Shown here one piece after another: positions 1-62,838 of a stretch of 62,838 nucleotides of DNA. Numbering within the stretch: the stretch's first letter is position 1; each line of letters opens with the position of its first letter. The stretch comes from Alphaproteobacteria bacterium (GTDB lineage Bacteria; Pseudomonadota; Alphaproteobacteria; RF32; CAG-239). Location: the NCBI GenBank assembly GCA_017939155.1, contig JAGAZZ010000014.1, positions 1 through 62,838 of the forward strand, given 5' to 3'. The notes beneath the pieces are model-generated. The model was given only the letters and a program-made list of their open reading frames with translations. It was not told the DNA's origin and made no database searches. Both the position numbers and the translations under genes were made by a program.

Positions 1-1
1 T

Positions 2-991
2 AGAAAAGTAGTTGCCGCTCAAAAAGAGGCTTATGGCGCGGCAGCGCAAGCACAATATGACAACAAACTGGCTTATACCGATGAAAACATCAGCCAAACA
101 TCAGCCAAACACGCGGAATATCAAAATCTTGCAATTCAAAAATGTCAGGAAAAAGAACAAGCCAAAATTGCCTATGAAGCAGAAAAAGATGAAGCAGAAA
201 AAAATAAAAAGTATGAGAAATATACAATTTTAGTTGCAGAATGTGAAGACTATCAAGCAAGAGTAAGAGAAACCTCAGCTCTTTTAGCTCAGTTAAAAGA
301 AGAACGAAATGCGTTGCAAGCAGAAGCAAACATCATCGGAACCGATGCAGACGCAGAATATCACGAACTCCAAATGCGTGAAGACGCTTTAAGTGAACAA
401 AAGGAAATGACAGAATTTTACGGCGTTGAAAGTGGTGGTGATGACGAATGGGATAGTGAAGGGTTTGCCGATAAATTCCAATTGTCGGGAGATAAATATA
501 AAGAGTTTTTGGAGCGCTATTTTTATAATCCTGAAAAAATAGCGGGAGGGTCAGACTCAGAGTCAAGGCTCGCTTTTCAAAGTACAATGGATAAGATTAT
601 GCGCGAAAGGCGCTATCTGTTAGTCAATAGCGCAGCGCATTTGATACAGGTTTCAGCAACGGTTCGGCGTGAAATTCCGGTGCGCACGGTTTCAATTGAA
701 AAAGTGTTTAAAAACGCTCCCGAAGCAAGCGGAGAACTCGAGGCTATGCTTTCATACGCGGCGACCCGTGTGGAAAATGCACGCGCATTGTTGTTATATG
801 CCAAGCTTCTCAGTGCAAAAATTCAATATATGGCCGCATCTGATTTATTAGGTATAGAGCCGAAAAAAGTATGGAAAGACGATGATGATTATACCGAATT
901 TGATTTGAATCGCTACATCTTAACGGAAGAATACATTAAAGATTTAGCCCAAAAATATAACCAAACAATAGATTTTACAGAAGAGAATTAA
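2..991 (+). CDS. Coiled-coil protein of the T4SS locus, 5' truncated
   Basis: The reading frame is open from base 2 to the TAA at 989-991 (329 codons visible), so the start lies left of the window. The first ~130 visible residues are rich in Ala, Glu, Lys and Gln and should form a long coiled coil. A more globular C-terminal half follows, with a helical stretch containing VENARALLLYAKLL. Its stop is 10 bases before the next start, so it is probably co-transcribed with the T4SS genes. The helical C-terminal part faintly recalls VirB5-type minor pilins, but no signal peptide can be checked because the N-terminus is missing. I do not assign a function. Confidence 0.75.
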   Translation, partial: RKVVAAQKEAYGAAAQAQYDNKLAYTDENISQTSAKHAEYQNLAIQKCQEKEQAKIAYEAEKDEAEKNKKYEKYTILVAECEDYQARVRETSALLAQLKEERNALQAEANIIGTDADAEYHELQMREDALSEQKEMTEFYGVESGGDDEWDSEGFADKFQLSGDKYKEFLERYFYNPEKIAGGSDSESRLAFQSTMDKIMRERRYLLVNSAAHLIQVSATVRREIPVRTVSIEKVFKNAPEASGELEAMLSYAATRVENARALLLYAKLLSAKIQYMAASDLLGIEPKKVWKDDDDYTEFDLNRYILTEEYIKDLAQKYNQTIDFTEEN

Positions 992-1001
992 GGAGGTTGC
1001 C

Positions 1002-4000
1002 ATGAAGAAAATATCAAAAATGTTGAAAGGTCTGATAGTTGGCGCTCTTATCATAAGCGCCTCAGTAAATGAAGCCAAAGCCTTCTTTTTAACGCCTCCT
1101 ATGCCGTGGGATATTGAATTGGATATTCCCGCTAATGCTATTAAGATGCTTACGGCTAATCCTCAAACATTGTATCGGCAAATCCAAACGCATTTTTCAG
1201 AATTAAATACCAACAAGCTTCAAGCAATCAAAAAAGCGAGAGGGTTGAAATTAAGCGACCTGAAAAATATACTTCCAAATTCTGAAACGGGTGGAAAAGT
1301 TAAAACGCCGATGAAAAAAGAGATAAAAGGAAATGGCGAGTTGGAAATAGAGGAAAACGATGTAAATGAAGAACATTATTTTAACGCATACTATAAACTT
1401 TTTATGACTTATCCGCCGGAAAAGGAACTAACAATATCAGTGGGTGAAAAAACGGTAAAAATAGACTATCCGGTCTTTCAAACAGCTTATAAACATAAAG
1501 CTACGCAATATCGCCAAGATGTGATTATCGATACCTATTTAACCGGAAGGTTGACGGAGGATTACTTAGCCGCTGTTGATAAAACGCTTCAGCGCTTAGA
1601 CCTCTGCTTAAACAGGGATTGGGACGACGTCGGCTTAACTGAGGAAAAATGCACCTTTTTTGGTCTGCACATGGTTAAGGTAAAAAATAACAAAGAAGCG
1701 CCTACTGACCCGGATGGCAAAAATGCCGGTCAATTAGGGGCGGCAATGAACGCCTATGTTGTAACGACTGTGTATGACCGTTTGATGCGTATTGTTGAAG
1801 ATTTAACCGCTACCGAAGCAATCTATCGTGCCGCTAAACAATTAGATAAGGCAGACCCGATTATGCCTAAAAAGGAAAGCAATGCGGAAAAATATCTTAA
1901 CAAAACTTATCAGTTTGCTTATAGCCAAAGTTATGACCATAATCATGCACAATCTTTGCTCAATCCCTACAATCGCTTGGAAGAATGCAAAAACGGCGGG
2001 GATAATTGTCCGGATAAAAATGAAGACAAAGCTGAGCTCGTTAATATGGATAATACCGAAGTTTTAAGAAAATTAAAACCGATTGATGATATGTTGGATT
2101 CGGCCGTCCAATTTCATAATTTAAAAAATCAAATGCCTGAATATAAAGCACAATTTCGCAAATATCAAAAAGCCAAAGAGGTTCATGCCCGTGCTTTGAA
2201 AACAGTTGCAGAAAGTGACAGATGTGTTCAAGATTTCCTAAGTCGTCACGGCGGTGGTGCCGCATGGGGTGCCTCCTCACCGGTAAATGATTATGCAAGT
2301 CGTTCCGGTATTTCCCGTGAGTTAATAGAAACTTATCAAGAAGCTATAAATGAAACAATCATAGGGACAACCAGAGAGTGTGAAGGTTTTTACGCAACAG
2401 CAAACAGTTGCCCCGAGGGATATGTTTTAGATACAAAAGAAAATTGCAGTTATGAAGATGAGAATGGAAATCTTGTTGTCGAACAACGTTTGCATCCGTG
2501 TGTTTTAGAAACAGTAGCGATTGATATGGAAAAATACGAGAACATTCCCGCAATTCCAAATGATTATGAAGAAGCAGGCAGTCAACAGCTCCAAAGTATG
2601 ACGACCAATAATACAAGTTATGATAATGCGGACTATTTGCTTGAAAGCGGAATGGCGGATAAAATAGACCTCGAAAATCGCAAAAAAGCAGAACAAGCTT
2701 GGCGTATCGGTTCTGATAAAGTAATGGAATTAACCGAAAGCGGTCTCCTTAAATTTGACCCGTGGAATGACCAACAAAACCTGCAACAGGAATATCTGCA
2801 CAATAAATATCGTAATATACGTATGATTATAAAAAGTGTGGACCAGGGTGTGCAATCATACAAAATAGCCGCGGGTATGGCTAGGCGCAGTGCTTATACC
2901 GGAGATGAACCAATCAATATTTTAATTCAAACCGTTACTGAATGTGCATCACTTGAGGACGCGCGTAATATGGCTCGTGAAAGATATTGCGCCGGTTATC
3001 CTAAAACCGTAACAATAAATGTTACAGATGACGAAGGAGAAACCACAACAGAAAACCGGACATTAACTTGTTCTGTTACAAAAAACGATAATACCGGAAT
3101 TATAACAACCAAAAAAGATGAAAAAATTGATGACTATACAATTACGACAAAGACAATAACAGAAAAACAGGTTGTCTCAAAATCCAAGACCTGTCCATAC
3201 AAAGGAACTCGTCGACGGAGTCTGCCTGAAACAAATCAGGAAAATAAATGTGCCGGAAAGTGGGATTTTAGCGTAAGCACTCTTGTTAAGCAATATTTCC
3301 CGACAGTTTTAGGCGGTTGTGCACAAAATCCCGAAGAACAAGAAAAACGAGTTTATAATAAGGCTCATGACCTCGGACGCAAAGTTGCTATGGATTATTT
3401 TAATGATGTTTTAGAAATACAGCTTGAAGGCGAGCAAGAAATCAAAGACTTCATCAAAAGCTACAATGACAACCTGGAAAACGATAAAAAAGAACTCCAG
3501 TCAGCAAAAGACAGTATGAAAATGTATAACCAGCAGATAGACGAAGCAACAAAAGAGAAAAACCGCTTGTATCAAGAAGTGCAACGTACTGAGCAACGTA
3601 CATCAGACATTGAAAAAGAATATAAAGACATAGAACAACGTTTGAATTCAGAGCTGATTACAGAAAAGGACGTATGCGCATTAAAAATCAGACAGCTCTT
3701 ATTAAAAAATGAGGAAGGTTGTATTAACAAAGTAAATTACGAAGTCAATGCAACATGTCCTCAAGAATGCTCTGAAAAAGCTGAAATCCGCGAAAAACAA
3801 TGTCAACAGCTTAACACATTTAAGTGTGAAACTTATATTCGCGATGTTTTATATGTCGAGAAGGACGAACCCAAAGAAGCTGAATTAACATTTGTTATTC
3901 CTTCTTTAGCAAAAGAGAAAATTGCCGAGCAAAATCCAAAGATAGAGAGTGCAAAAGCGGCGCAAAATGAAGTAAAGGATAAAGTAAAACAGCTTGAAGA

Positions 4001-6305
4001 TAAAATAAAAGCAAACGCCGAAGCTTTTGCAGATAGGTATCTCGTGATGGCAAAAGCGAAGCAAGAAGAAATTGAAAGTAAAAACAAAGCATTTGAGGAC
4101 TTTCTTGAAACAGCGGATGGAACAAGTCAATCAAACCGTATGAAAGATACAACACATAAAAAATGTTGTGTTCCGCCAGGGTATTGCTTTAAAAAATGTG
4201 ATGCCAACTTTACAACCGATAATCTCCAAACAACTCTTGAGGAAATAACATATCATGGAGCAGATTTAGAAACTGCAATAAAATACGGTACATCTGCAAA
4301 TAAAGAAAGTTTGAATAGTGTCTGGTTTAAGGATATGGATGCGGCTTCCGTAATATCTAATTTACAAAAGATTAGCGTTCCTGCTACTTTTGTCACCGAC
4401 GGCACGGTGATGGGACTGGCTAACGGACCGCAAAAGCTGACAGATATAGCTGACGCGATTATAAAAGGCGATGTTAAAGAAGAAGTTTTAAATTTAGCCG
4501 CTAACACAATCTCTAACTATATTAGACAAGCTGATAAAATTATAGAAGAGGAGGTCAATGCCGCGGTTGATGAGGTTAATGCTATGGCAGAGAGCTTAGG
4601 TGTACTTGATACAAGTAAAATAAGCGCTGAGCAGGCTGCATATCTATCAAACTCAGAAAGTTATAAGAGCATTGTCGCTGAGCATGAAGCCTTAATAAAA
4701 GCCTTAAAAAAACCTACGGCAAAAAATGAGAACGCTTTGCTTAAGTCCGGAGTGAACTTGACAGAGATTTTTGGTATTCCCGGCAGTATATCTACGGATG
4801 ATGAATATTTTGTCGGTCTGCCTGCCCGCGGAAATAATTATATCGGTCTAGACCCTGAAAAGGATAAAAATGCCGGACGAGATTATAATGCGCCTAGAAA
4901 GCCGTTATTGAATTTGCCGCCGGTTCGTGAGGTGTTCTATTATAGCGCGCTTGACTATGACGATACGCCGAAAGAAAACGGTAAACCGGCAATTCCGTAT
5001 TTGTTAAATTTCAAATATCCTGATAGCGATAAAATAGAGTATCTTCCTGAAATTTGGAGATATTTGTTGGCTCGTCCGAATTTGCGTTCGGATAGAAAAT
5101 ACCAAAAGACATTTTTTGAGCGTTCGCTTAGCAGCAATGACTATGGAAAATTGCTTGGAGCACCAAACGGAGGAAGCTCAGAAAATTACCGTACAATAAT
5201 CGGTCGTGGAGGAATTTATCCGTGTAAAATGAGTAATGGCTCGTATGTGGATATTTCCGGTGATGGTGACGATGTATCAAAAATAACATTTAAGAGCAGA
5301 AATTCATTGCCGGAAGGTGTCGGGGCTGTACCGTCCTGTCAGGAAATTGCTTTGAACAATGTTTACGGAACAAATTCCTGCTATGTTTACAATAAAGGGA
5401 AAAAAGGTGGAATATGTCATTTGATGGCAGACCATGGCAAACCGGATGCGGAAGATTCTCAGCCTTCGCTAAGTAAAACAACAAGAGGTATGTATAAAAA
5501 TTACAGCGAATTGGGGCAGTTCCTTAACGAAAATTTGAAATATCGTCCATTGCATGAAAAAATATTGACATATCAACTGGACAGCAAACATGATAAAAAT
5601 GACATCGAGCGCCGAAAGGCAGAAACCGCAACATTTAAACATAATGTGATGGGTTCTTTCTTGGAAGCGGTCAATATGGAACATGGAGCTAAGGAAAACC
5701 TTGATAACATTGAAAATGATATAGAAAAAATGTTAATAAGTCTATGTGAGCAACTTCATGAAGCAAATTGGACAATCACAGATGATGAAAAGGAAACCGC
5801 AGAGGTCTGTGCCGCTCACATTTTAGATAATGGCGGTTTAGCTGAAAATGGTGAAGATACAAAGTATGGCGAAACCGGAGAATATGGTGCCGATTACAGC
5901 AATTTCGAAGGGATAAACTGTCCAAGCGATAAAACGCTTTATGAAAATATCTTTTGTAATCTGAAAGCGTTGAAAGAAGAAGCGCTGGCAAACGCTAAAA
6001 ATGGATATTCGTATGAAGATAAAGACACCGGAGAAAAGGTCAAAGTAGCTGGTTTTAATGAAGTTAAGGGAGAAGCCGATTCGCGTATTCAGGAACGTAT
6101 AGATAACATACAAAAATATATCGATATGTTAGAAACAGACAATAAGGAAGTTGTCCTTCTTACGCCAAATCTGTCCAAAGACACATTGAAAGATAAAATT
6201 CCCGAAGAGAAGACTAATCGTGCACTGGCGCGTATTTCCGAAGATGAAGGAATTAAGGCTATGGATAACCAAAGTCAGTCAGTTGCATACTGTCCGGTAT
6301 ATTAA
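1002..6305 (+). CDS. Very large exported Cys-containing coiled-coil protein of the T4SS locus (1767 aa)
   Basis: A perfect AAGGAGG sits just before the ATG. Residues 1-27 form a Sec signal peptide (basic start, hydrophobic core, AKA cleavage motif), so the mature protein is periplasmic or secreted. Cysteines are scattered through the mature part, many in closely spaced pairs, as expected for disulfide-bonded exported proteins. Two strongly charged coiled-coil stretches lie at about residues 800-890 and 965-1040. No transmembrane segment is obvious after the signal peptide. I recognise no domain. It ends 11 bases before virB8, so it belongs to the same transcription unit; a structural or substrate role in the secretion machine is inference from position only. 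Confidence 0.85.
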   Translation: MKKISKMLKGLIVGALIISASVNEAKAFFLTPPMPWDIELDIPANAIKMLTANPQTLYRQIQTHFSELNTNKLQAIKKARGLKLSDLKNILPNSETGGKVKTPMKKEIKGNGELEIEENDVNEEHYFNAYYKLFMTYPPEKELTISVGEKTVKIDYPVFQTAYKHKATQYRQDVIIDTYLTGRLTEDYLAAVDKTLQRLDLCLNRDWDDVGLTEEKCTFFGLHMVKVKNNKEAPTDPDGKNAGQLGAAMNAYVVTTVYDRLMRIVEDLTATEAIYRAAKQLDKADPIMPKKESNAEKYLNKTYQFAYSQSYDHNHAQSLLNPYNRLEECKNGGDNCPDKNEDKAELVNMDNTEVLRKLKPIDDMLDSAVQFHNLKNQMPEYKAQFRKYQKAKEVHARALKTVAESDRCVQDFLSRHGGGAAWGASSPVNDYASRSGISRELIETYQEAINETIIGTTRECEGFYATANSCPEGYVLDTKENCSYEDENGNLVVEQRLHPCVLETVAIDMEKYENIPAIPNDYEEAGSQQLQSMTTNNTSYDNADYLLESGMADKIDLENRKKAEQAWRIGSDKVMELTESGLLKFDPWNDQQNLQQEYLHNKYRNIRMIIKSVDQGVQSYKIAAGMARRSAYTGDEPINILIQTVTECASLEDARNMARERYCAGYPKTVTINVTDDEGETTTENRTLTCSVTKNDNTGIITTKKDEKIDDYTITTKTITEKQVVSKSKTCPYKGTRRRSLPETNQENKCAGKWDFSVSTLVKQYFPTVLGGCAQNPEEQEKRVYNKAHDLGRKVAMDYFNDVLEIQLEGEQEIKDFIKSYNDNLENDKKELQSAKDSMKMYNQQIDEATKEKNRLYQEVQRTEQRTSDIEKEYKDIEQRLNSELITEKDVCALKIRQLLLKNEEGCINKVNYEVNATCPQECSEKAEIREKQCQQLNTFKCETYIRDVLYVEKDEPKEAELTFVIPSLAKEKIAEQNPKIESAKAAQNEVKDKVKQLEDKIKANAEAFADRYLVMAKAKQEEIESKNKAFEDFLETADGTSQSNRMKDTTHKKCCVPPGYCFKKCDANFTTDNLQTTLEEITYHGADLETAIKYGTSANKESLNSVWFKDMDAASVISNLQKISVPATFVTDGTVMGLANGPQKLTDIADAIIKGDVKEEVLNLAANTISNYIRQADKIIEEEVNAAVDEVNAMAESLGVLDTSKISAEQAAYLSNSESYKSIVAEHEALIKALKKPTAKNENALLKSGVNLTEIFGIPGSISTDDEYFVGLPARGNNYIGLDPEKDKNAGRDYNAPRKPLLNLPPVREVFYYSALDYDDTPKENGKPAIPYLLNFKYPDSDKIEYLPEIWRYLLARPNLRSDRKYQKTFFERSLSSNDYGKLLGAPNGGSSENYRTIIGRGGIYPCKMSNGSYVDISGDGDDVSKITFKSRNSLPEGVGAVPSCQEIALNNVYGTNSCYVYNKGKKGGICHLMADHGKPDAEDSQPSLSKTTRGMYKNYSELGQFLNENLKYRPLHEKILTYQLDSKHDKNDIERRKAETATFKHNVMGSFLEAVNMEHGAKENLDNIENDIEKMLISLCEQLHEANWTITDDEKETAEVCAAHILDNGGLAENGEDTKYGETGEYGADYSNFEGINCPSDKTLYENIFCNLKALKEEALANAKNGYSYEDKDTGEKVKVAGFNEVKGEADSRIQERIDNIQKYIDMLETDNKEVVLLTPNLSKDTLKDKIPEEKTNRALARISEDEGIKAMDNQSQSVAYCPVY

Positions 6306-6316
6306 GAGGAAATAAA

Positions 6317-7072
6317 ATGGTAAACCTGCCAAATCAAAAAATTCTTCGTATTCAAAATAAAAATGTAAAAAGCGAACAGCCGGCGTTTATTACGGAAGAT
6401 GTCGTTGAGGTCAGGCGCGCCAAACTGATATATTATAAATGGATTAGCCGACTGATGGCGGTATTGGCAACACTATCGCTTTTATACGGAGTTTGTGCAA
6501 CATTGGCTATTTTGAAACTTATCCCGAATATTATGTTTGACCCGCAGATATTTGTCGAGCTTTCAGATTCTTCTTCACTCGTAAAAAGGGAATATATCAA
6601 CCGGCGTATGGAATCTCGGGAAAAAATTATGGTTAATTTTATTAAGCAATATGTGGAGTTGCGCAATACCTACATAAAAGATGATGCAGAGATGAAAAAG
6701 CGCTGGTTGTGGGGAGGTTTGGTTTCGTATCTGTCAACTTATGAAGTTTATAAAAAATTTGAAAAACAATTTCCTAAAGTTATAGAGGAATTAAGAGAAA
6801 ACCAAGCCAGCCGCTCGGTGGAAATCCTGTCTGTTACGCGTTCCGGCGGTGAACAAAGCTTTATATGGAAAGTGGAATTTAAAACCTATGATTATAGTTA
6901 CAACATCAATAGCCAGGTTGTATCAGAGACAAAACCAAATGTTGTTGAGCGCTATTGGACGGTAAATATAAGATGCCAAACAGATGAATATCGCCGTACG
7001 GCATATCGCCGTTTGCTTAATCCGCTCGGTTTTGTCGTAACAGATTATTTCCAAAGCGAAATCGAAAATTAA
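6317..7072 (+). CDS. virB8: T4SS inner-membrane protein VirB8 (first copy)
   Basis: VirB8 is a bitopic inner-membrane scaffold of type IV secretion systems with an NTF2-like periplasmic domain. This 251-aa protein has a cytoplasmic tail of ~45 residues, one membrane helix (about 47-70), and a periplasmic domain ending in the VirB8 hallmark NPLGF-V-x-x-Y. Length matches the family. An AGAGGA sequence precedes the ATG, and it starts 11 bases after the giant exported gene. A second, diverged virB8 lies 354 bases downstream. Two VirB8 paralogues in one locus are known from Rickettsiales-type systems; here they probably form distinct or mixed assemblies, which is inference. Confidence 0.93.
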   Translation: MVNLPNQKILRIQNKNVKSEQPAFITEDVVEVRRAKLIYYKWISRLMAVLATLSLLYGVCATLAILKLIPNIMFDPQIFVELSDSSSLVKREYINRRMESREKIMVNFIKQYVELRNTYIKDDAEMKKRWLWGGLVSYLSTYEVYKKFEKQFPKVIEELRENQASRSVEILSVTRSGGEQSFIWKVEFKTYDYSYNINSQVVSETKPNVVERYWTVNIRCQTDEYRRTAYRRLLNPLGFVVTDYFQSEIEN

Positions 7073-7152
7073 AATATTGTTAAACAATTTTATGCTAAAA
7101 TAAGAATATAGTAATTTAGCCTGTTGATAAGTAGACGCATTTTATTTTCTGA

Positions 7153-7180
7153 TTAGACATTTAAAAATAAAAGTTATAAT
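7153..7180 (+). promoter_or_regulatory. Candidate promoter before the VirB7-like gene
   Basis: TTAGAC and TATAAT are separated by 16 bases inside the 142-bp gap between virB8 and the small lipoprotein gene, 35 bases before its start. A weak hairpin (ATTGT/ACAAT) at about 7075-7090 could end transcription of the upstream genes. Together they suggest that virB7 to virB10 form a separate transcript. Sequence match only. Confidence 0.45.
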
Positions 7181-7214
7181 TATAAAAACAGGAGTATACT
7201 AAAAAAAGAGGAAT

Positions 7215-7406
7215 ATGATGTATAAAGCATTAATTGTTGTTTTTACAGTTTTTATATTAGCCGCCTGTAATTTTCTCGGAAGCTATTATGAACCGGAACC
7301 GGTTGGTATCGGTAAAGATATCTATGAATTGAAACTTTCTCCTTGTGCCTGCATAGAAGTTGAACTTCCCAAGACCTTGCCTGATTGGTTTAAAGCATTA
7401 GGGTAG
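7215..7406 (+). CDS. virB7: VirB7-like outer-membrane lipoprotein
   Basis: This 63-aa protein starts with a lipoprotein signal peptide ending in the lipobox LAAC, so mature Cys18 should be lipidated. In T4SSs the small lipoprotein VirB7 anchors VirB9 in the outer-membrane core complex, and VirB7 proteins are poorly conserved and short. Its size, lipobox and position three genes before virB9/virB10 support the call, although sequence homology cannot be shown. The start has two adjacent ATG codons (7215 and 7218) behind an AGAGGA ribosome site. The mature part has a CAC motif that could form a disulfide. Confidence 0.72.
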   Translation: MMYKALIVVFTVFILAACNFLGSYYEPEPVGIGKDIYELKLSPCACIEVELPKTLPDWFKALG

Positions 7407-7426
7407 TCTGTTTAGGAAAAAAGGAA

Positions 7427-8188
7427 ATGGTAGAGCAAATATCGTCAAACAATACCAAAAAGGCCTTGCTTGAAGGTAACGGTGCTAAAGCAGCGCCACA
7501 GCCTCAATCTGTGCGTATGGTGAAAAGACCTCAGGCGGATATTGTGGTTGAAAACTCAACTGAAAAACGGTATTTGTGGACGGCTAGAGCTTTTGCAATT
7601 GTTTTTGCAGTTAGCTTATGTTGTAATCTGATATTGACGTATGTAATCATGTCAACGATTCCTTTGTATCGCGTGGAGCCTTATTTATTCAGTTTTGCTG
7701 ATAAAAAAGAACAAATTTACAGAATAGAGCCGGTCAGACGGATTTATGAATATAAATATCTGACGGAAATCTTTGTACGCGAGTATGTATTGTTGCGTAA
7801 TACTTTCGTTAATGATATTGAAGAGATGAAAAGTCGCTGGGGTGAAAATGGAACATTAAGAGAAATGTCAAGTGATTCCATTTATACGCAGTTTCGTAAG
7901 GAACACGCAGACCCTGTTATTGAGCAGATACGCAAGTACAATGTGACACGGAATATTAAAATTTTATCTGTTACCGAGGTCGGTCGCGGTAAAAATAATG
8001 GTATTTGGTGGGAGGTCGAATTTCGCGTTGAAGATATGTCACCGGAATTTGAAACGCCACGCGTAAGTATTTGGGTTGTGCAGTTGCAAATACGCTATAA
8101 AGCTAAACGGGTCAAATTTGGTGAAAGATTAAAAAATCCTCTGGGCTTTACTGTTACAAATTACAAACAGAGCAAACGCGATAAATAA
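7427..8188 (+). CDS. virB8: T4SS inner-membrane protein VirB8 (second copy)
   Basis: A 253-aa VirB8 paralogue with a cytoplasmic tail of ~48 residues, one membrane helix (about 52-75) and a periplasmic domain ending in NPLGFTVTNY. It shares the layout of the upstream copy (hydrophobic helix, then a LRNT-F/Y segment, then the NPLGF motif) but is well diverged, so the duplication is old. It sits directly between the VirB7-like lipoprotein and virB9, the usual place for virB8, and may be the main functional copy. The start ATG follows AAGGAA. Confidence 0.93.
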   Translation: MVEQISSNNTKKALLEGNGAKAAPQPQSVRMVKRPQADIVVENSTEKRYLWTARAFAIVFAVSLCCNLILTYVIMSTIPLYRVEPYLFSFADKKEQIYRIEPVRRIYEYKYLTEIFVREYVLLRNTFVNDIEEMKSRWGENGTLREMSSDSIYTQFRKEHADPVIEQIRKYNVTRNIKILSVTEVGRGKNNGIWWEVEFRVEDMSPEFETPRVSIWVVQLQIRYKAKRVKFGERLKNPLGFTVTNYKQSKRDK

Positions 8189-8202
8189 ATTTGGGGTATG
8201 AT

Positions 8203-10065
8203 ATGAGCAAGCTTATAAATAGAATGTCTGTATTAATATTAGCAGGAATGTTGGCGGGAACACCAGCTAAGGCACAGGTCACCAAAAACAGTTTGGACCA
8301 AAATGCAGACCAATCTCAAGGAAATTATGCCGCAACTAATTTAAATTATTTAGGTAGCGGGGCGCTCGGTATGATGCAAAATGCCTGGAAAGACCCTTTA
8401 CAACACATGGGAGAAGGACAAACCCGCCCGGGATATACAAAATATTATTGGACGCCGGAATTGGTTTTGCCTGTTAGAATACGCGAAGGAATGTATACGC
8501 TAATTAATTTTCCAAACTGGGAAATTATCGAAAATGTTTATTTAGGAGACGGACAGTCATTTAATGCAGAAATTCAAGGACCTTCAAGTTTGATGGTATA
8601 CCCGGAAGCATCTCAGTTCGTTGGTGTTGATACAAATATGATTGTCTTTGGTCGTTCAGGGAATAAATATGTTTTTTATGTTCAAAGCGAAACGGTTAAT
8701 ACAGATAGGATTACCAACGCAATTATTGATATTGAAGTGGTAAAAAATCGCAAAGGCGTTGGGACAAACGGTTCTGCTGTTATCGGTGGTGGTAGAGTGA
8801 GCGCCGCGGATGGTGTATCAGCAGGAACAAGTGCTGATGCAACCTATACGCGTGATTTGCAAAAAGAAGATTGGATTGAGAAAATCCCCGTAGACCCGAC
8901 AAAATTCCGCTTTGATATTGAAGTTTATGTTCCAAATCCTGATGATATTATCATTGCACCTGAACGTGTTTGGCGGGATAACATCTTTACCTATATTGAT
9001 TTGGGTGAAAAGGCTTTAACCGCTATTCAGCGCCCGATTGTGACATTGATTGTGGAACGGACGGAAACACCGGTTGGTTTTCGCGCCGCCGGTCCGAATA
9101 ATCGTCTGATTATAGTCGAAGGAATGGGCGATATGGTCTTAAGAAGTGGTAAGCGTATTGTTTGCTTAAAATTGCGCCGTGCCGATTCTGATGGGCTTGA
9201 AAATACAGTCTATGCCAAAACAAACGAATGGGATTTGCAAAATGCACATGCGTCTACTCCGACGGATGAAAGTCATAATGGTGGACGATATGAGGATGTT
9301 TATAGTTCTTCATCAGGAAATGCACAGCCTCAGCCCTCTGAAAATAAACAAAATCAAAATACTGGAGCTCAAGATGGTCTGGATTTCTTTAGTGATAATC
9401 TCTTTTCATCACCAAATACCGGAACACAGCAAAATAACATACCTTCAATAGATACTTTGCCAAAAGTAACTCCTGTGGTGGCACCGCAAACAAATGCAAC
9501 ATCATCACAACAGCCGGAGGTAACCGGACAGTATGATATAAATGTCGGAAATTCTGAATTAATAGCCCCGGATTATAATAACGAACCATTAGATACAACG
9601 GTGACATATCAAAAGGATAAAATTTCAGAAAAAACTGAAAATATAGCCCAAAAGGCACCGCAAATAGGTAATTCTTCAAATAATTCAAGTCCGGTTTTAA
9701 TCAGCCCTAAAGAAGGAAGCGATGTTCAGCCATCTGCAAGTTCATCTCAAGCTGAAGCCTTTTTAAAAGAGTTTCGTAATACTCAAACTTTAAATAATGA
9801 AGCCGATGGCAATATCTCAATAGAATTGGGAACGGATGAAAATGTTAATAATTTAGAGAAGTTATGGAACAATATTTCTAAACGTTATTCTGCCGCATTA
9901 GGTAAATACGAACCGTTTTATTCAGTTGATGCTCCGGCAGACGGACAAGGAAAAGATGTTTTTCACTTGCGTGTCGGTCCGGTAAAATCAATAGAAGAAG
10001 GGGATGATGTTTGCAGTAGACTAGGGCGTAACGGAATTTTTTGCAGCGTGGTTAGGATACAATGA
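8203..10065 (+). CDS. virB9: VirB9 with C-terminal SPOR domain
   Basis: VirB9 forms the periplasmic and outer-membrane part of the T4SS core complex. Start chosen at ATG 8203 (GGGG just upstream) rather than an in-frame TTG at 8191; the protein then begins with a clean signal peptide ending in AKA at about residue 25. The VirB9/CagX domain runs from about 75 to 335. It is followed by ~200 residues of Asn/Gln/Ser-rich linker and, from about 535 to the end, a SPOR-type domain (an LRVGP core, then a final strand with CSVV). SPOR domains bind peptidoglycan stripped of stem peptides. Normal VirB9 is near 290 aa; this one has 620. The stop overlaps the next start (ATGA). Confidence 0.92.
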   Translation: MSKLINRMSVLILAGMLAGTPAKAQVTKNSLDQNADQSQGNYAATNLNYLGSGALGMMQNAWKDPLQHMGEGQTRPGYTKYYWTPELVLPVRIREGMYTLINFPNWEIIENVYLGDGQSFNAEIQGPSSLMVYPEASQFVGVDTNMIVFGRSGNKYVFYVQSETVNTDRITNAIIDIEVVKNRKGVGTNGSAVIGGGRVSAADGVSAGTSADATYTRDLQKEDWIEKIPVDPTKFRFDIEVYVPNPDDIIIAPERVWRDNIFTYIDLGEKALTAIQRPIVTLIVERTETPVGFRAAGPNNRLIIVEGMGDMVLRSGKRIVCLKLRRADSDGLENTVYAKTNEWDLQNAHASTPTDESHNGGRYEDVYSSSSGNAQPQPSENKQNQNTGAQDGLDFFSDNLFSSPNTGTQQNNIPSIDTLPKVTPVVAPQTNATSSQQPEVTGQYDINVGNSELIAPDYNNEPLDTTVTYQKDKISEKTENIAQKAPQIGNSSNNSSPVLISPKEGSDVQPSASSSQAEAFLKEFRNTQTLNNEADGNISIELGTDENVNNLEKLWNNISKRYSAALGKYEPFYSVDAPADGQGKDVFHLRVGPVKSIEEGDDVCSRLGRNGIFCSVVRIQ

Positions 10066-13000
10066 ACGAAAACACCCGGTTTGAAGAATATGAAAAAAAG
10101 ACTAGAAGACTGATAATCATAATCGGTGTTATCTTTGGTATGCTATTTCTTTTCGGGGTGTTGATACTATCATCTGATGAGGACGAATACAATCCGGAAG
10201 AAGCTACTCCCGAATATGAAAGAACAGAAAGTATTGTTCCTGAAATAGAAAATTCTGATGAAGAGCTAATCAAAACAGAAGATGGTATTTTTTCCGAACG
10301 TAAAAAACCGATAACCGTTATGCCGGCGCAAATCAATATGAATGAATTTGTGTTAGGGGTTGATACACAAAATCAAACGGTTCTAACCATCGGTACAGAT
10401 GGAAGCGACAGTATTCATATTGAGCGGGTCGAGCTTGTTGAAGAAACGGATGATGGTTTTGAATTTCGTGATAAATGTAAAAATCGCGAACTTCGAGGAG
10501 ATGAAACCTGTAATGTATTAATTTCATGGGTGCCGCACCTGCCGGGAAATGTACAAAATAATTTTAAGATTATTTGGTATGAAACAAGATTAGGGCGTGA
10601 AAATGCAAAATCTGAAGAAGTCAGTATCCGTGGCAAAGCCGTTTATCCGGAAGACAGTCGCCAAATTTGTAAATCTGGTTCAGATTGCGCTATCAGTGGC
10701 GGCGGTATCGGCGCGCACCGCTTGGCTATCGGTCCTAATGGGGAGATTATCGGTTATATAGATGAAGCTGGCAATGTTTATGACCAGGACGGAAATCTAA
10801 TAGGAACCGTCAATGAAGATGGGTTAATTGTTGATGCCGATGGTAATATAATCGGTGTCGCGCAGAATATGCGTCTAGCCTATGATAAAGATGGCAATAT
10901 TATAGGGTATGTGAAAACAGATGGAACTGTTGTCGGATTGCAAGGTGAAACCATTGGTCGGGCGTTGCCGGATGGTACCATTGTAGACAAAGACGGCAAT
11001 ATAATCGGCAAAGCCGTGGAGGCCGGTTTTGTATATGATATTAATGGTAAGATTATCGGACGGGTAAATCCGGACGGGACGGTTGTCGATATTAATGACC
11101 CAAATAAGATTATCGGTCATTTAAATGAAAACGGAGAAGTAGTTGACGAAAACGGTAATATTATCGGTAAGGTAACTTCTTCAGGCAATATCGTTGTTGA
11201 CGAAAATGGTAATGTTTTGGGCGTGGTAATGCCTGACAATAGTGTTGTTGACAAGGATGGCAATGTTATTGGGTATGTTGATGAAGATGGCAATGTATAT
11301 CGCCTGTCAAATGAAAAAATAGGAACAAATGGCGATAGCCGTAAAATTGTTTATGACAAAGATGGTAAAGCTATCGGTTATATTGATGAAAATGGTGAAG
11401 TTGTTAAATTTTCACCAGATAAAAATAAAGGAACAGTCATTGGTAAGGTGGGAACCAGTCAACATCTAGCCTATGACAAAGATGGCAATGTGATAGGCTA
11501 TATCGATAAAGATGGCAATGTGCGCGATTTTAATGGCAATATCATCGGTAAAGTAGATAAGGATGGAAATATTATTGATAAAGATGGCAATATTATAGGT
11601 AAAGCCGGAGCTTTTCAGCGTTTAGCCTTAGATAAAGATGGCAATGTTATCGGCTATATTGATGATGAAGGTCGAGTTTTTGATGAAAACGGGCGGCAGA
11701 TAGGCTATGTGGATGAAAACGGCAACATTATTGGTTTGGACGATTCGTCTGCCGGAATAGACCAACGTCGCTTAGCTTATGATGAAAACGGCAACGTTAT
11801 TGGCTATATTGATGAAGATGGCAATGTATATGATTTTGAAGGAAATTTAATCGGAAAAGTTAATGATAAAGGCGAAATAATTGATAAAAATGGTCAAAAA
11901 ATAGGCAGAGCCGGCGGATATGCAGCCGTAGCGCTGGATAAAAATGGCAATGTTATCGGTTATATTGATGAACATGGTCGCGTTATCGGAAAAGATGGAA
12001 AATTAATCGGCTATGTTGACAAAGATGGTAATGTGATAGGTGTTAACGGCAAAATTATTGGAAAAGCCGGAATTTCTCGCCCTATAGCACTTGATAATGA
12101 TAAAAAATTTATGGGATATGTTGAAAATGATAACAGAGTCATAGCCTGTGGCGGTGCAGTCATTGGAACGGCTGATAAAAATGGTAATATTTTCGATAAA
12201 AATAAGAAAAAAATCGGTACCGTGGGCGAATTAAGAGAATTGGCTTTTGGTGATAAAGACGTTTTCATCGGCTATATAGATGATAAAAAACGGGTCATTG
12301 ACTGCACCGGTAAGGTTATTGGTATAGTTGATAAGGATGGCAATATTATCGCCTCAAGTGATGAGATTATCGGTAGTGTTGGCAATTTTAGGCGTTTGGC
12401 TTATGACAAAGAAGACAATGTTATCGGTTATGTCACTAAAGATAATACTGTCAAAGATTGTGATGAAAATCTGATAGGCAAAATGCTCTCAGATTTAACT
12501 ATTGTTGACAAGTTGGGCAAAGTTATTGGTCGTGCAGGAAAATTTACCAAGGTGGCATTAGATAAAAATGGAAAATTTTTAGGCTATGTTTCTTCTAATA
12601 ATCGTGTTTTAGGATGCGGACGCAAACTTGTCGGCTTTATTGATAAAAACGGGAATGTAATAAGAGCTGGTAATGAAATAATCGGCAGAACCTGTATACG
12701 CAAAAAAATAGCACTGGACAATACCGGAAAAGTTATGGGGTATCTTGACAACAAAGATATTGTTAAAGATTTTAATGATAAAATTATCGGTAAAGAAAAA
12801 AATGGCAATATAACCAACTCTAAAAATATTTTAATAGGAAAGTTAGGCTTTCCTCATAATGTTGTGAAGCGCAATGATAACAAAATTATCGGTTTTGCAG
12901 ATGAAAAAAACTATGTTCGCGGTGATAAAGAAAAAATAATCGGTATAATTGATAATAAAGGAAATGTTTTAGCTGTTCTAAGCAATGTCATCGGTAGGCA

Positions 13001-16000
13001 GGATAAAAATTCAAAAATCTTGCGCAATCGCGGTAATGAGATTATCGGCGAGCTTAAAGAGAATAACTTTGCCTATGATAAAAACAATAAATTAATCGGT
13101 TACGTTAATGACAAAGGAGAAGTCATCGCCTCAGGCGAAATAATTTGTACCGCTTGTAAAAGTGTTAGACTGGCTTATGATAAAAATGGTAATGTCATAG
13201 GCTATGTGGATGAAAACGGTAATGTCATAGACCAAAACGGTAATATCATCGGTAAAGTCGATAAAGACGGAAATGTTATTGATAAAGATGGGAATATTAT
13301 TGGAAGAGTCGGCGCCGCTAAAAATTTGGTTTACGATGAAAACGGCAATGTTATCGGTTATGTCGATGATGATGGAAGCGTTAAAGATTTTAATGGCAAT
13401 ATAATCGGTTATGTTGATGAAAACGGCAATGTGATAAAAAATACCGGAGAAATTATCGGTTCTGTCGGTAAAACCGGACGTTTGGCGTATGATAAAGATG
13501 GCAATGTGATAGGTTATGTTGATGAAAACGGCAATGTTTATGATTTTAATGGCAATCTGATTGGTAAAGTGGATGAAAATGGCAATATCATTGATAAAGA
13601 TGGTAATATAATAGGTAAAGTTGGAGATGAGTTTGTTGATTTGGCTGTTGATGAAAACGGTAATGTCATCGGCTATATCGGTAAAGATGGAAAAGTTTAT
13701 AAAGAAAATGGAGAACTGGTGGGCTTTGTTGATGATGAGGGAAATGTTATCGGTATCAGTGGCGAGATATTGGGCAAAGCTGATGTTAGCAAGCGTTTGG
13801 CTTATGACGAGAATGGCAATGTAATAGGTTATATAGATGATGACGGAACGGTGCGTGATTTTGACGGTAATGTCATTGGCTATTTAGGCGAAGATGGAAC
13901 AATCCATGACGTTAACGGCAATATTATCGGCAAAGCCGGTGATTATGCTAGAGTTGTTGTCGATGAAAATGGTAATATTATCGGTTATGTCGATGAAAAT
14001 GGTCACGTTATCGGAAATGATGGAAAAATTATAGGAATTGTTGACAAAGACGGTACGGTATATGCCGGAACCGGAGAGATAATCGGTCGAGCCGCTTCCA
14101 AAGATGTCGGAAAATTGCGTGTGATAAATAGAAAAGCTATTTTAGATAAAGATGGCAATATCATCGGTTATATTGATGAAAACGGTATTCCAAGAGATTT
14201 GAATGGCAATGTCATGGGGACTTTGCGAGAAGATGGAACCATTGTTGATGAAAACGGCAACATTATCGGCTATGTCGGACAAGATACCGAATTTACCGTA
14301 GATGAAAACGGTAAAGTTATCGGTAGAGTCGGGGAATACTCAAATTTAGCGGTAGATAACAATGGTAACGTCATCGGTTATGTCGGCAAAGATGGTAAAG
14401 TTTATAATGCCGATGGAGTAGTAATCGGTTTTCTTGATGAAAATGGTAATGTTATAACTTCTCGCGGAGTAAGAATAGGCGCGGTTATCAAAAAAGATTT
14501 AATAGCAGTTTCTCCGAACGGATACAGCCTGGGCATAGTTAATAATAAAGGCGAAGTTGTAAATGCCAAAGAAGAAATTATCGGTAAAGTATTACCTGAC
14601 GGTTTAATTAAAGCCACCGAAAATGAAGCAATTATCGGCAAAGCAGTTATCGGCGGTATGGCAGTAGGCTGGGGATGCAAACAATATGGATTTGTTGATA
14701 GAAATGCACGTGTAATTAAAAACGGTACTGATACCGGGTATCGTATGCTTTTTGATAGAAGTATCGTTGACAAAGACGGTACAACGGTTGGTGATGTTGT
14801 CAAAATTGGTCTTGTACGGGATAGCAAATGTAATATCATCGGTAAAGCCGATTATAATGGTATTGTACGCAACGAAACAGGTGAATACGTTGGTTGCTCA
14901 AATCCTAATGGTGAAATTGTCAATAGCGAAGGAAAACTGATTGGTAAGGTTTATGAGCCGGGTTATGCTTTGTATTATAACGGAGAAATGATGGGAATAC
15001 TTGGCCCTGATGGAATAATAAAATCAGGCAACACGGCTGTCGGTTGCGCTAATCTTGAAGGTGAAGTCCTTAATCGTGACGGCTTTATCATCGGGCAGGT
15101 TATGGATAAAACGCAAGCATTTGATACCAAAGGAAACTATATCAATGCTTTGTCACGCTATGGTTATGACAGTGCCACCGTGATTCCTAATACAGAAATT
15201 TTGTTTAATCACTTATTGGTAGATTCCAAGAAGCAAGTACAGGGTATCATTTTATCAGAAAAAAATATCGTAATTGATGCTAATGGCAAAATTACCGGGC
15301 ACTTGTTTGCTGATGGCTGGGTGTATAATAAAAAAGGCATTGCCGTAGACAAGATTAATGCAGATGGCAGGTCTTTTTATGCTAAAAAAACCGGAAGTTT
15401 TCTTAATAAAGGCAATGTGGTTGATTTTTATGGGGATTCTGTTGGTTTTGTTAATGATAACGCTGATGTCATAAATATAAAAGGTGAAATTTTAGGGCAT
15501 ATTGATGCCAAAGGGCGGATGTTTGATGCTTCAGGTAAATATAAAGGCGGTGTTATCAAAACCGGTGTCGGTATCGGGTATGATGGCTCATACTTGGGCT
15601 ATGTCAACAAAAGTGGCAAAGTTATCAATGCTGATGGTAATGTCAACGGTCTTGTGAGCTCAGACGGTCATGTCCTGGATGTCAATAAGCAGATTGTCGG
15701 CGAGGTTGTGAGTGAAGATTTAATCGTGGATGTTTTAGGCAATACGCAAGGTTATCTGAATGCACTCGGAGATATTATAGATACAGAAAATAATGTTGTG
15801 ACAACGATACTACCGGGAGGGACATCAAATAAAAATTATAGTTTGATTAAAAAAGGTGTTGTTTTAAATTATTCCGGGCAAATTATTGGTCAGGTATCTG
15901 CTGATGGTAGTATCTTATCACCAGAGAATACACGCATAGGAAAAATTTTGGGAACAGGTCAAGCTGTGGATGATAAAGGGATATTGATAGGTGAAATTGC

Positions 16001-16340
16001 AGATATGGATATTGTCATTAACCAAGAAGATAAATTTGTCGGGTATGTGAATGCTGAGGGAAAAGTGCTTAATGATGAGGCATCCGTTATAGGAAAAGTA
16101 ATTTCTGCAAATTTAGTTGTAGATAACAATGGAAAAATTATGGGACATGCCTATAAAATCGGTGCTAATATACTGGGTAATGATGGAAAGTTTTTAGGGC
16201 GTTTGGCTCCGGATGGAAGTGTGTTAAGTCCGACAAATGCAAAAATAGGCTACTTGCGCAGCAATGGGTCGTATGTAAACTCTAAAAATAAAGTTTCCGG
16301 ATATGTCTTAGATGAAGTCGCTCAAAATCGGAGGAACTGA
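10062..16340 (+). CDS. Giant membrane-anchored repeat protein, N-terminal half of a split VirB10
   Basis: 2092 aa, starting inside the virB9 stop (ATGA overlap). Residues 1-15 are cytoplasmic, 16-38 a membrane helix, and 39-75 acidic, which is the layout of a VirB10 N-terminus. Residues ~85-205 look like an Ig/ASH-type beta-sandwich with a C-x11-C pair. From ~222 to the end the protein is a tandem array of a 17-residue unit such as GEIIGYIDEAGNVYDQD, about 110 copies. It has no VirB10 C-terminal domain; that lies in the next gene. CagY and DotG are known giant repeat-bearing VirB10 proteins, but as single chains. I infer that this is the inner-membrane half of a two-chain VirB10. The ribosome site of the next gene overlaps its 3' end. 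Confidence 0.88.
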   Translation: MNENTRFEEYEKKTRRLIIIIGVIFGMLFLFGVLILSSDEDEYNPEEATPEYERTESIVPEIENSDEELIKTEDGIFSERKKPITVMPAQINMNEFVLGVDTQNQTVLTIGTDGSDSIHIERVELVEETDDGFEFRDKCKNRELRGDETCNVLISWVPHLPGNVQNNFKIIWYETRLGRENAKSEEVSIRGKAVYPEDSRQICKSGSDCAISGGGIGAHRLAIGPNGEIIGYIDEAGNVYDQDGNLIGTVNEDGLIVDADGNIIGVAQNMRLAYDKDGNIIGYVKTDGTVVGLQGETIGRALPDGTIVDKDGNIIGKAVEAGFVYDINGKIIGRVNPDGTVVDINDPNKIIGHLNENGEVVDENGNIIGKVTSSGNIVVDENGNVLGVVMPDNSVVDKDGNVIGYVDEDGNVYRLSNEKIGTNGDSRKIVYDKDGKAIGYIDENGEVVKFSPDKNKGTVIGKVGTSQHLAYDKDGNVIGYIDKDGNVRDFNGNIIGKVDKDGNIIDKDGNIIGKAGAFQRLALDKDGNVIGYIDDEGRVFDENGRQIGYVDENGNIIGLDDSSAGIDQRRLAYDENGNVIGYIDEDGNVYDFEGNLIGKVNDKGEIIDKNGQKIGRAGGYAAVALDKNGNVIGYIDEHGRVIGKDGKLIGYVDKDGNVIGVNGKIIGKAGISRPIALDNDKKFMGYVENDNRVIACGGAVIGTADKNGNIFDKNKKKIGTVGELRELAFGDKDVFIGYIDDKKRVIDCTGKVIGIVDKDGNIIASSDEIIGSVGNFRRLAYDKEDNVIGYVTKDNTVKDCDENLIGKMLSDLTIVDKLGKVIGRAGKFTKVALDKNGKFLGYVSSNNRVLGCGRKLVGFIDKNGNVIRAGNEIIGRTCIRKKIALDNTGKVMGYLDNKDIVKDFNDKIIGKEKNGNITNSKNILIGKLGFPHNVVKRNDNKIIGFADEKNYVRGDKEKIIGIIDNKGNVLAVLSNVIGRQDKNSKILRNRGNEIIGELKENNFAYDKNNKLIGYVNDKGEVIASGEIICTACKSVRLAYDKNGNVIGYVDENGNVIDQNGNIIGKVDKDGNVIDKDGNIIGRVGAAKNLVYDENGNVIGYVDDDGSVKDFNGNIIGYVDENGNVIKNTGEIIGSVGKTGRLAYDKDGNVIGYVDENGNVYDFNGNLIGKVDENGNIIDKDGNIIGKVGDEFVDLAVDENGNVIGYIGKDGKVYKENGELVGFVDDEGNVIGISGEILGKADVSKRLAYDENGNVIGYIDDDGTVRDFDGNVIGYLGEDGTIHDVNGNIIGKAGDYARVVVDENGNIIGYVDENGHVIGNDGKIIGIVDKDGTVYAGTGEIIGRAASKDVGKLRVINRKAILDKDGNIIGYIDENGIPRDLNGNVMGTLREDGTIVDENGNIIGYVGQDTEFTVDENGKVIGRVGEYSNLAVDNNGNVIGYVGKDGKVYNADGVVIGFLDENGNVITSRGVRIGAVIKKDLIAVSPNGYSLGIVNNKGEVVNAKEEIIGKVLPDGLIKATENEAIIGKAVIGGMAVGWGCKQYGFVDRNARVIKNGTDTGYRMLFDRSIVDKDGTTVGDVVKIGLVRDSKCNIIGKADYNGIVRNETGEYVGCSNPNGEIVNSEGKLIGKVYEPGYALYYNGEMMGILGPDGIIKSGNTAVGCANLEGEVLNRDGFIIGQVMDKTQAFDTKGNYINALSRYGYDSATVIPNTEILFNHLLVDSKKQVQGIILSEKNIVIDANGKITGHLFADGWVYNKKGIAVDKINADGRSFYAKKTGSFLNKGNVVDFYGDSVGFVNDNADVINIKGEILGHIDAKGRMFDASGKYKGGVIKTGVGIGYDGSYLGYVNKSGKVINADGNVNGLVSSDGHVLDVNKQIVGEVVSEDLIVDVLGNTQGYLNALGDIIDTENNVVTTILPGGTSNKNYSLIKKGVVLNYSGQIIGQVSADGSILSPENTRIGKILGTGQAVDDKGILIGEIADMDIVINQEDKFVGYVNAEGKVLNDEASVIGKVISANLVVDNNGKIMGHAYKIGANILGNDGKFLGRLAPDGSVLSPTNAKIGYLRSNGSYVNSKNKVSGYVLDEVAQNRRN
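10720..16290 (+). repeat. Tandem 51-bp (17-aa) coding repeat array with higher-order periods
   Basis: The unit encodes a pattern close to G-N-I-I-G-x-V-D-x-D-G-x-V-x-D-x-D. Units are grouped in threes (about 52 aa, 156 bp), each trio beginning with LAYDKD- or LALDKN-like residues. Trios alternate between an A type (with a DFNG second unit) and a B type (GKDG-like), giving a ~104-aa (312-bp) period. Blocks at about 11340-12075 and 13160-14460 are nearly regular; 12080-13150 and everything after about 14460 are degenerate. The pattern recalls the Gly/Asp-rich DUF3659-type repeats from memory; this needs a profile search. Confidence 0.9.
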
Positions 16341-16341
16341 T

Positions 16342-19300
16342 TTGCACATTAAAAACTTAAAAATAAATCAATTGATTTTAGTCTTGTGGATGGCATTCTT
16401 CTTTTGTTCTAATGCTAAAGCTGCAGACATCAGCGCTCTTGATTTTAATGGCGGTTTAATAGGAAAAGTTATTCCTGATGGCTCTGTAATCAATTTTGAA
16501 AATGAACTAATCGGTAATATAACCGCAGATGGTTTTGTTTTGAATGATAAAAAAGAACTAATTGGTGGAATTATTCCGCAAGGAATAGCGGTTTCCGTTA
16601 ATAATAGCATTTTGGGCAAAGTAAACAATGACGGTTCAGTAACGGGAGTGAATGATAGCCTTATAGGTAAGGTCTTGCCGACAGGTTTGATTGTTAATAA
16701 TAATTTTGACGTTATCGGAGCAGTAGTTTCTCCCGGTTTGGCATATAATGACAAAGGCGAGATAATCGGCAGAGTTTCCGGTGATGGTAAATTTTATAAT
16801 CTTTCAGGAGAAGCAACCGGTTTTGTGAGCGCTTCAGGTTATGTCTATATCTCAGCTAATGCAGATAGAAAAATTACTCTCGCAGGAAAACTAATCCCTT
16901 CAAAAATGATTGTATCATCTTTAGGCAAATTTTTAGGAAGTATCGGTCCGGATGGAAAAGTTATTGATTTAAAAAAGAATGTCATCGGGGCAATTCGGGC
17001 TAATGGTTTTGCATATAATGCCGACGGAGAAGCCGTTGGTCATACGGTAGAAAGTGGTTATGCTTTTAACTTTGATGGAAGCTATTTAGGCGTCGTAAGC
17101 TATAATGGCGAAGTTATTGATAAAGGTGAGGTGGTAGCCGTAACAACTTTTGATAATCGTGTGGTTAATAAAGATGGCAGCGTTATCGGGTTTAGCATAA
17201 ATATAGCAGCAACGGTCAATGATTTGAACGGAAAATTTTTAGGATATGTCTTGCCGGGAGGCTCTGTTGTCAAAGGGCGCACGGTCGTTGGAAAGATAGG
17301 AGCTTCAGGCAATGTTATTAATACCAAAGGTCAAATTATCGGATTGATAAACAGCAGGGGACCTATTTATGATTATTTAGGAGAACTAAGTGCTAACGCA
17401 GCTGTTAATGGTGCCGTTATGTCTTTAGACGGTATAGAAATAGGCTATATGCAAAAAGATAGAGCTTTTGACCGTAAACAAAAAGAAATAGGTTTGCAAC
17501 CGGGGATTCTATTAAATTTTGATAATTCCAATAGTTTTATCGGAATGAATGGTATCGGTTCAGTATTAAATCATAACAAAAAAGATTATAAAATCTCTCC
17601 GTATGGCTATATTTTTGATGAAACAAATGAGCTTTTAGGCAGAAATTATAAATTTTCGGAAGTTTATGCTCCGGATGGAAAAGTTTTAGCTAATATTACC
17701 AGTACAGGGCGTCTTGACAGAAATTCATCTGCGCCGCAAACAGCAAAATTAACTTCTTCTGGGTTGGCAATAGATGCAAATAATAATTTGCTTGGTAAAA
17801 CAATGGCAGGAATGTATGTGACGGATTTTATGGGTGAAAGTATCGGTAGCCTGAACCCGTCAAATTTAGTTGTCGATTTGAAAAATGAAATATCAGCTAA
17901 AGTGCTTCCTGATGGAAATGTTGTATCCTTAAATCAAAAACCGTTGGCAAATAGGGCGCGTATGGGAAATGCTACAGTTAGCATCAGTATCAATGGTGAC
18001 TATTTAGGAGCCAATATGTATGACGGCAATGTTAAAAACACAAATGAAATAATTGGCAGGGTAAGCTCAAATCAATTTGTTGTTGATAATATGGGAGGCA
18101 TATACGGAAAAGCGCTTGCATTTGGAGCTGTTGTCGATTCGTCTTGTAAATTTTTAGGTGTTGTCTCTGAAACTGGTGAGGCAAGAACTTCAAAAGGAGC
18201 CTATTTGGGAATGGTTTTAGCTAATAACCAGGTAGTAAACGAGGCTGAAGAAGTCATCGGTTATGTTGTAAATCCTAGAGCCATTAACAATCAAACTGGT
18301 GAAGTAATCGGTACGCAAACACCTTTGGGAACAGTCTTGAATTATAAAAATCAAAATTTAGGTTGTCAGGATATTCACCAAAAAATAAGAAATGCTCAAA
18401 ATGAAATTATTGGTTCAATTATTCCAAACACAACAGTAATGGATTTCAATAATAATATCATAGGGGCTACGGATTTTACCGGAAATATTATAGATTTATC
18501 AGGAGCAAATATCGGTTATGTCGGCACAGACGGCAGTGCATATTCCAAAACAGGAGAAAGTATTGGCGTTTTGTTTGAATATAATGTGGCTTTTGATGAT
18601 AAAAATATTTATTTAGGTCGGGTTAATTCTGAAGGTAAAATTATTTCAGACACCAAAGAAATTATCGGAACAGTGAAATATGATGGTAGCGTAGAAACAA
18701 AAGACAATAAAAAAGGATATGCTCTTTATGACTTATACGTTTATGATAATGAAGGAAAAACAGCCGGATATATTGCTCAAAACGGTCGTGTATACAGCAT
18801 AATGGGAGATATGAAAGGCGTTTCTTATCAAGGTTTTGTCTTAGATAAAAAACAAAATCTTATCGCCAGAGGAAACAGGGATTATAATATCTTAAATGAT
18901 AAACACGAAATTATCGGTTATTTGGAGCTTGATGGTCGAGTTATTAATGCTAAAAATATAGAGGTTGGTAAGTTAAGCGAAAATGGTGAAATTTTAGATG
19001 CGAACGGTACCGTAATAGCTAAAGCAAACCCATTGCAATATTATCGAAAAATCCAAAAAGAAGAAACTAGCGGTAGAGAAGAACAACTCCAAACAGGCAT
19101 ATCATCCCCGGAAGAAACGGAAGAGCAAAATGTCTCAGGCAAAACAGTGGGTATTAGTATTACACCCGGTGAAAATACACCTAAAGGCAGAGATAGCTCA
19201 GACGGGAATACGCCAAAAGGTGATACACCAATTGAACAAAGCGATGAAACGCAGTCATCTGTAATAAATAAAACTCCTGTCGATGCTGCAGGTAATGAAA

Positions 19301-20499
19301 TCGGAGCAGAAAACACCACACCGCAAGAGCAACCTGATAGGAAAAAAACAGGCAATAGCAGTAGCGAATGGGGGAAAACTGTTGGCAGAGGAATCACCAT
19401 TTCTCCTTACATTCCAGGAGATGAACCAACTAACGTCGGTCCTGGCGGTGGTATAGGTCCCGGCGGGCGTTACAATCCGCGTCGTGCGGCGATATTGCAA
19501 CAATTGCAGAATAATAGGCGTCGCTCGCTTTCTGGCAAAGTTATATCAAATTCAGCAGATACGGCGGCATATACCGGTTGGCAGGATGACTGGGGGTTAA
19601 ACCGTTCTGTATCTACCTTGCGTGTAGATATGAGTAATATGATTACGGCCGATAAACCGATACCGGCGGTGCTGGCTCGTTCTTTAATATCTTTAGGTGA
19701 AGCTCCTGTTACAGCAATTGTTGAACGAAATATATATGGCGATGCAGGCAGAAATATCATTATTCCGGCTGGAAGTCGTATTATAGGCGGATTGCAGGAA
19801 GCTGATGAAACAAGTCGTTTTGATGGAACAAGCGGCGGCGTAAAAATGGAAATCACTTGGGATAGAATAATCAGACCGGATGGTATTGCTTTTCGTATTT
19901 TAAGTGCGCAAACCGGCGATGCGCAAGGTCGCGGCGGTGGAGCACTCGGTTATGTTGATGAACAACTGGTGAAAAAATATACTTTGCCGATTTTTGGTAC
20001 CATGGCAACATCAGCAATTGCTTATATGATGGCGACCAATGAAGACGCAACAGGTGAGGTTGAAAACTCAAAGCAACAAGCTGCCTCAGATGCTAGGTCT
20101 AATTTCTTAGAGAAAATGGATGAAATCTTAGACCAGATATTAGCGAGTAAATCTCAAATTCAAGCTGTCACATTTGTTCCGGCCGGAACAAGAATTATTA
20201 TTTATCCGATGACAGACCTATGGTTAAGAACAACCAAAGATATCGAAAAAAATGTTGCTGGGTTGCGTGATGACCGTGTCAAAGATGTTTTAATTGATGA
20301 AAGCGATGTCGAAGAAGATAATACAAAACAGACGAAGGTTCAAGGCAATAATAATAACGCAAATAATAATGCACCGGCGAACAATAATCAACAACAAGGG
20401 GGAGGTGTGGCAATACCGCCACCGGCAGCAGACGGTTCAGGTATTTCGGTTCCCACAGAAGAAGACGAGGAAGATGGCGAAATTGATATAGCGTTTTAG
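16342..20499 (+). CDS. virB10: Secreted repeat protein with VirB10/TrbI C-terminal domain (split VirB10, distal half)
   Basis: I chose TTG 16342 as the start: GGAGG at 16330-16334 is 7 bases upstream and the protein then opens with a signal peptide (hydrophobic core, then NAKA before AD). An in-frame ATG at 16312 lacks a ribosome site and would mask the signal. Of the 1385 residues, ~28-900 carry degenerate 17-residue repeats of the same family as the upstream gene, ~903-1073 form a Thr/Pro/Ser/Glu-rich linker, ~1086-1306 match the VirB10/TrbI domain that builds the outer-membrane channel, and the tail is Asn/Gln-rich. The protein lacks the usual N-terminal VirB10 membrane helix, which is in the upstream gene. 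Confidence 0.92.
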   Translation: MHIKNLKINQLILVLWMAFFFCSNAKAADISALDFNGGLIGKVIPDGSVINFENELIGNITADGFVLNDKKELIGGIIPQGIAVSVNNSILGKVNNDGSVTGVNDSLIGKVLPTGLIVNNNFDVIGAVVSPGLAYNDKGEIIGRVSGDGKFYNLSGEATGFVSASGYVYISANADRKITLAGKLIPSKMIVSSLGKFLGSIGPDGKVIDLKKNVIGAIRANGFAYNADGEAVGHTVESGYAFNFDGSYLGVVSYNGEVIDKGEVVAVTTFDNRVVNKDGSVIGFSINIAATVNDLNGKFLGYVLPGGSVVKGRTVVGKIGASGNVINTKGQIIGLINSRGPIYDYLGELSANAAVNGAVMSLDGIEIGYMQKDRAFDRKQKEIGLQPGILLNFDNSNSFIGMNGIGSVLNHNKKDYKISPYGYIFDETNELLGRNYKFSEVYAPDGKVLANITSTGRLDRNSSAPQTAKLTSSGLAIDANNNLLGKTMAGMYVTDFMGESIGSLNPSNLVVDLKNEISAKVLPDGNVVSLNQKPLANRARMGNATVSISINGDYLGANMYDGNVKNTNEIIGRVSSNQFVVDNMGGIYGKALAFGAVVDSSCKFLGVVSETGEARTSKGAYLGMVLANNQVVNEAEEVIGYVVNPRAINNQTGEVIGTQTPLGTVLNYKNQNLGCQDIHQKIRNAQNEIIGSIIPNTTVMDFNNNIIGATDFTGNIIDLSGANIGYVGTDGSAYSKTGESIGVLFEYNVAFDDKNIYLGRVNSEGKIISDTKEIIGTVKYDGSVETKDNKKGYALYDLYVYDNEGKTAGYIAQNGRVYSIMGDMKGVSYQGFVLDKKQNLIARGNRDYNILNDKHEIIGYLELDGRVINAKNIEVGKLSENGEILDANGTVIAKANPLQYYRKIQKEETSGREEQLQTGISSPEETEEQNVSGKTVGISITPGENTPKGRDSSDGNTPKGDTPIEQSDETQSSVINKTPVDAAGNEIGAENTTPQEQPDRKKTGNSSSEWGKTVGRGITISPYIPGDEPTNVGPGGGIGPGGRYNPRRAAILQQLQNNRRRSLSGKVISNSADTAAYTGWQDDWGLNRSVSTLRVDMSNMITADKPIPAVLARSLISLGEAPVTAIVERNIYGDAGRNIIIPAGSRIIGGLQEADETSRFDGTSGGVKMEITWDRIIRPDGIAFRILSAQTGDAQGRGGGALGYVDEQLVKKYTLPIFGTMATSAIAYMMATNEDATGEVENSKQQAASDARSNFLEKMDEILDQILASKSQIQAVTFVPAGTRIIIYPMTDLWLRTTKDIEKNVAGLRDDRVKDVLIDESDVEEDNTKQTKVQGNNNNANNNAPANNNQQQGGGVAIPPPAADGSGISVPTEEDEEDGEIDIAF
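16425..19030 (+). repeat. Degenerate 17-aa coding repeats in the VirB10 distal gene
   Basis: Units such as ELIGNITADGFVLNDKK recur with the same 17-residue spacing as in the preceding gene, keeping the I/L-G pair and the D-G turn but with little DNA-level identity. The array is thus older or less homogenised than the regular blocks upstream. It stops where the Thr/Pro-rich linker begins. Confidence 0.8.
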
Positions 20500-20505
20500 A
20501 ATATA

Positions 20506-20534
20506 TTGACTGTTAAGCTCAAATAGGCTAAACT
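20506..20534 (+). promoter_or_regulatory. Candidate promoter of virB11
   Basis: TTGACT and TAAACT are separated by exactly 17 bases in the 75-bp gap after the VirB10 distal gene, with the virB11 start 40 bases downstream. The match to a sigma-70-type promoter is good, so the ATPase gene may be transcribed independently of the long upstream operon. Confidence 0.55.
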
Positions 20535-20574
20535 GAACAACAATGATTATGAAGATATTTTAGGGAGTAAAACA

Positions 20575-21555
20575 ATGGGAAAGTTGGAAGACCAGGTATT
20601 ATGTTCTGTCTTAAGACCGCTTGCCTATTGGTATGAGCAAGAGAACATCGAGGAGGTTGCAATCAACCATCCGGGAGATATATGGCTTCGTTTAAGAGGG
20701 AAACGCGCATTTCCCTGGGTGAACTATAAAGACCCGAAATTATCTCGCGAATATCTGACAAACTTGTTGCATATTATTGCCAATCTAAATGAACAGGAGT
20801 TTGACCCGATAAGCGGTTCTCCGGTTGTTTATGCCCGTATTCCGGGCGGACACCGTTTTACAGGAATAGCCGGTAAAAACATTGAATATGATTTAGATGA
20901 TGCTGCAACCGGGGGAATTGCCATTACGATTCGTTTGCATACAGATGATGTTGCTTTTGGTTTTAGCGATTACGGATTAGAACAAGGCAAAGAACTAAAA
21001 GAAATAAATCCGCTAAAAAATATCAAAGACCCTCATGACGCTTATGAGCGGTTACTGTTGGCTTTACGCCGAGGCGACCACATTTTAATTAGCGGGGGTA
21101 CCGGAACTGGTAAAACAACGCTATTAAATAATTTGCTAAAGTTATTAGATATACATAAACGCGTTATAACAGTAGAAGATACGCGAGAATTAAATGTTCC
21201 GCAACCAAATCGTGTACACGTTGTTTTATCTCGTACCGAGCAAACAAACAATATGGATTATTCTAAAGTAATTGACCTTATTGTTCGTTTTACGCCGGAT
21301 GCAATTATCGGTGGAGAAATTTCCACAAGTAATGCCGCCGCAATTTGGGAACTTATGGGGTCAGGTCACGATAACTGCTTGGCTACAATCCACGCTGAGA
21401 GTTCAACAGCCGCCTATGAAGCCTTTGTGAAACGTATTATGCGTACGCAACCACATATAGATGTAGAAAAAACAATTCAGGAAATGCGTAAAAAACTTCA
21501 CGTTGTCCAAATAGTCCGTGATGGCAATATTCGTGGTATAACTGAAATTACCTAA
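20575..21555 (+). CDS. virB11: T4SS traffic ATPase VirB11
   Basis: VirB11 is a hexameric cytoplasmic ATPase that powers T4SS assembly and substrate transfer. The 326-aa protein has the Walker A motif GGTGTGKTT near residue 173, an Asp-rich box (TVEDTREL) after it, a Walker-B-like PDAIIGGEI near 240 and the His box LATIHAES near 268, in the order expected of secretion ATPases. AGGGAG precedes the ATG. The gene ends convergently with engB, the two stop codons overlapping, which marks the right border of the T4SS locus. Confidence 0.96.
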   Translation: MGKLEDQVLCSVLRPLAYWYEQENIEEVAINHPGDIWLRLRGKRAFPWVNYKDPKLSREYLTNLLHIIANLNEQEFDPISGSPVVYARIPGGHRFTGIAGKNIEYDLDDAATGGIAITIRLHTDDVAFGFSDYGLEQGKELKEINPLKNIKDPHDAYERLLLALRRGDHILISGGTGTGKTTLLNNLLKLLDIHKRVITVEDTRELNVPQPNRVHVVLSRTEQTNNMDYSKVIDLIVRFTPDAIIGGEISTSNAAAIWELMGSGHDNCLATIHAESSTAAYEAFVKRIMRTQPHIDVEKTIQEMRKKLHVVQIVRDGNIRGITEIT

Positions 21556-22193
21556 AGCAAATCTGCAACTTCTGCCTTGAGTTCATCAAGAAAGAGATTT
21601 TTTTCCGAGCTGGTTTTTAAAACGACAATATGAGCGGCTGTATGTTTTTTTATGATTTCATTGGTTGCATTTATAACGTTGTCCAGCTCTTTTGCGCTTA
21701 TCTTGTCAATTTTTGTTAAAACGATTTGATAAGTAACTGCCGCTTTATCCAGCATATCCATTATTTCTTCATCAATTTTTTTGATGCCGTGCCTGGAATC
21801 AATCAACAAAAAAACACGCCGAAGATTCGCCCTGCCAACCAAATAAGTGTTAATAAGCTTTTGCCAATTATTAACAATATCCTTCGGGGCTTTTGCAAAG
21901 CCATAACCGGGTAGGTCAACCAAATATAATTTATCATCTAAATTAAAATAATTCAGTTGTTGAGTTCTCCCCGGAGTCGACGATGTCTTAGCCAATTTTC
22001 TCTGTCCGAAAAGCGCATTAATTAAACTTGATTTTCCAACATTGGAGCGACCGGCAAAAGCAATCTCTTCTCTGTCATCAGCGGGAAGCTGTTTTAATTG
22101 CGCAACGCTCAACACAAAATCGCATTTTTTATTAAAAAGCTCTTTTCCTTTTTGGAGGCGCAATTTTGTTTCTTCGCTGATATTTTCTTCCAT
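21552..22193 (-). CDS. engB: Ribosome biogenesis GTPase EngB (YsxC/YihA)
   Basis: EngB is a small essential GTPase for large ribosomal subunit assembly. The 213-aa protein has all GTPase motifs: G1 GRSNVGKSS, a G2 threonine in STPGRT, G3 DLPGYG and G4 TKID. Its ATG shares one base with the yidC stop (TAATG), so the two are translationally coupled. The pairing yidC-engB is common in alphaproteobacteria. At its 3' end it overlaps the virB11 stop by a few bases on the opposite strand. Confidence 0.97.
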   Translation of the reverse strand: MEENISEETKLRLQKGKELFNKKCDFVLSVAQLKQLPADDREEIAFAGRSNVGKSSLINALFGQRKLAKTSSTPGRTQQLNYFNLDDKLYLVDLPGYGFAKAPKDIVNNWQKLINTYLVGRANLRRVFLLIDSRHGIKKIDEEIMDMLDKAAVTYQIVLTKIDKISAKELDNVINATNEIIKKHTAAHIVVLKTSSEKNLFLDELKAEVADLL

Positions 22194-23872
22194 TAGTTTA
22201 CTCCATTTTTCTTCATAATGGTCTTTTGTTGGATAATCGAAAGGATGTTGCTCAATGTCCAGTAAATAACTAAACCGGAAGCAAAGTGTCCTAGCATAAA
22301 CGTAAAGAACACCGGCATCAAAGCAAACATCATCGCTTGGTCTTTATTAACCGGCGCCGGATTAAGCTTTTGTTGCATCCACATCGTAAAGCCCATAAAT
22401 ATCGGCCACAATCCTATGTCAATAAACCCTGGAACATATATATGCAACATTTGTGATAACGTCATCGGGTCAGGAGCAGATAAATCCTTAATCCAACCGA
22501 CAAAAGGAGCGTGTCTGATTTCAATTGAGATATTCAATACCTTGTAAAGTGAAAAGAAAATCGGAATTTGAATTAACATCGGCAAACAACCGGACGCCGG
22601 ATTGACTTTCTCTTTTTTATAGAGGTCAAGTGTTGCTTTTTGAATAAGCTGAGGGTTATCGGCATATTTGTTTCTAATGTCGGTAAGTTTAGGTTGCAAG
22701 GCTTTCATCTTAGCCATATTTGTATAAGACTTGTTTGCAATCGGAAACATACACAAACGAAGCAACGCCGCAAACAGCAAAATTGCCCATCCCATATTGC
22801 CCAAAAAGCCATAAAGAAAATCTAAAATATAAAAGAACGGTTTGGTTAAGAAATAATACCACCCGAAATCAACCGCTAAATCAAATTTAGAAAAGCCGTT
22901 TTTCTTTGTATAAGCGTCTAATAATTTAATTTCCTTAGCTCCGGCAAAAAGGTTGTAGGTATAAGTTTCAGACTGATGTGCCGGTATAATCATTCTAGAC
23001 CCAAGATAGTCAATTTGATAATTCTCATCACCATTATTTTTCAAGGTAACTTGCGCTTTATCTTTATTGCCTAAAACTAAAGAAACAAACCAATATCTGT
23101 CAGAAAAGCCAAGCCAGCCGCCTTTAGTGTCAAAGGTTTCGCTTTCATTTTTATCTAAATCGTTAAATTTAAATTCTTTTAAAGTGTTATCAATGACGGC
23201 ACTCATCCCTTCATGAACAACAGACCGCGAAGCCACATAACCTTCAATATTGCGGTTAATTAGCGCATACGGGAAAAGCTCAACCTCTCGGTCGGAAGTA
23301 TTAATAACAGTGTCTTGCACCGTAAAGAGATAATTTTTATCAAGAGTAATTTTGCGGACAATCTTTAACCCGTTATCATTATTCCAAGTTAAGGTAACGG
23401 GCTTTCCTTCTTCTAAAGTAGCCTCTTCGCTTTGCCATAAAGAGGAAGAGCTAGGTAAACTAAGCGATTTATCAAGTGAAAGCCAACCTAAATCAGCAAA
23501 ATAATGATTAGCTGTTTGCGCAGGTTTTAATAATTCGACTTTTGAGCTGTTATCATCAAGAGAAACATTATATTTAGTCAGATATAAGTCATCAAAACGA
23601 GCCCCTTTTAAACGGATGCTACCTGATACAGAGCCGTTTTGGAAGCTAAGCCGTCTATCCTGCTCAAGAACTTCTTTAGCACTTTTAAGTTTTTGTGAAG
23701 ACGTTTCTTCAGCAATAATTGCCGCTTGCGCCTGAGCCGCTGTTTTTTTTGTTTCGGCAATTTGTTCTTGTACAATGCTTTGCTTATTAATGCCGAAAAA
23801 ATAGTTAACCGAATAGATTGCCGCAAATGACAATAAAATCGCCCAAGATAAAGATTTTAATTCATCTTTCAT
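22193..23872 (-). CDS. yidC: Membrane protein insertase YidC
   Basis: YidC inserts and folds inner-membrane proteins, with or without SecYEG. This 559-aa protein has an N-terminal membrane helix (about 7-24), a large periplasmic beta domain as in Gram-negative YidC, and the conserved C-terminal group of five membrane helices with GCLPMLIQIPIFFSLY and the FTFMLGHFASGLVIYW segment. It lies downstream of rpmH-rnpA-yidD in the classic order and is followed by engB with a 1-base overlap. Confidence 0.97.
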   Translation of the reverse strand: MKDELKSLSWAILLSFAAIYSVNYFFGINKQSIVQEQIAETKKTAAQAQAAIIAEETSSQKLKSAKEVLEQDRRLSFQNGSVSGSIRLKGARFDDLYLTKYNVSLDDNSSKVELLKPAQTANHYFADLGWLSLDKSLSLPSSSSLWQSEEATLEEGKPVTLTWNNDNGLKIVRKITLDKNYLFTVQDTVINTSDREVELFPYALINRNIEGYVASRSVVHEGMSAVIDNTLKEFKFNDLDKNESETFDTKGGWLGFSDRYWFVSLVLGNKDKAQVTLKNNGDENYQIDYLGSRMIIPAHQSETYTYNLFAGAKEIKLLDAYTKKNGFSKFDLAVDFGWYYFLTKPFFYILDFLYGFLGNMGWAILLFAALLRLCMFPIANKSYTNMAKMKALQPKLTDIRNKYADNPQLIQKATLDLYKKEKVNPASGCLPMLIQIPIFFSLYKVLNISIEIRHAPFVGWIKDLSAPDPMTLSQMLHIYVPGFIDIGLWPIFMGFTMWMQQKLNPAPVNKDQAMMFALMPVFFTFMLGHFASGLVIYWTLSNILSIIQQKTIMKKNGVN

Positions 23873-23975
23873 ATTATAATTATCTCCTAAATCGCTTTTA
23901 AGCTAAGAACATTCTCCAACTTTCTAATACATAAAAGATGTATTGTAAAGCATGAAGGCTGTTTAATCCGTATTT

Positions 23976-24251
23976 TTATTTAAATTTATCAGACTTGTTT
24001 TCTTTTTTTAACGGGACGGGGTCTTCACCAGACCCTCCCCAAGGATGGCATCTGCAGATTCTTTTTACCCCCAGATAAATGCCTTTGATAAGTCCGTGAA
24101 CTTCAATTGCCTCAATCATATACTCGGAACATGTTGGATGAAAACGGCAGGCATTTGGCAAAAAGGGGGAAATGCCTTTTTTATAAAACTTTATTGTTGT
24201 GATAACTGCACCCTTTAGAAATAAAGATAAAATATCAAACATTTTTATCAT
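23976..24251 (-). CDS. yidD: Membrane protein insertion efficiency factor YidD
   Basis: YidD is a short membrane-associated protein that helps YidC-dependent insertion. The family signature is complete: [21 protein letters not shown], the HG/KG pair, [17 protein letters not shown]. The start is uncertain: ATG 24251 or ATG 24242, both overlapping the end of rnpA; an earlier in-frame codon would add unrelated residues. The length of ~90 aa fits the family. It sits between rnpA and yidC as in most bacteria. Confidence 0.94.
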
Positions 24252-24639
24252 CCGCAATATCGTGCGATTCGATAACGCTCTGCGTTTCATTTTGCGGTAA
24301 AAAGTTTTTATTAATGCGTTTCAACGCATATATAGTGTCTTGCTTTAACTCTTTATAATCGCACTCTGCTGTTGAATTTCTGGCTATAAAAACATAGTCA
24401 ATCCCCTCAAAGGCATATTTAATCAAAACTTCACGCACAACGGCTCTGAGGCGCCTCTTGCTTCTATTTCGGATAACGGCATTGCCGATTTTCTTTGTGG
24501 CGGTATAGCCCACCATAATATTATCAGTTTTAGATAAACTGGGAGCCGCCTGCAGAACCATATTGCGTGTAGCAACATAAGAACCTTGGGCGACTCTTAA
24601 AAAATCTTTTCTTTTCTTAAAAGTAAGTATTTTTGTCAT
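24235..24639 (-). CDS. rnpA: Ribonuclease P protein component
   Basis: RnpA is the protein cofactor of RNase P, which trims tRNA 5' ends. The 134-aa protein opens with the typical LTFKKRKDF segment and has the diagnostic RNRSKRRLR motif near the middle. It starts 11 bases after rpmH and overlaps yidD at its end, so it is expressed from the rpmH promoter. Length is normal. Confidence 0.96.
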
Positions 24640-24650
24640 AGCTTAAAAAC

Positions 24651-24785
24651 TTAAGCTGAAAGTCTTTTACGACCTCTTGCACGACGAGCGGCTAAAACCT
24701 TACGACCGCCGGCTGTTGCCATACGAGTCCGAAAACCATGACGGCGGGCTCTGACGAGTTTACTCGGTTGATAAGTTCTTTTCAT
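24651..24785 (-). CDS. rpmH: 50S ribosomal protein L34
   Basis: A 44-aa, extremely basic protein beginning [18 protein letters not shown] and ending RGRKRLSA, which is L34 over its whole length. A CCGGAG ribosome site precedes the ATG. It heads the rpmH-rnpA-yidD-yidC-engB cluster and has a strong candidate promoter 72 bases upstream. Confidence 0.97.
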
Positions 24786-24856
24786 AATTAAAATCTCCGG
24801 TTAATTAGTTATTATTTAAAGGCTTGTCTAAAACAGCCTCTCGGTTTACAGCCCCC

Positions 24857-24885
24857 TTTATAAAAGCAATATATCAAGAAGTCAA
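24857..24885 (-). promoter_or_regulatory. Candidate promoter of the rpmH operon
   Basis: On the minus strand TTGACT and TATAAA are separated by exactly 17 bases, followed by a GC-rich run (GGGGG), which is typical of growth-regulated ribosomal promoters. It lies about 70 bases before rpmH and should drive rpmH-rnpA-yidD-yidC-engB. Confidence 0.65.
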
Positions 24886-24906
24886 TCTTTTTTTAAGCAA
24901 AAATAA

Positions 24907-26286
24907 ATGCTTGAATTTAATCACCGGCTTTGTAAGATAAGCAAAAATTATACAAGCGGGGCAATGGTGAAATATCTCAGTTTATTATCAGTTCAAAAGG
25001 AAAAGATAGCATATCTAGTGTCATTGGGTATTTTACTAAGTGCATTAATTTATGATATTATTTTGCTAAATAGGTACGCCTTTGATTTGCCGTTTTGGGA
25101 TGTTTGGGATAATTTGCCACAAGGCAATTTTAACAATGTATTTAATTTTTTTAATGAAAATCTACAGCTTTTCTATAACATTATTTCTGAAATAATGTAT
25201 TTGTGTGCAGATTGGAATTTGCGTTATTTTGCGTTTGTAAATTTTGCAATATATATTTGTCTTATAGGGGTTTATGCACGGATTGTGGGTAAGTCAGAAG
25301 TCAAAATATCATTTTGGCCACTGTTCTTTCTGCCATTATTATCGCCGATTCTGGGATATAATTGGTTGTGGAGCATACTTGTTCAGACACACACTTATAT
25401 ATTATTTTTCTTGTTTGCGGTTTATTTTGGCTTTTGCGCAAATGAGAGTAAGAGCTCCTTTGCCCTGTTTATTTGTAGTTTGTTTTTAAGTGTCTTGTCA
25501 ATGAATTTGCCACTGGCTCTGGGGGCGGTAATTGCTTATATCGTTAAAGAAATGATAAACATAACCCCGCAGATAAAACAAAATACAATAAAAAAGTGTT
25601 TTTTTCTGTTATTGCTTTTTGCTCTGTTTCTGACAATTATTTGGTTTAAAAAGGATTCGGCAGCGGTTAAAGAAGTAAAATTAGTTAATATCTTTTCTTG
25701 GTATTATCTTTCTAGTCTGTCATTTTATGTGGTCGAAGGGGTAAGTCTTTTTTCTTTAACGGAGATAATTTCTCCCCAATATTGTCCGGTTTTGCTAGTT
25801 GTTATGCTTGTGTTTTTAGGTGTTGCGTTTTTTGAGCAGTACAAAAATAAAAAAATACAAGCTTTATGGGCAATAATTTTTTCAGTAATGGTAAATGTTT
25901 GCGCTGTTGTTGCCTTAAGGCACGGAGAGGTGTATTCTTATAAAGTCGGTTTTATAAGGCATCATGAAGTATTGTTTCTTTTGTTGCCGGCAATACTGAT
26001 GGTTTTTTTCTCGTCAAAATTTAAGATTGTAAAAATATATGGTGTAATTGTCTTTTGCCAAATGTTATATGGTTATGGAATAACCGTAAAAGAGAAACAA
26101 TTTCAGTTTTTTGGTGAGCTTTTTTACCAAAACGCCTGTCTTTGCCTTAATCACTATTATAATTTAAAAACAACACCTGATTGGGCTTGCACGATGAACT
26201 ATCCTATACCTGTTGATAGTAAAATAAAATACGCCAAAGAGCATAATTTAAGTTTTATTAGTAATATCGCCAAATGTGATAAGTAA
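24907..26286 (+). CDS. Polytopic membrane protein, GT-C-like layout, function unknown
   Basis: 459 aa with about ten hydrophobic helices between residues 35 and 395, a first periplasmic loop with an acidic FWDVWD motif, and a soluble C-terminal tail with three to four Cys and a KIKYAKEH segment. An acidic motif in the first outer loop followed by many helices is the general layout of GT-C membrane glycosyltransferases, so a sugar-transfer role is possible, but I see no diagnostic family motif. Start uncertain: ATG 24907 lacks a ribosome site; ATG 24964 after GCGGGG is an alternative. It interrupts the rpmH-to-recF region and stands alone on the + strand. Confidence 0.8.
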   Translation: MLEFNHRLCKISKNYTSGAMVKYLSLLSVQKEKIAYLVSLGILLSALIYDIILLNRYAFDLPFWDVWDNLPQGNFNNVFNFFNENLQLFYNIISEIMYLCADWNLRYFAFVNFAIYICLIGVYARIVGKSEVKISFWPLFFLPLLSPILGYNWLWSILVQTHTYILFFLFAVYFGFCANESKSSFALFICSLFLSVLSMNLPLALGAVIAYIVKEMINITPQIKQNTIKKCFFLLLLFALFLTIIWFKKDSAAVKEVKLVNIFSWYYLSSLSFYVVEGVSLFSLTEIISPQYCPVLLVVMLVFLGVAFFEQYKNKKIQALWAIIFSVMVNVCAVVALRHGEVYSYKVGFIRHHEVLFLLLPAILMVFFSSKFKIVKIYGVIVFCQMLYGYGITVKEKQFQFFGELFYQNACLCLNHYYNLKTTPDWACTMNYPIPVDSKIKYAKEHNLSFISNIAKCDK

Positions 26287-26352
26287 AATCTCTTGAAAAA
26301 TAAAATTTTTATGTTATAAGTAGCATATATTTTGGAGGTTTACGTTCTTGCC

Positions 26353-26709
26353 ATGATTATAGACAGCAAAAATGAAGCGCAAAAAAGTATTTTGACTAAT
26401 AAATGTTTTTATCAAACGACGGCACAAATAATGCACGAGTTTGAGAAAAAAGGATATGCTAATTCTGCAGACGAAACCGCTAAAGTGATTGCCGCTTATC
26501 ATGATGTGGTGCAAAAAAAAGCCAAAAATAATTTCAATAAAGATTATAACGAGGCGTTCAAGCAAATTGATGATGCAATTAAAGGTTTAGCTAATAAAGT
26601 TTTTTATAGCTATGAAAAACAAAGTTTGGATTATGCTTATAAGTCTTTCGTTAAGTTTGACTATATCAATGCTATCATTGGTCGCCAACGGACTAAAAAG
26701 AAGCTCTGA
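26353..26709 (+). CDS. Small helical protein of unknown function
   Basis: About 118 aa, charged and helical, no signal peptide or membrane segment, with no motif I recognise. Start uncertain: ATG 26353 begins 14 bases after a GGAGG, which is long; an in-frame TTG at 26332 overlaps the GGAGG itself and is unlikely. The gene lies between the polytopic membrane protein and gpsA on the same strand. Its codon use resembles the neighbours. Confidence 0.65.
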   Translation: MIIDSKNEAQKSILTNKCFYQTTAQIMHEFEKKGYANSADETAKVIAAYHDVVQKKAKNNFNKDYNEAFKQIDDAIKGLANKVFYSYEKQSLDYAYKSFVKFDYINAIIGRQRTKKKL

Positions 26710-26753
26710 GGCCTTTTTTCTTCTATCCCCTGTTAATTTCTTGCAAACTTGGT

Positions 26754-26782
26754 TTGCCAACAAAGCGTTTTGGGCTTAAATA
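26754..26782 (+). promoter_or_regulatory. Candidate promoter of gpsA
   Basis: TTGCCA and TAAATA are separated by 17 bases, about 40 bases before the gpsA start. A second possible -10 (TACTAT) lies slightly downstream. Moderate match only. Confidence 0.4.
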
Positions 26783-26823
26783 TATCCTCATAATATGGTA
26801 CTATTTAGATAAAGAGGTCTGAT

Positions 26824-27798
26824 ATGTCTGAAATTTCTGTAATCGGCAGCGGTCGTTGGGGAACATTCCTCGCTTGGTATGCCGCAAATCATTGTAAAAT
26901 GGATAAAGTGAAAATTTATAGCCGCCCCGATTCTCCGGATTTTATAGAGTTGAAAACAACACGCAAAAATCCGTATTTAACTTTAAGCGATAATATGTTT
27001 TTGTATGAAAAAATCGCAGATGTGCTGGATAATGATTTAATTATCATTTCCATCGGGTCACAGCACCTACGCTCTCTTGCTAAAGAGTTAAACGGATATA
27101 ATATTGCCGGTAAAACTTTTCTTTTAGCAATGAAAGGGCTTGAGGAGCCGAATGCAAAATTGTTGAGTACGGTAATGCGTGAGGAAATCAAACAACCGAT
27201 TCATATCGCTACATTAGGTGGTCCCGGTCATGTTCAGGACTATATGAAAAATGTCCCGTCCTGCGCAGTGATAGACAGCGATGAAGAAGAGATAAAAGAC
27301 AAAGTGATAAAAAGTTTGCAAAGTGATTTAATTCGATTCTATTACGGGGCGGATTTTACCGGCAATCAAATCGGTGCTGCTCTGAAAAATGTAATAGGGA
27401 TAGCCGCCGGGATTTTGGACGGTCTTGAGTGGTACGGCTTAAAAGGCGCATTGATGGCGCGTGCTCCAGTGGAAGTCGGGCGGTTTATCAAACACTTTGG
27501 CGGTAATCCGATGACCGCTTACGGCTTATCTCATCTCGGCGATTATGAAGCAACCCTTTTCTCTAAACACAGCCATAACCGGATGTTTGGTGAGCTGTTT
27601 GCCAAGGGTGAAAATTTTGGTAAGCTTGCCGAGGGATATTACACCTTAAAAGCGGTAAAAAATATTGCCGATAAAGAAAATATCAATATGCCGATTTGTC
27701 AGGCGCTGTATAAAGCTGTTTATGAAGGGGCTGATGTTAAACAGACGATTCGCTCCATGTTTGACCGTGATTTGAAACACGAATTCGAACAGTTTTAG
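26824..27798 (+). CDS. gpsA: Glycerol-3-phosphate dehydrogenase [NAD(P)+]
   Basis: GpsA reduces dihydroxyacetone phosphate to sn-glycerol-3-phosphate for phospholipid synthesis. The 324-aa cytoplasmic protein has the N-terminal Rossmann motif GSGRWG, the catalytic Lys in ALKNVIGIAAG, and the GLSHLGDYEAT / HSHNR substrate segment. The usual SGPSFA loop reads GGPGHV, a mild deviation. AGAGG precedes the ATG. A strong terminator hairpin follows 20 bases after the stop. Confidence 0.95.
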   Translation: MSEISVIGSGRWGTFLAWYAANHCKMDKVKIYSRPDSPDFIELKTTRKNPYLTLSDNMFLYEKIADVLDNDLIIISIGSQHLRSLAKELNGYNIAGKTFLLAMKGLEEPNAKLLSTVMREEIKQPIHIATLGGPGHVQDYMKNVPSCAVIDSDEEEIKDKVIKSLQSDLIRFYYGADFTGNQIGAALKNVIGIAAGILDGLEWYGLKGALMARAPVEVGRFIKHFGGNPMTAYGLSHLGDYEATLFSKHSHNRMFGELFAKGENFGKLAEGYYTLKAVKNIADKENINMPICQALYKAVYEGADVKQTIRSMFDRDLKHEFEQF

Positions 27799-27817
27799 GA
27801 TAAGTAGCAAATTAAAA

Positions 27818-27848
27818 AAAAAGCGGTGTCAAACAGGCGCCGCTTTTT
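27818..27848. terminator. Bidirectional intrinsic terminator between gpsA and recF
   Basis: A 13-bp stem (AAAAAGCGGTGTC with GGCGCCGCTTTTT, two G-U pairs) closes a 5-base AAACA loop. A-run on one side and T-run on the other let it work for gpsA (+) and for recF (-), whose stop is 28 bases away. Confidence 0.85.
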
Positions 27849-27875
27849 GTTATAAAATTAACAATATTAGCAAAA

Positions 27876-29102
27876 TCAAATTTCTTTAACCTGATTTTCC
27901 TTAATCTCAAAAAACTGCGCTGATTCTTTTATACTCATAAATTCAAATAAATTTGTCGTGGTCAAAAAACTTTGTGTTTGCAGTTCCTTAATCTTAAAAA
28001 GCAAGGCATCGCGCTTAAAGTCATCTAAATGTGCGGCAATCTCATCTAAAAGTAAAATCGGCGGAACACCGCGGTTGAGGGATAAACATCTTGCTTCTGA
28101 GAGCATAATGCTTAAGAGCAAAGCCTTTTGTTCTCCGGTCGAACACAGATTCGCTGGTACGTTCTTTTTTTTATAAACGGCTTTTAAATCTGTTTTGTTA
28201 ATTCCCGCACCGGTGTCATTATAAAGCACACTTCGCCGCTGGTTAAACAACGATTCGCGGTAAAAATCCTCCACATAAACAGCTGGTCTTTCGCGAATCA
28301 TTTGTTCAATCGTTCCATCAAGTTCTAAAATAGCTTCAGGAAACATATCGTCCGGATTCTTTTCCATAAAAGCATTTAGTTTTTCTGTCTGCTCCAAACG
28401 AGCAGCGGCAATGGCTACGCCTAAGCCGGCAATCTGTTCTTCAATGGATAAGAGCCAATTATTATTGATGTTGCCGCTCTTTAAAATCTGCAACCATTGC
28501 CGATACAAATTGTCAAAAGAAGTTAACCTTTTAGCGTGTTCAACATCAAACGCATATACGATTCTATCAAGGAAACTCCGCCGATGTTGTGCTCCGCCTA
28601 AAAACAATCTGTCCATTTGCGGTGTAATCCAAATAAGGGTAAGATAGTTGCCTAACTCATTTTGAGAGGGAAGTTTTTGGTTATTAACCTGAACAATTCG
28701 CCGTTCAACTTCTTTTGTTTCATTAAAACTAACTTCTTTAACAACGCTTTCAACCGCAGTGCCGATTGAAAAGGTTTCATCAAGTTTTTCAATTTCTGCT
28801 GAAACAGCCCAACCGTTATTATTAATAAAAGTCGGTGTGGGCAAACTGGAAGCTAAAAAATCAAATGTCTTAATTTCAGATAATTTGGCGCCCCGCAGAC
28901 CTCTTCCTTGCGATAAAAATGAAATTGCTTCCAAAATATTTGTTTTGCCGCTACCGTTTTCTCCGCTTAAGATGATAAAAGGTTTATCTAAATTCAAACG
29001 TAAGTATTTATAATTGCGAAAATTAACTAAGGTCAGGCGCTTGACGGCAGACCTAACCTTAGCTTCATCGAAATCACAATTAAAACACGCAACAGCTGAC
29101 AC
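27876..29102 (-). CDS. recF: DNA replication and repair protein RecF
   Basis: RecF is an SMC-like ATPase that loads RecA at gapped DNA together with RecO and RecR. The 408-aa protein has Walker A GENGSGKTN preceded by the LTLVNFRNY signature, an ABC-type signature region and Walker B ILLLDEIAAHLD. It starts with GTG directly abutting the dnaN stop (TAAGTG), so the two are coupled. About 18 residues precede the usual N-terminus and no closer start codon is available. recR is also in this window. Confidence 0.96.
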   Translation of the reverse strand: MSAVACFNCDFDEAKVRSAVKRLTLVNFRNYKYLRLNLDKPFIILSGENGSGKTNILEAISFLSQGRGLRGAKLSEIKTFDFLASSLPTPTFINNNGWAVSAEIEKLDETFSIGTAVESVVKEVSFNETKEVERRIVQVNNQKLPSQNELGNYLTLIWITPQMDRLFLGGAQHRRSFLDRIVYAFDVEHAKRLTSFDNLYRQWLQILKSGNINNNWLLSIEEQIAGLGVAIAAARLEQTEKLNAFMEKNPDDMFPEAILELDGTIEQMIRERPAVYVEDFYRESLFNQRRSVLYNDTGAGINKTDLKAVYKKKNVPANLCSTGEQKALLLSIMLSEARCLSLNRGVPPILLLDEIAAHLDDFKRDALLFKIKELQTQSFLTTTNLFEFMSIKESAQFFEIKENQVKEI

Positions 29103-30221
29103 TTAGATTCTCATCGGCATCAAGACATAAATAGCGCTGTTGTCAGACGTATCATTGATAACAGTTGCGGCAGCGCTACCAGATAAGCTGAAACGGACTT
29201 CTTCGCCTTTAATCTGTGCTAAAATATCCAAAAGGTAACGGAAGTTATATCCGGTATCAATCGTTTCTTTATCATATTTTGCTTCCAGCTCTTCCGTCGC
29301 ATTGCCTAATTCAGCATTGGAAGCGGCAATCGTAACGTGATTCGTATCCGTAATCAAACGAATACCGCGGCTTCTTTCTGTTACAACCGAAACACGGTCA
29401 ACAGCTGCCGCCAACTCTTTGACATTAACTTCTAAAATTTTATCGTTATCAGTCGGAATAACTCTTTCATAATCAGGAAATGTCCCGTCAATTAATTTTG
29501 AGGTTAAAGTGATGTCTTCAAAAGAAATGCGAACTTTGTTTTCTGATAAAGCCATAGATACGTTGTCAATAGAAGCATCATCCAGAAGTTTTCTAATCTC
29601 TAAAACAGACTTTCTCGGAATAATAACACCCTCAAGCTTTTCAGCTCCTGCCGGTAAAGGCGATTCGGCACAAGCCAAACGGTGACCGTCGGTTGCAACG
29701 ACCCTCAAAACATTTGCGTCGCCTTCTGTCTTAGCGTGGACATATAAACCATTCAAATAATAACGAGCTTCTTCAACCGAAGCAGAAAACTGCGTACGGT
29801 CAATCAATGTCTTCAATTCATCTTTGCTGATTTCAAAATTAATCGGCAAATCATCTCCTGAAATAATCGGAAAATCTTCAACCCCGATGGTCGAAAGAGA
29901 AAACTTAGAGCGTCCTGAAGCGATACTCAAAGCACCTTTGTCATCAGGAAAACTGATTTCAACATCAGAACCGTCAGAGAGCTTTCTAACAATGTCATAA
30001 AGCATATGAGCCGGAGCAGTTGTTGCACCTTCTTCAAAAACATTGGCTTCAACAATCTCTGTGATTTCAATGTCCATATCTGTTGCTTTGAAATTAATAC
30101 TGTTGCCTTTGGCTTCGATTCTGACGTTTGATAATACCGGTATGGTATTTCTTTTCTCAACAATGCTCTGAACATGGCTGAGAGTCTTTAAAAAATGTGC
30201 GCGTTCAATTGTAAATTTCAT
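29103..30221 (-). CDS. dnaN: DNA polymerase III beta sliding clamp
   Basis: The beta clamp holds replicative polymerase on DNA. The 372-aa length is standard, the start MKFTIERAHFLKTLSHVQ and the C-terminus YVLMPMRI are canonical, and the three repeated clamp domains are recognisable (for example AHMLYDIVRKL and TDGHRLA). It lies between dnaA and recF on the minus strand, with a possible terminator or attenuator in the 109-bp gap to dnaA. Confidence 0.97.
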   Translation of the reverse strand: MKFTIERAHFLKTLSHVQSIVEKRNTIPVLSNVRIEAKGNSINFKATDMDIEITEIVEANVFEEGATTAPAHMLYDIVRKLSDGSDVEISFPDDKGALSIASGRSKFSLSTIGVEDFPIISGDDLPINFEISKDELKTLIDRTQFSASVEEARYYLNGLYVHAKTEGDANVLRVVATDGHRLACAESPLPAGAEKLEGVIIPRKSVLEIRKLLDDASIDNVSMALSENKVRISFEDITLTSKLIDGTFPDYERVIPTDNDKILEVNVKELAAAVDRVSVVTERSRGIRLITDTNHVTIAASNAELGNATEELEAKYDKETIDTGYNFRYLLDILAQIKGEEVRFSLSGSAAATVINDTSDNSAIYVLMPMRI

Positions 30222-30233
30222 TATTTTTATCCC

Positions 30234-30304
30234 AAAAAAAGACTTGTTTTTATCTTTCTACACTTTATCACAAATCAATAAAAGCAGAAGTCAAAAAACA
30301 AGTC
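30234..30304 (-). terminator. Long-loop hairpin with T-run between dnaA and dnaN
   Basis: On the minus strand GACTTGTTTTT (30304-30294) can pair with AAAAACAAGTC (30251-30241), an 11-bp perfect stem with a 42-base loop, immediately followed by seven T. This resembles an intrinsic terminator or attenuator that would set the dnaN/recF level relative to dnaA. The long loop lowers confidence. Confidence 0.4.
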
Positions 30305-30330
30305 GTCAACAATTTTTTTATGCAAAAACG

Positions 30331-31782
30331 TTAGTTTTCAAGAGTCCTTCTTAAAATTTCAATGTTTTCAGCTAAAGTCTGGTCTTCAATAATCAGCTCT
30401 TCAATTTTTCTAACCGCGTGCATAACTGTTGTGTGGTCACGCTCAAATTTACGACCGATTTCCGGTAATGAACGAGAAGTCAATTGTTTGGCGAGATACA
30501 TAGCAACCTGTCGCGGTCTGGCAACTGTTCTGGCTCTGCGAGAAGATTGAAGCTCTTTAACCGAAATATTAAAATGTTCGGCAACTTTCTTTTGAATTTC
30601 ATCAATAGTTGTCTTACGGTCAATGGAGCGAAGCATATCCTTTAAGACATCTTGTGTCATATCCAAGGTAATTTCTTTACCGGAAAGAAGCTGAGAGTGA
30701 GCGGCGATTCTCTTTAAAGAGCCTTCAAGTTCACGAACGTTTGCTGTAATCTTTTGAGCTAAAAATTCAGCAACTTTAACCGGTAACTCAATTCCCATTA
30801 ATTCAGCTTTTTTCTGTAAAATGCTCATTCTTAAGTCAAAATCTGTCGGCATAATATCAACCACTAAGCCACCAACTAAACGAGACTTAAGGCGCTCTTC
30901 GATTCCTTCCAAATCTGTCGGCGATTTATCTGCGGAAATGATAACTTGCTTTCCTTCTTCAACTAAAGAACTGAATGTATGGAAAAACTCTTCTTGTGTT
31001 GTGCCTTTGTTGCCCATAAACTGAAAGTCATCAACCATTAAAACATCAACCGAACGGAATTGCTCCTTAAAAGCAGCCGTATCTTTGTAACGCAATGCTT
31101 TAACAAACTTATAAACAAACTGCTCTGCTGTTAAATAAATCACATTACGGTTTGGGTCATTCTTTTTGATGTGCCAAATAATCGAGTGCATTAAGTGAGT
31201 TTTGCCTAAACCAACACTGGAATATAAAAACAACGGGTTAAACGAAACATTTTTAGCTTCAGCAACTTTTCTTGCGGCAGCGTACGCAAACTCATTTGTT
31301 TTGCCGACAACAAAATTTTCAAAGGTGTAATTTGGATTTAACGGAGAAGCTGCGGCTGTATTTCTTGATGTATCATTAGCAAGGCTTGCTCCGGCAACCA
31401 AGCCGAAAGAACTGCTGTTAATACTGCACCCGTAAATATTTTGCGGCGTTGGTGTTGAAGAAATCTTCTTAAGCAGTGATGTGTCAACGCTACGTCTGTC
31501 ACTTAAACCGTTTTGAACGATAAAATTAATCTTTTTAATGCTTGAATTTTGTTGCTCCCAAATTTTGCTAATTCTATCTGCATAATGTGTAACTACCCAA
31601 TTTTTCATAAAGGCTGTCGGAGCGCAAATATTCATAACACCATTGTTAAAATCTCCGACCGTAAGCGGTTTAAGCCAACTGTCAAATGCGGTTGCTCCAA
31701 ATTCTGTTTTTAATTGATTGCAAATCAACCCCCATTGTGTATCAACAGTTCTCTCTTCGCTTACTAATGCTTCTTCGGCCAT
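30331..31782 (-). CDS. dnaA: Chromosomal replication initiator DnaA
   Basis: DnaA binds the origin and melts it. The 483-aa protein has the N-terminal oligomerisation domain, a variable linker (about 90-145), an AAA+ domain with Walker A GLGKTHL and Walker B VLMVDDFQF, and domain IV with the DNA-contact signature DHTTVMHAVRKIE near the C-terminus. GGGAGA lies 5-6 bases before the ATG. It heads dnaA-dnaN-recF; the AT-rich upstream gap is the likely origin. Confidence 0.98.
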   Translation of the reverse strand: MAEEALVSEERTVDTQWGLICNQLKTEFGATAFDSWLKPLTVGDFNNGVMNICAPTAFMKNWVVTHYADRISKIWEQQNSSIKKINFIVQNGLSDRRSVDTSLLKKISSTPTPQNIYGCSINSSSFGLVAGASLANDTSRNTAAASPLNPNYTFENFVVGKTNEFAYAAARKVAEAKNVSFNPLFLYSSVGLGKTHLMHSIIWHIKKNDPNRNVIYLTAEQFVYKFVKALRYKDTAAFKEQFRSVDVLMVDDFQFMGNKGTTQEEFFHTFSSLVEEGKQVIISADKSPTDLEGIEERLKSRLVGGLVVDIMPTDFDLRMSILQKKAELMGIELPVKVAEFLAQKITANVRELEGSLKRIAAHSQLLSGKEITLDMTQDVLKDMLRSIDRKTTIDEIQKKVAEHFNISVKELQSSRRARTVARPRQVAMYLAKQLTSRSLPEIGRKFERDHTTVMHAVRKIEELIIEDQTLAENIEILRRTLEN

Positions 31783-32224
31783 ATCTATCTCCCACTTCAG
31801 ATATTTTACATAAATTCATAGTTTTTTTGTTTTTCTTAAATAGACTCTATCATAAGTTCCCAGGTTATGACAAACGCCTTTTCATATCAAACAGAGTTAT
31901 TTTCAAAATAATAGACGATATTTAATCCTGATAAAAATCGTTCAATCAGAAAGGAAAAACTTATTTAATTTCCTGTTAAAATAAAAATATCCGAATTTCT
32001 TTCAAACAGTAAAAGCATTCTTCTTGACTAAAAATGCTTTCATAGTTCCGTATAAAAAATATAAAACTCTTTTATAAGAAACCGGAAGATTTTTATCTTC
32101 TGACGAAAATGACCTTAACAACAAAAAAAGAAAAAACAAACACATTTTTTAACAATATTTAAATAAAATCCCTTGACAGGGTTTTTAAAACGATTCGGAA
32201 TAAATATATGAAAACAAACAAAAA
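31783..32224. other. Candidate replication origin region (AT-rich, no gene)
   Basis: About 440 bases without a gene between rpsT and dnaA, strongly AT-rich. It holds a consensus CtrA box, a near-copy (TTAA-N6-TTAA at 32149-32162), an 8-bp inverted repeat (AAAGCATT/AATGCTTT, 32012-32040) and a perfect GAAGAT-TTTT-ATCTTC hairpin (32085-32100). I found no clear DnaA box (TTATNCACA), so the origin call rests on position, composition and the CtrA box. Confidence 0.45.
31965..31979. promoter_or_regulatory. CtrA-type binding site TTAA-N7-TTAA
   Basis: TTAA, seven bases (TTTCCTG), TTAA: a perfect match to the alphaproteobacterial CtrA box, about 185 bases upstream of dnaA. CtrA silences the origin in Caulobacter. 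In such AT-rich DNA a chance match within this gap is possible. Confidence 0.45.
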
Positions 32225-32263
32225 AACGCAAACACCAACTCTCAAGAACAAGGTGCTTGCGTT
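32225..32263 (-). terminator. Intrinsic terminator after rpsT
   Basis: Arms AACGCAAACACC and GGTGCTTGCGTT form a 12-bp stem with one mismatch and a 15-base loop, 23 bases after the rpsT stop. Read on the minus strand, the stem runs directly into a T-rich tract (TTTTTTTGTTTGTTTT). Confidence 0.75.
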
Positions 32264-32285
32264 CTTATATTTTAATAAATAAAAA

Positions 32286-32546
32286 CTAAAGAGCTTTAAC
32301 TTTTTGGCTCAAGCGAGAAATTGTGCGAGCGGCTTTGTTTTTATGAAAAACGCCTTTCTGTGCAGCTCTCATCATTTCGCTCTCAGCTACTTTCAAAGCT
32401 GCGGCAGCAGCTTCTTTATCGCTAGCTAAAACAGCAGCAATAACTTTCTTTACAAAAGTTCTTACTCTGCTTCTGCGGGCACCGTTAATAACGCTTCTTT
32501 TGTTGTTTCTGTTTATTCTTGTTTTTGCCGATTTATGATTGGCCAT
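32286..32546 (-). CDS. rpsT: 30S ribosomal protein S20
   Basis: An 86-aa, Lys/Arg/Ala-rich protein opening MANHKSAKTRINRNNKRS and carrying the GVFHKNKAARTISRLS C-terminal signature of S20. It precedes dnaA on the same strand, an order conserved in alphaproteobacteria. A terminator follows. Confidence 0.98.
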   Translation of the reverse strand: MANHKSAKTRINRNNKRSVINGARRSRVRTFVKKVIAAVLASDKEAAAAALKVAESEMMRAAQKGVFHKNKAARTISRLSQKVKAL

Positions 32547-32648
32547 TTCATTATCCTGTCTTAAAATTTAGTTAAACACAAATAAAATTCTGAAATACTT
32601 ATACTCTATAATCTTTGATAGTCAACAAATTTTTTCAAAAAAAATAAA

Positions 32649-33020
32649 TTAATTTTTGCTTTTCAAGCTGATGGTGATTTTTAAAGGATGCTTTTGGGTT
32701 TGCGATATTTCTAAAATGTCATTTTCACGCAAAAAAGAAAATGTTGTGTTATTTGAAGAAAGGCGTGCCCATCCCATTTGCGCCAGCGCTTCGGTGTAGA
32801 AAAGTTTGACCTTTTCAAACGTTAAAGCTTTCTTGGCAACTAATGTGGTTTCAGTATAACCGGCTTCTTCGTTGCCAAAAGTTAGGGTTCCTTCCGGCGA
32901 TTGTTTGAGTCTCGAAAGAAGAGGTATATCTTCAAACCCTTCTATAAATTGAGCGCAAAAACCTGTATTGGCTTGAAAAATAAAAAAGAAACATAAAAAC
33001 AAAGCATAAATTTTTTTCAT
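32649..33020 (-). CDS. Small exported protein of unknown function between mutM and rpsT
   Basis: 123 aa with an N-terminal signal peptide (MKK start, Phe-rich core, cleavage near FCA-QF around residue 23). The mature part of ~100 residues is predicted as mixed alpha/beta and has no motif I recognise; it contains an FYTEALAQMGW segment typical of small periplasmic alpha/beta domains. It starts 9 bases after mutM and is probably its operon partner. Confidence 0.8.
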   Translation of the reverse strand: MKKIYALFLCFFFIFQANTGFCAQFIEGFEDIPLLSRLKQSPEGTLTFGNEEAGYTETTLVAKKALTFEKVKLFYTEALAQMGWARLSSNNTTFSFLRENDILEISQTQKHPLKITISLKSKN

Positions 33021-33029
33021 ATCATTTTC

Positions 33030-33869
33030 CTATTTTTGTAAGTAGTCACAATAAAAACTGGAGCGACCGCCTAAAACAACTTTTTTAATGCCGCCGGTTT
33101 TCTTTAAGTTACAAGTGCAGTTAGGACAACGTTTACCCTCTTTGTCATAAACGCAATGCTGGTTTTGAAAATACCCGAGACTGCCATCAGGCTTTTTGTA
33201 ATCGCGCAGAGTCGAACCACCTGCGGCAATAGCTTTTTTTAAGATTAATCTGACTGCTTCAAGTAAACAGGAGCATTCCTTTAAAGTTAGAGTCGAACAT
33301 ACCCGAAGCGGTGAGATTTTTGCTTCATATAAAGCCTCCGAAGCATATATATTACCGATTCCGGCAAGAATATGTTGGTCAAGAAGCGCAAGCTTTATAT
33401 AAGTTTTTTTATTCTTAAAAGTTTTGAAAAGGTACTCGCCGGTTGCTTTATCATCAAAAGGGTCAAATCCTAAATCTGTAAAGAGCGGATTCTGTTCAAG
33501 CTTATTAGTTAAACAATAAGTCAAAAGCCCAAATCTTCGTGCGTCATTATAAATAATGACACCTTTGGTGGTTTTAATGACAACGTGGTCATGCTTTTCT
33601 AAATTCAACGGCTGCGCAGAAAGAATTTTGATTCTTCCGCTCATTCCTAAATGCAAAATAAGGCTGTACCCGTTATCTAAATCAATAACGATATATTTTG
33701 CGCGTCGGTAAATGTTTGCAATGTGGGTTTTGTAGGCAATTTTTTCTAAATCTTGCGGAATCTCTTGGCGGAGTCGGTGATTATAAACTTCAACCGATTC
33801 GATAATGGCACCCGAAATGGTTTGTCTGATAGCTTCTTTAATTGTTTCAACTTCTGGAAGTTCCGGCAT
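33030..33869 (-). CDS. mutM: Formamidopyrimidine-DNA glycosylase (Fpg/MutM)
   Basis: MutM removes 8-oxoguanine and related lesions and cuts the abasic site. The 279-aa protein starts MPELPEVE, giving the catalytic Pro2 and Glu3, and has the lesion-binding GIGNIYASEALY helix region. The C-terminal zinc finger normally has four Cys (CxxC ... CxxC). Here the last pair reads YC-D-Y-L, so the fourth ligand is Leu; an extra Cys (CPNCTC) lies beside the first pair. Zn binding may be altered. The gene order mutM ... rpsT-dnaA is typical of alphaproteobacteria. Confidence 0.95.
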   Translation of the reverse strand: MPELPEVETIKEAIRQTISGAIIESVEVYNHRLRQEIPQDLEKIAYKTHIANIYRRAKYIVIDLDNGYSLILHLGMSGRIKILSAQPLNLEKHDHVVIKTTKGVIIYNDARRFGLLTYCLTNKLEQNPLFTDLGFDPFDDKATGEYLFKTFKNKKTYIKLALLDQHILAGIGNIYASEALYEAKISPLRVCSTLTLKECSCLLEAVRLILKKAIAAGGSTLRDYKKPDGSLGYFQNQHCVYDKEGKRCPNCTCNLKKTGGIKKVVLGGRSSFYCDYLQK

Positions 33870-34027
33870 ATATAACCCCTCAAATAAATCTGATTAAATC
33901 TAATCCTAAAAAATCTCTGAGGCGACAATAAACTTTTGTTTATACACCAATGTTTTTTGATATTCAGTTTGACAGCAATTAAAGTTTATATTAAACTGCC
34001 ACGGATTTTAGTTTGAAAGGGAAAAAA

Positions 34028-34585
34028 GTGATAAAGTCAGTTTATGCCAAAAAAAGAACCCGTAAATATTTTGCACCGCAAAATGAAGGGATTAAGCATA
34101 AGTGTGACCATCCCGGCTGTGATAAGGAAGGTGAGTTCAAAGCCCCTAAAGACAGAACCCTTAAAAGCTATTACTGGTTTTGTTTGGAGCACGTTCAAGA
34201 ATATAATACCGCTTGGAATTACTATAAAGATGAAAATGGCGAGGAGCAGGCAGAGGAATTTCATAAAAAGACGCGTTTTAACCGTTTTCACTCTCGTGTA
34301 AAATACAAATTCGGTTGCGATTTAAATGAAGAACTGGAATTTTTGCACGGATTCGCAAATTTTGATAAAATAGAAAACAACATATATTTTACCAATGAAG
34401 ATAGAAAAAATATGGAATGTCTAGGTTTGTCCGTAGAAGAATTTGATTTAAAAAGCCTGAAAAAACAATACAAAAAAATCGCCAAAACCTGCCATCCTGA
34501 TTTAAATCCGGAAGATAAAGAAGCTGAAGAAAAATTCAAACGTTTAACCGCTGCTTATAAAAAACTTTTGCAAAAATTATCTTAA
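34028..34585 (+). CDS. J-domain protein with N-terminal Cys motif
   Basis: About 185 aa. The C-terminal ~65 residues are a J-domain with the HPD motif (CHPDLNPED) that stimulates DnaK ATPase. The N-terminal part has CDHPGC and a later FCLEHV, a possible zinc site, followed by a Tyr/Trp-rich segment (YNTAWNYY). This layout is known from alphaproteobacterial J-domain proteins of unknown client. Start taken as GTG 34028 with AAAGGG six bases upstream; an in-frame TTG lies at 34013. The gene ends convergently on mfd with overlapping stops. Confidence 0.88.
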   Translation: MIKSVYAKKRTRKYFAPQNEGIKHKCDHPGCDKEGEFKAPKDRTLKSYYWFCLEHVQEYNTAWNYYKDENGEEQAEEFHKKTRFNRFHSRVKYKFGCDLNEELEFLHGFANFDKIENNIYFTNEDRKNMECLGLSVEEFDLKSLKKQYKKIAKTCHPDLNPEDKEAEEKFKRLTAAYKKLLQKLS

Positions 34586-37500
34586 AGCGCAAGTTCGCAA
34601 AGTTTCTGCACATATTTTTTTATTGTTTCCAACCGAACCCGATAATTAGCTAAATCCTGTTCAATAAAAAGTTTTTGGTCGGGGCGGATTTTAACCGCGC
34701 CGAACTGTCCTGCGATAAATTTGATTAATCGTTCGGGATTCTTAAAAGTATTGTGATAAAACCCGATTAAAATACCGCGTCCGCCTGCATCAATGCGTTC
34801 AACGTTGCACAAACGGCAAAGTTGTTTAATCTCAACTGTTTTAAGCAGATTCTCAACTTCTTCCGGAATCTTGCCGAAACGGTCAATCAGTTCTTCCCGC
34901 ATATCATTAAGTTCATCAGTTGTCTTAAGGTTGCCGATACGCTTATAAAGCCCAAGCCTTACACCTAAATCAGCCACATAAGTTTCAGGAATAATAATCG
35001 GTACGCCGGTTGTAATCTGTACATTAAGCTCTTCGTCAGATTTAATATTTTTATCAGTTTTGTCTTCCGTTTGACCTGATTTAAGGCGTTTAATTTCTTC
35101 CTCTAACAAATGATGATAAAGCGCAATACCGACATCTTTAATATGTCCCGATTGTTCTTCGCCTAAAATATTTCCCGCTCCTCTGATGTCCAAATCGTGG
35201 TTAGCCAAAGAAAAACCCGCGCCGAGTTGCGTTAAAGCTTGTAAAATATTAAGCCTCTTTTGTGCAATAGGGGTTAAAACTTTTTGGTTGGGAATAGTGA
35301 AATAGCAATATCCTCTGAGTTTTGAACGTCCGATTCTTCCTCTAAGTTGATAAAGTTGCGCCAACCCGAACATATCCGAACGATAAATAATCATCGTATT
35401 GACATTAGGCATATCGATTCCCGATTCGATGATTGTCGTCGAAAGCAAAATATCAGCCTTTCCTGCTGCAAAATCACACATAACGTCTTCCAAATGCGTC
35501 GGCGACATCTGTCCGTGAGCAACGGCAATTTTAATATCCGGTGCCAGTTCGCGAAGTTTGGGCTCAATTTGCAAAATATCGGAAACCCTGGGGCAAACAA
35601 AGAAAATCTGCCCGCCTCTGTATTTTTCCCGATAAATCGCTTCTTTAATCATCACCTTATCAAACGGCATAACAAAGGTTCTGGCAGCCAAACGGTCAAC
35701 CGGCGGCGTGGCAATAATGCTGAGCTGTTTAACGCCGGTTAAAGAGAGTTGCAGCGTTCTTGGAATTGGCGTAGCACTTAAAGTTAAAATATGAACATCG
35801 GATTTTAAGTGTTTTAAACGCTCTTTATGTGCAACCCCGAAATGTTGCTCTTCATCAATAATCAAAAGCCCGAGATTACAAAATTCAATATCTTTGGCAA
35901 GCAAAGCGTGCGTCCCGATAACAATCTCTAATCCGCCGTCTTTAAGCTCTTGTTTGATTTCTTTTGCTTCCTTAGGGCTAACCAAACGCGAAAGCATCTT
36001 AACTTTAATCGGAAAATCTTTTAAACGCTCTTTAAAATTAAGATAATGCTGTCTGGCAAGCAAGGTTGTCGGCACAATCAAGGCAACTTGCGCGCCGCTG
36101 GAAGCCACGGTAAAAGCAGCTCTTAAGGCAACTTCTGTTTTGCCAAACCCAACATCGCCGCAGACCAGCCTGTCCATTGGGATTCCAACCGATAAATCTT
36201 TAAGAACATCTTGTACGGCATTAAGCTGGTCATCGGTTTCGGTATAAAGAAATTTATTGCAAAATTCGTCATAAACCCCGCGTTCGGGAATAAATATTTC
36301 AGCTTTTTTCATCTGCCGTTGCGCCGCAATTTTAATCAGCTTTTCGGCAATATCTCTGATTTTTTCTTTAACCTTGGCTTTTTTGGCTTCCCAGGCAGAA
36401 CCACCCAGCGTATCAAGCGTAACATTGCTGTCTTCTGCACCGTATCTGCTGATAACGTCAATATTCTCCACCGGAACGTAGAGTTTGTCATTGTTGGCAT
36501 AAATTAATTTCAAACAATCATGCGCGGCTCCGTCCGTCACGATATTTTCAAGCCCTTCAAAACGCCCGATTCCATGCTCGATATGTACGACATATTCCCC
36601 GATATTTAAGGAAGAAATATCAGCAATTAAGTTTTCTGCCGATACTTTTTTCTTTAAGCGTAGATTCTTCCTCTCCCCCCAAATGTCTTGCTCGGTAACA
36701 ATAAAATATTTATCTGAATGAAATCCGTGAGCCATCTCCAAAAGCACAAGCACTGTCTTGCCTTTATTAGCCAAAGCTTCTGCTTCAGCCCAAGTTGGCG
36801 CAATGACAAGATTTTTGAAGCCGTTTTCTTCTAAAATGCTGTTCATTCTATCAAGAGAACCCTCGCTGTAACAACAGATAATCTTTTTTTTGTTTTTATG
36901 AGCTTTAAATTCTGTTGCCAAATCTTCATAAACCGTGAGCTTGTTAATATTTTTAAGTGAGGCAAAAATCTTTTGTGGCACAGTGCCGAAATCAACCACA
37001 TCATCGCCCTCAAAAGCATTTAAGTTAGAGATTTTGCAATACTGTCTTTTTTGCAAAATTTCCGTAAAGGTTTTAAGGTCAAGAAATAGCAAATCAGGCT
37101 CAATCGGATGATACTTGTCAATTTCGGAAACATCGTTGATTTTAAGCGCCTCGAGTCTGGCTTCATAATGGTCGGTAATCGTTTCTTCTTTTGCTTTCAA
37201 AGCATTTTCTGCTTCGATTCCTAGAATAATATTCGCGGTTGGCATATAATCAAAAAGCGAGGGCAGGGCATCTTCATAAAAAAACGGCAGCCAGTTTTCC
37301 ATACCGATATATTTTTTCCCCTCCGAAATGCTTTCGTAAAGTTCGTCTTTTATTCCTTGTGCGCCAAAAGCTTCCCGATATTTTGCCCGAAATGTCTTAA
37401 TTGTGTTTTTATCTAAAACAACCTCATTGGCGCTGTCAAAATTATAAAATTGTACCTCTTCGATACTGCGTTGTGTTTCCACTTCAAAGAGCCTTAATCG

Positions 37501-38067
37501 TTCGATTTCATCGCCAAACATATCGATTCGAAGCGGTTGTTCGGCGCCGCTCGGAAAAATGTCGATAATATCTCCCCGAACAGCATATTCGCCCGATTCC
37601 ATAACTTGTTCAACCCGCGTATAGCCGTTAATGCTCGCATAATGCAAAAATTCTTCAAAATTAAATTTTTCACCGACTTTAAGATTTTTTCTCGCATTAA
37701 AAAATATTTTCTTTGGCGGTAGTTTTTGAATAGCCGAGCCGACACTGGCTAAAACCAAACGCCGCTTTTTATTGTTTTGTTCTAAAACAAGCTTGGCTAA
37801 TGTGTCTATCCTTTTTGATAAAATAGCCGGATTCGGTGAAACACGGTCGTATGGCACACTATCCCACGCAGGCAAAGTCAGCACTTCAATCTCAGGCGCA
37901 ATAAACAGCAAAGTCTGATACACTTTATTTAAGCTGACCCCGTCGCTTAAAACGCATAACACATCTTTGTCTGTTTGATAAAACAAGTCCTTGATAGCAA
38001 ACGCTTCCGCGTCTTTAACCGTCCCACTTAAAGTTTTTTTATCGTATATTTTAAAATCAATAGACAT
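34582..38067 (-). CDS. mfd: Transcription-repair coupling factor Mfd
   Basis: Mfd removes RNA polymerase stalled at lesions and recruits UvrAB. The 1161-aa length is standard. Visible in order: N-terminal UvrB-like domains, the RNA polymerase interaction domain (GEYVVHIEHGIGRFEGL), the SF2 helicase core with Walker A GDVGFGKTEVA, DEEQHFG and the TRG-type RGRIGRS motif, and a C-terminal UvrA-binding region. It starts divergently from recG with a ~70-bp gap between the two starts. Confidence 0.98.
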   Translation of the reverse strand: MSIDFKIYDKKTLSGTVKDAEAFAIKDLFYQTDKDVLCVLSDGVSLNKVYQTLLFIAPEIEVLTLPAWDSVPYDRVSPNPAILSKRIDTLAKLVLEQNNKKRRLVLASVGSAIQKLPPKKIFFNARKNLKVGEKFNFEEFLHYASINGYTRVEQVMESGEYAVRGDIIDIFPSGAEQPLRIDMFGDEIERLRLFEVETQRSIEEVQFYNFDSANEVVLDKNTIKTFRAKYREAFGAQGIKDELYESISEGKKYIGMENWLPFFYEDALPSLFDYMPTANIILGIEAENALKAKEETITDHYEARLEALKINDVSEIDKYHPIEPDLLFLDLKTFTEILQKRQYCKISNLNAFEGDDVVDFGTVPQKIFASLKNINKLTVYEDLATEFKAHKNKKKIICCYSEGSLDRMNSILEENGFKNLVIAPTWAEAEALANKGKTVLVLLEMAHGFHSDKYFIVTEQDIWGERKNLRLKKKVSAENLIADISSLNIGEYVVHIEHGIGRFEGLENIVTDGAAHDCLKLIYANNDKLYVPVENIDVISRYGAEDSNVTLDTLGGSAWEAKKAKVKEKIRDIAEKLIKIAAQRQMKKAEIFIPERGVYDEFCNKFLYTETDDQLNAVQDVLKDLSVGIPMDRLVCGDVGFGKTEVALRAAFTVASSGAQVALIVPTTLLARQHYLNFKERLKDFPIKVKMLSRLVSPKEAKEIKQELKDGGLEIVIGTHALLAKDIEFCNLGLLIIDEEQHFGVAHKERLKHLKSDVHILTLSATPIPRTLQLSLTGVKQLSIIATPPVDRLAARTFVMPFDKVMIKEAIYREKYRGGQIFFVCPRVSDILQIEPKLRELAPDIKIAVAHGQMSPTHLEDVMCDFAAGKADILLSTTIIESGIDMPNVNTMIIYRSDMFGLAQLYQLRGRIGRSKLRGYCYFTIPNQKVLTPIAQKRLNILQALTQLGAGFSLANHDLDIRGAGNILGEEQSGHIKDVGIALYHHLLEEEIKRLKSGQTEDKTDKNIKSDEELNVQITTGVPIIIPETYVADLGVRLGLYKRIGNLKTTDELNDMREELIDRFGKIPEEVENLLKTVEIKQLCRLCNVERIDAGGRGILIGFYHNTFKNPERLIKFIAGQFGAVKIRPDQKLFIEQDLANYRVRLETIKKYVQKLCELAL

Positions 38068-38138
38068 TTGTGCACTTTTCTGTTATCAAATATTTTATAA
38101 TAAATAGCCTAAAGAGTAAAATTGTAAAGGGTTTAAAT

Positions 38139-40220
38139 ATGCGTCCGAGTATTTTATATCCGTTATTTTGTGAAATCGAGACCTTAAAAGGGGTAGGGGC
38201 GCGCTATGCCAAATTAATCAAAAATCTGTGTGGCGAAAAAATTATCGATATCTTGTTTCATCTTCCTTATAATATAACAGACCGCACCGCAACACCGCCT
38301 CTTATAGCCGCCAAAGACGGAAAAATCTGGACCGGTATCGTCACCATCACCGAACATCAGCCCCCCGCCACTCGTAAACACCCGTACCGGATTTATTGCA
38401 CGGACGGCACATCAGAGTTGGTCTTGGTGTTTTTTAAAGCCTATCCCGACAGCTTAAAAAAGAATTATCCCGTAGGAGAAAAACGTGCAATTAGCGGAAA
38501 AGTGGAGTATTTTAACGGCTCATGGCAGATGAGCCATCCGGATTATGTTACCTTTCCGGAAAAACTTTCAGAAATTGCCCGTTTAGAACCGGTTTATCCT
38601 CTAACAGCCGGTGTGACAAATAAAATGCTGATAAAACTGGGGCAGGAAGCTTTGCAACGTGTCCCCGAGCTTCCCGAATGGTTAACCCCCGAGTCCTTAA
38701 ATGATTTGGAATATATAAGTTTTCAGGACGCCATAAAAAGACTCCATAATCCTAAAAATATTGCAGATTTATCCCCGTCTTCAACCGCGCGCCGCAGGCT
38801 AGCTTATGATGAAATTCTCTCAAACCAGCTTGCCTTGGCTTTTACGCGCCAAAAGTTTAAACAAAAGCACGGGCGCGAGTTTAAAGGAACCGGTGAGCTG
38901 TATCAAAACATCCACTCAAACCTTCCTTTTGCCCTAACCTCAGCCCAAGAAACCGCGCTAGAAGAAATTGCCGCAGACCAACAAGCTCCCTATAAAATGC
39001 TTCGTTTGCTCCAAGGTGATGTCGGTTCCGGCAAAACGGTGGTCGCACTTTTAAGTATGCTCAAAGTCATAGAAGACGGTGCGCAGGCGGCTCTGATGGC
39101 TCCTACCGAGATTTTAGCCAAACAGCATTTTGAAACCATAACCTCTCTTTGCCAAAACCAAAACATTAATATAGGTCTTCTAACCGGCAAAATGAAAGCT
39201 AAAGAAAAACGCGAGGTTTATGAAAAATTGGCTTCAGGGGAAATCAATATCATCATCGGCACGCACGCTCTTTTTACCGAGTCTGTCATATTCAAAGATT
39301 TGGGATATATTGTTATTGACGAGCAACACCGTTTTGGCGTTAACCAGCGTTTGGCCTTGTCCGCTAAAGGCGAAAAATGCGATGTGTTAGTGATGACTGC
39401 CACCCCGATTCCTAGGAGTCTGCTTTTAACTGCATACGGCGATATGGATTATTCAAAAATAAACGAGCTTCCCAAAGGTCGTAAACCGGCGCAAACGGTT
39501 ATAATGAACACCAACAAAATGCCGGATATTATTAACGCATTAAAAAAGAAGTTGGCCGAAGGCACGAGAGCTTATTGGGTCTGTCCGTTGGTTGAAGAAT
39601 CTGAAAAATCTGATTTAGCCGCCGCAACCGAACGCTATGAAATGTTGCAAAAGCAGTTTGGTGATTCTGTCGGTTTAATCCATGGCAAAATGAAAGAAGC
39701 TGAAAAAGATGCCGTGATGGAAGAATTTAAACAAGGCAAAAAAACGCTTCTTGTTGCTACAACGGTTATAGAAGTCGGTGTGAATGTCCCTGAAGCAACA
39801 ATAATGATAATAGAACACGCTGAGCGTTTCGGCTTGGCTCAGCTTCACCAGTTAAGAGGGCGGATAAAACGCGGTAACGAAGCCGGCTCATGCCTTTTAT
39901 TGTATAGTTATCCCTTAAGCGCGGTGGCAAAAGAACGTCTAAATATAATGAAACAAACCGAAGACGGCTTTTATATTGCCGAAAAAGACCTTGAACTCAG
40001 AGGCGGGGGAGAGCTCTTAGGTACGCGCCAATCCGGTTTTACGGAATTTAAACTGGCTGTGATGCCCTATCATCAAGATTTGTTGCTTAAAGCCCGTGAT
40101 GATGCTGCGAAAATTATAAAAACGGATTTTCTTTTAGAAACTCAAAGAGGCAAAGCCTTAAAAAATCTGCTTTACCTCTTTGAACAAAACGAAGCCGTTA
40201 AAACTTATCTTGCCGGTTAA
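38139..40220 (+). CDS. recG: ATP-dependent DNA helicase RecG
   Basis: RecG remodels stalled forks and Holliday junctions. With the start at ATG 38139 (AAAGGG upstream) the protein has 693 aa, the E. coli length; an earlier in-frame ATG adds 23 unrelated residues. Present are the N-terminal wedge/OB domain (LFHLPYNITDR), Walker A GDVGSGKTVVA, DEQHRFG, RGRIKRG and the C-terminal ELRGGGELLGTRQSG signature. It is divergent from mfd. Confidence 0.98.
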   Translation: MRPSILYPLFCEIETLKGVGARYAKLIKNLCGEKIIDILFHLPYNITDRTATPPLIAAKDGKIWTGIVTITEHQPPATRKHPYRIYCTDGTSELVLVFFKAYPDSLKKNYPVGEKRAISGKVEYFNGSWQMSHPDYVTFPEKLSEIARLEPVYPLTAGVTNKMLIKLGQEALQRVPELPEWLTPESLNDLEYISFQDAIKRLHNPKNIADLSPSSTARRRLAYDEILSNQLALAFTRQKFKQKHGREFKGTGELYQNIHSNLPFALTSAQETALEEIAADQQAPYKMLRLLQGDVGSGKTVVALLSMLKVIEDGAQAALMAPTEILAKQHFETITSLCQNQNINIGLLTGKMKAKEKREVYEKLASGEINIIIGTHALFTESVIFKDLGYIVIDEQHRFGVNQRLALSAKGEKCDVLVMTATPIPRSLLLTAYGDMDYSKINELPKGRKPAQTVIMNTNKMPDIINALKKKLAEGTRAYWVCPLVEESEKSDLAAATERYEMLQKQFGDSVGLIHGKMKEAEKDAVMEEFKQGKKTLLVATTVIEVGVNVPEATIMIIEHAERFGLAQLHQLRGRIKRGNEAGSCLLLYSYPLSAVAKERLNIMKQTEDGFYIAEKDLELRGGGELLGTRQSGFTEFKLAVMPYHQDLLLKARDDAAKIIKTDFLLETQRGKALKNLLYLFEQNEAVKTYLAG

Positions 40221-40223
40221 TCC

Positions 40224-43200
40224 TTAAAATAAATATTTAACGTCAAGTCCTGCACTAATAGCGTCATAATTAGCGCCGTAGGTGTAGTTAATAAATGCGC
40301 CTGCGTTAAAGCTTTCGCTAAAGTCGTAGCCGATTCCAAACTCGGTTTTAACAAGCAAATCATCTTCATAGGCTGAGTTAACTTTATCCAAGTTTGTGAT
40401 TTTAACGTCATCGCCGCTGGTAATGTTTTGAATAAGGCTTGGTGTCAAATAAGCTCTAAGTCCGCTTTCAAAGCCATAAGTAAACTGAGTGCCGAGTTCA
40501 AGCTCAAGATGTGATAAGTCGTCATAAGCGGCTTTTTTAGCAAAATCATCTTTTAATGACTTAATGTCATAATAATGATAACTTAGTCCGGCAAACGGCT
40601 TAACCCCAAAAGCATTGTTTTGATAAGCAAAACCATACGCTCTTGCGCCAAAACCGAGTTCATTGGCACTTGTTTTGGTTGTAACGCCGTCATGTGTTTT
40701 GACATCAAGGCTTTGTCTGCCGGCAAACACATCTGCCGCTAAACGGAGATTATTATATTTTTTCGTATAATATCCGCCTAACAGATAGCTGGAAACATCA
40801 ACATCAGAGCTGGTTTTGCTGTAATAATCGCCAAATTTGTGCCCGATGTCATAATTGCCTTTGCGATAAGAAGCAAATACGCCGTAAGAGTTTGAAGCAT
40901 CTCCGCCAAGCGTTGCTCCGGCATCTATTCCCCAAATGTCCGCATCAATATCAAGTTTTTTATCATAGTTTGCTGAGCGTCCTTGAACATCAACCCATGT
41001 TTTAGGTTTGTCGGATTCTGCCAAAAATGCGTTTTGGTCTGCTTTATCTAAAACATTACGGCTGACATATCTGCTTTGTTCAATAACAACACTTGGCAAA
41101 CTCAAATAAGTTAAAGCTTCCGGTGTTAGGCGGTGTAACGGTTTAGGAGTAGGTTTCTGTTCAGGTTCTGGGTCAGGCGTAGGCTCTGGTTCTGGGTCAG
41201 GTGTAGGCTCTGGTTCAGGTTCAGGGTCAGGCTCAGGCTCAGGGGCTTGTCCTTCCATATCAAGCAACCACTGGTTTTTATTTTCACCTGTTTGAACAAA
41301 TGCCACATCAACGTCAAAAGGCGACCTCATCATTCTGTAAATCGAGAAAGAGTCCGCGTTTCCGGTCATATCGTTTTCAGACTGAACAAAGGCAAGCTGC
41401 AATGCCTCGGTAAGAGAAGCGTCCTCACCTAAATTCAAAATAACATTTGTTTGCCCTTCCACATTACCGTGAACATATAACATATCAGCCTGTTTATTCT
41501 CTAAATCCACATCAACTCGAAGGTCTGAACGTATAGAATTTAACGAACCGATATGGGTTTCGCCAATCTTGTTATTTGCAAGGTTAAGTTCAGCACCCGT
41601 TAGTTTAACAGTAGGAAGTGTGTCAGAATTATTACCCAAAGAAGCATTTTCTCCCAAAGATAATGTTGAACCTGTCACATCAATATGAGCAACGTTTTTA
41701 ACCTCGTTGTTTAAAACAACTTCACCTCCCATATAAGTTTTACCAACAGATAAATCAAAGGCATTTTTGCTGTCAATTCCATCATTAACAACAAGCTTTT
41801 TCCCGCTATCAGCGGAAAGCTCAAGGTGCATACCCTCATTTCCATCAAGGTAAATGGCGTTTGAGCCGGTAGAATCCGTATTTCCGCTAAATTCAATATC
41901 TTTATCAGTTGCAGCAACTGTTAAGTCTGTTGTACTGTAAATAGCGCCACCGTGGTAATTTTCAGCTGAATTTTTTATAAAACTGGCAGAAATAAGACCA
42001 ATATTTCCCGTATTATAGAGAGCGCCCGGTCCTTGTTGTGATACATTTTCTTCAAATATACCGGAAATAGAAGCAATTGAGCTAGCGTTATGAATGGCGC
42101 CGCCCGCAATAGCAACATTTTTATAAAAATTACCGGAAATAGAGTCAATTCCGCCTGAGTTATAAATCGCACCAGCTGTTCCATTTCGTGATATATTTTC
42201 TTCAAATATACCACAAATAGAACCAATTGAGCCAGTGTTATAAATACCGATACCAATTATCCCTGTATTTTTATAAAACACAGCGTCAATAGTATCAATA
42301 AAGCTACCAGCAGAGTTATATATAACAGAAGGAGAATCTTGAGCACTAACATTATGCTCAGCAAAAACAGTATTGTTTATTGTGCCGAGTTTACTGTTGT
42401 TAATATTTATAACGCCAATATCACCGGTAAAATAACTGTCGCTGATTTCATTAATTGTTCCACCGCTATTATAAATAGCAGCTTTTTCATTATCAATAAA
42501 ATTAGCGGAAATTTTATTAATATATGCGCCGTCGCTATTATCAATAACAGACCTGGCATTGCCGCCGTTTCTGATAAAATTACCTGAAATTGTTCCGTTA
42601 ATTTTAGCATTTTTTTCATAGTTATCAATGGCAGAACCGCGCTGATTTGCTGTGTTTTCAATAAAATTGCCGTTAATGTTGTTAATCGTATCATGAGTAT
42701 AGATAGCACCGCCGGAGGTTGCCGCTGTGTTTTTAACAAACGTTGCGTTTTCAATATCCCCCATTGTCGCACCATTATAAATGGCACCGCCATTGCCTAA
42801 AGTTGCCTTGTTTTCGATAAATACATTATCTTTAATTTTTTGGATTGAGGCATTTTGCTCATTATAAATTGCCCCGCCGCCATTAGACTTGTTTTTGATA
42901 AACGTACTGCCTGAAATTTCTCCGATTTTGCTATCGTTCATTGCATTATAGATGGCACCACCACGTCCTGCATTTGGGTCAGAGGGATTTTTGATTGTTT
43001 CAGCGTTGTTTTCACTAAAAAAGGAATTTCTAATCAAATCAATCTTAGCTGAATTGTTATTAGAAATAGCTCCACCGCCAACCCATTTTTGTGAAGATAA
43101 ATTGTTACCGACAAAAACAGAGTTTTCAATTGTTCTGATATGTGCAGTAGGAGTACCATTAGCTATCGCTGCTCCTAAAATAGGCATATTTCTGTTTGAA

Positions 43201-43823
43201 ACAACAGAGTTATTTATAAAATTTCCTTGTATAGTCCCAATATTAGCCTGGTTGGAAATAGACCCTCTACCAGAATTCCACCCGTTTTCAGTAACTTTGT
43301 TATTAATAAAATCGCCAACGACTTTATCTATATTGCCATTACCTTTGTTACGAAGAGCGCTACCGGGATAATCTCCCACGTTAACATTGTTTTGGTTGTC
43401 AATAAATTCTGCTTTAAGTTCATGAACGGTTTGGGTGTTTGTATATTGTCCTTCGTTATTATTAGAATTTTGGCTGGCAAAAATAGCGGTAATGTCTTTG
43501 CCGTCAGGAGTTTCCGTTTCCTGTGCGCCAGAGGTTAACCCCGGTTTTTGTTCATATTGATAATGTTGTGCATCTCCAAGCTCAATCACATCAACTGAAA
43601 TAGTCTTTTCATTGCCATCTTTATCTTGATAAGTATAAGTCTCTGTCTTTTTTTCTGTGCTATAAATAGAAAAGCCGTTGGTTAAAGTGCTGTCTTCAAC
43701 GTCTTGTACTGTATAAGCTGCTTCATCTTTAAGCATTGGTTCAAAACCAGCTAAAACGGGTGAAACAAACATTGTTGTTGTAAGTAAAAATGCTTGAAAG
43801 GCACAAATATTTCTTAAGTTCAT
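40224..43823 (-). CDS. Autotransporter adhesin-like surface protein
   Basis: A type V secreted protein of 1199 aa. Start chosen at ATG 43823 (AGGAGT upstream), giving a signal peptide (MNLRN start, cleavage after VLA near residue 26); an upstream in-frame ATG would hide it. The passenger (about 140-640) is made of short beta-helix repeats with the recurring GGAIYN motif. A Pro/Glu-rich linker spans about 861-894, and the last ~275 residues are the beta-barrel, ending in the aromatic C-terminal residue (YLF) needed for outer-membrane insertion. Receptor unknown. It lies behind an unusual inverted-repeat leader that could control expression. Confidence 0.93.
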   Translation of the reverse strand: MNLRNICAFQAFLLTTTMFVSPVLAGFEPMLKDEAAYTVQDVEDSTLTNGFSIYSTEKKTETYTYQDKDGNEKTISVDVIELGDAQHYQYEQKPGLTSGAQETETPDGKDITAIFASQNSNNNEGQYTNTQTVHELKAEFIDNQNNVNVGDYPGSALRNKGNGNIDKVVGDFINNKVTENGWNSGRGSISNQANIGTIQGNFINNSVVSNRNMPILGAAIANGTPTAHIRTIENSVFVGNNLSSQKWVGGGAISNNNSAKIDLIRNSFFSENNAETIKNPSDPNAGRGGAIYNAMNDSKIGEISGSTFIKNKSNGGGAIYNEQNASIQKIKDNVFIENKATLGNGGAIYNGATMGDIENATFVKNTAATSGGAIYTHDTINNINGNFIENTANQRGSAIDNYEKNAKINGTISGNFIRNGGNARSVIDNSDGAYINKISANFIDNEKAAIYNSGGTINEISDSYFTGDIGVININNSKLGTINNTVFAEHNVSAQDSPSVIYNSAGSFIDTIDAVFYKNTGIIGIGIYNTGSIGSICGIFEENISRNGTAGAIYNSGGIDSISGNFYKNVAIAGGAIHNASSIASISGIFEENVSQQGPGALYNTGNIGLISASFIKNSAENYHGGAIYSTTDLTVAATDKDIEFSGNTDSTGSNAIYLDGNEGMHLELSADSGKKLVVNDGIDSKNAFDLSVGKTYMGGEVVLNNEVKNVAHIDVTGSTLSLGENASLGNNSDTLPTVKLTGAELNLANNKIGETHIGSLNSIRSDLRVDVDLENKQADMLYVHGNVEGQTNVILNLGEDASLTEALQLAFVQSENDMTGNADSFSIYRMMRSPFDVDVAFVQTGENKNQWLLDMEGQAPEPEPDPEPEPEPTPDPEPEPTPDPEPEQKPTPKPLHRLTPEALTYLSLPSVVIEQSRYVSRNVLDKADQNAFLAESDKPKTWVDVQGRSANYDKKLDIDADIWGIDAGATLGGDASNSYGVFASYRKGNYDIGHKFGDYYSKTSSDVDVSSYLLGGYYTKKYNNLRLAADVFAGRQSLDVKTHDGVTTKTSANELGFGARAYGFAYQNNAFGVKPFAGLSYHYYDIKSLKDDFAKKAAYDDLSHLELELGTQFTYGFESGLRAYLTPSLIQNITSGDDVKITNLDKVNSAYEDDLLVKTEFGIGYDFSESFNAGAFINYTYGANYDAISAGLDVKYLF
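41140..41245 (-). repeat. Pro-Glu/Pro-Asp coding repeat in the autotransporter linker
   Basis: Short direct repeats encode alternating PEPEP and PTPDPEPEP residues between passenger and barrel. The near-identical DNA units are prone to slippage, so linker length may differ between strains. Confidence 0.8.
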
Positions 43824-43832
43824 AGTAACTCC

Positions 43833-43864
43833 TGATGAAAAAAAAGGGTCGTTTTTTTTCATCA
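43833..43864. promoter_or_regulatory. Perfect 13-bp hairpin in the autotransporter leader
   Basis: TGATGAAAAAAAA (43833-43845) and TTTTTTTTCATCA (43852-43864) form a perfect stem around GGGTCG. The ribosome site (AGGAGT on the minus strand, 43833-43828) abuts the stem base, 4-5 bases before the start codon, so folding could affect translation. Confidence 0.7.
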
Positions 43865-43949
43865 CTTAAACTTTAATTTAACCTTTTGTTTTATATTAAT
43901 TCGCGAGAAATCAAATTTGTTGATTTTAAACGACCATTTTTTTTCATCA
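43833..43949. repeat. 19-bp inverted repeat pair flanking the autotransporter leader
   Basis: TGATGAAAAAAAAGGGTCG (43833-43851) and CGACCATTTTTTTTCATCA (43931-43949) are reverse complements with one mismatch, separated by 79 AT-rich bases that include a TATAAA on the gene's strand. This could be an invertible element or two competing RNA stems. Confidence 0.6.
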
Positions 43950-44019
43950 CCTTGTTTAAAAATATTTAATTTTTTTGATATATGCTTCTAGTAAATGTAT
44001 ATGTAAAAGAGGAGGCATA

Positions 44020-45057
44020 ATGTCTTGTTACTTAATTACCGGTGGTGCCGGGTTCTTTGGAACAGTCTTAAAAAAATATTTTTTGGAAAAAGGCGCGGAA
44101 TGCGTCAGTATAGACCTTGAACCGGATTCTTTCAAACACGAGCGTTTTACCGCCTATCAAGGTGACATTAACGATGACGAGTTGATGGAAAAAATCTTCT
44201 CAAACCATAAATTTGATGCCATTTTTCATTGCGCCGCACTTTTGGCTCATGTCAAAAAAGACTTAAAGCGTCTATGGCACGCGAATGTTGACGGAACAGA
44301 AAATGTTTGTAAATTTGCTCTAAAATACAATGTAAATAAATTAGTCTTCGTATCGTCAAATTGTCTTTGGGCAAAAAATTTCGATTCTCCGGTTACCGAA
44401 GAAGAAACGCCAAACCCCGTAGAAATTTACGGTAAATCAAAACTCAAAGCAGAAGAAATCCTTTTTTCTTATAAAGATAAAATCAACAGCATCATCTTTC
44501 GCTCACCAACCATAATGGATGAGGGGCGCTTGGGGCTTTTAGGTATCTTGTTTGAGTTTATAGATGAAAACCGTAAGCTGCCGATGGTAGGAAACGGCAC
44601 AAACCGCTACCAGTTCATTTATGCCAAAGATTTGGCTAAAGCGTTTGAATTAGCCTTAAAGGCGGATTATACCGACGTGTTTAACATTGGCTCAGATGAC
44701 GTAAAAAGCTTTAATGATGTCTATAACTATGTTATTCAAAAATCCGGCTCTCAAACCCGCCTTTTTCATTTTCCCAAGCTTCCAATGATTTTGGCAATGA
44801 AAATTTGCTTTTGGCTGGGAATTTCCCCGTTAGGTCCATATCAATATAAAATGATTGCCTCAAACTTTATTTTTGATACGGCTAAAATAAAACAAAAGCT
44901 AGGATTCGTCCCAACGCTTAAAAACGAAGAAATGCTTTTGCGCGCTTATGAATTTTATCATCAAAACAAAAAAGAGATTCTAAATCGCAAAGACGTTTCC
45001 GCGCATAATAGCGTTGCCAAAATGGGTGTCATAAAAATCTTAAAATGGCTGATGTAA
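44020..45057 (+). CDS. NAD-dependent epimerase/dehydratase (extended SDR family)
   Basis: About 345 aa, start at ATG 44020 behind AGAGGAGG. The N-terminal Rossmann motif is TGGAGFFG, an acidic Asp after strand 2 binds the NAD ribose, the catalytic YGKSK (Tyr-x3-Lys) lies near residue 140, and a Ser-rich strand (VFVSSNCLW) supplies the third catalytic residue. Such enzymes act on nucleotide sugars or sterol-like 3-hydroxy substrates. Its C-terminal half recalls the 3-beta-HSD-like subgroup more than GalE, but the substrate is not readable from sequence. Confidence 0.88.
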   Translation: MSCYLITGGAGFFGTVLKKYFLEKGAECVSIDLEPDSFKHERFTAYQGDINDDELMEKIFSNHKFDAIFHCAALLAHVKKDLKRLWHANVDGTENVCKFALKYNVNKLVFVSSNCLWAKNFDSPVTEEETPNPVEIYGKSKLKAEEILFSYKDKINSIIFRSPTIMDEGRLGLLGILFEFIDENRKLPMVGNGTNRYQFIYAKDLAKAFELALKADYTDVFNIGSDDVKSFNDVYNYVIQKSGSQTRLFHFPKLPMILAMKICFWLGISPLGPYQYKMIASNFIFDTAKIKQKLGFVPTLKNEEMLLRAYEFYHQNKKEILNRKDVSAHNSVAKMGVIKILKWLM

Positions 45058-45060
45058 GGT

Positions 45061-45591
45061 TTACTCGTCATCAAGCACTTCTTTAGCAATTTCAAAATCA
45101 AAACCGGCACGCACAAGCGTCCCCAAATCTTTTTGCCGATTTGCTATACGCGCTTCGTCATCAGCCCGAAACCGTCCGATTTTTTTCTTTTTAGCAAAAT
45201 TGAGCGCTGTATCAAGTTCTGAATAGTCGGTATTTTCAAACAAACGGTCAATCGTTTGCTCGTCGATTCCTTTTTGCTTTAATTTTTGCTCAATATAGCG
45301 TCGGGGCTTTCCGGCGTTCAAATAGCTGTTAATCTTAAACCCAGCAAACCGCTCATCATTTACAAAATTTTGTTTTGAGCATTCTTCAACAACTTCATCT
45401 GCCCAGGCATACGCCTCCATCGGGTTATACTCTTTGTCAAAAAAAGCGTATTTATCGATTCGTCGACGTAAAACCGCCCGTAAATTATCCTCTGAGGTTT
45501 CAAACCTCTCTAAATAATACAGCGCAATATTGCGTAAACGCGCTTTTGAGGGCTTTTTCGGGGCGGATTTGGTCGTTTTTGCGCTAAACAC
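45061..45591 (-). CDS. recX: Regulatory protein RecX
   Basis: RecX binds RecA filaments and limits recombinase activity. The 176-aa basic protein is built from the family's three-helix repeats, with the LYYLERFETSEDNLRAVL and FVNDERFAGFKINSYL signatures. RecA is not in the window. The gene stops just after the epimerase gene, on the opposite strand. Confidence 0.9.
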   Translation of the reverse strand: MFSAKTTKSAPKKPSKARLRNIALYYLERFETSEDNLRAVLRRRIDKYAFFDKEYNPMEAYAWADEVVEECSKQNFVNDERFAGFKINSYLNAGKPRRYIEQKLKQKGIDEQTIDRLFENTDYSELDTALNFAKKKKIGRFRADDEARIANRQKDLGTLVRAGFDFEIAKEVLDDE

Positions 45592-45660
45592 TTGAAATTT
45601 ACCTTTTTATAAACTAACTTCACTCATAATACGGCACTAATTATATAAAGGATTAAAAAA

Positions 45661-46584
45661 TTGGCTAATAAAAATTTTGATGAATGTACATCTTTTTTGA
45701 TAGATAACGGTTTGTTTGTCGGGCGCATTGCTCGTTTGGATAATGTTTTAAAAACCATTATTCATAAGCATGGCTATATGAAAAACGTGTCCTCAGCCCT
45801 TGCCGAAACAACGGCTTTGGCTGTGCTTTTGGCAAATGCCTTAAAGTTTGAGGGGCTGTTTACACTCCAACTTCAAGGAAACGGCCCTGTGTCAACAATC
45901 GTGGCTGATGTCACATCAAACGGGTTGCTCCGTGCTTGTGCCAATTATGATAAAGACCGCCTGCAAAAAGCTTTTGCTTTACGCAAAAATGAAGGAAAGA
46001 TTGAAGAAACGCCGCATTTGTTAGGTAACGGTACGTTGGCTTTCACCATAGATGACGGCAAAAACAATTATCACCAAGGCGTTGTTGAGCTCCAAGGCAA
46101 AAATTTGACCGAGTGCGCTTTGCGTTATTTCAAGCAATCCGAACAAATCGAAACTATGCTCAAGCTCTTTATCGACATCCCGTCCGAAGATGACGGCGAG
46201 TGGAAAGCCGGCGGTATTCTCTTGCAGCGTATTCCTGAACTCGGCGGCAAAAATGTTGATTTAAAAGAGCTTCCCGAACTCAAAAATGAAGCCGAAGTTC
46301 TGATGAACTCTTTAACCAAAGAAGAATTGTTTGATGAAAACCTTTCTTTGGAAGAAATTTTACATCGTCTGTATCATGCTAATAATTTGGTCATCACTAA
46401 AAACAACCATTATACCTTTAGTTGTCGCTGCAGTCGTGAAAAGCTGTTAAAAACGTTGCGCGGTTTTTCAGAAGAAGACCTTGCGGCTATGGTTGATGAA
46501 CAAGGCAAAATTACGGCAAAGTGCGGTTTTTGTTCCGAAGTCTACGAGTTTAGTATTCCTGAGATTATGCAAAAACTTAACTGA
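45661..46584 (+). CDS. hslO: Redox-regulated chaperone Hsp33
   Basis: Hsp33 is a holdase switched on by oxidation. The 307-aa cytoplasmic protein has the N-terminal fold signature around ALAETTALAVLLAN and LQGNGP, and the C-terminal zinc redox switch with CRC and CGFC. The start is a TTG at 45661 with AAGGA eight bases upstream; no suitable ATG lies nearby and the family N-terminus aligns here. Confidence 0.95.
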   Translation: MANKNFDECTSFLIDNGLFVGRIARLDNVLKTIIHKHGYMKNVSSALAETTALAVLLANALKFEGLFTLQLQGNGPVSTIVADVTSNGLLRACANYDKDRLQKAFALRKNEGKIEETPHLLGNGTLAFTIDDGKNNYHQGVVELQGKNLTECALRYFKQSEQIETMLKLFIDIPSEDDGEWKAGGILLQRIPELGGKNVDLKELPELKNEAEVLMNSLTKEELFDENLSLEEILHRLYHANNLVITKNNHYTFSCRCSREKLLKTLRGFSEEDLAAMVDEQGKITAKCGFCSEVYEFSIPEIMQKLN

Positions 46585-46672
46585 TATTAAATAAGTATTA
46601 AACTTTTGTATCTAAAATACAACAAAAGGACGATAGTCTTATTTATGGGACAATAGAAAAAGGGATAGCCTT

Positions 46673-47287
46673 ATGAACAAGTTAAAAAATATAATGCTGG
46701 TATTTAGCAGTTTGTTTTTGTTTTCATGCAATTCAACCTCAGACGTTAAAGCGGTTAATTTAAGATATTGCGAGCCTCGTTTTAGAGATATGGCACCAAT
46801 AGAGCTAAATGTTGAAAAAGTGGATATTATTTCAGAATTTGTGCCCTCCTTTACCCGTCCGAATGTGGAACACTTATTTCCTGTTTCAATCGAAAAAGCG
46901 GCTAAGTTGTGGGCAGAAGACCGCCTGAAAGCGGACGGCTTCTCTTCAAACCGTGTTGCTCAATATATTATCAAAGATGCCTCAGTAACGGAAGAAGTTG
47001 AAAAATCAGAAGAATTTTTACAAAAAGACCGTTTAAAATATCGTGCGAATTTATCTGTTGTGTTAAAAATCACCGATAAAGCCAATCTCTCTGCGGCAGA
47101 AACCTCGATTAACGCATGGCGTGAATTGCGTATTCCGGTAGATACTGACATTGCTGAAAAAGAACGCTACTGGAATGATATGGTTCAAAAGCTCTTTGAC
47201 CAATTTAACGTCAGAATGGAACAAAATATCCACGAATATCTGAATATGTACGTCAGAAATAACAATTCTGTCAAAGAATATAACTGA
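46673..47287 (+). CDS. Lipoprotein of unknown function
   Basis: 204 aa with a lipoprotein signal peptide and lipobox LFSC (lipidated Cys at about residue 19). The mature domain has a conserved-looking AAKLWAEDRLKADG helix and ends in a helical region. I recognise no family name, though such lipoproteins are seen in alphaproteobacteria. It lies 19 bases before a small membrane protein and near an SPFH gene on the same strand, possibly one envelope-related unit. Confidence 0.82.
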   Translation: MNKLKNIMLVFSSLFLFSCNSTSDVKAVNLRYCEPRFRDMAPIELNVEKVDIISEFVPSFTRPNVEHLFPVSIEKAAKLWAEDRLKADGFSSNRVAQYIIKDASVTEEVEKSEEFLQKDRLKYRANLSVVLKITDKANLSAAETSINAWRELRIPVDTDIAEKERYWNDMVQKLFDQFNVRMEQNIHEYLNMYVRNNNSVKEYN

Positions 47288-47306
47288 TACCAAAAGGGAA
47301 CTATTT

Positions 47307-47525
47307 ATGTATTTTAGCACTTTTATGGTCATTGTTGCCGTATGTATTGTAATTTACGGCTATTTTGAATATCAAAAATGGGTAAAACGCCATGAATTAG
47401 CAGAAAAGCTGATGCAAAATAAAGAAATGGTGGAAATGTTTGAAGAATATCAAAAATTCTTAAAAAAATACCCTGATTTTGAGAAAAAGAGAAAAATCAT
47501 CAAAAAATTAATGAAGGAGGACTAA
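47307..47525 (+). CDS. Small single-span membrane protein
   Basis: 72 aa: a membrane helix at residues 5-22, then a strongly charged helix rich in Lys and Glu. AAAGGGAA lies upstream of the ATG. Its stop is 4 bases before the SPFH gene, so it is co-translated with it. No family recognised; it could be a partner of the SPFH protein. Confidence 0.72.
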   Translation: MYFSTFMVIVAVCIVIYGYFEYQKWVKRHELAEKLMQNKEMVEMFEEYQKFLKKYPDFEKKRKIIKKLMKED

Positions 47526-47529
47526 TTTA

Positions 47530-48687
47530 ATGAACAAAAATGTTGTAGCCATTTTAGGCATAATTGGGGCTGGTGTTTTTATCGGATGCGCTCCGATGTT
47601 GTGGGAAACCAACATCTATGGTAATTACCAGATTAAACAAGCTGCCGGAACAGGTAAAATCACCGTAAGAAACGATGCTGGTTTATATTGGCAGGGGTTT
47701 GGCGATATTGAAACATATCCGGTTTCTGAAGATATTGATTTTGAAGAATCCGGAATGAAAGTACGCTTTAACGATGGTTCCATAGCTCCGGTAAAAGGAA
47801 CTGTAAAATTCAGATTATCATTAAATGAAGATAAGCAAAAGATTTTACACCGTGATTATGGTAATTTTGAAAATGTTAAACGTGATTTAATACAAAAAAA
47901 TGTGGCAGAAGCTCTTTCACAAGCGGCGACATTGATGGCGGCAGAAGATTCTTACTCGACAAGACGTGCCGAATTTGCCGATGCGGCTAAATCACAACTG
48001 GAAAAAGGAATTTTTAAAACAACATCCAAATTGGTGGATGCAATAGATGAAAACGGTACGAAGTTTAGGAAATTAAACATTAGTATCGCCAGAGATGAAA
48101 ATGGCGAACCAATCATTCAGAAACCGTCCTTATTAAATGATTATGGTATTGAAATTTTGCAATTTGTTGTCAATGATTTTGACTATGACCCTAAAGTACA
48201 AGAACTGATAGATAAGAAAAAAGAAGCCAATCAGATGAAAGTTGTGTCCACAGCTAATGCTGAAAAGGCAAAACAAGATGCAATCACCGCAGAAGAACAA
48301 GGTAAGGCGCGTGTGGCTGAGGCTAAAGCAAATGCTGAAGTTGAAAAAATTACGGCAGTAGTGGAAGCAGAAAAGAAGGCAGATGTTGCCAAGCTTCAAG
48401 CTCTTCAAGCAAAATATGAAGCAGAAAAAGTTGCTGAGATAGGAAAAGCCGAAGCAGAAGTAGCACGCCAAAAAGTTGCCGCAGGCTTATCTCCGTTAGA
48501 AAAAGCTACTTTGGAAAAAGAAACAGCAATTGGCATTGCAAAAGAAATTGCTAATGTAAAATTTCCTGAAACAATGGTTATTGCCGGAGGTGGAAAAGAG
48601 GGAGGTGTTTCTCCTTGGGATGCCGTAGGCTTAAACCAGATGATGGAAATTACAGCAAAAATAAAGGAAGCTAAAATTATAAAATAA
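47530..48687 (+). CDS. SPFH/Band 7 (stomatin-like) membrane-associated protein
   Basis: 385 aa. A hydrophobic N-terminus (residues 5-22, ending IGC) anchors it to the membrane; the IGC could be a weak lipobox. Residues ~30-235 fit an SPFH/Band 7 domain, and ~235-340 form a long Ala/Glu/Lys coiled coil typical of flotillin- and prohibitin-like oligomers. Such proteins form membrane microdomain rings and often regulate proteases. No NfeD or FtsH gene is adjacent here; the partner may be the small membrane protein just upstream. Confidence 0.85.
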   Translation: MNKNVVAILGIIGAGVFIGCAPMLWETNIYGNYQIKQAAGTGKITVRNDAGLYWQGFGDIETYPVSEDIDFEESGMKVRFNDGSIAPVKGTVKFRLSLNEDKQKILHRDYGNFENVKRDLIQKNVAEALSQAATLMAAEDSYSTRRAEFADAAKSQLEKGIFKTTSKLVDAIDENGTKFRKLNISIARDENGEPIIQKPSLLNDYGIEILQFVVNDFDYDPKVQELIDKKKEANQMKVVSTANAEKAKQDAITAEEQGKARVAEAKANAEVEKITAVVEAEKKADVAKLQALQAKYEAEKVAEIGKAEAEVARQKVAAGLSPLEKATLEKETAIGIAKEIANVKFPETMVIAGGGKEGGVSPWDAVGLNQMMEITAKIKEAKIIK

Positions 48688-48699
48688 ATAAGCTCAAAA

Positions 48700-48726
48700 C
48701 AAAACCCGCCGAAATGGCGGGTTTTG
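48700..48726. terminator. Intrinsic terminator after the SPFH gene
   Basis: An 11-bp perfect stem (CAAAACCCGCC/GGCGGGTTTTG) with a GAAAT loop, 12 bases after the SPFH stop. It can also serve apaG from the other strand. Confidence 0.85.
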
Positions 48727-48769
48727 TAATACAGAGCTTAAAGAAATGACACTCCTCAATTCTATAAAT

Positions 48770-49177
48770 TTAATTTAACACTCTTTGTGCGTTATCGTTG
48801 GCAATCAAACTTAAAACCGGTAAATCAATATTTTTTATCTGTCGATTATTTTTGGATTCTACTAAACAACTTCCCGATAAAACGGCACTGGCTTTAGAAG
48901 TTGCATAATCTTCAAATTCAAAAACTTCCCCAGGTTCTAAAACCGGAGTCTGCCCGTTAAAACCGTTATATACGGCAGAAACAGCATTACCTTTGGTGTC
49001 TGTAACGGAAATGCTTTTGCCGAGCAAACTGATTTTCTCATCCGAATTGTTTTCGATTCTCAAATAATACCCCCAGCAAAACTCACCGTTAGCGGCTTTT
49101 TCGTCAAGCAACTCGGGATACGCGGAAATCACAATTCCACCCTCTTGCGCCATATAAAAATCTTCGTTACAATACAT
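48770..49177 (-). CDS. apaG: ApaG-family protein
   Basis: ApaG is a 125-130-aa immunoglobulin-like single-domain protein linked to Co/Mg resistance and Ap4A metabolism, biochemical role unclear. This 135-aa protein shows the family landmarks: FCWGYYLRIENNS, the beta strands around SVTD, and the EPGEVFEFEDY turn. TAGGAA lies before the ATG chosen; a second ATG eight codons later is possible. Confidence 0.92.
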   Translation of the reverse strand: MYCNEDFYMAQEGGIVISAYPELLDEKAANGEFCWGYYLRIENNSDEKISLLGKSISVTDTKGNAVSAVYNGFNGQTPVLEPGEVFEFEDYATSKASAVLSGSCLVESKNNRQIKNIDLPVLSLIANDNAQRVLN

Positions 49178-49268
49178 TTACAGATTCCTAAAAGTTCTTA
49201 CTTTTTAACAAATAATTAACTTTTAGAAATCTGTAAAAATGAATCATAACTTTTTCAACAAGCAAATC

Positions 49269-49637
49269 TTATTTGCTTCTGCCGTAATTATCTTCAAAAC
49301 GCACAATGTCGCTCTCATCAAGCGTTTCACCGGTTTGAATTTCAATAAAGACAAGCTTTTTATCTAAAGATGTGTTCTTAATCCGGTGTTTTGTCTTGAC
49401 AGGAATATAAACGGAGTCGTCAGCTTTACGATAAAGTGTGTCTTCTCCTAACACAATCATCGCCTCGCCTTCGGCAATAATCCAATGCTCCGCCCTGAAA
49501 TGATGAAGCTGGAGGGATAATATTGCTTGCGGATTGACCGTAATCCTTTTAACGCAAAAATGCTCTCCCGCATCCAAAACCTCCCAAGTTCCCCAGGGTC
49601 TGGTATCAAAATCACCTTTTTTGTAGTTCGTAGACAT
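49269..49637 (-). CDS. Stand-alone ManC/type II mannose-6-phosphate isomerase cupin
   Basis: 122 aa matching the C-terminal cupin of bifunctional mannose-1-phosphate guanylyltransferase/isomerase: RPWGTWE, FCVKRI, LSLQLHHFRAEHW, IPVKTKHRI, ETLDESDIVRFEDNYGR. The metal-binding Gln/His/Glu/His set is visible. The guanylyltransferase half is absent, so this is a one-domain isomerase making mannose-6-phosphate or a related sugar phosphate. AAGGAT precedes the ATG. It is divergent from ptsP. Confidence 0.9.
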   Translation of the reverse strand: MSTNYKKGDFDTRPWGTWEVLDAGEHFCVKRITVNPQAILSLQLHHFRAEHWIIAEGEAMIVLGEDTLYRKADDSVYIPVKTKHRIKNTSLDKKLVFIEIQTGETLDESDIVRFEDNYGRSK

Positions 49638-49732
49638 AATATTTTATCCTTTTTTAAAAAATAAACTGGAATATAAGAATATTAGGTGGTATAAAACAAA
49701 AATACAAGCAGGAAATTATCATTGGGGGAAGG

Positions 49733-51934
49733 ATGCCAAAAACAAATAAAAATTTTGCGCTTGAAGTGATTAAAGAGATACACAATGATTTGAATACGCA
49801 AAATAGCGCAGAAAAACTGAGCTTGGTAATAAAAATTATTGCCCAAAAAGCCGGCGCTTTTTCATCTGACATCTTCATCAAAGCTGATGACGTGACACTC
49901 GAACATATTGTCGGAACAGAGGAAAAAACACTTCCTGCCGTGCGTATTAAAGAAGGTGTGGTTGGTAAATCCGGAGCGGATAACCGCACATCATTTGTAA
50001 AAACCAAGGAATATTTTAAAATAGCCACGCCGCTCAAGCGATGGAATAAACCGATTGGCGTCTTGCTTGCAACCTATAAAAATCCTCATGAATATGATGA
50101 AACCGAAGCGGAAGCATTTGAAACAATTTGTATGTTCTTAAGTGAACTCATTTCCTCGGAAGAAATGTCCGCTTATATCAAAAAGCTTATCAAAAGCCGC
50201 GGTATTGTTGCCAAAGACCGCCTGAAAGGTACAATAATAAATTCGGGCTTCGGGGTGGGAAACGTTGTGGTGCACCATAGGCGCAAAGCTGTTACCGAGG
50301 TCTTTGCCAAAGATAAAGACACTGAGCTGAAAAAGCTTGAAGACGCTCGGGAAAAGATGAACTCAGACCTTGAAGCAAAGCTAAATCGTGAGGATATGCA
50401 AAGCGGCGAGCATATTGAGATTCTTGACGCTTATCGGATGATTGCCAATGACAAGGGCTGGTATAACCGGATAACTAATCATATTAATTCAGGTCTGACG
50501 GCTGAAGCGGCAGTTGAACAAGCTTATTCTGAAATGTGGACAAGGCTTTCCGGAGCAACGGATAGTTACTTAAAAGAGCGCTTGCATGACTTGCGGGATA
50601 TTGCTGACCGTCTGCGTTTATATTTAAGCGGGGAAGATTGCAACGCTGAAAAAGGTGATTTTAGTGATATTGTAATCGTAGCTTCTTCAATGGGACCGGC
50701 GGATTTAATGGATTATGATTATAAGAAAATCCGCGCGCTGATTATTGAGGAATGTACGCCGACAATGCACGTCGCCATTGTTGCCAAAGCCTTAAATGTA
50801 CCGGTTATTTCCGGCATAGAGGGGCTTTTTAAGGATATAAAAGACGGTGTCTATATGGCCGTAGATGGTGCTCAAGGTGCCGTATATATCAATCCGTCAA
50901 AAGAAATCGTTAGGAAAATTTCCGCAAAAATTGAAGAAAAAAAACAAGAGCTGGAACAAATCCAAAAGCTGAAAAACTTAAAAAGCAAAACCAAAGACAA
51001 TGAACGCGTTAACCTATATATCAATATCGGTATGGACTTTGATTTTGATTATATTAAAAGCACAAATTGCGATGGTGTCGGGCTTTATAGAACGGAAATT
51101 CCTTTTATGTCAGCCGAAAAAATGCCTGATATTGAAAAACAGGTAGCTTGCTATAAAAAATTATTTGACGCGGCAGATGGCAAAAGGGTTGTCTTTAGAA
51201 GTCTTGATGTCGGTTCTGATAAGCTTTTGCCCTACTGGAACAGTATTGAAGAAGAGAACCCCGCCATTGGTTGGCGTTCGATTCGCATAACGCTGGATAG
51301 ACGGGCTATTTTGCGCAAGCAAATGCGCGCTTTTATCAGAGCTGCGGCAGGAAAAGAACTCAACGTGATGTTCCCGATGATTTCAAACTTAGATGAATTT
51401 CTGGAAGCAAAAGAAACATTTATGTTTGCCTATGAGCGGGAAGAGCGCGAAGGCGGACAAATGCCTGAAAAAGTCCGTTTGGGAATGATGATAGAAGTTC
51501 CTTCGGTTGTTTTTCAATTGCGTGAAATCTTAAAATATTGTGATTTCATTTCTGTCGGCACTAATGATTTATACCAGTTTTTCTTTGCTTGCGACCGCGG
51601 AAATCCGCGCTTAAATGGTCGCTATGATGTGTTGTCCGCACCATTTTTGAATTTAATGAAAAAAATCATTAAAGAAGCAAACGCGGCAAATGTGCAATGT
51701 TCTGTTTGCGGAGAAATGGCCAGCCATCCGCTTGACGCCATGGCTTTAATCGGCTTAGGTTTCCGCAACTTATCGGTTTCAAGTGCTTCGTATGGCAAGG
51801 TTAAAGCAATGATAAGGTCATTATCGGCCAAAGGGGTAGAAGATTATCTGAATAATATTCTTTCCTCCTCACGTCGAACGCTTCGCCCACAATTAAAATG
51901 CTATGCGGATGACCACGCTATTGAAATCTATTAA
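49733..51934 (+). CDS. ptsP: Phosphoenolpyruvate-protein phosphotransferase PtsP (EI-Ntr)
   Basis: EI-Ntr starts the nitrogen-linked phosphotransfer relay (PtsP to NPr to EIIA-Ntr). The 733-aa protein has an N-terminal GAF domain (about 1-150), which senses small nitrogen metabolites in homologues, then the EI domains: the phospho-His region near residue 345 and the PEP-binding TIM barrel with SVGTNDLYQFFFACDR. The loop before the catalytic His reads TPTMH where TPTSH-like sequences are usual. GGGGGAAGG precedes the ATG. Confidence 0.95.
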   Translation: MPKTNKNFALEVIKEIHNDLNTQNSAEKLSLVIKIIAQKAGAFSSDIFIKADDVTLEHIVGTEEKTLPAVRIKEGVVGKSGADNRTSFVKTKEYFKIATPLKRWNKPIGVLLATYKNPHEYDETEAEAFETICMFLSELISSEEMSAYIKKLIKSRGIVAKDRLKGTIINSGFGVGNVVVHHRRKAVTEVFAKDKDTELKKLEDAREKMNSDLEAKLNREDMQSGEHIEILDAYRMIANDKGWYNRITNHINSGLTAEAAVEQAYSEMWTRLSGATDSYLKERLHDLRDIADRLRLYLSGEDCNAEKGDFSDIVIVASSMGPADLMDYDYKKIRALIIEECTPTMHVAIVAKALNVPVISGIEGLFKDIKDGVYMAVDGAQGAVYINPSKEIVRKISAKIEEKKQELEQIQKLKNLKSKTKDNERVNLYINIGMDFDFDYIKSTNCDGVGLYRTEIPFMSAEKMPDIEKQVACYKKLFDAADGKRVVFRSLDVGSDKLLPYWNSIEEENPAIGWRSIRITLDRRAILRKQMRAFIRAAAGKELNVMFPMISNLDEFLEAKETFMFAYEREEREGGQMPEKVRLGMMIEVPSVVFQLREILKYCDFISVGTNDLYQFFFACDRGNPRLNGRYDVLSAPFLNLMKKIIKEANAANVQCSVCGEMASHPLDAMALIGLGFRNLSVSSASYGKVKAMIRSLSAKGVEDYLNNILSSSRRTLRPQLKCYADDHAIEIY

Positions 51935-51980
51935 AAAGTATGTTTTAATACCCACATAACCTTAAATAAAGGATAGAACC

Positions 51981-52859
51981 ATGAAAGAAACAGACACGCA
52001 GAATTTAGAAGAAATAGATATAGACGACATCGGCACAATCTTAAAAAGCAGTCGTTTAAAGAGTAAAAAAAGCCTTGAGGAAATCTCAAGCGAGCTCTGT
52101 ATCCGCAAAATCTATTTAACCGCATTGGAAGAAAGCAATTATGAAGTTTTGCCGCCCATTCCTTATGGCATAGGTTATGTCAGAACCTACGCACGCTATT
52201 TGGGGCTTAGTCCCGAACGGGCTGTTAAGCTTTATAAAACGGCGGCGTTAGCTGTTGAAGAGCAAAAAAATGGAGAGGAAGTTGTTGAAACACCGGAAGT
52301 CAATAAAAGTGGCAGTTGGCATATTTTAGTAGGTATCTTAGCCTTAGCTGCAATTTATGGCGGGTGGAGTTGGTATATGTCACAAACAGCTCCCAAAACA
52401 AATGAGGAAACTGTTATTGCCATCACAACTCCTGAAAATGAAACTATCGTTTCAGATGAAATAAATAGCGAAGAAAAAACAGCACTAAAGCAAGAAGACA
52501 CGGTGGTAGAAGAAAACAATGTTTTAACAGCCGGTGAAGAGATAACTCAAACAGTAGTTGATGTTGAAGCACCGGTAGAACAAAACATTGAACCGGTAGT
52601 TGAGGAAGCTCCTGTTGTTATACAAAATAATGTTGTGCTGGAGTTTACGGGGGAAACCTGGGTTGAATTAAAAGACAAAAATAAGGTTTATTTCCAGGGC
52701 GTTTTCCATAACGGCGATAAAAAAGAAATAGAGTATACTGATAATCTCTTTTTATCTGTCGGTCGTCCGGGGAATGTAAAAGTATTCATTAAAGGCGTTG
52801 AAAAGGATATTGTTGCTCCGCGGCGCAAAATGAATATTCCGCTCGATTCGCTTAATTAA
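51981..52859 (+). CDS. RodZ-like membrane protein with HTH and DUF4115 domains
   Basis: 292 aa: a cytoplasmic helix-turn-helix of Xre type (about 15-85, with YEVLPPIPYGIGYVRTYARYLGL), one membrane helix (about 110-130), a Glu/Val-rich periplasmic stretch, and a C-terminal DUF4115-type beta domain (ETWVELKDKNKVYFQG). This is the RodZ layout; RodZ links MreB to the cell-wall elongation machinery. It lies between ptsP and prfA on the + strand. Confidence 0.9.
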   Translation: MKETDTQNLEEIDIDDIGTILKSSRLKSKKSLEEISSELCIRKIYLTALEESNYEVLPPIPYGIGYVRTYARYLGLSPERAVKLYKTAALAVEEQKNGEEVVETPEVNKSGSWHILVGILALAAIYGGWSWYMSQTAPKTNEETVIAITTPENETIVSDEINSEEKTALKQEDTVVEENNVLTAGEEITQTVVDVEAPVEQNIEPVVEEAPVVIQNNVVLEFTGETWVELKDKNKVYFQGVFHNGDKKEIEYTDNLFLSVGRPGNVKVFIKGVEKDIVAPRRKMNIPLDSLN

Positions 52860-52928
52860 AATATTGTTGCATTTTCCAATAAAACTGATAGATAAAACAA
52901 CAAGTATGAAACAATAAGGATAAAAATA

Positions 52929-54002
52929 ATGAATTTTCAAGAAAAACTGGCTGGTGTCGTCAGTCGTTTTGAAGAAGTGCAAGCTTTACTTTCAACGCCC
53001 GATGTGTCAGCAGACGAGCTGGTTAAGTTAAATAAAGAAATCTCTGTTTTGGAGCCGGTGGTTGCGGCTATTCAAAATTATGAACGTCAGGAGCAAAGCT
53101 TTAATGACGCTAAAGAAATGATGCAAGACGCTTCTTTAGACAAAGAGATGAAAGAACTGGCCGAAGCCGAATACTATGACTTAAAAGAAAAGCTTCCCGC
53201 TCTTGAAAAAGAAATCAAAGTCTTGTTACTGCCCAAAGAAGAAGACGATGAGAAAAACGCTATCTTAGAAGTTCGTGCCGGGACAGGTGGCGATGAAGCC
53301 GCTCTGTTTGCCGCCGTGCTGTTTGAAATGTATCAAAGGTATTCTCAAAAACAGGGGTGGAAATTTGAAATTTTAGACGCTAATGAAAACGGTATTGGCG
53401 GTTATAAAGAAGCTTCGGCAAAAATCACCGGTAAAGATGTGTTTGCTAAATTAAAGTTTGAATCCGGCGCGCACCGAGTGCAGCGTGTGCCGGTTACCGA
53501 GTCGCAAGGGCGTGTGCATACTTCGGCGGCAACGGTTGCCGTTTTGCCGGAAATTGAAGAAGTTGATATGTATATCAATCCGGCAGATTTGAAAATTGAC
53601 GTTTATCGTGCTTCCGGTGCCGGTGGGCAACACGTTAACCGTACCGAGTCGGCTGTCCGCATTACCCATATACCCACCGGTATTGTCGTTCAATGTCAAG
53701 ATGACCGCTCTCAATTCAAAAATAAAGAAAAAGCGATGAACCACTTGCGCGCCAAGTTGTATGATACGCAAAAAGCCAACATAGACGCCACATATTCTGA
53801 AAAGCGCAAGCTCCAAGTCGGCAGTGGTGATAGAAGTGAGCGGATTCGCACTTATAATTATCCGCAAGGTCGTGTAACCGACCACCGGATTAACCTGACA
53901 CTCTACAAACTTGATGACGTCGTATCCGGCGAAGCACTGGATGAAATTATAGACGCGTTGATAACTGAAGACCAAGCTGAGCGCTTGTCAGAGATTGATT
54001 AA
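52929..54002 (+). CDS. prfA: Peptide chain release factor 1
   Basis: RF1 ends translation at UAA and UAG. The 357-aa protein has the catalytic GGQ loop ([15 protein letters not shown] near residue 232) and the standard length. The stop is followed by a strong terminator, so the common downstream prmC is not present here; the GGQ methylase gene must lie elsewhere. Confidence 0.98.
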
Positions 54003-54005
54003 AAC

Positions 54006-54037
54006 AAAAACCTCATACTCTAAAGTATGAGGTTTTT
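54006..54037. terminator. Intrinsic terminator after prfA
   Basis: A 14-bp perfect stem, AAAAACCTCATACT with AGTATGAGGTTTTT, loop CTAA, followed by a T-run. Serves prfA and probably the convergent small membrane gene. Confidence 0.92.
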
Positions 54038-54046
54038 TGTTAAAAG

Positions 54047-54439
54047 TTAAAGCAGATGTCGTTTTTTCATTTCTTCTTGAACCAAAGCAAGCCTTTTATG
54101 CCAGCGATTGCTGTGCTCAAATGCCCTGCAAAGTACGGACAGATTGTCGCAATGAAAAACAAGGTCATCGTCTGACATCTTTTTAATCAGCTCTCGGTCT
54201 TGATATGCCTGCCAAGACTCGTTAAGTTCTTGTTCTTTCCAAAGAGAAGGTCTTGCTACCAGCTCCTGAACAAGGTGGTCAAAAAAATCCAAAAGCTCTT
54301 TGTCGGTCATTTTTCTAATTCGCTCAGAAAGCGTGTTATAACGAAATAACATCCATCTGGACAAGCCATAAAGCCCGATAAGCGTAAAGAGAATAAGACC
54401 ATACCACATCCCTACGGTTGAAATAAATAATGTAATCAT
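54047..54439 (-). CDS. Small membrane-anchored protein of unknown function
   Basis: 130 aa with one N-terminal membrane helix (about 5-28) and a cytoplasmic helical part rich in Trp, His and Arg (LFRYNTLSERIRKMTDKELLDF). No family recognised. It stands alone on the minus strand between prfA and the structured region before the pilin-like gene. Confidence 0.75.
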   Translation of the reverse strand: MITLFISTVGMWYGLILFTLIGLYGLSRWMLFRYNTLSERIRKMTDKELLDFFDHLVQELVARPSLWKEQELNESWQAYQDRELIKKMSDDDLVFHCDNLSVLCRAFEHSNRWHKRLALVQEEMKKRHLL

Positions 54440-54598
54440 AATATAAAAAATTATAAAGTTATACGAGAATAACTAGACCGAATTTATTTAAAAAGCAAGC
54501 TTTTAAAACTAAATTCAGCCCAAGCTGTAACCACCACATAAATCCTCTTGACTAATCATAAAAATCAAATATCCTGACAACAGTATATTTGAAAACAA

Positions 54599-54747
54599 AT
54601 ATGCAAGAGCTGGAGACGGCTCGGAGTCTTAGAAAACTCTTCACAGTTAGCGGTGTTGGATATAGCGCCGTTATGTTGTTATCTGTAAAATACAGAAACA
54701 ATAGATATATCCCCGACTATGAAATGGTCGGGGAGGTTCTTGCGTAT
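54599..54747 (+). ncRNA. Candidate structured RNA before the pilin-like gene
   Basis: ATATGCAAG (54599-54607) can pair with CTTGCGTAT (54739-54747; one G-U) and encloses several hairpins, notably an 8-bp stem 54648-54655/54666-54673, TCTGT/ACAGA at 54682-54696, and CCCCGAC/GTCGGGG at 54711-54733. An intrinsic terminator follows at 54815. A 72-codon frame (TTG 54589 or ATG 54601 to 54807) runs through the same bases without a ribosome site and resembles no known family, so I prefer an RNA or leader, but a small gene is not excluded. Rest of the 423-base gap: nothing else seen. Confidence 0.4.
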
Positions 54748-54814
54748 GTTCAGAAGCTCTCAGGCTTTAAAGGCGGAACGGTCATTTCTAACTGTATGAT
54801 TTTCTAACTCTCCG

Positions 54815-54838
54815 ATCGCCTCTTTTAGGCGATTTTTT
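54815..54838 (+). terminator. Intrinsic terminator or attenuator 25 bases before the pilin-like gene
   Basis: ATCGCCT/AGGCGAT, a perfect 7-bp stem with a CTTTT loop, followed by five T. No promoter is apparent between it and the pilin-like start, so read-through may decide expression of that gene. Confidence 0.75.
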
Positions 54839-54862
54839 GTAACTTAAAGGAGAATAGAAAAT

Positions 54863-55501
54863 ATGGGCTTAAAACAATCAAATCAAACCGGTCGTTCAAT
54901 GATAGAGATGTTAGGCGTACTGGCAATCGTTGGAATATTATCTGTCGGAGGAATTAGTGCGTACCAAAAAGCAATGACTAAATATAAAGTCAATAAATGG
55001 ACAGAAGATGTTGCTTTAATGGTTCAGAATTTTAGGTTTTATTCTAAAGATTGGATAAAAATAGCAAAAATAGCAGGAACGTATACTTCAGTTACAAAAT
55101 ATTTTTATGATGCAAATTTAGTTCCATCAAACTGGTTTTTAGGGGATAATGATAAGAGGTTGTATAATAATTTTGGCTCAGTAATTAGCTTTAGCTCGTA
55201 TATAAATTCAATATACTTTTCAGTCATTCTTAAAACAGGTAGTCTTGGTGTAGAAGAACAATGCCGTAATTTTTTTACACAAATTATTCTTCCGCAATCT
55301 GAAGCTATACATTGGGTTCACCGATATAACAGCGATGCGCAGGCAAGCAACAGAAAAAATGAGGAGAAATATTATGGAATTAATTATTGCACAAAAACAA
55401 CAAAATGTCTGGGAGATTTTGGATTCGAGGATATAATCGACGCTTGTAAAGACGCCCCCGATGATGGTGAGTTGCTTATAATGTCCGTATATCTCAAATA
55501 A
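54863..55501 (+). CDS. Type IV pilin-like protein
   Basis: 212 aa with a prepilin-type start: a short basic leader ending in Gly10, then RSMIEMLGVLAIVGILSVGG, a hydrophobic helix with Glu at position +5 as prepilin peptidase substrates have. The processed N-terminus would be Arg rather than Phe or Met. The globular part has four Cys in the C-terminal half (NYC and KC spaced six apart), probably disulfide-bonded. No pilus assembly gene is nearby. GGAG lies 10 bases before the ATG. Likely a minor pilin or pseudopilin; partners unknown. Confidence 0.85.
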   Translation: MGLKQSNQTGRSMIEMLGVLAIVGILSVGGISAYQKAMTKYKVNKWTEDVALMVQNFRFYSKDWIKIAKIAGTYTSVTKYFYDANLVPSNWFLGDNDKRLYNNFGSVISFSSYINSIYFSVILKTGSLGVEEQCRNFFTQIILPQSEAIHWVHRYNSDAQASNRKNEEKYYGINYCTKTTKCLGDFGFEDIIDACKDAPDDGELLIMSVYLK

Positions 55502-55530
55502 TCCCCACAAACTTTGTAACAAAATGTAAC

Positions 55531-55552
55531 ATCTTTTTAGAAGATTTTTTTC
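55531..55552 (+). terminator. Weak terminator after the pilin-like gene
   Basis: ATCTT/AAGAT stem with a TTTAG loop followed by seven T, 30 bases after the stop. Short stem, so low confidence. Confidence 0.4.
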
Positions 55553-55602
55553 AAAAAAGGTGTTATGTATACCCCAAAATGACAAATTTAAAGGGGTTTA
55601 GA

Positions 55603-56631
55603 ATGTCAAATTTAATTAAAGTAGCCGTCATTGGCGCCGGTATGATGGGAAAAAACCATTTAAAAACATATAAATCTTTGCCGGGCGTAGAGCTTGTCGG
55701 CGTATATGATGTATTTGCCGAAAGTGCGAAGAAAGCTGCTGAAATGTTTAATATCAAAGCTTTTTCTTCATTAGAAGAGGTGGCTCATAATGTTGACGCT
55801 GTCAGCGTTGTAACCACATCTGTTGCACACTGTGAAGTTGGTGAGTTCTTCTTAAACAAAGGTATTCATTGTATGATAGAAAAACCTTTGGCAACAACTG
55901 AGGAAGAATGCCAACGCTTAATCAGCGCCGCTAAAGAACACAATGTAACTTTGCTCGTCGGGCATATTGAACGCTTTAATCCGGCAGTAGAGCAAATGGG
56001 CAAAATCTTGTCTGACACGTCAAAAATCCGTTCTTTAACCGCACAACGTATGTCTGCCGCAAGTGGTCGTATTACAGATGTTGATGTGGCAATGGATTTA
56101 ATGATTCACGATGTTGAGGTCATTCAATCTTTAGTAAAATCTCCGGTTATCAACGTGCAGGCAAGTGCCGTCAAAACAGCCGGTGGCAATGAAAGCGGCA
56201 AAAACTACATTACCGCATTATTAGAGTTTGAAAACGGCGCAACAGCCAACATCACCGCCAGCCGTATTACACAAGCCCGAGTCCGCACATTAGCTGTGAC
56301 AACAGACACAAACTATATTGATATGGACTTTATTAACCAAAGTATCAATGTTCACTCTCAAGGTCGTATGCCCTACGTTAACCAGGAGGAAATTCCCGAG
56401 TGGATGAATTATGGCTTAAAAGGAAGTGTTGAGCAATTGTTTATTCCGACAAACCAACCTTTACAAGCCGAATTATCACACTTTATCAGTTGTGTCAAAG
56501 GTGAGGCAACGCCGCGTATTACCGGTGAAAATGCCTTAAACGCTTTGCGTGTAATTTGGCGTATTCAAGATGCTCTTGGTTTTGAACGCACAATTTCTAA
56601 ACCGGCTGATTTGAATTTAGTTGCGGCTTAA
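55603..56631 (+). CDS. Gfo/Idh/MocA-family oxidoreductase
   Basis: 342 aa, start at ATG 55603 after AAGGGG. N-terminal Rossmann fold with VAVIGAGMMGKNH, then the family EKPLATT motif that positions the cofactor, then the C-terminal alpha/beta substrate domain. The GHIERFNPAV segment resembles GnnA/WbpB-type nucleotide-sugar dehydrogenases that make 3-amino sugars, so UDP-GlcNAc 3-oxidation is a possibility, not a conclusion. truA starts 8 bases after its stop. Confidence 0.88.
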   Translation: MSNLIKVAVIGAGMMGKNHLKTYKSLPGVELVGVYDVFAESAKKAAEMFNIKAFSSLEEVAHNVDAVSVVTTSVAHCEVGEFFLNKGIHCMIEKPLATTEEECQRLISAAKEHNVTLLVGHIERFNPAVEQMGKILSDTSKIRSLTAQRMSAASGRITDVDVAMDLMIHDVEVIQSLVKSPVINVQASAVKTAGGNESGKNYITALLEFENGATANITASRITQARVRTLAVTTDTNYIDMDFINQSINVHSQGRMPYVNQEEIPEWMNYGLKGSVEQLFIPTNQPLQAELSHFISCVKGEATPRITGENALNALRVIWRIQDALGFERTISKPADLNLVAA

Positions 56632-56639
56632 TCAAATAT

Positions 56640-57380
56640 ATGCGCTATAAAATAACCATAGAATATGATGGCACTAACCTCTTCGGTTGGCAAAAGCAAA
56701 ACGAAGGGGTTAGTGTTCAATATTATCTGGAAGAAGCCATAAAAGGTTTTTCTCATCAAACAGTAGATGTTTTCGGAGCAGGGCGGACGGATGCCGGCGT
56801 TCACGCTTTAGGGCAGGTGGCCCATTTTGACTTAGAAACATCAATGGATTTGTTTCATATCCGCGAAGCTTTCAATGCACGTTTACGGATTCTTGAAGCT
56901 CCCGTTTCCGTGATAGATGTAGAAGAAACTTCACCGGACTTTCATGCCCGATTCTCTGCCACCGGCAGGGGATATATTTATCGTATCCTAAACCGCCGCG
57001 CCCCGACGGTTTTGTTGCAAAACCGCGTATGGACGGTGGGCTATCCCCTAGATGTCGAAAAAATGCGCGAAGGCGCAAAATATCTTTTGGGGCATCATGA
57101 TTTCACCTCATTCAGAGGGGCAGGTTGTCAGGCGTTATCACCGCTAAAAACGCTGGATAAACTTGATATTGTCACCAACGGAGATGAAATAGATTTTATT
57201 GTTGAAGCCCGTTCATTTTTATATCATCAGGTGCGCAATATGGTGGGAACGCTGAAATCAGTCGGCGACGGCAAATTTGCTCCTGAAGACGTTAAAACGA
57301 TTCTTGAGGCAAAAAACAGAGCAGTCGCTGGCGCAACGGCACCTGCTTGCGGATTATACTTAAGCAAAGTGATGTATTAG
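56640..57380 (+). CDS. truA: tRNA pseudouridine(38-40) synthase
   Basis: TruA isomerises uridines 38-40 in the tRNA anticodon arm. The 246-aa protein has the N-terminal IEYDGTNLFGWQ motif, the catalytic Asp in GAGRTDAGVHA, and the FLYHQVRNMVGTL C-terminal signature. It follows the oxidoreductase closely and converges on yraN with no gap. Confidence 0.97.
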   Translation: MRYKITIEYDGTNLFGWQKQNEGVSVQYYLEEAIKGFSHQTVDVFGAGRTDAGVHALGQVAHFDLETSMDLFHIREAFNARLRILEAPVSVIDVEETSPDFHARFSATGRGYIYRILNRRAPTVLLQNRVWTVGYPLDVEKMREGAKYLLGHHDFTSFRGAGCQALSPLKTLDKLDIVTNGDEIDFIVEARSFLYHQVRNMVGTLKSVGDGKFAPEDVKTILEAKNRAVAGATAPACGLYLSKVMY

Positions 57381-57788
57381 TCAGCGAACAGTGTCGTTAT
57401 AAAGTGCGTTTTCGATTCTCTTGATAAAAAACGGCAGTTTAACAAAAAAGACATCATATTGGGTTTTGTACATTCCATACTGTTTATGGTGTTTGATAAA
57501 ATACTCTCCGCCGTAAATGATTCGTTGTTGCTGTTTGTAGCTGAGCGCTTTTAAAAAATCTTCATCTTTTCGGCGTTTTTTTACTTCGCAAAAAACAAGG
57601 CGCTTTCCTTTTAACGCTACAAAATCAAGTTCACCGTAAGGTGTTTTTTTACCGCTTCCGCAATGGTAATTTTTGGCGATAATGCGGTATCCGTGCAAAC
57701 GCATATACACCCGACATAAAAACTCGGCTACTTTTCCCGAATTATAAGGGCTTATTTTTAAATTCCAAAGCTTTGGCATAAACGTCAT
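57381..57788 (-). CDS. yraN: UPF0102/YraN family protein
   Basis: YraN proteins have a Holliday-junction-resolvase-like nuclease fold, function unproven. The 135-aa protein keeps the family core: KVAEFLCRVYMRLHGYRI, GELDFVA and LVFCEVKKR, giving the E/D-x-E-x-K type metal site. Its start overlaps the end of rsmI by ~47 bases, a common arrangement; an ATG three codons in is equally possible. Confidence 0.92.
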   Translation of the reverse strand: MTFMPKLWNLKISPYNSGKVAEFLCRVYMRLHGYRIIAKNYHCGSGKKTPYGELDFVALKGKRLVFCEVKKRRKDEDFLKALSYKQQQRIIYGGEYFIKHHKQYGMYKTQYDVFFVKLPFFIKRIENALYNDTVR

Positions 57789-58581
57789 TTCTCTTTAAAT
57801 GATAAGTTTCGCAAATTTTTTTGACCGCTTCTTTAACCGTGCTTTTCTTTAATTCTTCTTTCAAAAGCGCTTCCCACTCAAAAGCTTGCGGTTCTGTTTG
57901 CGTAGGTGGCGCGATAATAAGCACAATTTCCCCCTTAATTGTCCTTTCTTTAAGCTCTTTCAATAACTCTCCGGCAAAGCCTGAAAGGCACTCTTCGTAA
58001 AGTTTGCTGATTTCCCTGACGACGGCAACCTCGCGCTGCGGCATAATGTCATTAATCACTTTAAGGGATTTTTCCAGCCTTAAAGCGGTTTCATACAAAA
58101 CCAATGTCGTATTGATATTTTGAAGTTCTGTAAATAAATCAAATCTGGCTTTGTCTTTGTTAGGGATAAACCCCGCGAACATAAAGCGATTTGTTGGAAG
58201 TCCTGAAAGCTGTAAGGCGGAAATAACGGCGCACGCCCCCGGAACAGTTGTTATATAAACATCTTCTTTTCGGCATGCTCTGACCAGTTTATACCCTGGG
58301 TCGGAAATAAGCGGTGAGCCGGCGTCACTGACCAGAGCAACGCTATTGCCTTCTTTAATCAGCTCAATGATGTCGTTAAGCCTTTCTTGCTCCAAATGGT
58401 CTTCATAAGCAACAAAAGGTCGGTTTAAAGAAAGCCCCAAAAGCGAAAATAATTTTTTCGTAACACGGGTATCTTCCGCGGCAATAACATCAGCCTGAGT
58501 TAAAATCTCTTTTGCTCTTTCTGATAAATCTTTCAAATTGCCGATAGGTGTGGCAACAATGTATAAACCTGACTTTAACAT
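57742..58581 (-). CDS. rsmI: 16S rRNA (cytidine-1402-2'-O)-methyltransferase
   Basis: RsmI methylates C1402 in the ribosomal decoding centre. The 279-aa protein shows the tetrapyrrole-methylase-type fold signatures: YIVATPIGNLKDLS, AEDTRVTKKL, VSDAGSPLISDPGYKL and the PGACAVISALQLSG segment. It is divergent from the LpoA-like gene and overlaps yraN, the same neighbourhood as in E. coli (rsmI, lpoA, yraN). Confidence 0.97.
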   Translation of the reverse strand: MLKSGLYIVATPIGNLKDLSERAKEILTQADVIAAEDTRVTKKLFSLLGLSLNRPFVAYEDHLEQERLNDIIELIKEGNSVALVSDAGSPLISDPGYKLVRACRKEDVYITTVPGACAVISALQLSGLPTNRFMFAGFIPNKDKARFDLFTELQNINTTLVLYETALRLEKSLKVINDIMPQREVAVVREISKLYEECLSGFAGELLKELKERTIKGEIVLIIAPPTQTEPQAFEWEALLKEELKKSTVKEAVKKICETYHLKRNDVYAKALEFKNKPL

Positions 58582-58652
58582 TTTATTAACTCTTTACAAA
58601 AAAGGTTTTTTGTTTTATAAAACACCATAATTGTTTAATATTTTAGGAATAA

Positions 58653-59915
58653 ATGCAAGTGTTAAAAAAGATAGCTCTGTTTTTTCTTGTTTTCGGTCTT
58701 GTTAGCTGTAATTCCAGCCTGACGGATAATCGTATTAAATTGCAAGACCAACGTTATGAAGTGGTCGATTATGATACGATAAACAATTCTATGGCAACAG
58801 AAAATACCTTGAATGTCGGAGTCTTGCTCCCGTTGAGCGGTAAAGCTTCCGATATAGGTCAAGGAATGCAAAATGCTATGTTTATGGCTTTGGATGATTT
58901 GAAAAATAATCGTTTAATGCTGAAATTTTATGATACGAAAAGCACTGAAGCAGGGGCAACACAGGCCGCACAAAAAGCTATTGATGAAGGTGCTGAGCTA
59001 ATTTTGGGACCGCTTATGGGCGAAGAGGTTAAAGCAATGGCAAATATTGCCTTATCCGAGGATGTTCCGGTTGTTTCTTTCACAACCTCGCCGCAGGTTT
59101 TGCAAAAAGGAATTTACAGTATCGGCTTGTTAAACGGAGAGCAAATAGACCGTGCCGTTTCGTATGCCGTCTCACAAAATAAAACCCGTATGGCAATGCT
59201 TGTTCCTGATAATAACAGCGGTTTAAATATCGTTAAATCAGCGATTATGTCTGCAGAAGCTAATAATATGAAGTTAGTAAAAGTCGCGTTTTATAATCCC
59301 AACCGGATGGACTTCTCCTCAATTGTAAAAGAGCTGTCCTCAAATCCTGATTTCGATACGGTGTTGATTGCTGACAATGGTAATCGCTTAAAATCAATAG
59401 CCTCAATGTTTGCCTACAATGACATTATGTATCCTGATGTCTTGTTTATGGGAACATCAGCTTGGGATAATACCAATTTAAGCAAAGAAACGATTTTGTA
59501 TCACAGTGTTTATCCGATGGTGTCAAAAAGCTACGGCGCCTATTTTGCCGATAAATATAAAAAGACCTTTGCTGAGCAACCTAAAACAATTTACTCGTTT
59601 GCCTATGACAGCGTGCTGTTAGCTTCAATTCTGTCAGGTAAAAACAGGGATGACCTGAACGCCGGCATAACCGGAAAAAGCGGATTTATCGGTGTCAACG
59701 GCTTTTTCAAAATCTTGCCGACCGGTCAAAGCTTTCATAGCCTTGAAATGTTAGAAATAACCAAAGACGGCACCAAAGTCGTTTCTCCGGCAAACAAGAA
59801 AAATGCTGATTTTGCTGCAAAGGAAATAGATATTCGTTATATTCCGTATGACAATCTTCCTAAGTTCTATGGCAAAAGCAGTTCAGAAGTTTTGAGCTGG
59901 TTATACAATAATTAG
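58653..59915 (+). CDS. LpoA-like penicillin-binding protein activator lipoprotein
   Basis: 420 aa: lipoprotein signal with lipobox LVSC (Cys near residue 19), then a periplasmic-binding-protein fold of the Leu/Ile/Val type (VGVLLPLSGKASDIGQGMQN, LILGPLMGEEV, FTTSPQVL). E. coli LpoA activates PBP1A from the outer membrane; it carries an extra N-terminal helical domain that is missing here, as in alphaproteobacterial relatives. The rsmI-lpoA-yraN neighbourhood supports the call. TAGGAA precedes the ATG. Confidence 0.88.
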   Translation: MQVLKKIALFFLVFGLVSCNSSLTDNRIKLQDQRYEVVDYDTINNSMATENTLNVGVLLPLSGKASDIGQGMQNAMFMALDDLKNNRLMLKFYDTKSTEAGATQAAQKAIDEGAELILGPLMGEEVKAMANIALSEDVPVVSFTTSPQVLQKGIYSIGLLNGEQIDRAVSYAVSQNKTRMAMLVPDNNSGLNIVKSAIMSAEANNMKLVKVAFYNPNRMDFSSIVKELSSNPDFDTVLIADNGNRLKSIASMFAYNDIMYPDVLFMGTSAWDNTNLSKETILYHSVYPMVSKSYGAYFADKYKKTFAEQPKTIYSFAYDSVLLASILSGKNRDDLNAGITGKSGFIGVNGFFKILPTGQSFHSLEMLEITKDGTKVVSPANKKNADFAAKEIDIRYIPYDNLPKFYGKSSSEVLSWLYNN

Positions 59916-59935
59916 GGTTAATTGCAATTTTTAAC

Positions 59936-59966
59936 TTGCAAAATACTCTGATTTGCGCAATATAAA
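59936..59966 (+). promoter_or_regulatory. Candidate promoter of ffs
   Basis: TTGCAA and TATAAA with a 19-base spacer (or AATATA with 17), ending about 14 bases before the SRP RNA. Spacing is not ideal. Confidence 0.35.
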
Positions 59967-59979
59967 CTCAGATTAATAT

Positions 59980-60065
59980 GAAGGGTGCGGGGTTGTTTTG
60001 CTGTAAACCCGGTCAGGTTCGGAAGAAAGCAGCCGTAGCAGTTAAAACGAGGTCTGCATCCCTTC
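59980..60065 (+). ncRNA. ffs: Signal recognition particle RNA (4.5S type)
   Basis: The conserved SRP apical loop is present (GGTCAGGTTCGGAAGAAAGC followed by AGCC), and the ends pair (GAAGGGTGC with GCATCCCTTC) to form the long hairpin. The RNA joins Ffh to target inner-membrane proteins. It lies 19 bases before dnaX, a common placement. Confidence 0.95.
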
Positions 60066-60084
60066 GCCTCAAAAGTTAACGGAA

Positions 60085-61764
60085 ATGGCAGAAGAAAGTA
60101 CAAACGAAAATCAATATGTTGTTTTAGCACGCAAGTATCGTCCGCAAAATTTTGAAGATTTGCTGGGGCAGGATGCTTTGGTGCAAACACTAACCAATGC
60201 CATTCAAAACAATCGTCTGCACCATGCCTATATTTTAACCGGAATTCGCGGAGTCGGTAAAACAACAACCGCAAGGCTCATCGCCCGTGCGCTTAACTGT
60301 ATCGGTCCGGATGGCAAAGGCGGACCGACTATTCATCCTTGCGGCGTGTGTGATAACTGCAAAGCCATAGCCGCCGGTCGGCACATGGATGTCATGGAGC
60401 TTGACGCCGCTTCGCATACCGGCGTTGATGATATTCGCGAATTGCTTGACAGCGCACGCTATGCGCCAACCAACGCTCGTTATAAAATTTATATCATAGA
60501 CGAAGTGCACATGCTCTCCAAAGGAGCGTTTAACGCGCTTTTAAAAACTTTAGAAGAACCGCCCGCACACGTCAAGTTTATTTTTGCCACCACGGAAATC
60601 AGAAAAGTTCCCGTGACGATTCTTTCACGCTGTCAGCGGTTTGATTTACAGCGCTTAACGGTTGAAACGCTAACGACGCTATTTACAAAAATCTTAAAAA
60701 ATGAGAATATTCCGGCAGAAGCCGAAGCTCTGGATATAATCGCCAAAGCGGCGGACGGTTCTGCGCGCGACGGTTTATCGTTGTTAGACCAGGCAATCGT
60801 GTTAAGCAATGCAAACGTAAAAACCGATGTTGTAAAAAAAATGCTGGGTTTGGCAGATAGAAGTCAAACACTTGCGTTATTTGAAAATCTTGTCAAAGGA
60901 CAAATGGAGTCCGTTCTTGAAATGGTTGCTTCGCAATATACCAACGGCGCAACCCCGATGATTGTTTTGCAGGATTTAATTAACATCACTCACGATATGG
61001 CAAAAATCAAAATTGTTCCATCATTGTTAGAAACAACAAGTTTTAGCGAAGTAGAAAAAAAGACTTTTTCATCTTTAAGCTCTGAGTGTTCGTTAGCGAT
61101 TCTTTCAAAGATTTGGCAAATGCTGATAAAAGGTGTCAGTGAGCTGAATTTGGCGCCATCTGCTGTTGACGCGTTGGAGATGATTTTGTTGCGTATAGCT
61201 TATTCCGCAGCACTTCCGACCCCGCTCGAGATTTTAAATGAAGTAAAAAAAAACTCTAATTTAATTTCTTCCACTCAGCAGACCGCTCCTGTTGAAAATG
61301 AAAAAAAAAATAATATAACAGCTTATCAAACGCTCAATTCAATAGAAGATTTACTTTCTTATTTGGAAAAAACTAAAAAAGCGCTGATAGAATATTCAAT
61401 CAAAAATGAAGTATGCTTCCAAAGTTTTTCCGACGGAAAAATTGCTATGACAATCAGCCCTAAAATCCATCAGGATTTTATTATGAATTTCCATAAACTC
61501 CTAACCGAGGCAACCGGTAAAAAGTGGGAAATTGAAATCATAAAAGGCGAGCTGGGCGAAACAATTGCGGATAAAGAGAAAACAGCAGTTGAAGCCAGCA
61601 AAAAAAATGTTGCAGAATATCCGTTAGTAAAAAAGATTCTTGAAGAATTTAAAGGCGCGAAAATAGAAACAATCGTGCGTAAAAATCTTCAGGAATTATC
61701 AGAAACCGAGCCGGATATTCCGGAAGAAACAATGCCCGTAACCTATTTTGATGAAGAGGAATAA
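60085..61764 (+). CDS. dnaX: DNA polymerase III subunits tau/gamma
   Basis: DnaX is the clamp-loader ATPase. The 559-aa protein has Walker A GIRGVGKTTT near residue 52, the zinc cluster including CGVCDNC, DEVHML and the LSRCQRFD sensor 1, then the variable tau tail. Two A-runs (A9 at 61245-61253, A10 at 61301-61310) lie right after the conserved ATPase/collar part; slippage at either leads to a stop within a few codons and a ~391- or ~409-aa gamma-like product. ybaB starts 3 bases after the stop. Confidence 0.97.
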   Translation: MAEESTNENQYVVLARKYRPQNFEDLLGQDALVQTLTNAIQNNRLHHAYILTGIRGVGKTTTARLIARALNCIGPDGKGGPTIHPCGVCDNCKAIAAGRHMDVMELDAASHTGVDDIRELLDSARYAPTNARYKIYIIDEVHMLSKGAFNALLKTLEEPPAHVKFIFATTEIRKVPVTILSRCQRFDLQRLTVETLTTLFTKILKNENIPAEAEALDIIAKAADGSARDGLSLLDQAIVLSNANVKTDVVKKMLGLADRSQTLALFENLVKGQMESVLEMVASQYTNGATPMIVLQDLINITHDMAKIKIVPSLLETTSFSEVEKKTFSSLSSECSLAILSKIWQMLIKGVSELNLAPSAVDALEMILLRIAYSAALPTPLEILNEVKKNSNLISSTQQTAPVENEKKNNITAYQTLNSIEDLLSYLEKTKKALIEYSIKNEVCFQSFSDGKIAMTISPKIHQDFIMNFHKLLTEATGKKWEIEIIKGELGETIADKEKTAVEASKKNVAEYPLVKKILEEFKGAKIETIVRKNLQELSETEPDIPEETMPVTYFDEEE

Positions 61765-61767
61765 ACA

Positions 61768-62088
61768 ATGTTAAACATCCAAGGATTAATGAAACAAGCG
61801 CAAGTTATGCAGAAAAAAATGCAGGAAGCACAAGAAAAATTGGCGCAAACCGAAGTCACCGGAACATCAGCCAACGGGCTTGTTGCCATTACCTTAAACG
61901 GTAAATCTGAGATGAAAAAAATCTCTTTGGATAAATCACTTGTGTCATCAGATGATGTTGAGATGCTTGAAGATTTAATTCAAGTTGCATATAACGACGC
62001 GCATTCAAAAGTGGAAGCTTTGGCTGAAGAAGGGATGAAAGCGGCAACCGGCGGTGTAAACTTAGGTGGCTTAAAACTTCCGCTTTAA
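61768..62088 (+). CDS. ybaB: Nucleoid-associated protein YbaB/EbfC family
   Basis: A 106-aa DNA-binding dimer protein with the family start (IQGLMKQAQVMQKKMQEAQ) and the Gly-rich end (GGVNLGGLKLPL). It lies in the conserved dnaX-ybaB-recR operon, 3 bases after dnaX and 8 before recR. Confidence 0.96.
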   Translation: MLNIQGLMKQAQVMQKKMQEAQEKLAQTEVTGTSANGLVAITLNGKSEMKKISLDKSLVSSDDVEMLEDLIQVAYNDAHSKVEALAEEGMKAATGGVNLGGLKLPL

Positions 62089-62096
62089 GGCTGAAA

Positions 62097-62690
62097 ATGT
62101 CAGAAAATTATATTGAGCAACTAATAAAAATTATCGCCAAGCTTCCCTCTTTAGGCACAAGGTCAGCAAGAAGGATTACATTAAGCCTGTTGAAAAAAAA
62201 GGAAACCCTAATCCCTCAGTTGATTACCGCCTTACAAGAAGTTGAGGAACACATCAAAGTCTGTGAAATCTGCGGGAATTATGATGTCGAAAGCCCGTGT
62301 GCAATCTGCGCTTCTGCCGCACGGGAAAGCGGGCTTTTGTGTATCGTTCAGGATATAAGCGATTTATGGGCCTTAGAACGCGGTGGATTGTATAAAGGAA
62401 AATATCATATCTTAGGCGGTGTCCTATCTGCTATTGAGGGGGTAACGCCGGATGATTTGAATATCGGCGCATTGCTCGCAAGAATTGAGAAAGAAGAAAT
62501 AAATGAGGTCATTTTGGCGCTCCCCGCCACAGTTGACGGGCAAATCACAATGCACTATATTTCCTCTCTCTTAAAAGATAAAAGTATCAAAATATCGGCT
62601 CTTGCCCAAGGCATTCCGGTTGGCGGTGAGTTGGATTATATGGATGACGGCACAATCAAACTGGCACTTGATATGCGAAAGCAACTCTAA
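62097..62690 (+). CDS. recR: Recombination protein RecR
   Basis: RecR works with RecF and RecO to load RecA at gaps. The 197-aa protein has the N-terminal helix-hairpin-helix region (LPSLGTRSARRI), the four-Cys zinc finger (CEICGNY and CAIC), the Toprim domain (CIVQDISDLWALE) and the C-terminal ALAQGIPVGGELDYMDDGT signature. Standard length. Confidence 0.98.
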   Translation: MSENYIEQLIKIIAKLPSLGTRSARRITLSLLKKKETLIPQLITALQEVEEHIKVCEICGNYDVESPCAICASAARESGLLCIVQDISDLWALERGGLYKGKYHILGGVLSAIEGVTPDDLNIGALLARIEKEEINEVILALPATVDGQITMHYISSLLKDKSIKISALAQGIPVGGELDYMDDGTIKLALDMRKQL

Positions 62691-62697
62691 AAAAATA

Positions 62698-62726
62698 TTG
62701 CGTTAACGCTTTTTTTATGCTATACT
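62698..62726 (+). promoter_or_regulatory. Candidate promoter after recR
   Basis: TTGCGT and TATACT with a 17-base spacer. The -35 overlaps a small GCG-TTAA-CGC hairpin followed by seven T that may end the recR transcript. A start codon with GAGG upstream follows at 62761. Confidence 0.4.
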
Positions 62727-62760
62727 ACCTATACTATAAACGAAAGTTGAGGTAAAAGGT

Positions 62761-62838
62761 ATGTTGTTAAACGTAGAAAATAGAAGATTAAAAACGGGAG
62801 GCGAAACGCTGAACCCCGCAGTTTTCTACACACACACA
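62761..62838 (+). CDS. Start of a gene cut by the window end
   Basis: ATG preceded by GAGGTAAAAGGT, open for 26 codons to the last base. The 26 residues resemble nothing I know, and the window ends in a CA dinucleotide run (encoding Thr-His repeats), which may be an assembly edge. It is only a probable gene. Confidence 0.35.
   Translation, partial: MLLNVENRRLKTGGETLNPAVFYTHT

Follow-up and report, generated by a model that had tools for sequence, protein, structure and literature searches.

VirB10 normally spans both bacterial membranes as one chain, and the question raised by this locus is whether it can instead be made as two separate proteins. The locus lies in a window of 62,838 nucleotides (the whole stretch of DNA analysed, contig JAGAZZ010000014.1 of assembly GCA_017939155.1, here C3) from an Alphaproteobacteria bacterium (GTDB lineage Alphaproteobacteria; RF32; CAG-239) whose genome is 1.78 Mb in size and 100% complete. 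A sequence-only reading of this DNA had proposed that the inner- and outer-membrane halves of VirB10 are encoded by two adjacent giant genes, both carrying 17-residue repeats, and that the halves meet through their matched repeats to give an adjustable or detachable bridge across the envelope. The features of the locus are collected in Table 1, where p1 and p2 denote the upstream and downstream proteins.

Table 1. Features of the split VirB10 locus and its surroundings (positions are those of the window)
Position	Strand	Feature	Basis
1002..6305		1767-aa protein with an N-terminal hydrophobic stretch, at the head of the operon	No Pfam match; diverging fast among relatives (39% to 26% identity)
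6317..7072	+	VirB8 copy 1	PF04335, 4e-15
7215..7406	+	Small lipoprotein gene (lipobox LAAC), previously unlisted, between the two virB8 genes	VirB7-like by sequence and position only
7427..8188	+	VirB8 copy 2	PF04335, 8.4e-18
8191..10065	+	VirB9 with C-terminal SPOR domain	CagX 2.2e-12; SPOR 3e-5
10062..16340	+	p1, inferred inner-membrane half of VirB10 (2092 aa)	N-terminus homologous to fused VirB10s (E 1e-48 to 1e-15); no TrbI match; Pfam Bflower_2 1e-137
10110..10169	+	p1 transmembrane helix (residues 17-36), preceded by a 16-residue basic cytoplasmic tail	Hydropathy 3.0; AlphaFold helix 6-37
10311..10643	+	p1 predicted ASH/PapD-like beta-sandwich (residues 84-194)	AlphaFold model; Foldseek to 2e6j (TMt 0.72, rmsd 2.9) and 6fvi
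10701..16298	+	p1 17-residue repeat array (residues 214-2079)	96 detected units, shuffled mean 1.4; Bflower_2
10701..13478		Extra p1 array of about 930 aa, an expansion in the window's genus	52-residue (17+17+18) higher-order period
13479..16337	+	p1 core array (residues about 1140-2092), colinear with the whole array of the shorter p1s	blastp of short p1s, 38-44% identity
16329..16334	+	Shine-Dalgarno CGGAGG for p2, inside p1's last codons (N-R-R-N-stop)	CGG AGG AAY dominates in 78 distinct junctions
16342..20499	+	p2, inferred exported outer-membrane half of VirB10 (likelier TTG start, 1385 aa)	Signal peptide, repeats, TrbI domain
16342..16425	+	p2 signal peptide region	Hydrophobic stretch and AKA-A site; 91 of 97 related p2 have an AxA-like site
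16426..19038	+	p2 repeat array (871 aa)	864-875 aa in 59 of 60 related sequences; AlphaFold pLDDT 91.7, pTM 0.90
19642..20226	+	TrbI/VirB10 C-terminal domain	PF03743, 96 bits, only copy in the genome
20575..21555	+	VirB11 ATPase	TIGR02788, 3.2e-47
41161..41244		Tandem repeat of 24 bases (3.5 copies)	Within the minus-strand ORF 40224-43865

The observation itself is confirmed, since p1 has a VirB10-type cytoplasmic tail and membrane helix without a TrbI domain, while p2 has a Sec-type signal peptide (...FFFCSNAKA|ADISALDF, cleavage site inferred from sequence) and the complete TrbI/VirB10 domain. One correction applies to p2, whose frame is open from 16312; the likelier start is the TTG at 16342, 7 nt after CGGAGG, and 16312-16341 overlaps p1 and is probably not translated as p2. 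The TrbI domain of p2 scored 92-96 bits against PF03743 (cut-off 35; 5e-26), the ComB10 structure 2bhv was matched at 1e-17, and the ComB10 profile NF038092 at 6e-32. However, p2 falls below the NCBIfam equivalog cut-offs, with 110.8 of 300 for NF038092 and 79.8 of 220 for NF038091. The repeats of both proteins match the same Pfam families (Bflower_2, Bflower and DUF3659; 450.8 bits for p1 and 151.2 bits for p2, against a curated cut-off of 38 for the beta-flower families PF21785/PF21784) and the same 17-column matrix. They are far above chance, with 40 detected units in p2 against a mean of 0.6 in shuffled copies (for p1 see Table 1) and a modal spacing of 17, and in much of p1 the spacing runs 17+17+18 = 52.

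Could the split be an artefact, that is, a sequencing frameshift, a decayed gene, or programmed frameshifting or read-through that yields one chain? The sequence-only reading had named related genomes with one fused gene and evidence of a sequencing frameshift at 16312-16342, or a complete separate virB10 elsewhere in the genome, as grounds for rejection, and neither was found to overturn the split: the genome holds no second virB10, fused genes exist only in other families, and no frameshift explains the cut. Relatives were collected by genome searches and by a scan of named genomes, which are mostly gut metagenome genomes labelled Alphaproteobacteria, one of them Azospirillum sp. CAG:239; one record (locus L110) titled Lactobacillaceae bacterium holds this alphaproteobacterial secretion system at 54% identity, so its title is probably a mislabel. 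In every locus of the order with p2's start in view the two genes abut at the same place, namely in 105 loci with the common junction (some genomes were fetched twice; 78 junctions are distinct) plus genome G033 (G and L numbers denote our genomes and loci). In the 78 distinct junctions p2 lies in all three reading frames relative to p1 (41, 22 and 15), which rules out a sequencing frameshift or recoding. A frameshift-like break of a fused gene does exist in G351 (near 9297 on the coding strand of L086, with an overlap of 4 bases, due either to assembly error or to decay), but it has no signal peptide. Given the conserved signal peptide of p2 and the three-frame distribution, we consider an artefact or recoding refuted or at best extremely unlikely.

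The codons at the junction point the same way. The last codons of p1 are nearly always AAY CGG AGG AAY stop, and the arginine codons CGT and CGC are never used there, while upstream codons vary freely, so these bases are the ribosome-binding site of p2. Where p2's start lies 18-19 bases downstream, behind a purine-rich site of its own, the codons have relaxed to AGA AGA or CGA AGA (L144 and L130). The strict NRRN ending of p1 was first taken as a protein motif, but this codon usage shows that it is largely the ribosome-binding site, whereas the preceding GYxLxEV varies freely in its codons and is kept at the protein level.

The two halves also go together across genomes. Among 153 genomes of the order, the N-terminal profile of p1 hits 117 and the TrbI region of p2 hits 121; both are found in 116, neither in 31 (several of them 100% complete) and one in 6. 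Of these six, G012 and G175 are seen to lie at contig ends, G149 and G062 are inferred to do so from their coordinates, and G123 and G166 lie beside runs of N; open frames of 25213 and 24540 aa in the latter two genomes were themselves such runs and not giant proteins.

Were the two genes ever one? In four other families the slot between VirB9 and VirB11 holds a single gene with the N-terminus of p1, the same repeats and the C-terminus of p2, of 2831 aa in G054, 1273 in G035, 2348 in G224, 2149 in G434, 2521 in G340, 2216 in G442 and 2193 in G519, and the VirB9s next to the fused VirB10s show an ending like the SPOR domain seen here. The 23 split sequences of the order form one clade (82/95) among fused ones; in this tree the badly extracted row L092 and the long-branched row L088 were not used for placement. 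A profile of p1 plus p2 run against the fused chains projected the cut to residue 841, mid-array, in G442 and G519, but was ambiguous in the other fused chains because repeats align to one another. The array of the shorter p1s (about 920 aa) and that of p2 together make about 1790 aa, which is in the size range of most fused arrays (about 1440-2230 aa). G201, from another family (f51), is also split with a signal peptide at the homologous p2 N-terminus, although its p2 is interrupted by a short duplicated stretch (about 9060-9125 of L088, by assembly error or decay); its place in the tree is unsure, so the data fit one fission event or two. An alternative is that a membrane-anchored repeat protein and a VirB10 were never one gene and independently picked up or exchanged the same repeats, as beta-flower repeats occur in many bacterial proteins (PMC10584680) and repeats recombine easily. 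This is disfavoured and appears very improbable, because the fused relatives hold the TM-ASH N-terminus of p1 and the TrbI end of p2 on one chain in the same operon slot.

The p2 array was predicted with high confidence as an unbroken run of beta-hairpins, in a model read without the coordinates that would show whether it forms the closed shallow barrel of 4-6 hairpins of beta-flower repeats. Foldseek and VIA-align gave no global match for it among the PDB entries listed (TM about 0.1; best Z 4.5 over 49 residues), and a local likeness to Rhs/YD-repeat shells was judged to reflect repeated hairpins and not kinship. The model of p1 residues 1-640 gives a membrane helix, the ASH/PapD-like sandwich and hairpin repeats, but it is only moderate and the relative placement of its domains is uncertain (pTM 0.35).

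We interpret the two genes, with fairly good confidence, as the halves of one ancestral giant VirB10 (cytoplasmic tail, membrane helix, ASH/PapD-like domain, a long array of 17-residue beta-hairpin repeats and TrbI domain) that was cut within its repeat array, the downstream half having gained a Shine-Dalgarno site and a signal peptide. The analysis establishes a conserved two-gene VirB10 derived from a one-gene form, through the two parts, their shared repeats, single copy, synteny, fixed split, fused relatives and near-perfect co-occurrence; the workings of the pair are inferred. In this view translational coupling would supply both halves together, p1 would stay in the inner membrane and take the cytoplasmic and inner-membrane role of VirB10 (contacts with VirB4, VirB6 and VirD4, and presumably the sensing of inner-membrane ATPases), and p2 would be exported and assemble with VirB9 into the outer-membrane ring, following the roles described for the corresponding VirB10 regions (PMC11294453, PMC12624023). 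The conserved C-terminal end of p1 and N-terminal end of p2 would then dock where the cut was made, re-forming the bridge without a covalent link, although there is no direct evidence of contact between the halves.

This docking rests on conservation that rises from both sides to a peak at the junction (30 sequences under 75% identity): the first 68 residues of p2 are more conserved than any other window of its array, and the last 53 residues of p1 before NRRN are in the top 6-7%. Such a pattern fits end-to-end docking at the former break better than general pairing along the arrays. The interpretation in the sequence-only reading is therefore partly supported: separate genes with separate membrane and export signals hold, but it is not shown that the halves meet, adjustability is inferred only from the variable length of p1 (1068-2734 aa), and detachability has no evidence.

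It is also possible, though we consider it unlikely, that fission was not followed by re-joining, so that p2 alone does the outer-membrane job of VirB10 and p1 became an independent inner-membrane-anchored periplasmic scaffold contacting VirB8, VirB9 or the wall. VirB10-like proteins of 530-612 aa in other families of the class (L035, L036, L089, L090 and L091) carry a lipobox (LTAC, LASC, LAAC, LGAC, VAAC) instead of an inner-membrane helix, those of L035 and L089 hitting the profile of p1's ASH-like domain, so a physical bridge may not be essential. In addition, p1 length varies widely while the p2 array is fixed, and the SPOR domain of VirB9 is of a kind known to bind the wall. Strict co-occurrence and adjacency, the embedded Shine-Dalgarno site and the conservation on both sides of the cut nevertheless suggest that the two ends still work together. 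A more speculative and rather doubtful extension of the docking model is that splitting lets each half follow the symmetry of its own membrane platform, p1 in the 6- or 12-fold number of the inner-membrane complex and p2 in the 14- to 16-fold number of the outer-membrane ring, with reversible end-to-end docking that couples and uncouples the two membranes and the variable array of p1 setting the reach across the envelope.

The secretion system itself looks complete. Besides the genes in the window, three VirB2-like genes and VirB4 are found on contig C20, VirD4 on C37 and weak VirB6 candidates on C23 of the genome; at L177 (7210-8510) three VirB2-like pilin genes lie in a row beside virB4. Compared with VirB10/TrwE of R388 (type IVA secretion; regions Cyto, IM, Arches, I-layer and O-layer described in PMC11294453), the split pair shares the cytoplasmic tail, inner-membrane helix, periplasmic span, C-terminal domain assigned to the outer-membrane layer and a position next to VirB9 and VirB11, but R388 uses one chain with a linear peptide as its N-terminal region, where here the span is large repeat arrays, predicted to be folded. 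CagY of Helicobacter pylori is a giant VirB10 with a length-variable middle repeat region (PMC10706595), but it is a single chain with short helical repeat motifs, whereas the repeats here are predicted to be beta-hairpins on two chains. DotG/IcmE of Legionella is a large single-chain VirB10 homologue with internal repeats of a presumably different sequence. The beta-flower proteins (PF21784, PF21785) share the hairpin units with a [DNEQ]xxG tip (PMC10584680), but those described are single barrels of 8-12 strands (96 residues in the type example), against runs of about 50-110 units in one chain here. The fused giant VirB10s share the domains, repeats and operon position and differ in being single chains of 1273-2831 aa.

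All VirB10 homologues tabulated in a 2025 review (TrwE, TraB, TrbI, TraO, CagY and DotG; PMC12624023) are listed as single proteins, and no described split VirB10 was found in the literature searched, which left out most subscription papers. H. pylori ComB10 is listed under two accessions (PMC2653234). This may reflect a strain-specific frameshift. The pair by inference works like VirB10 but carries its two ends on two polypeptides, and so counts as a variant and not as a standard member of VirB10/TrbI. VirB10 is described as the key component that runs from cytoplasm to outer membrane and carries signals between them (PMC12624023), and its copy number differs from layer to layer (14, 16, 12) in a way that one chain has to accommodate (PMC11294453). 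A natural two-chain VirB10, fixed at the loci of a whole order of gut bacteria wherever the start of p2 is in view, is a ready-made test of whether the covalent link is needed and offers separable halves for structure and interaction work.
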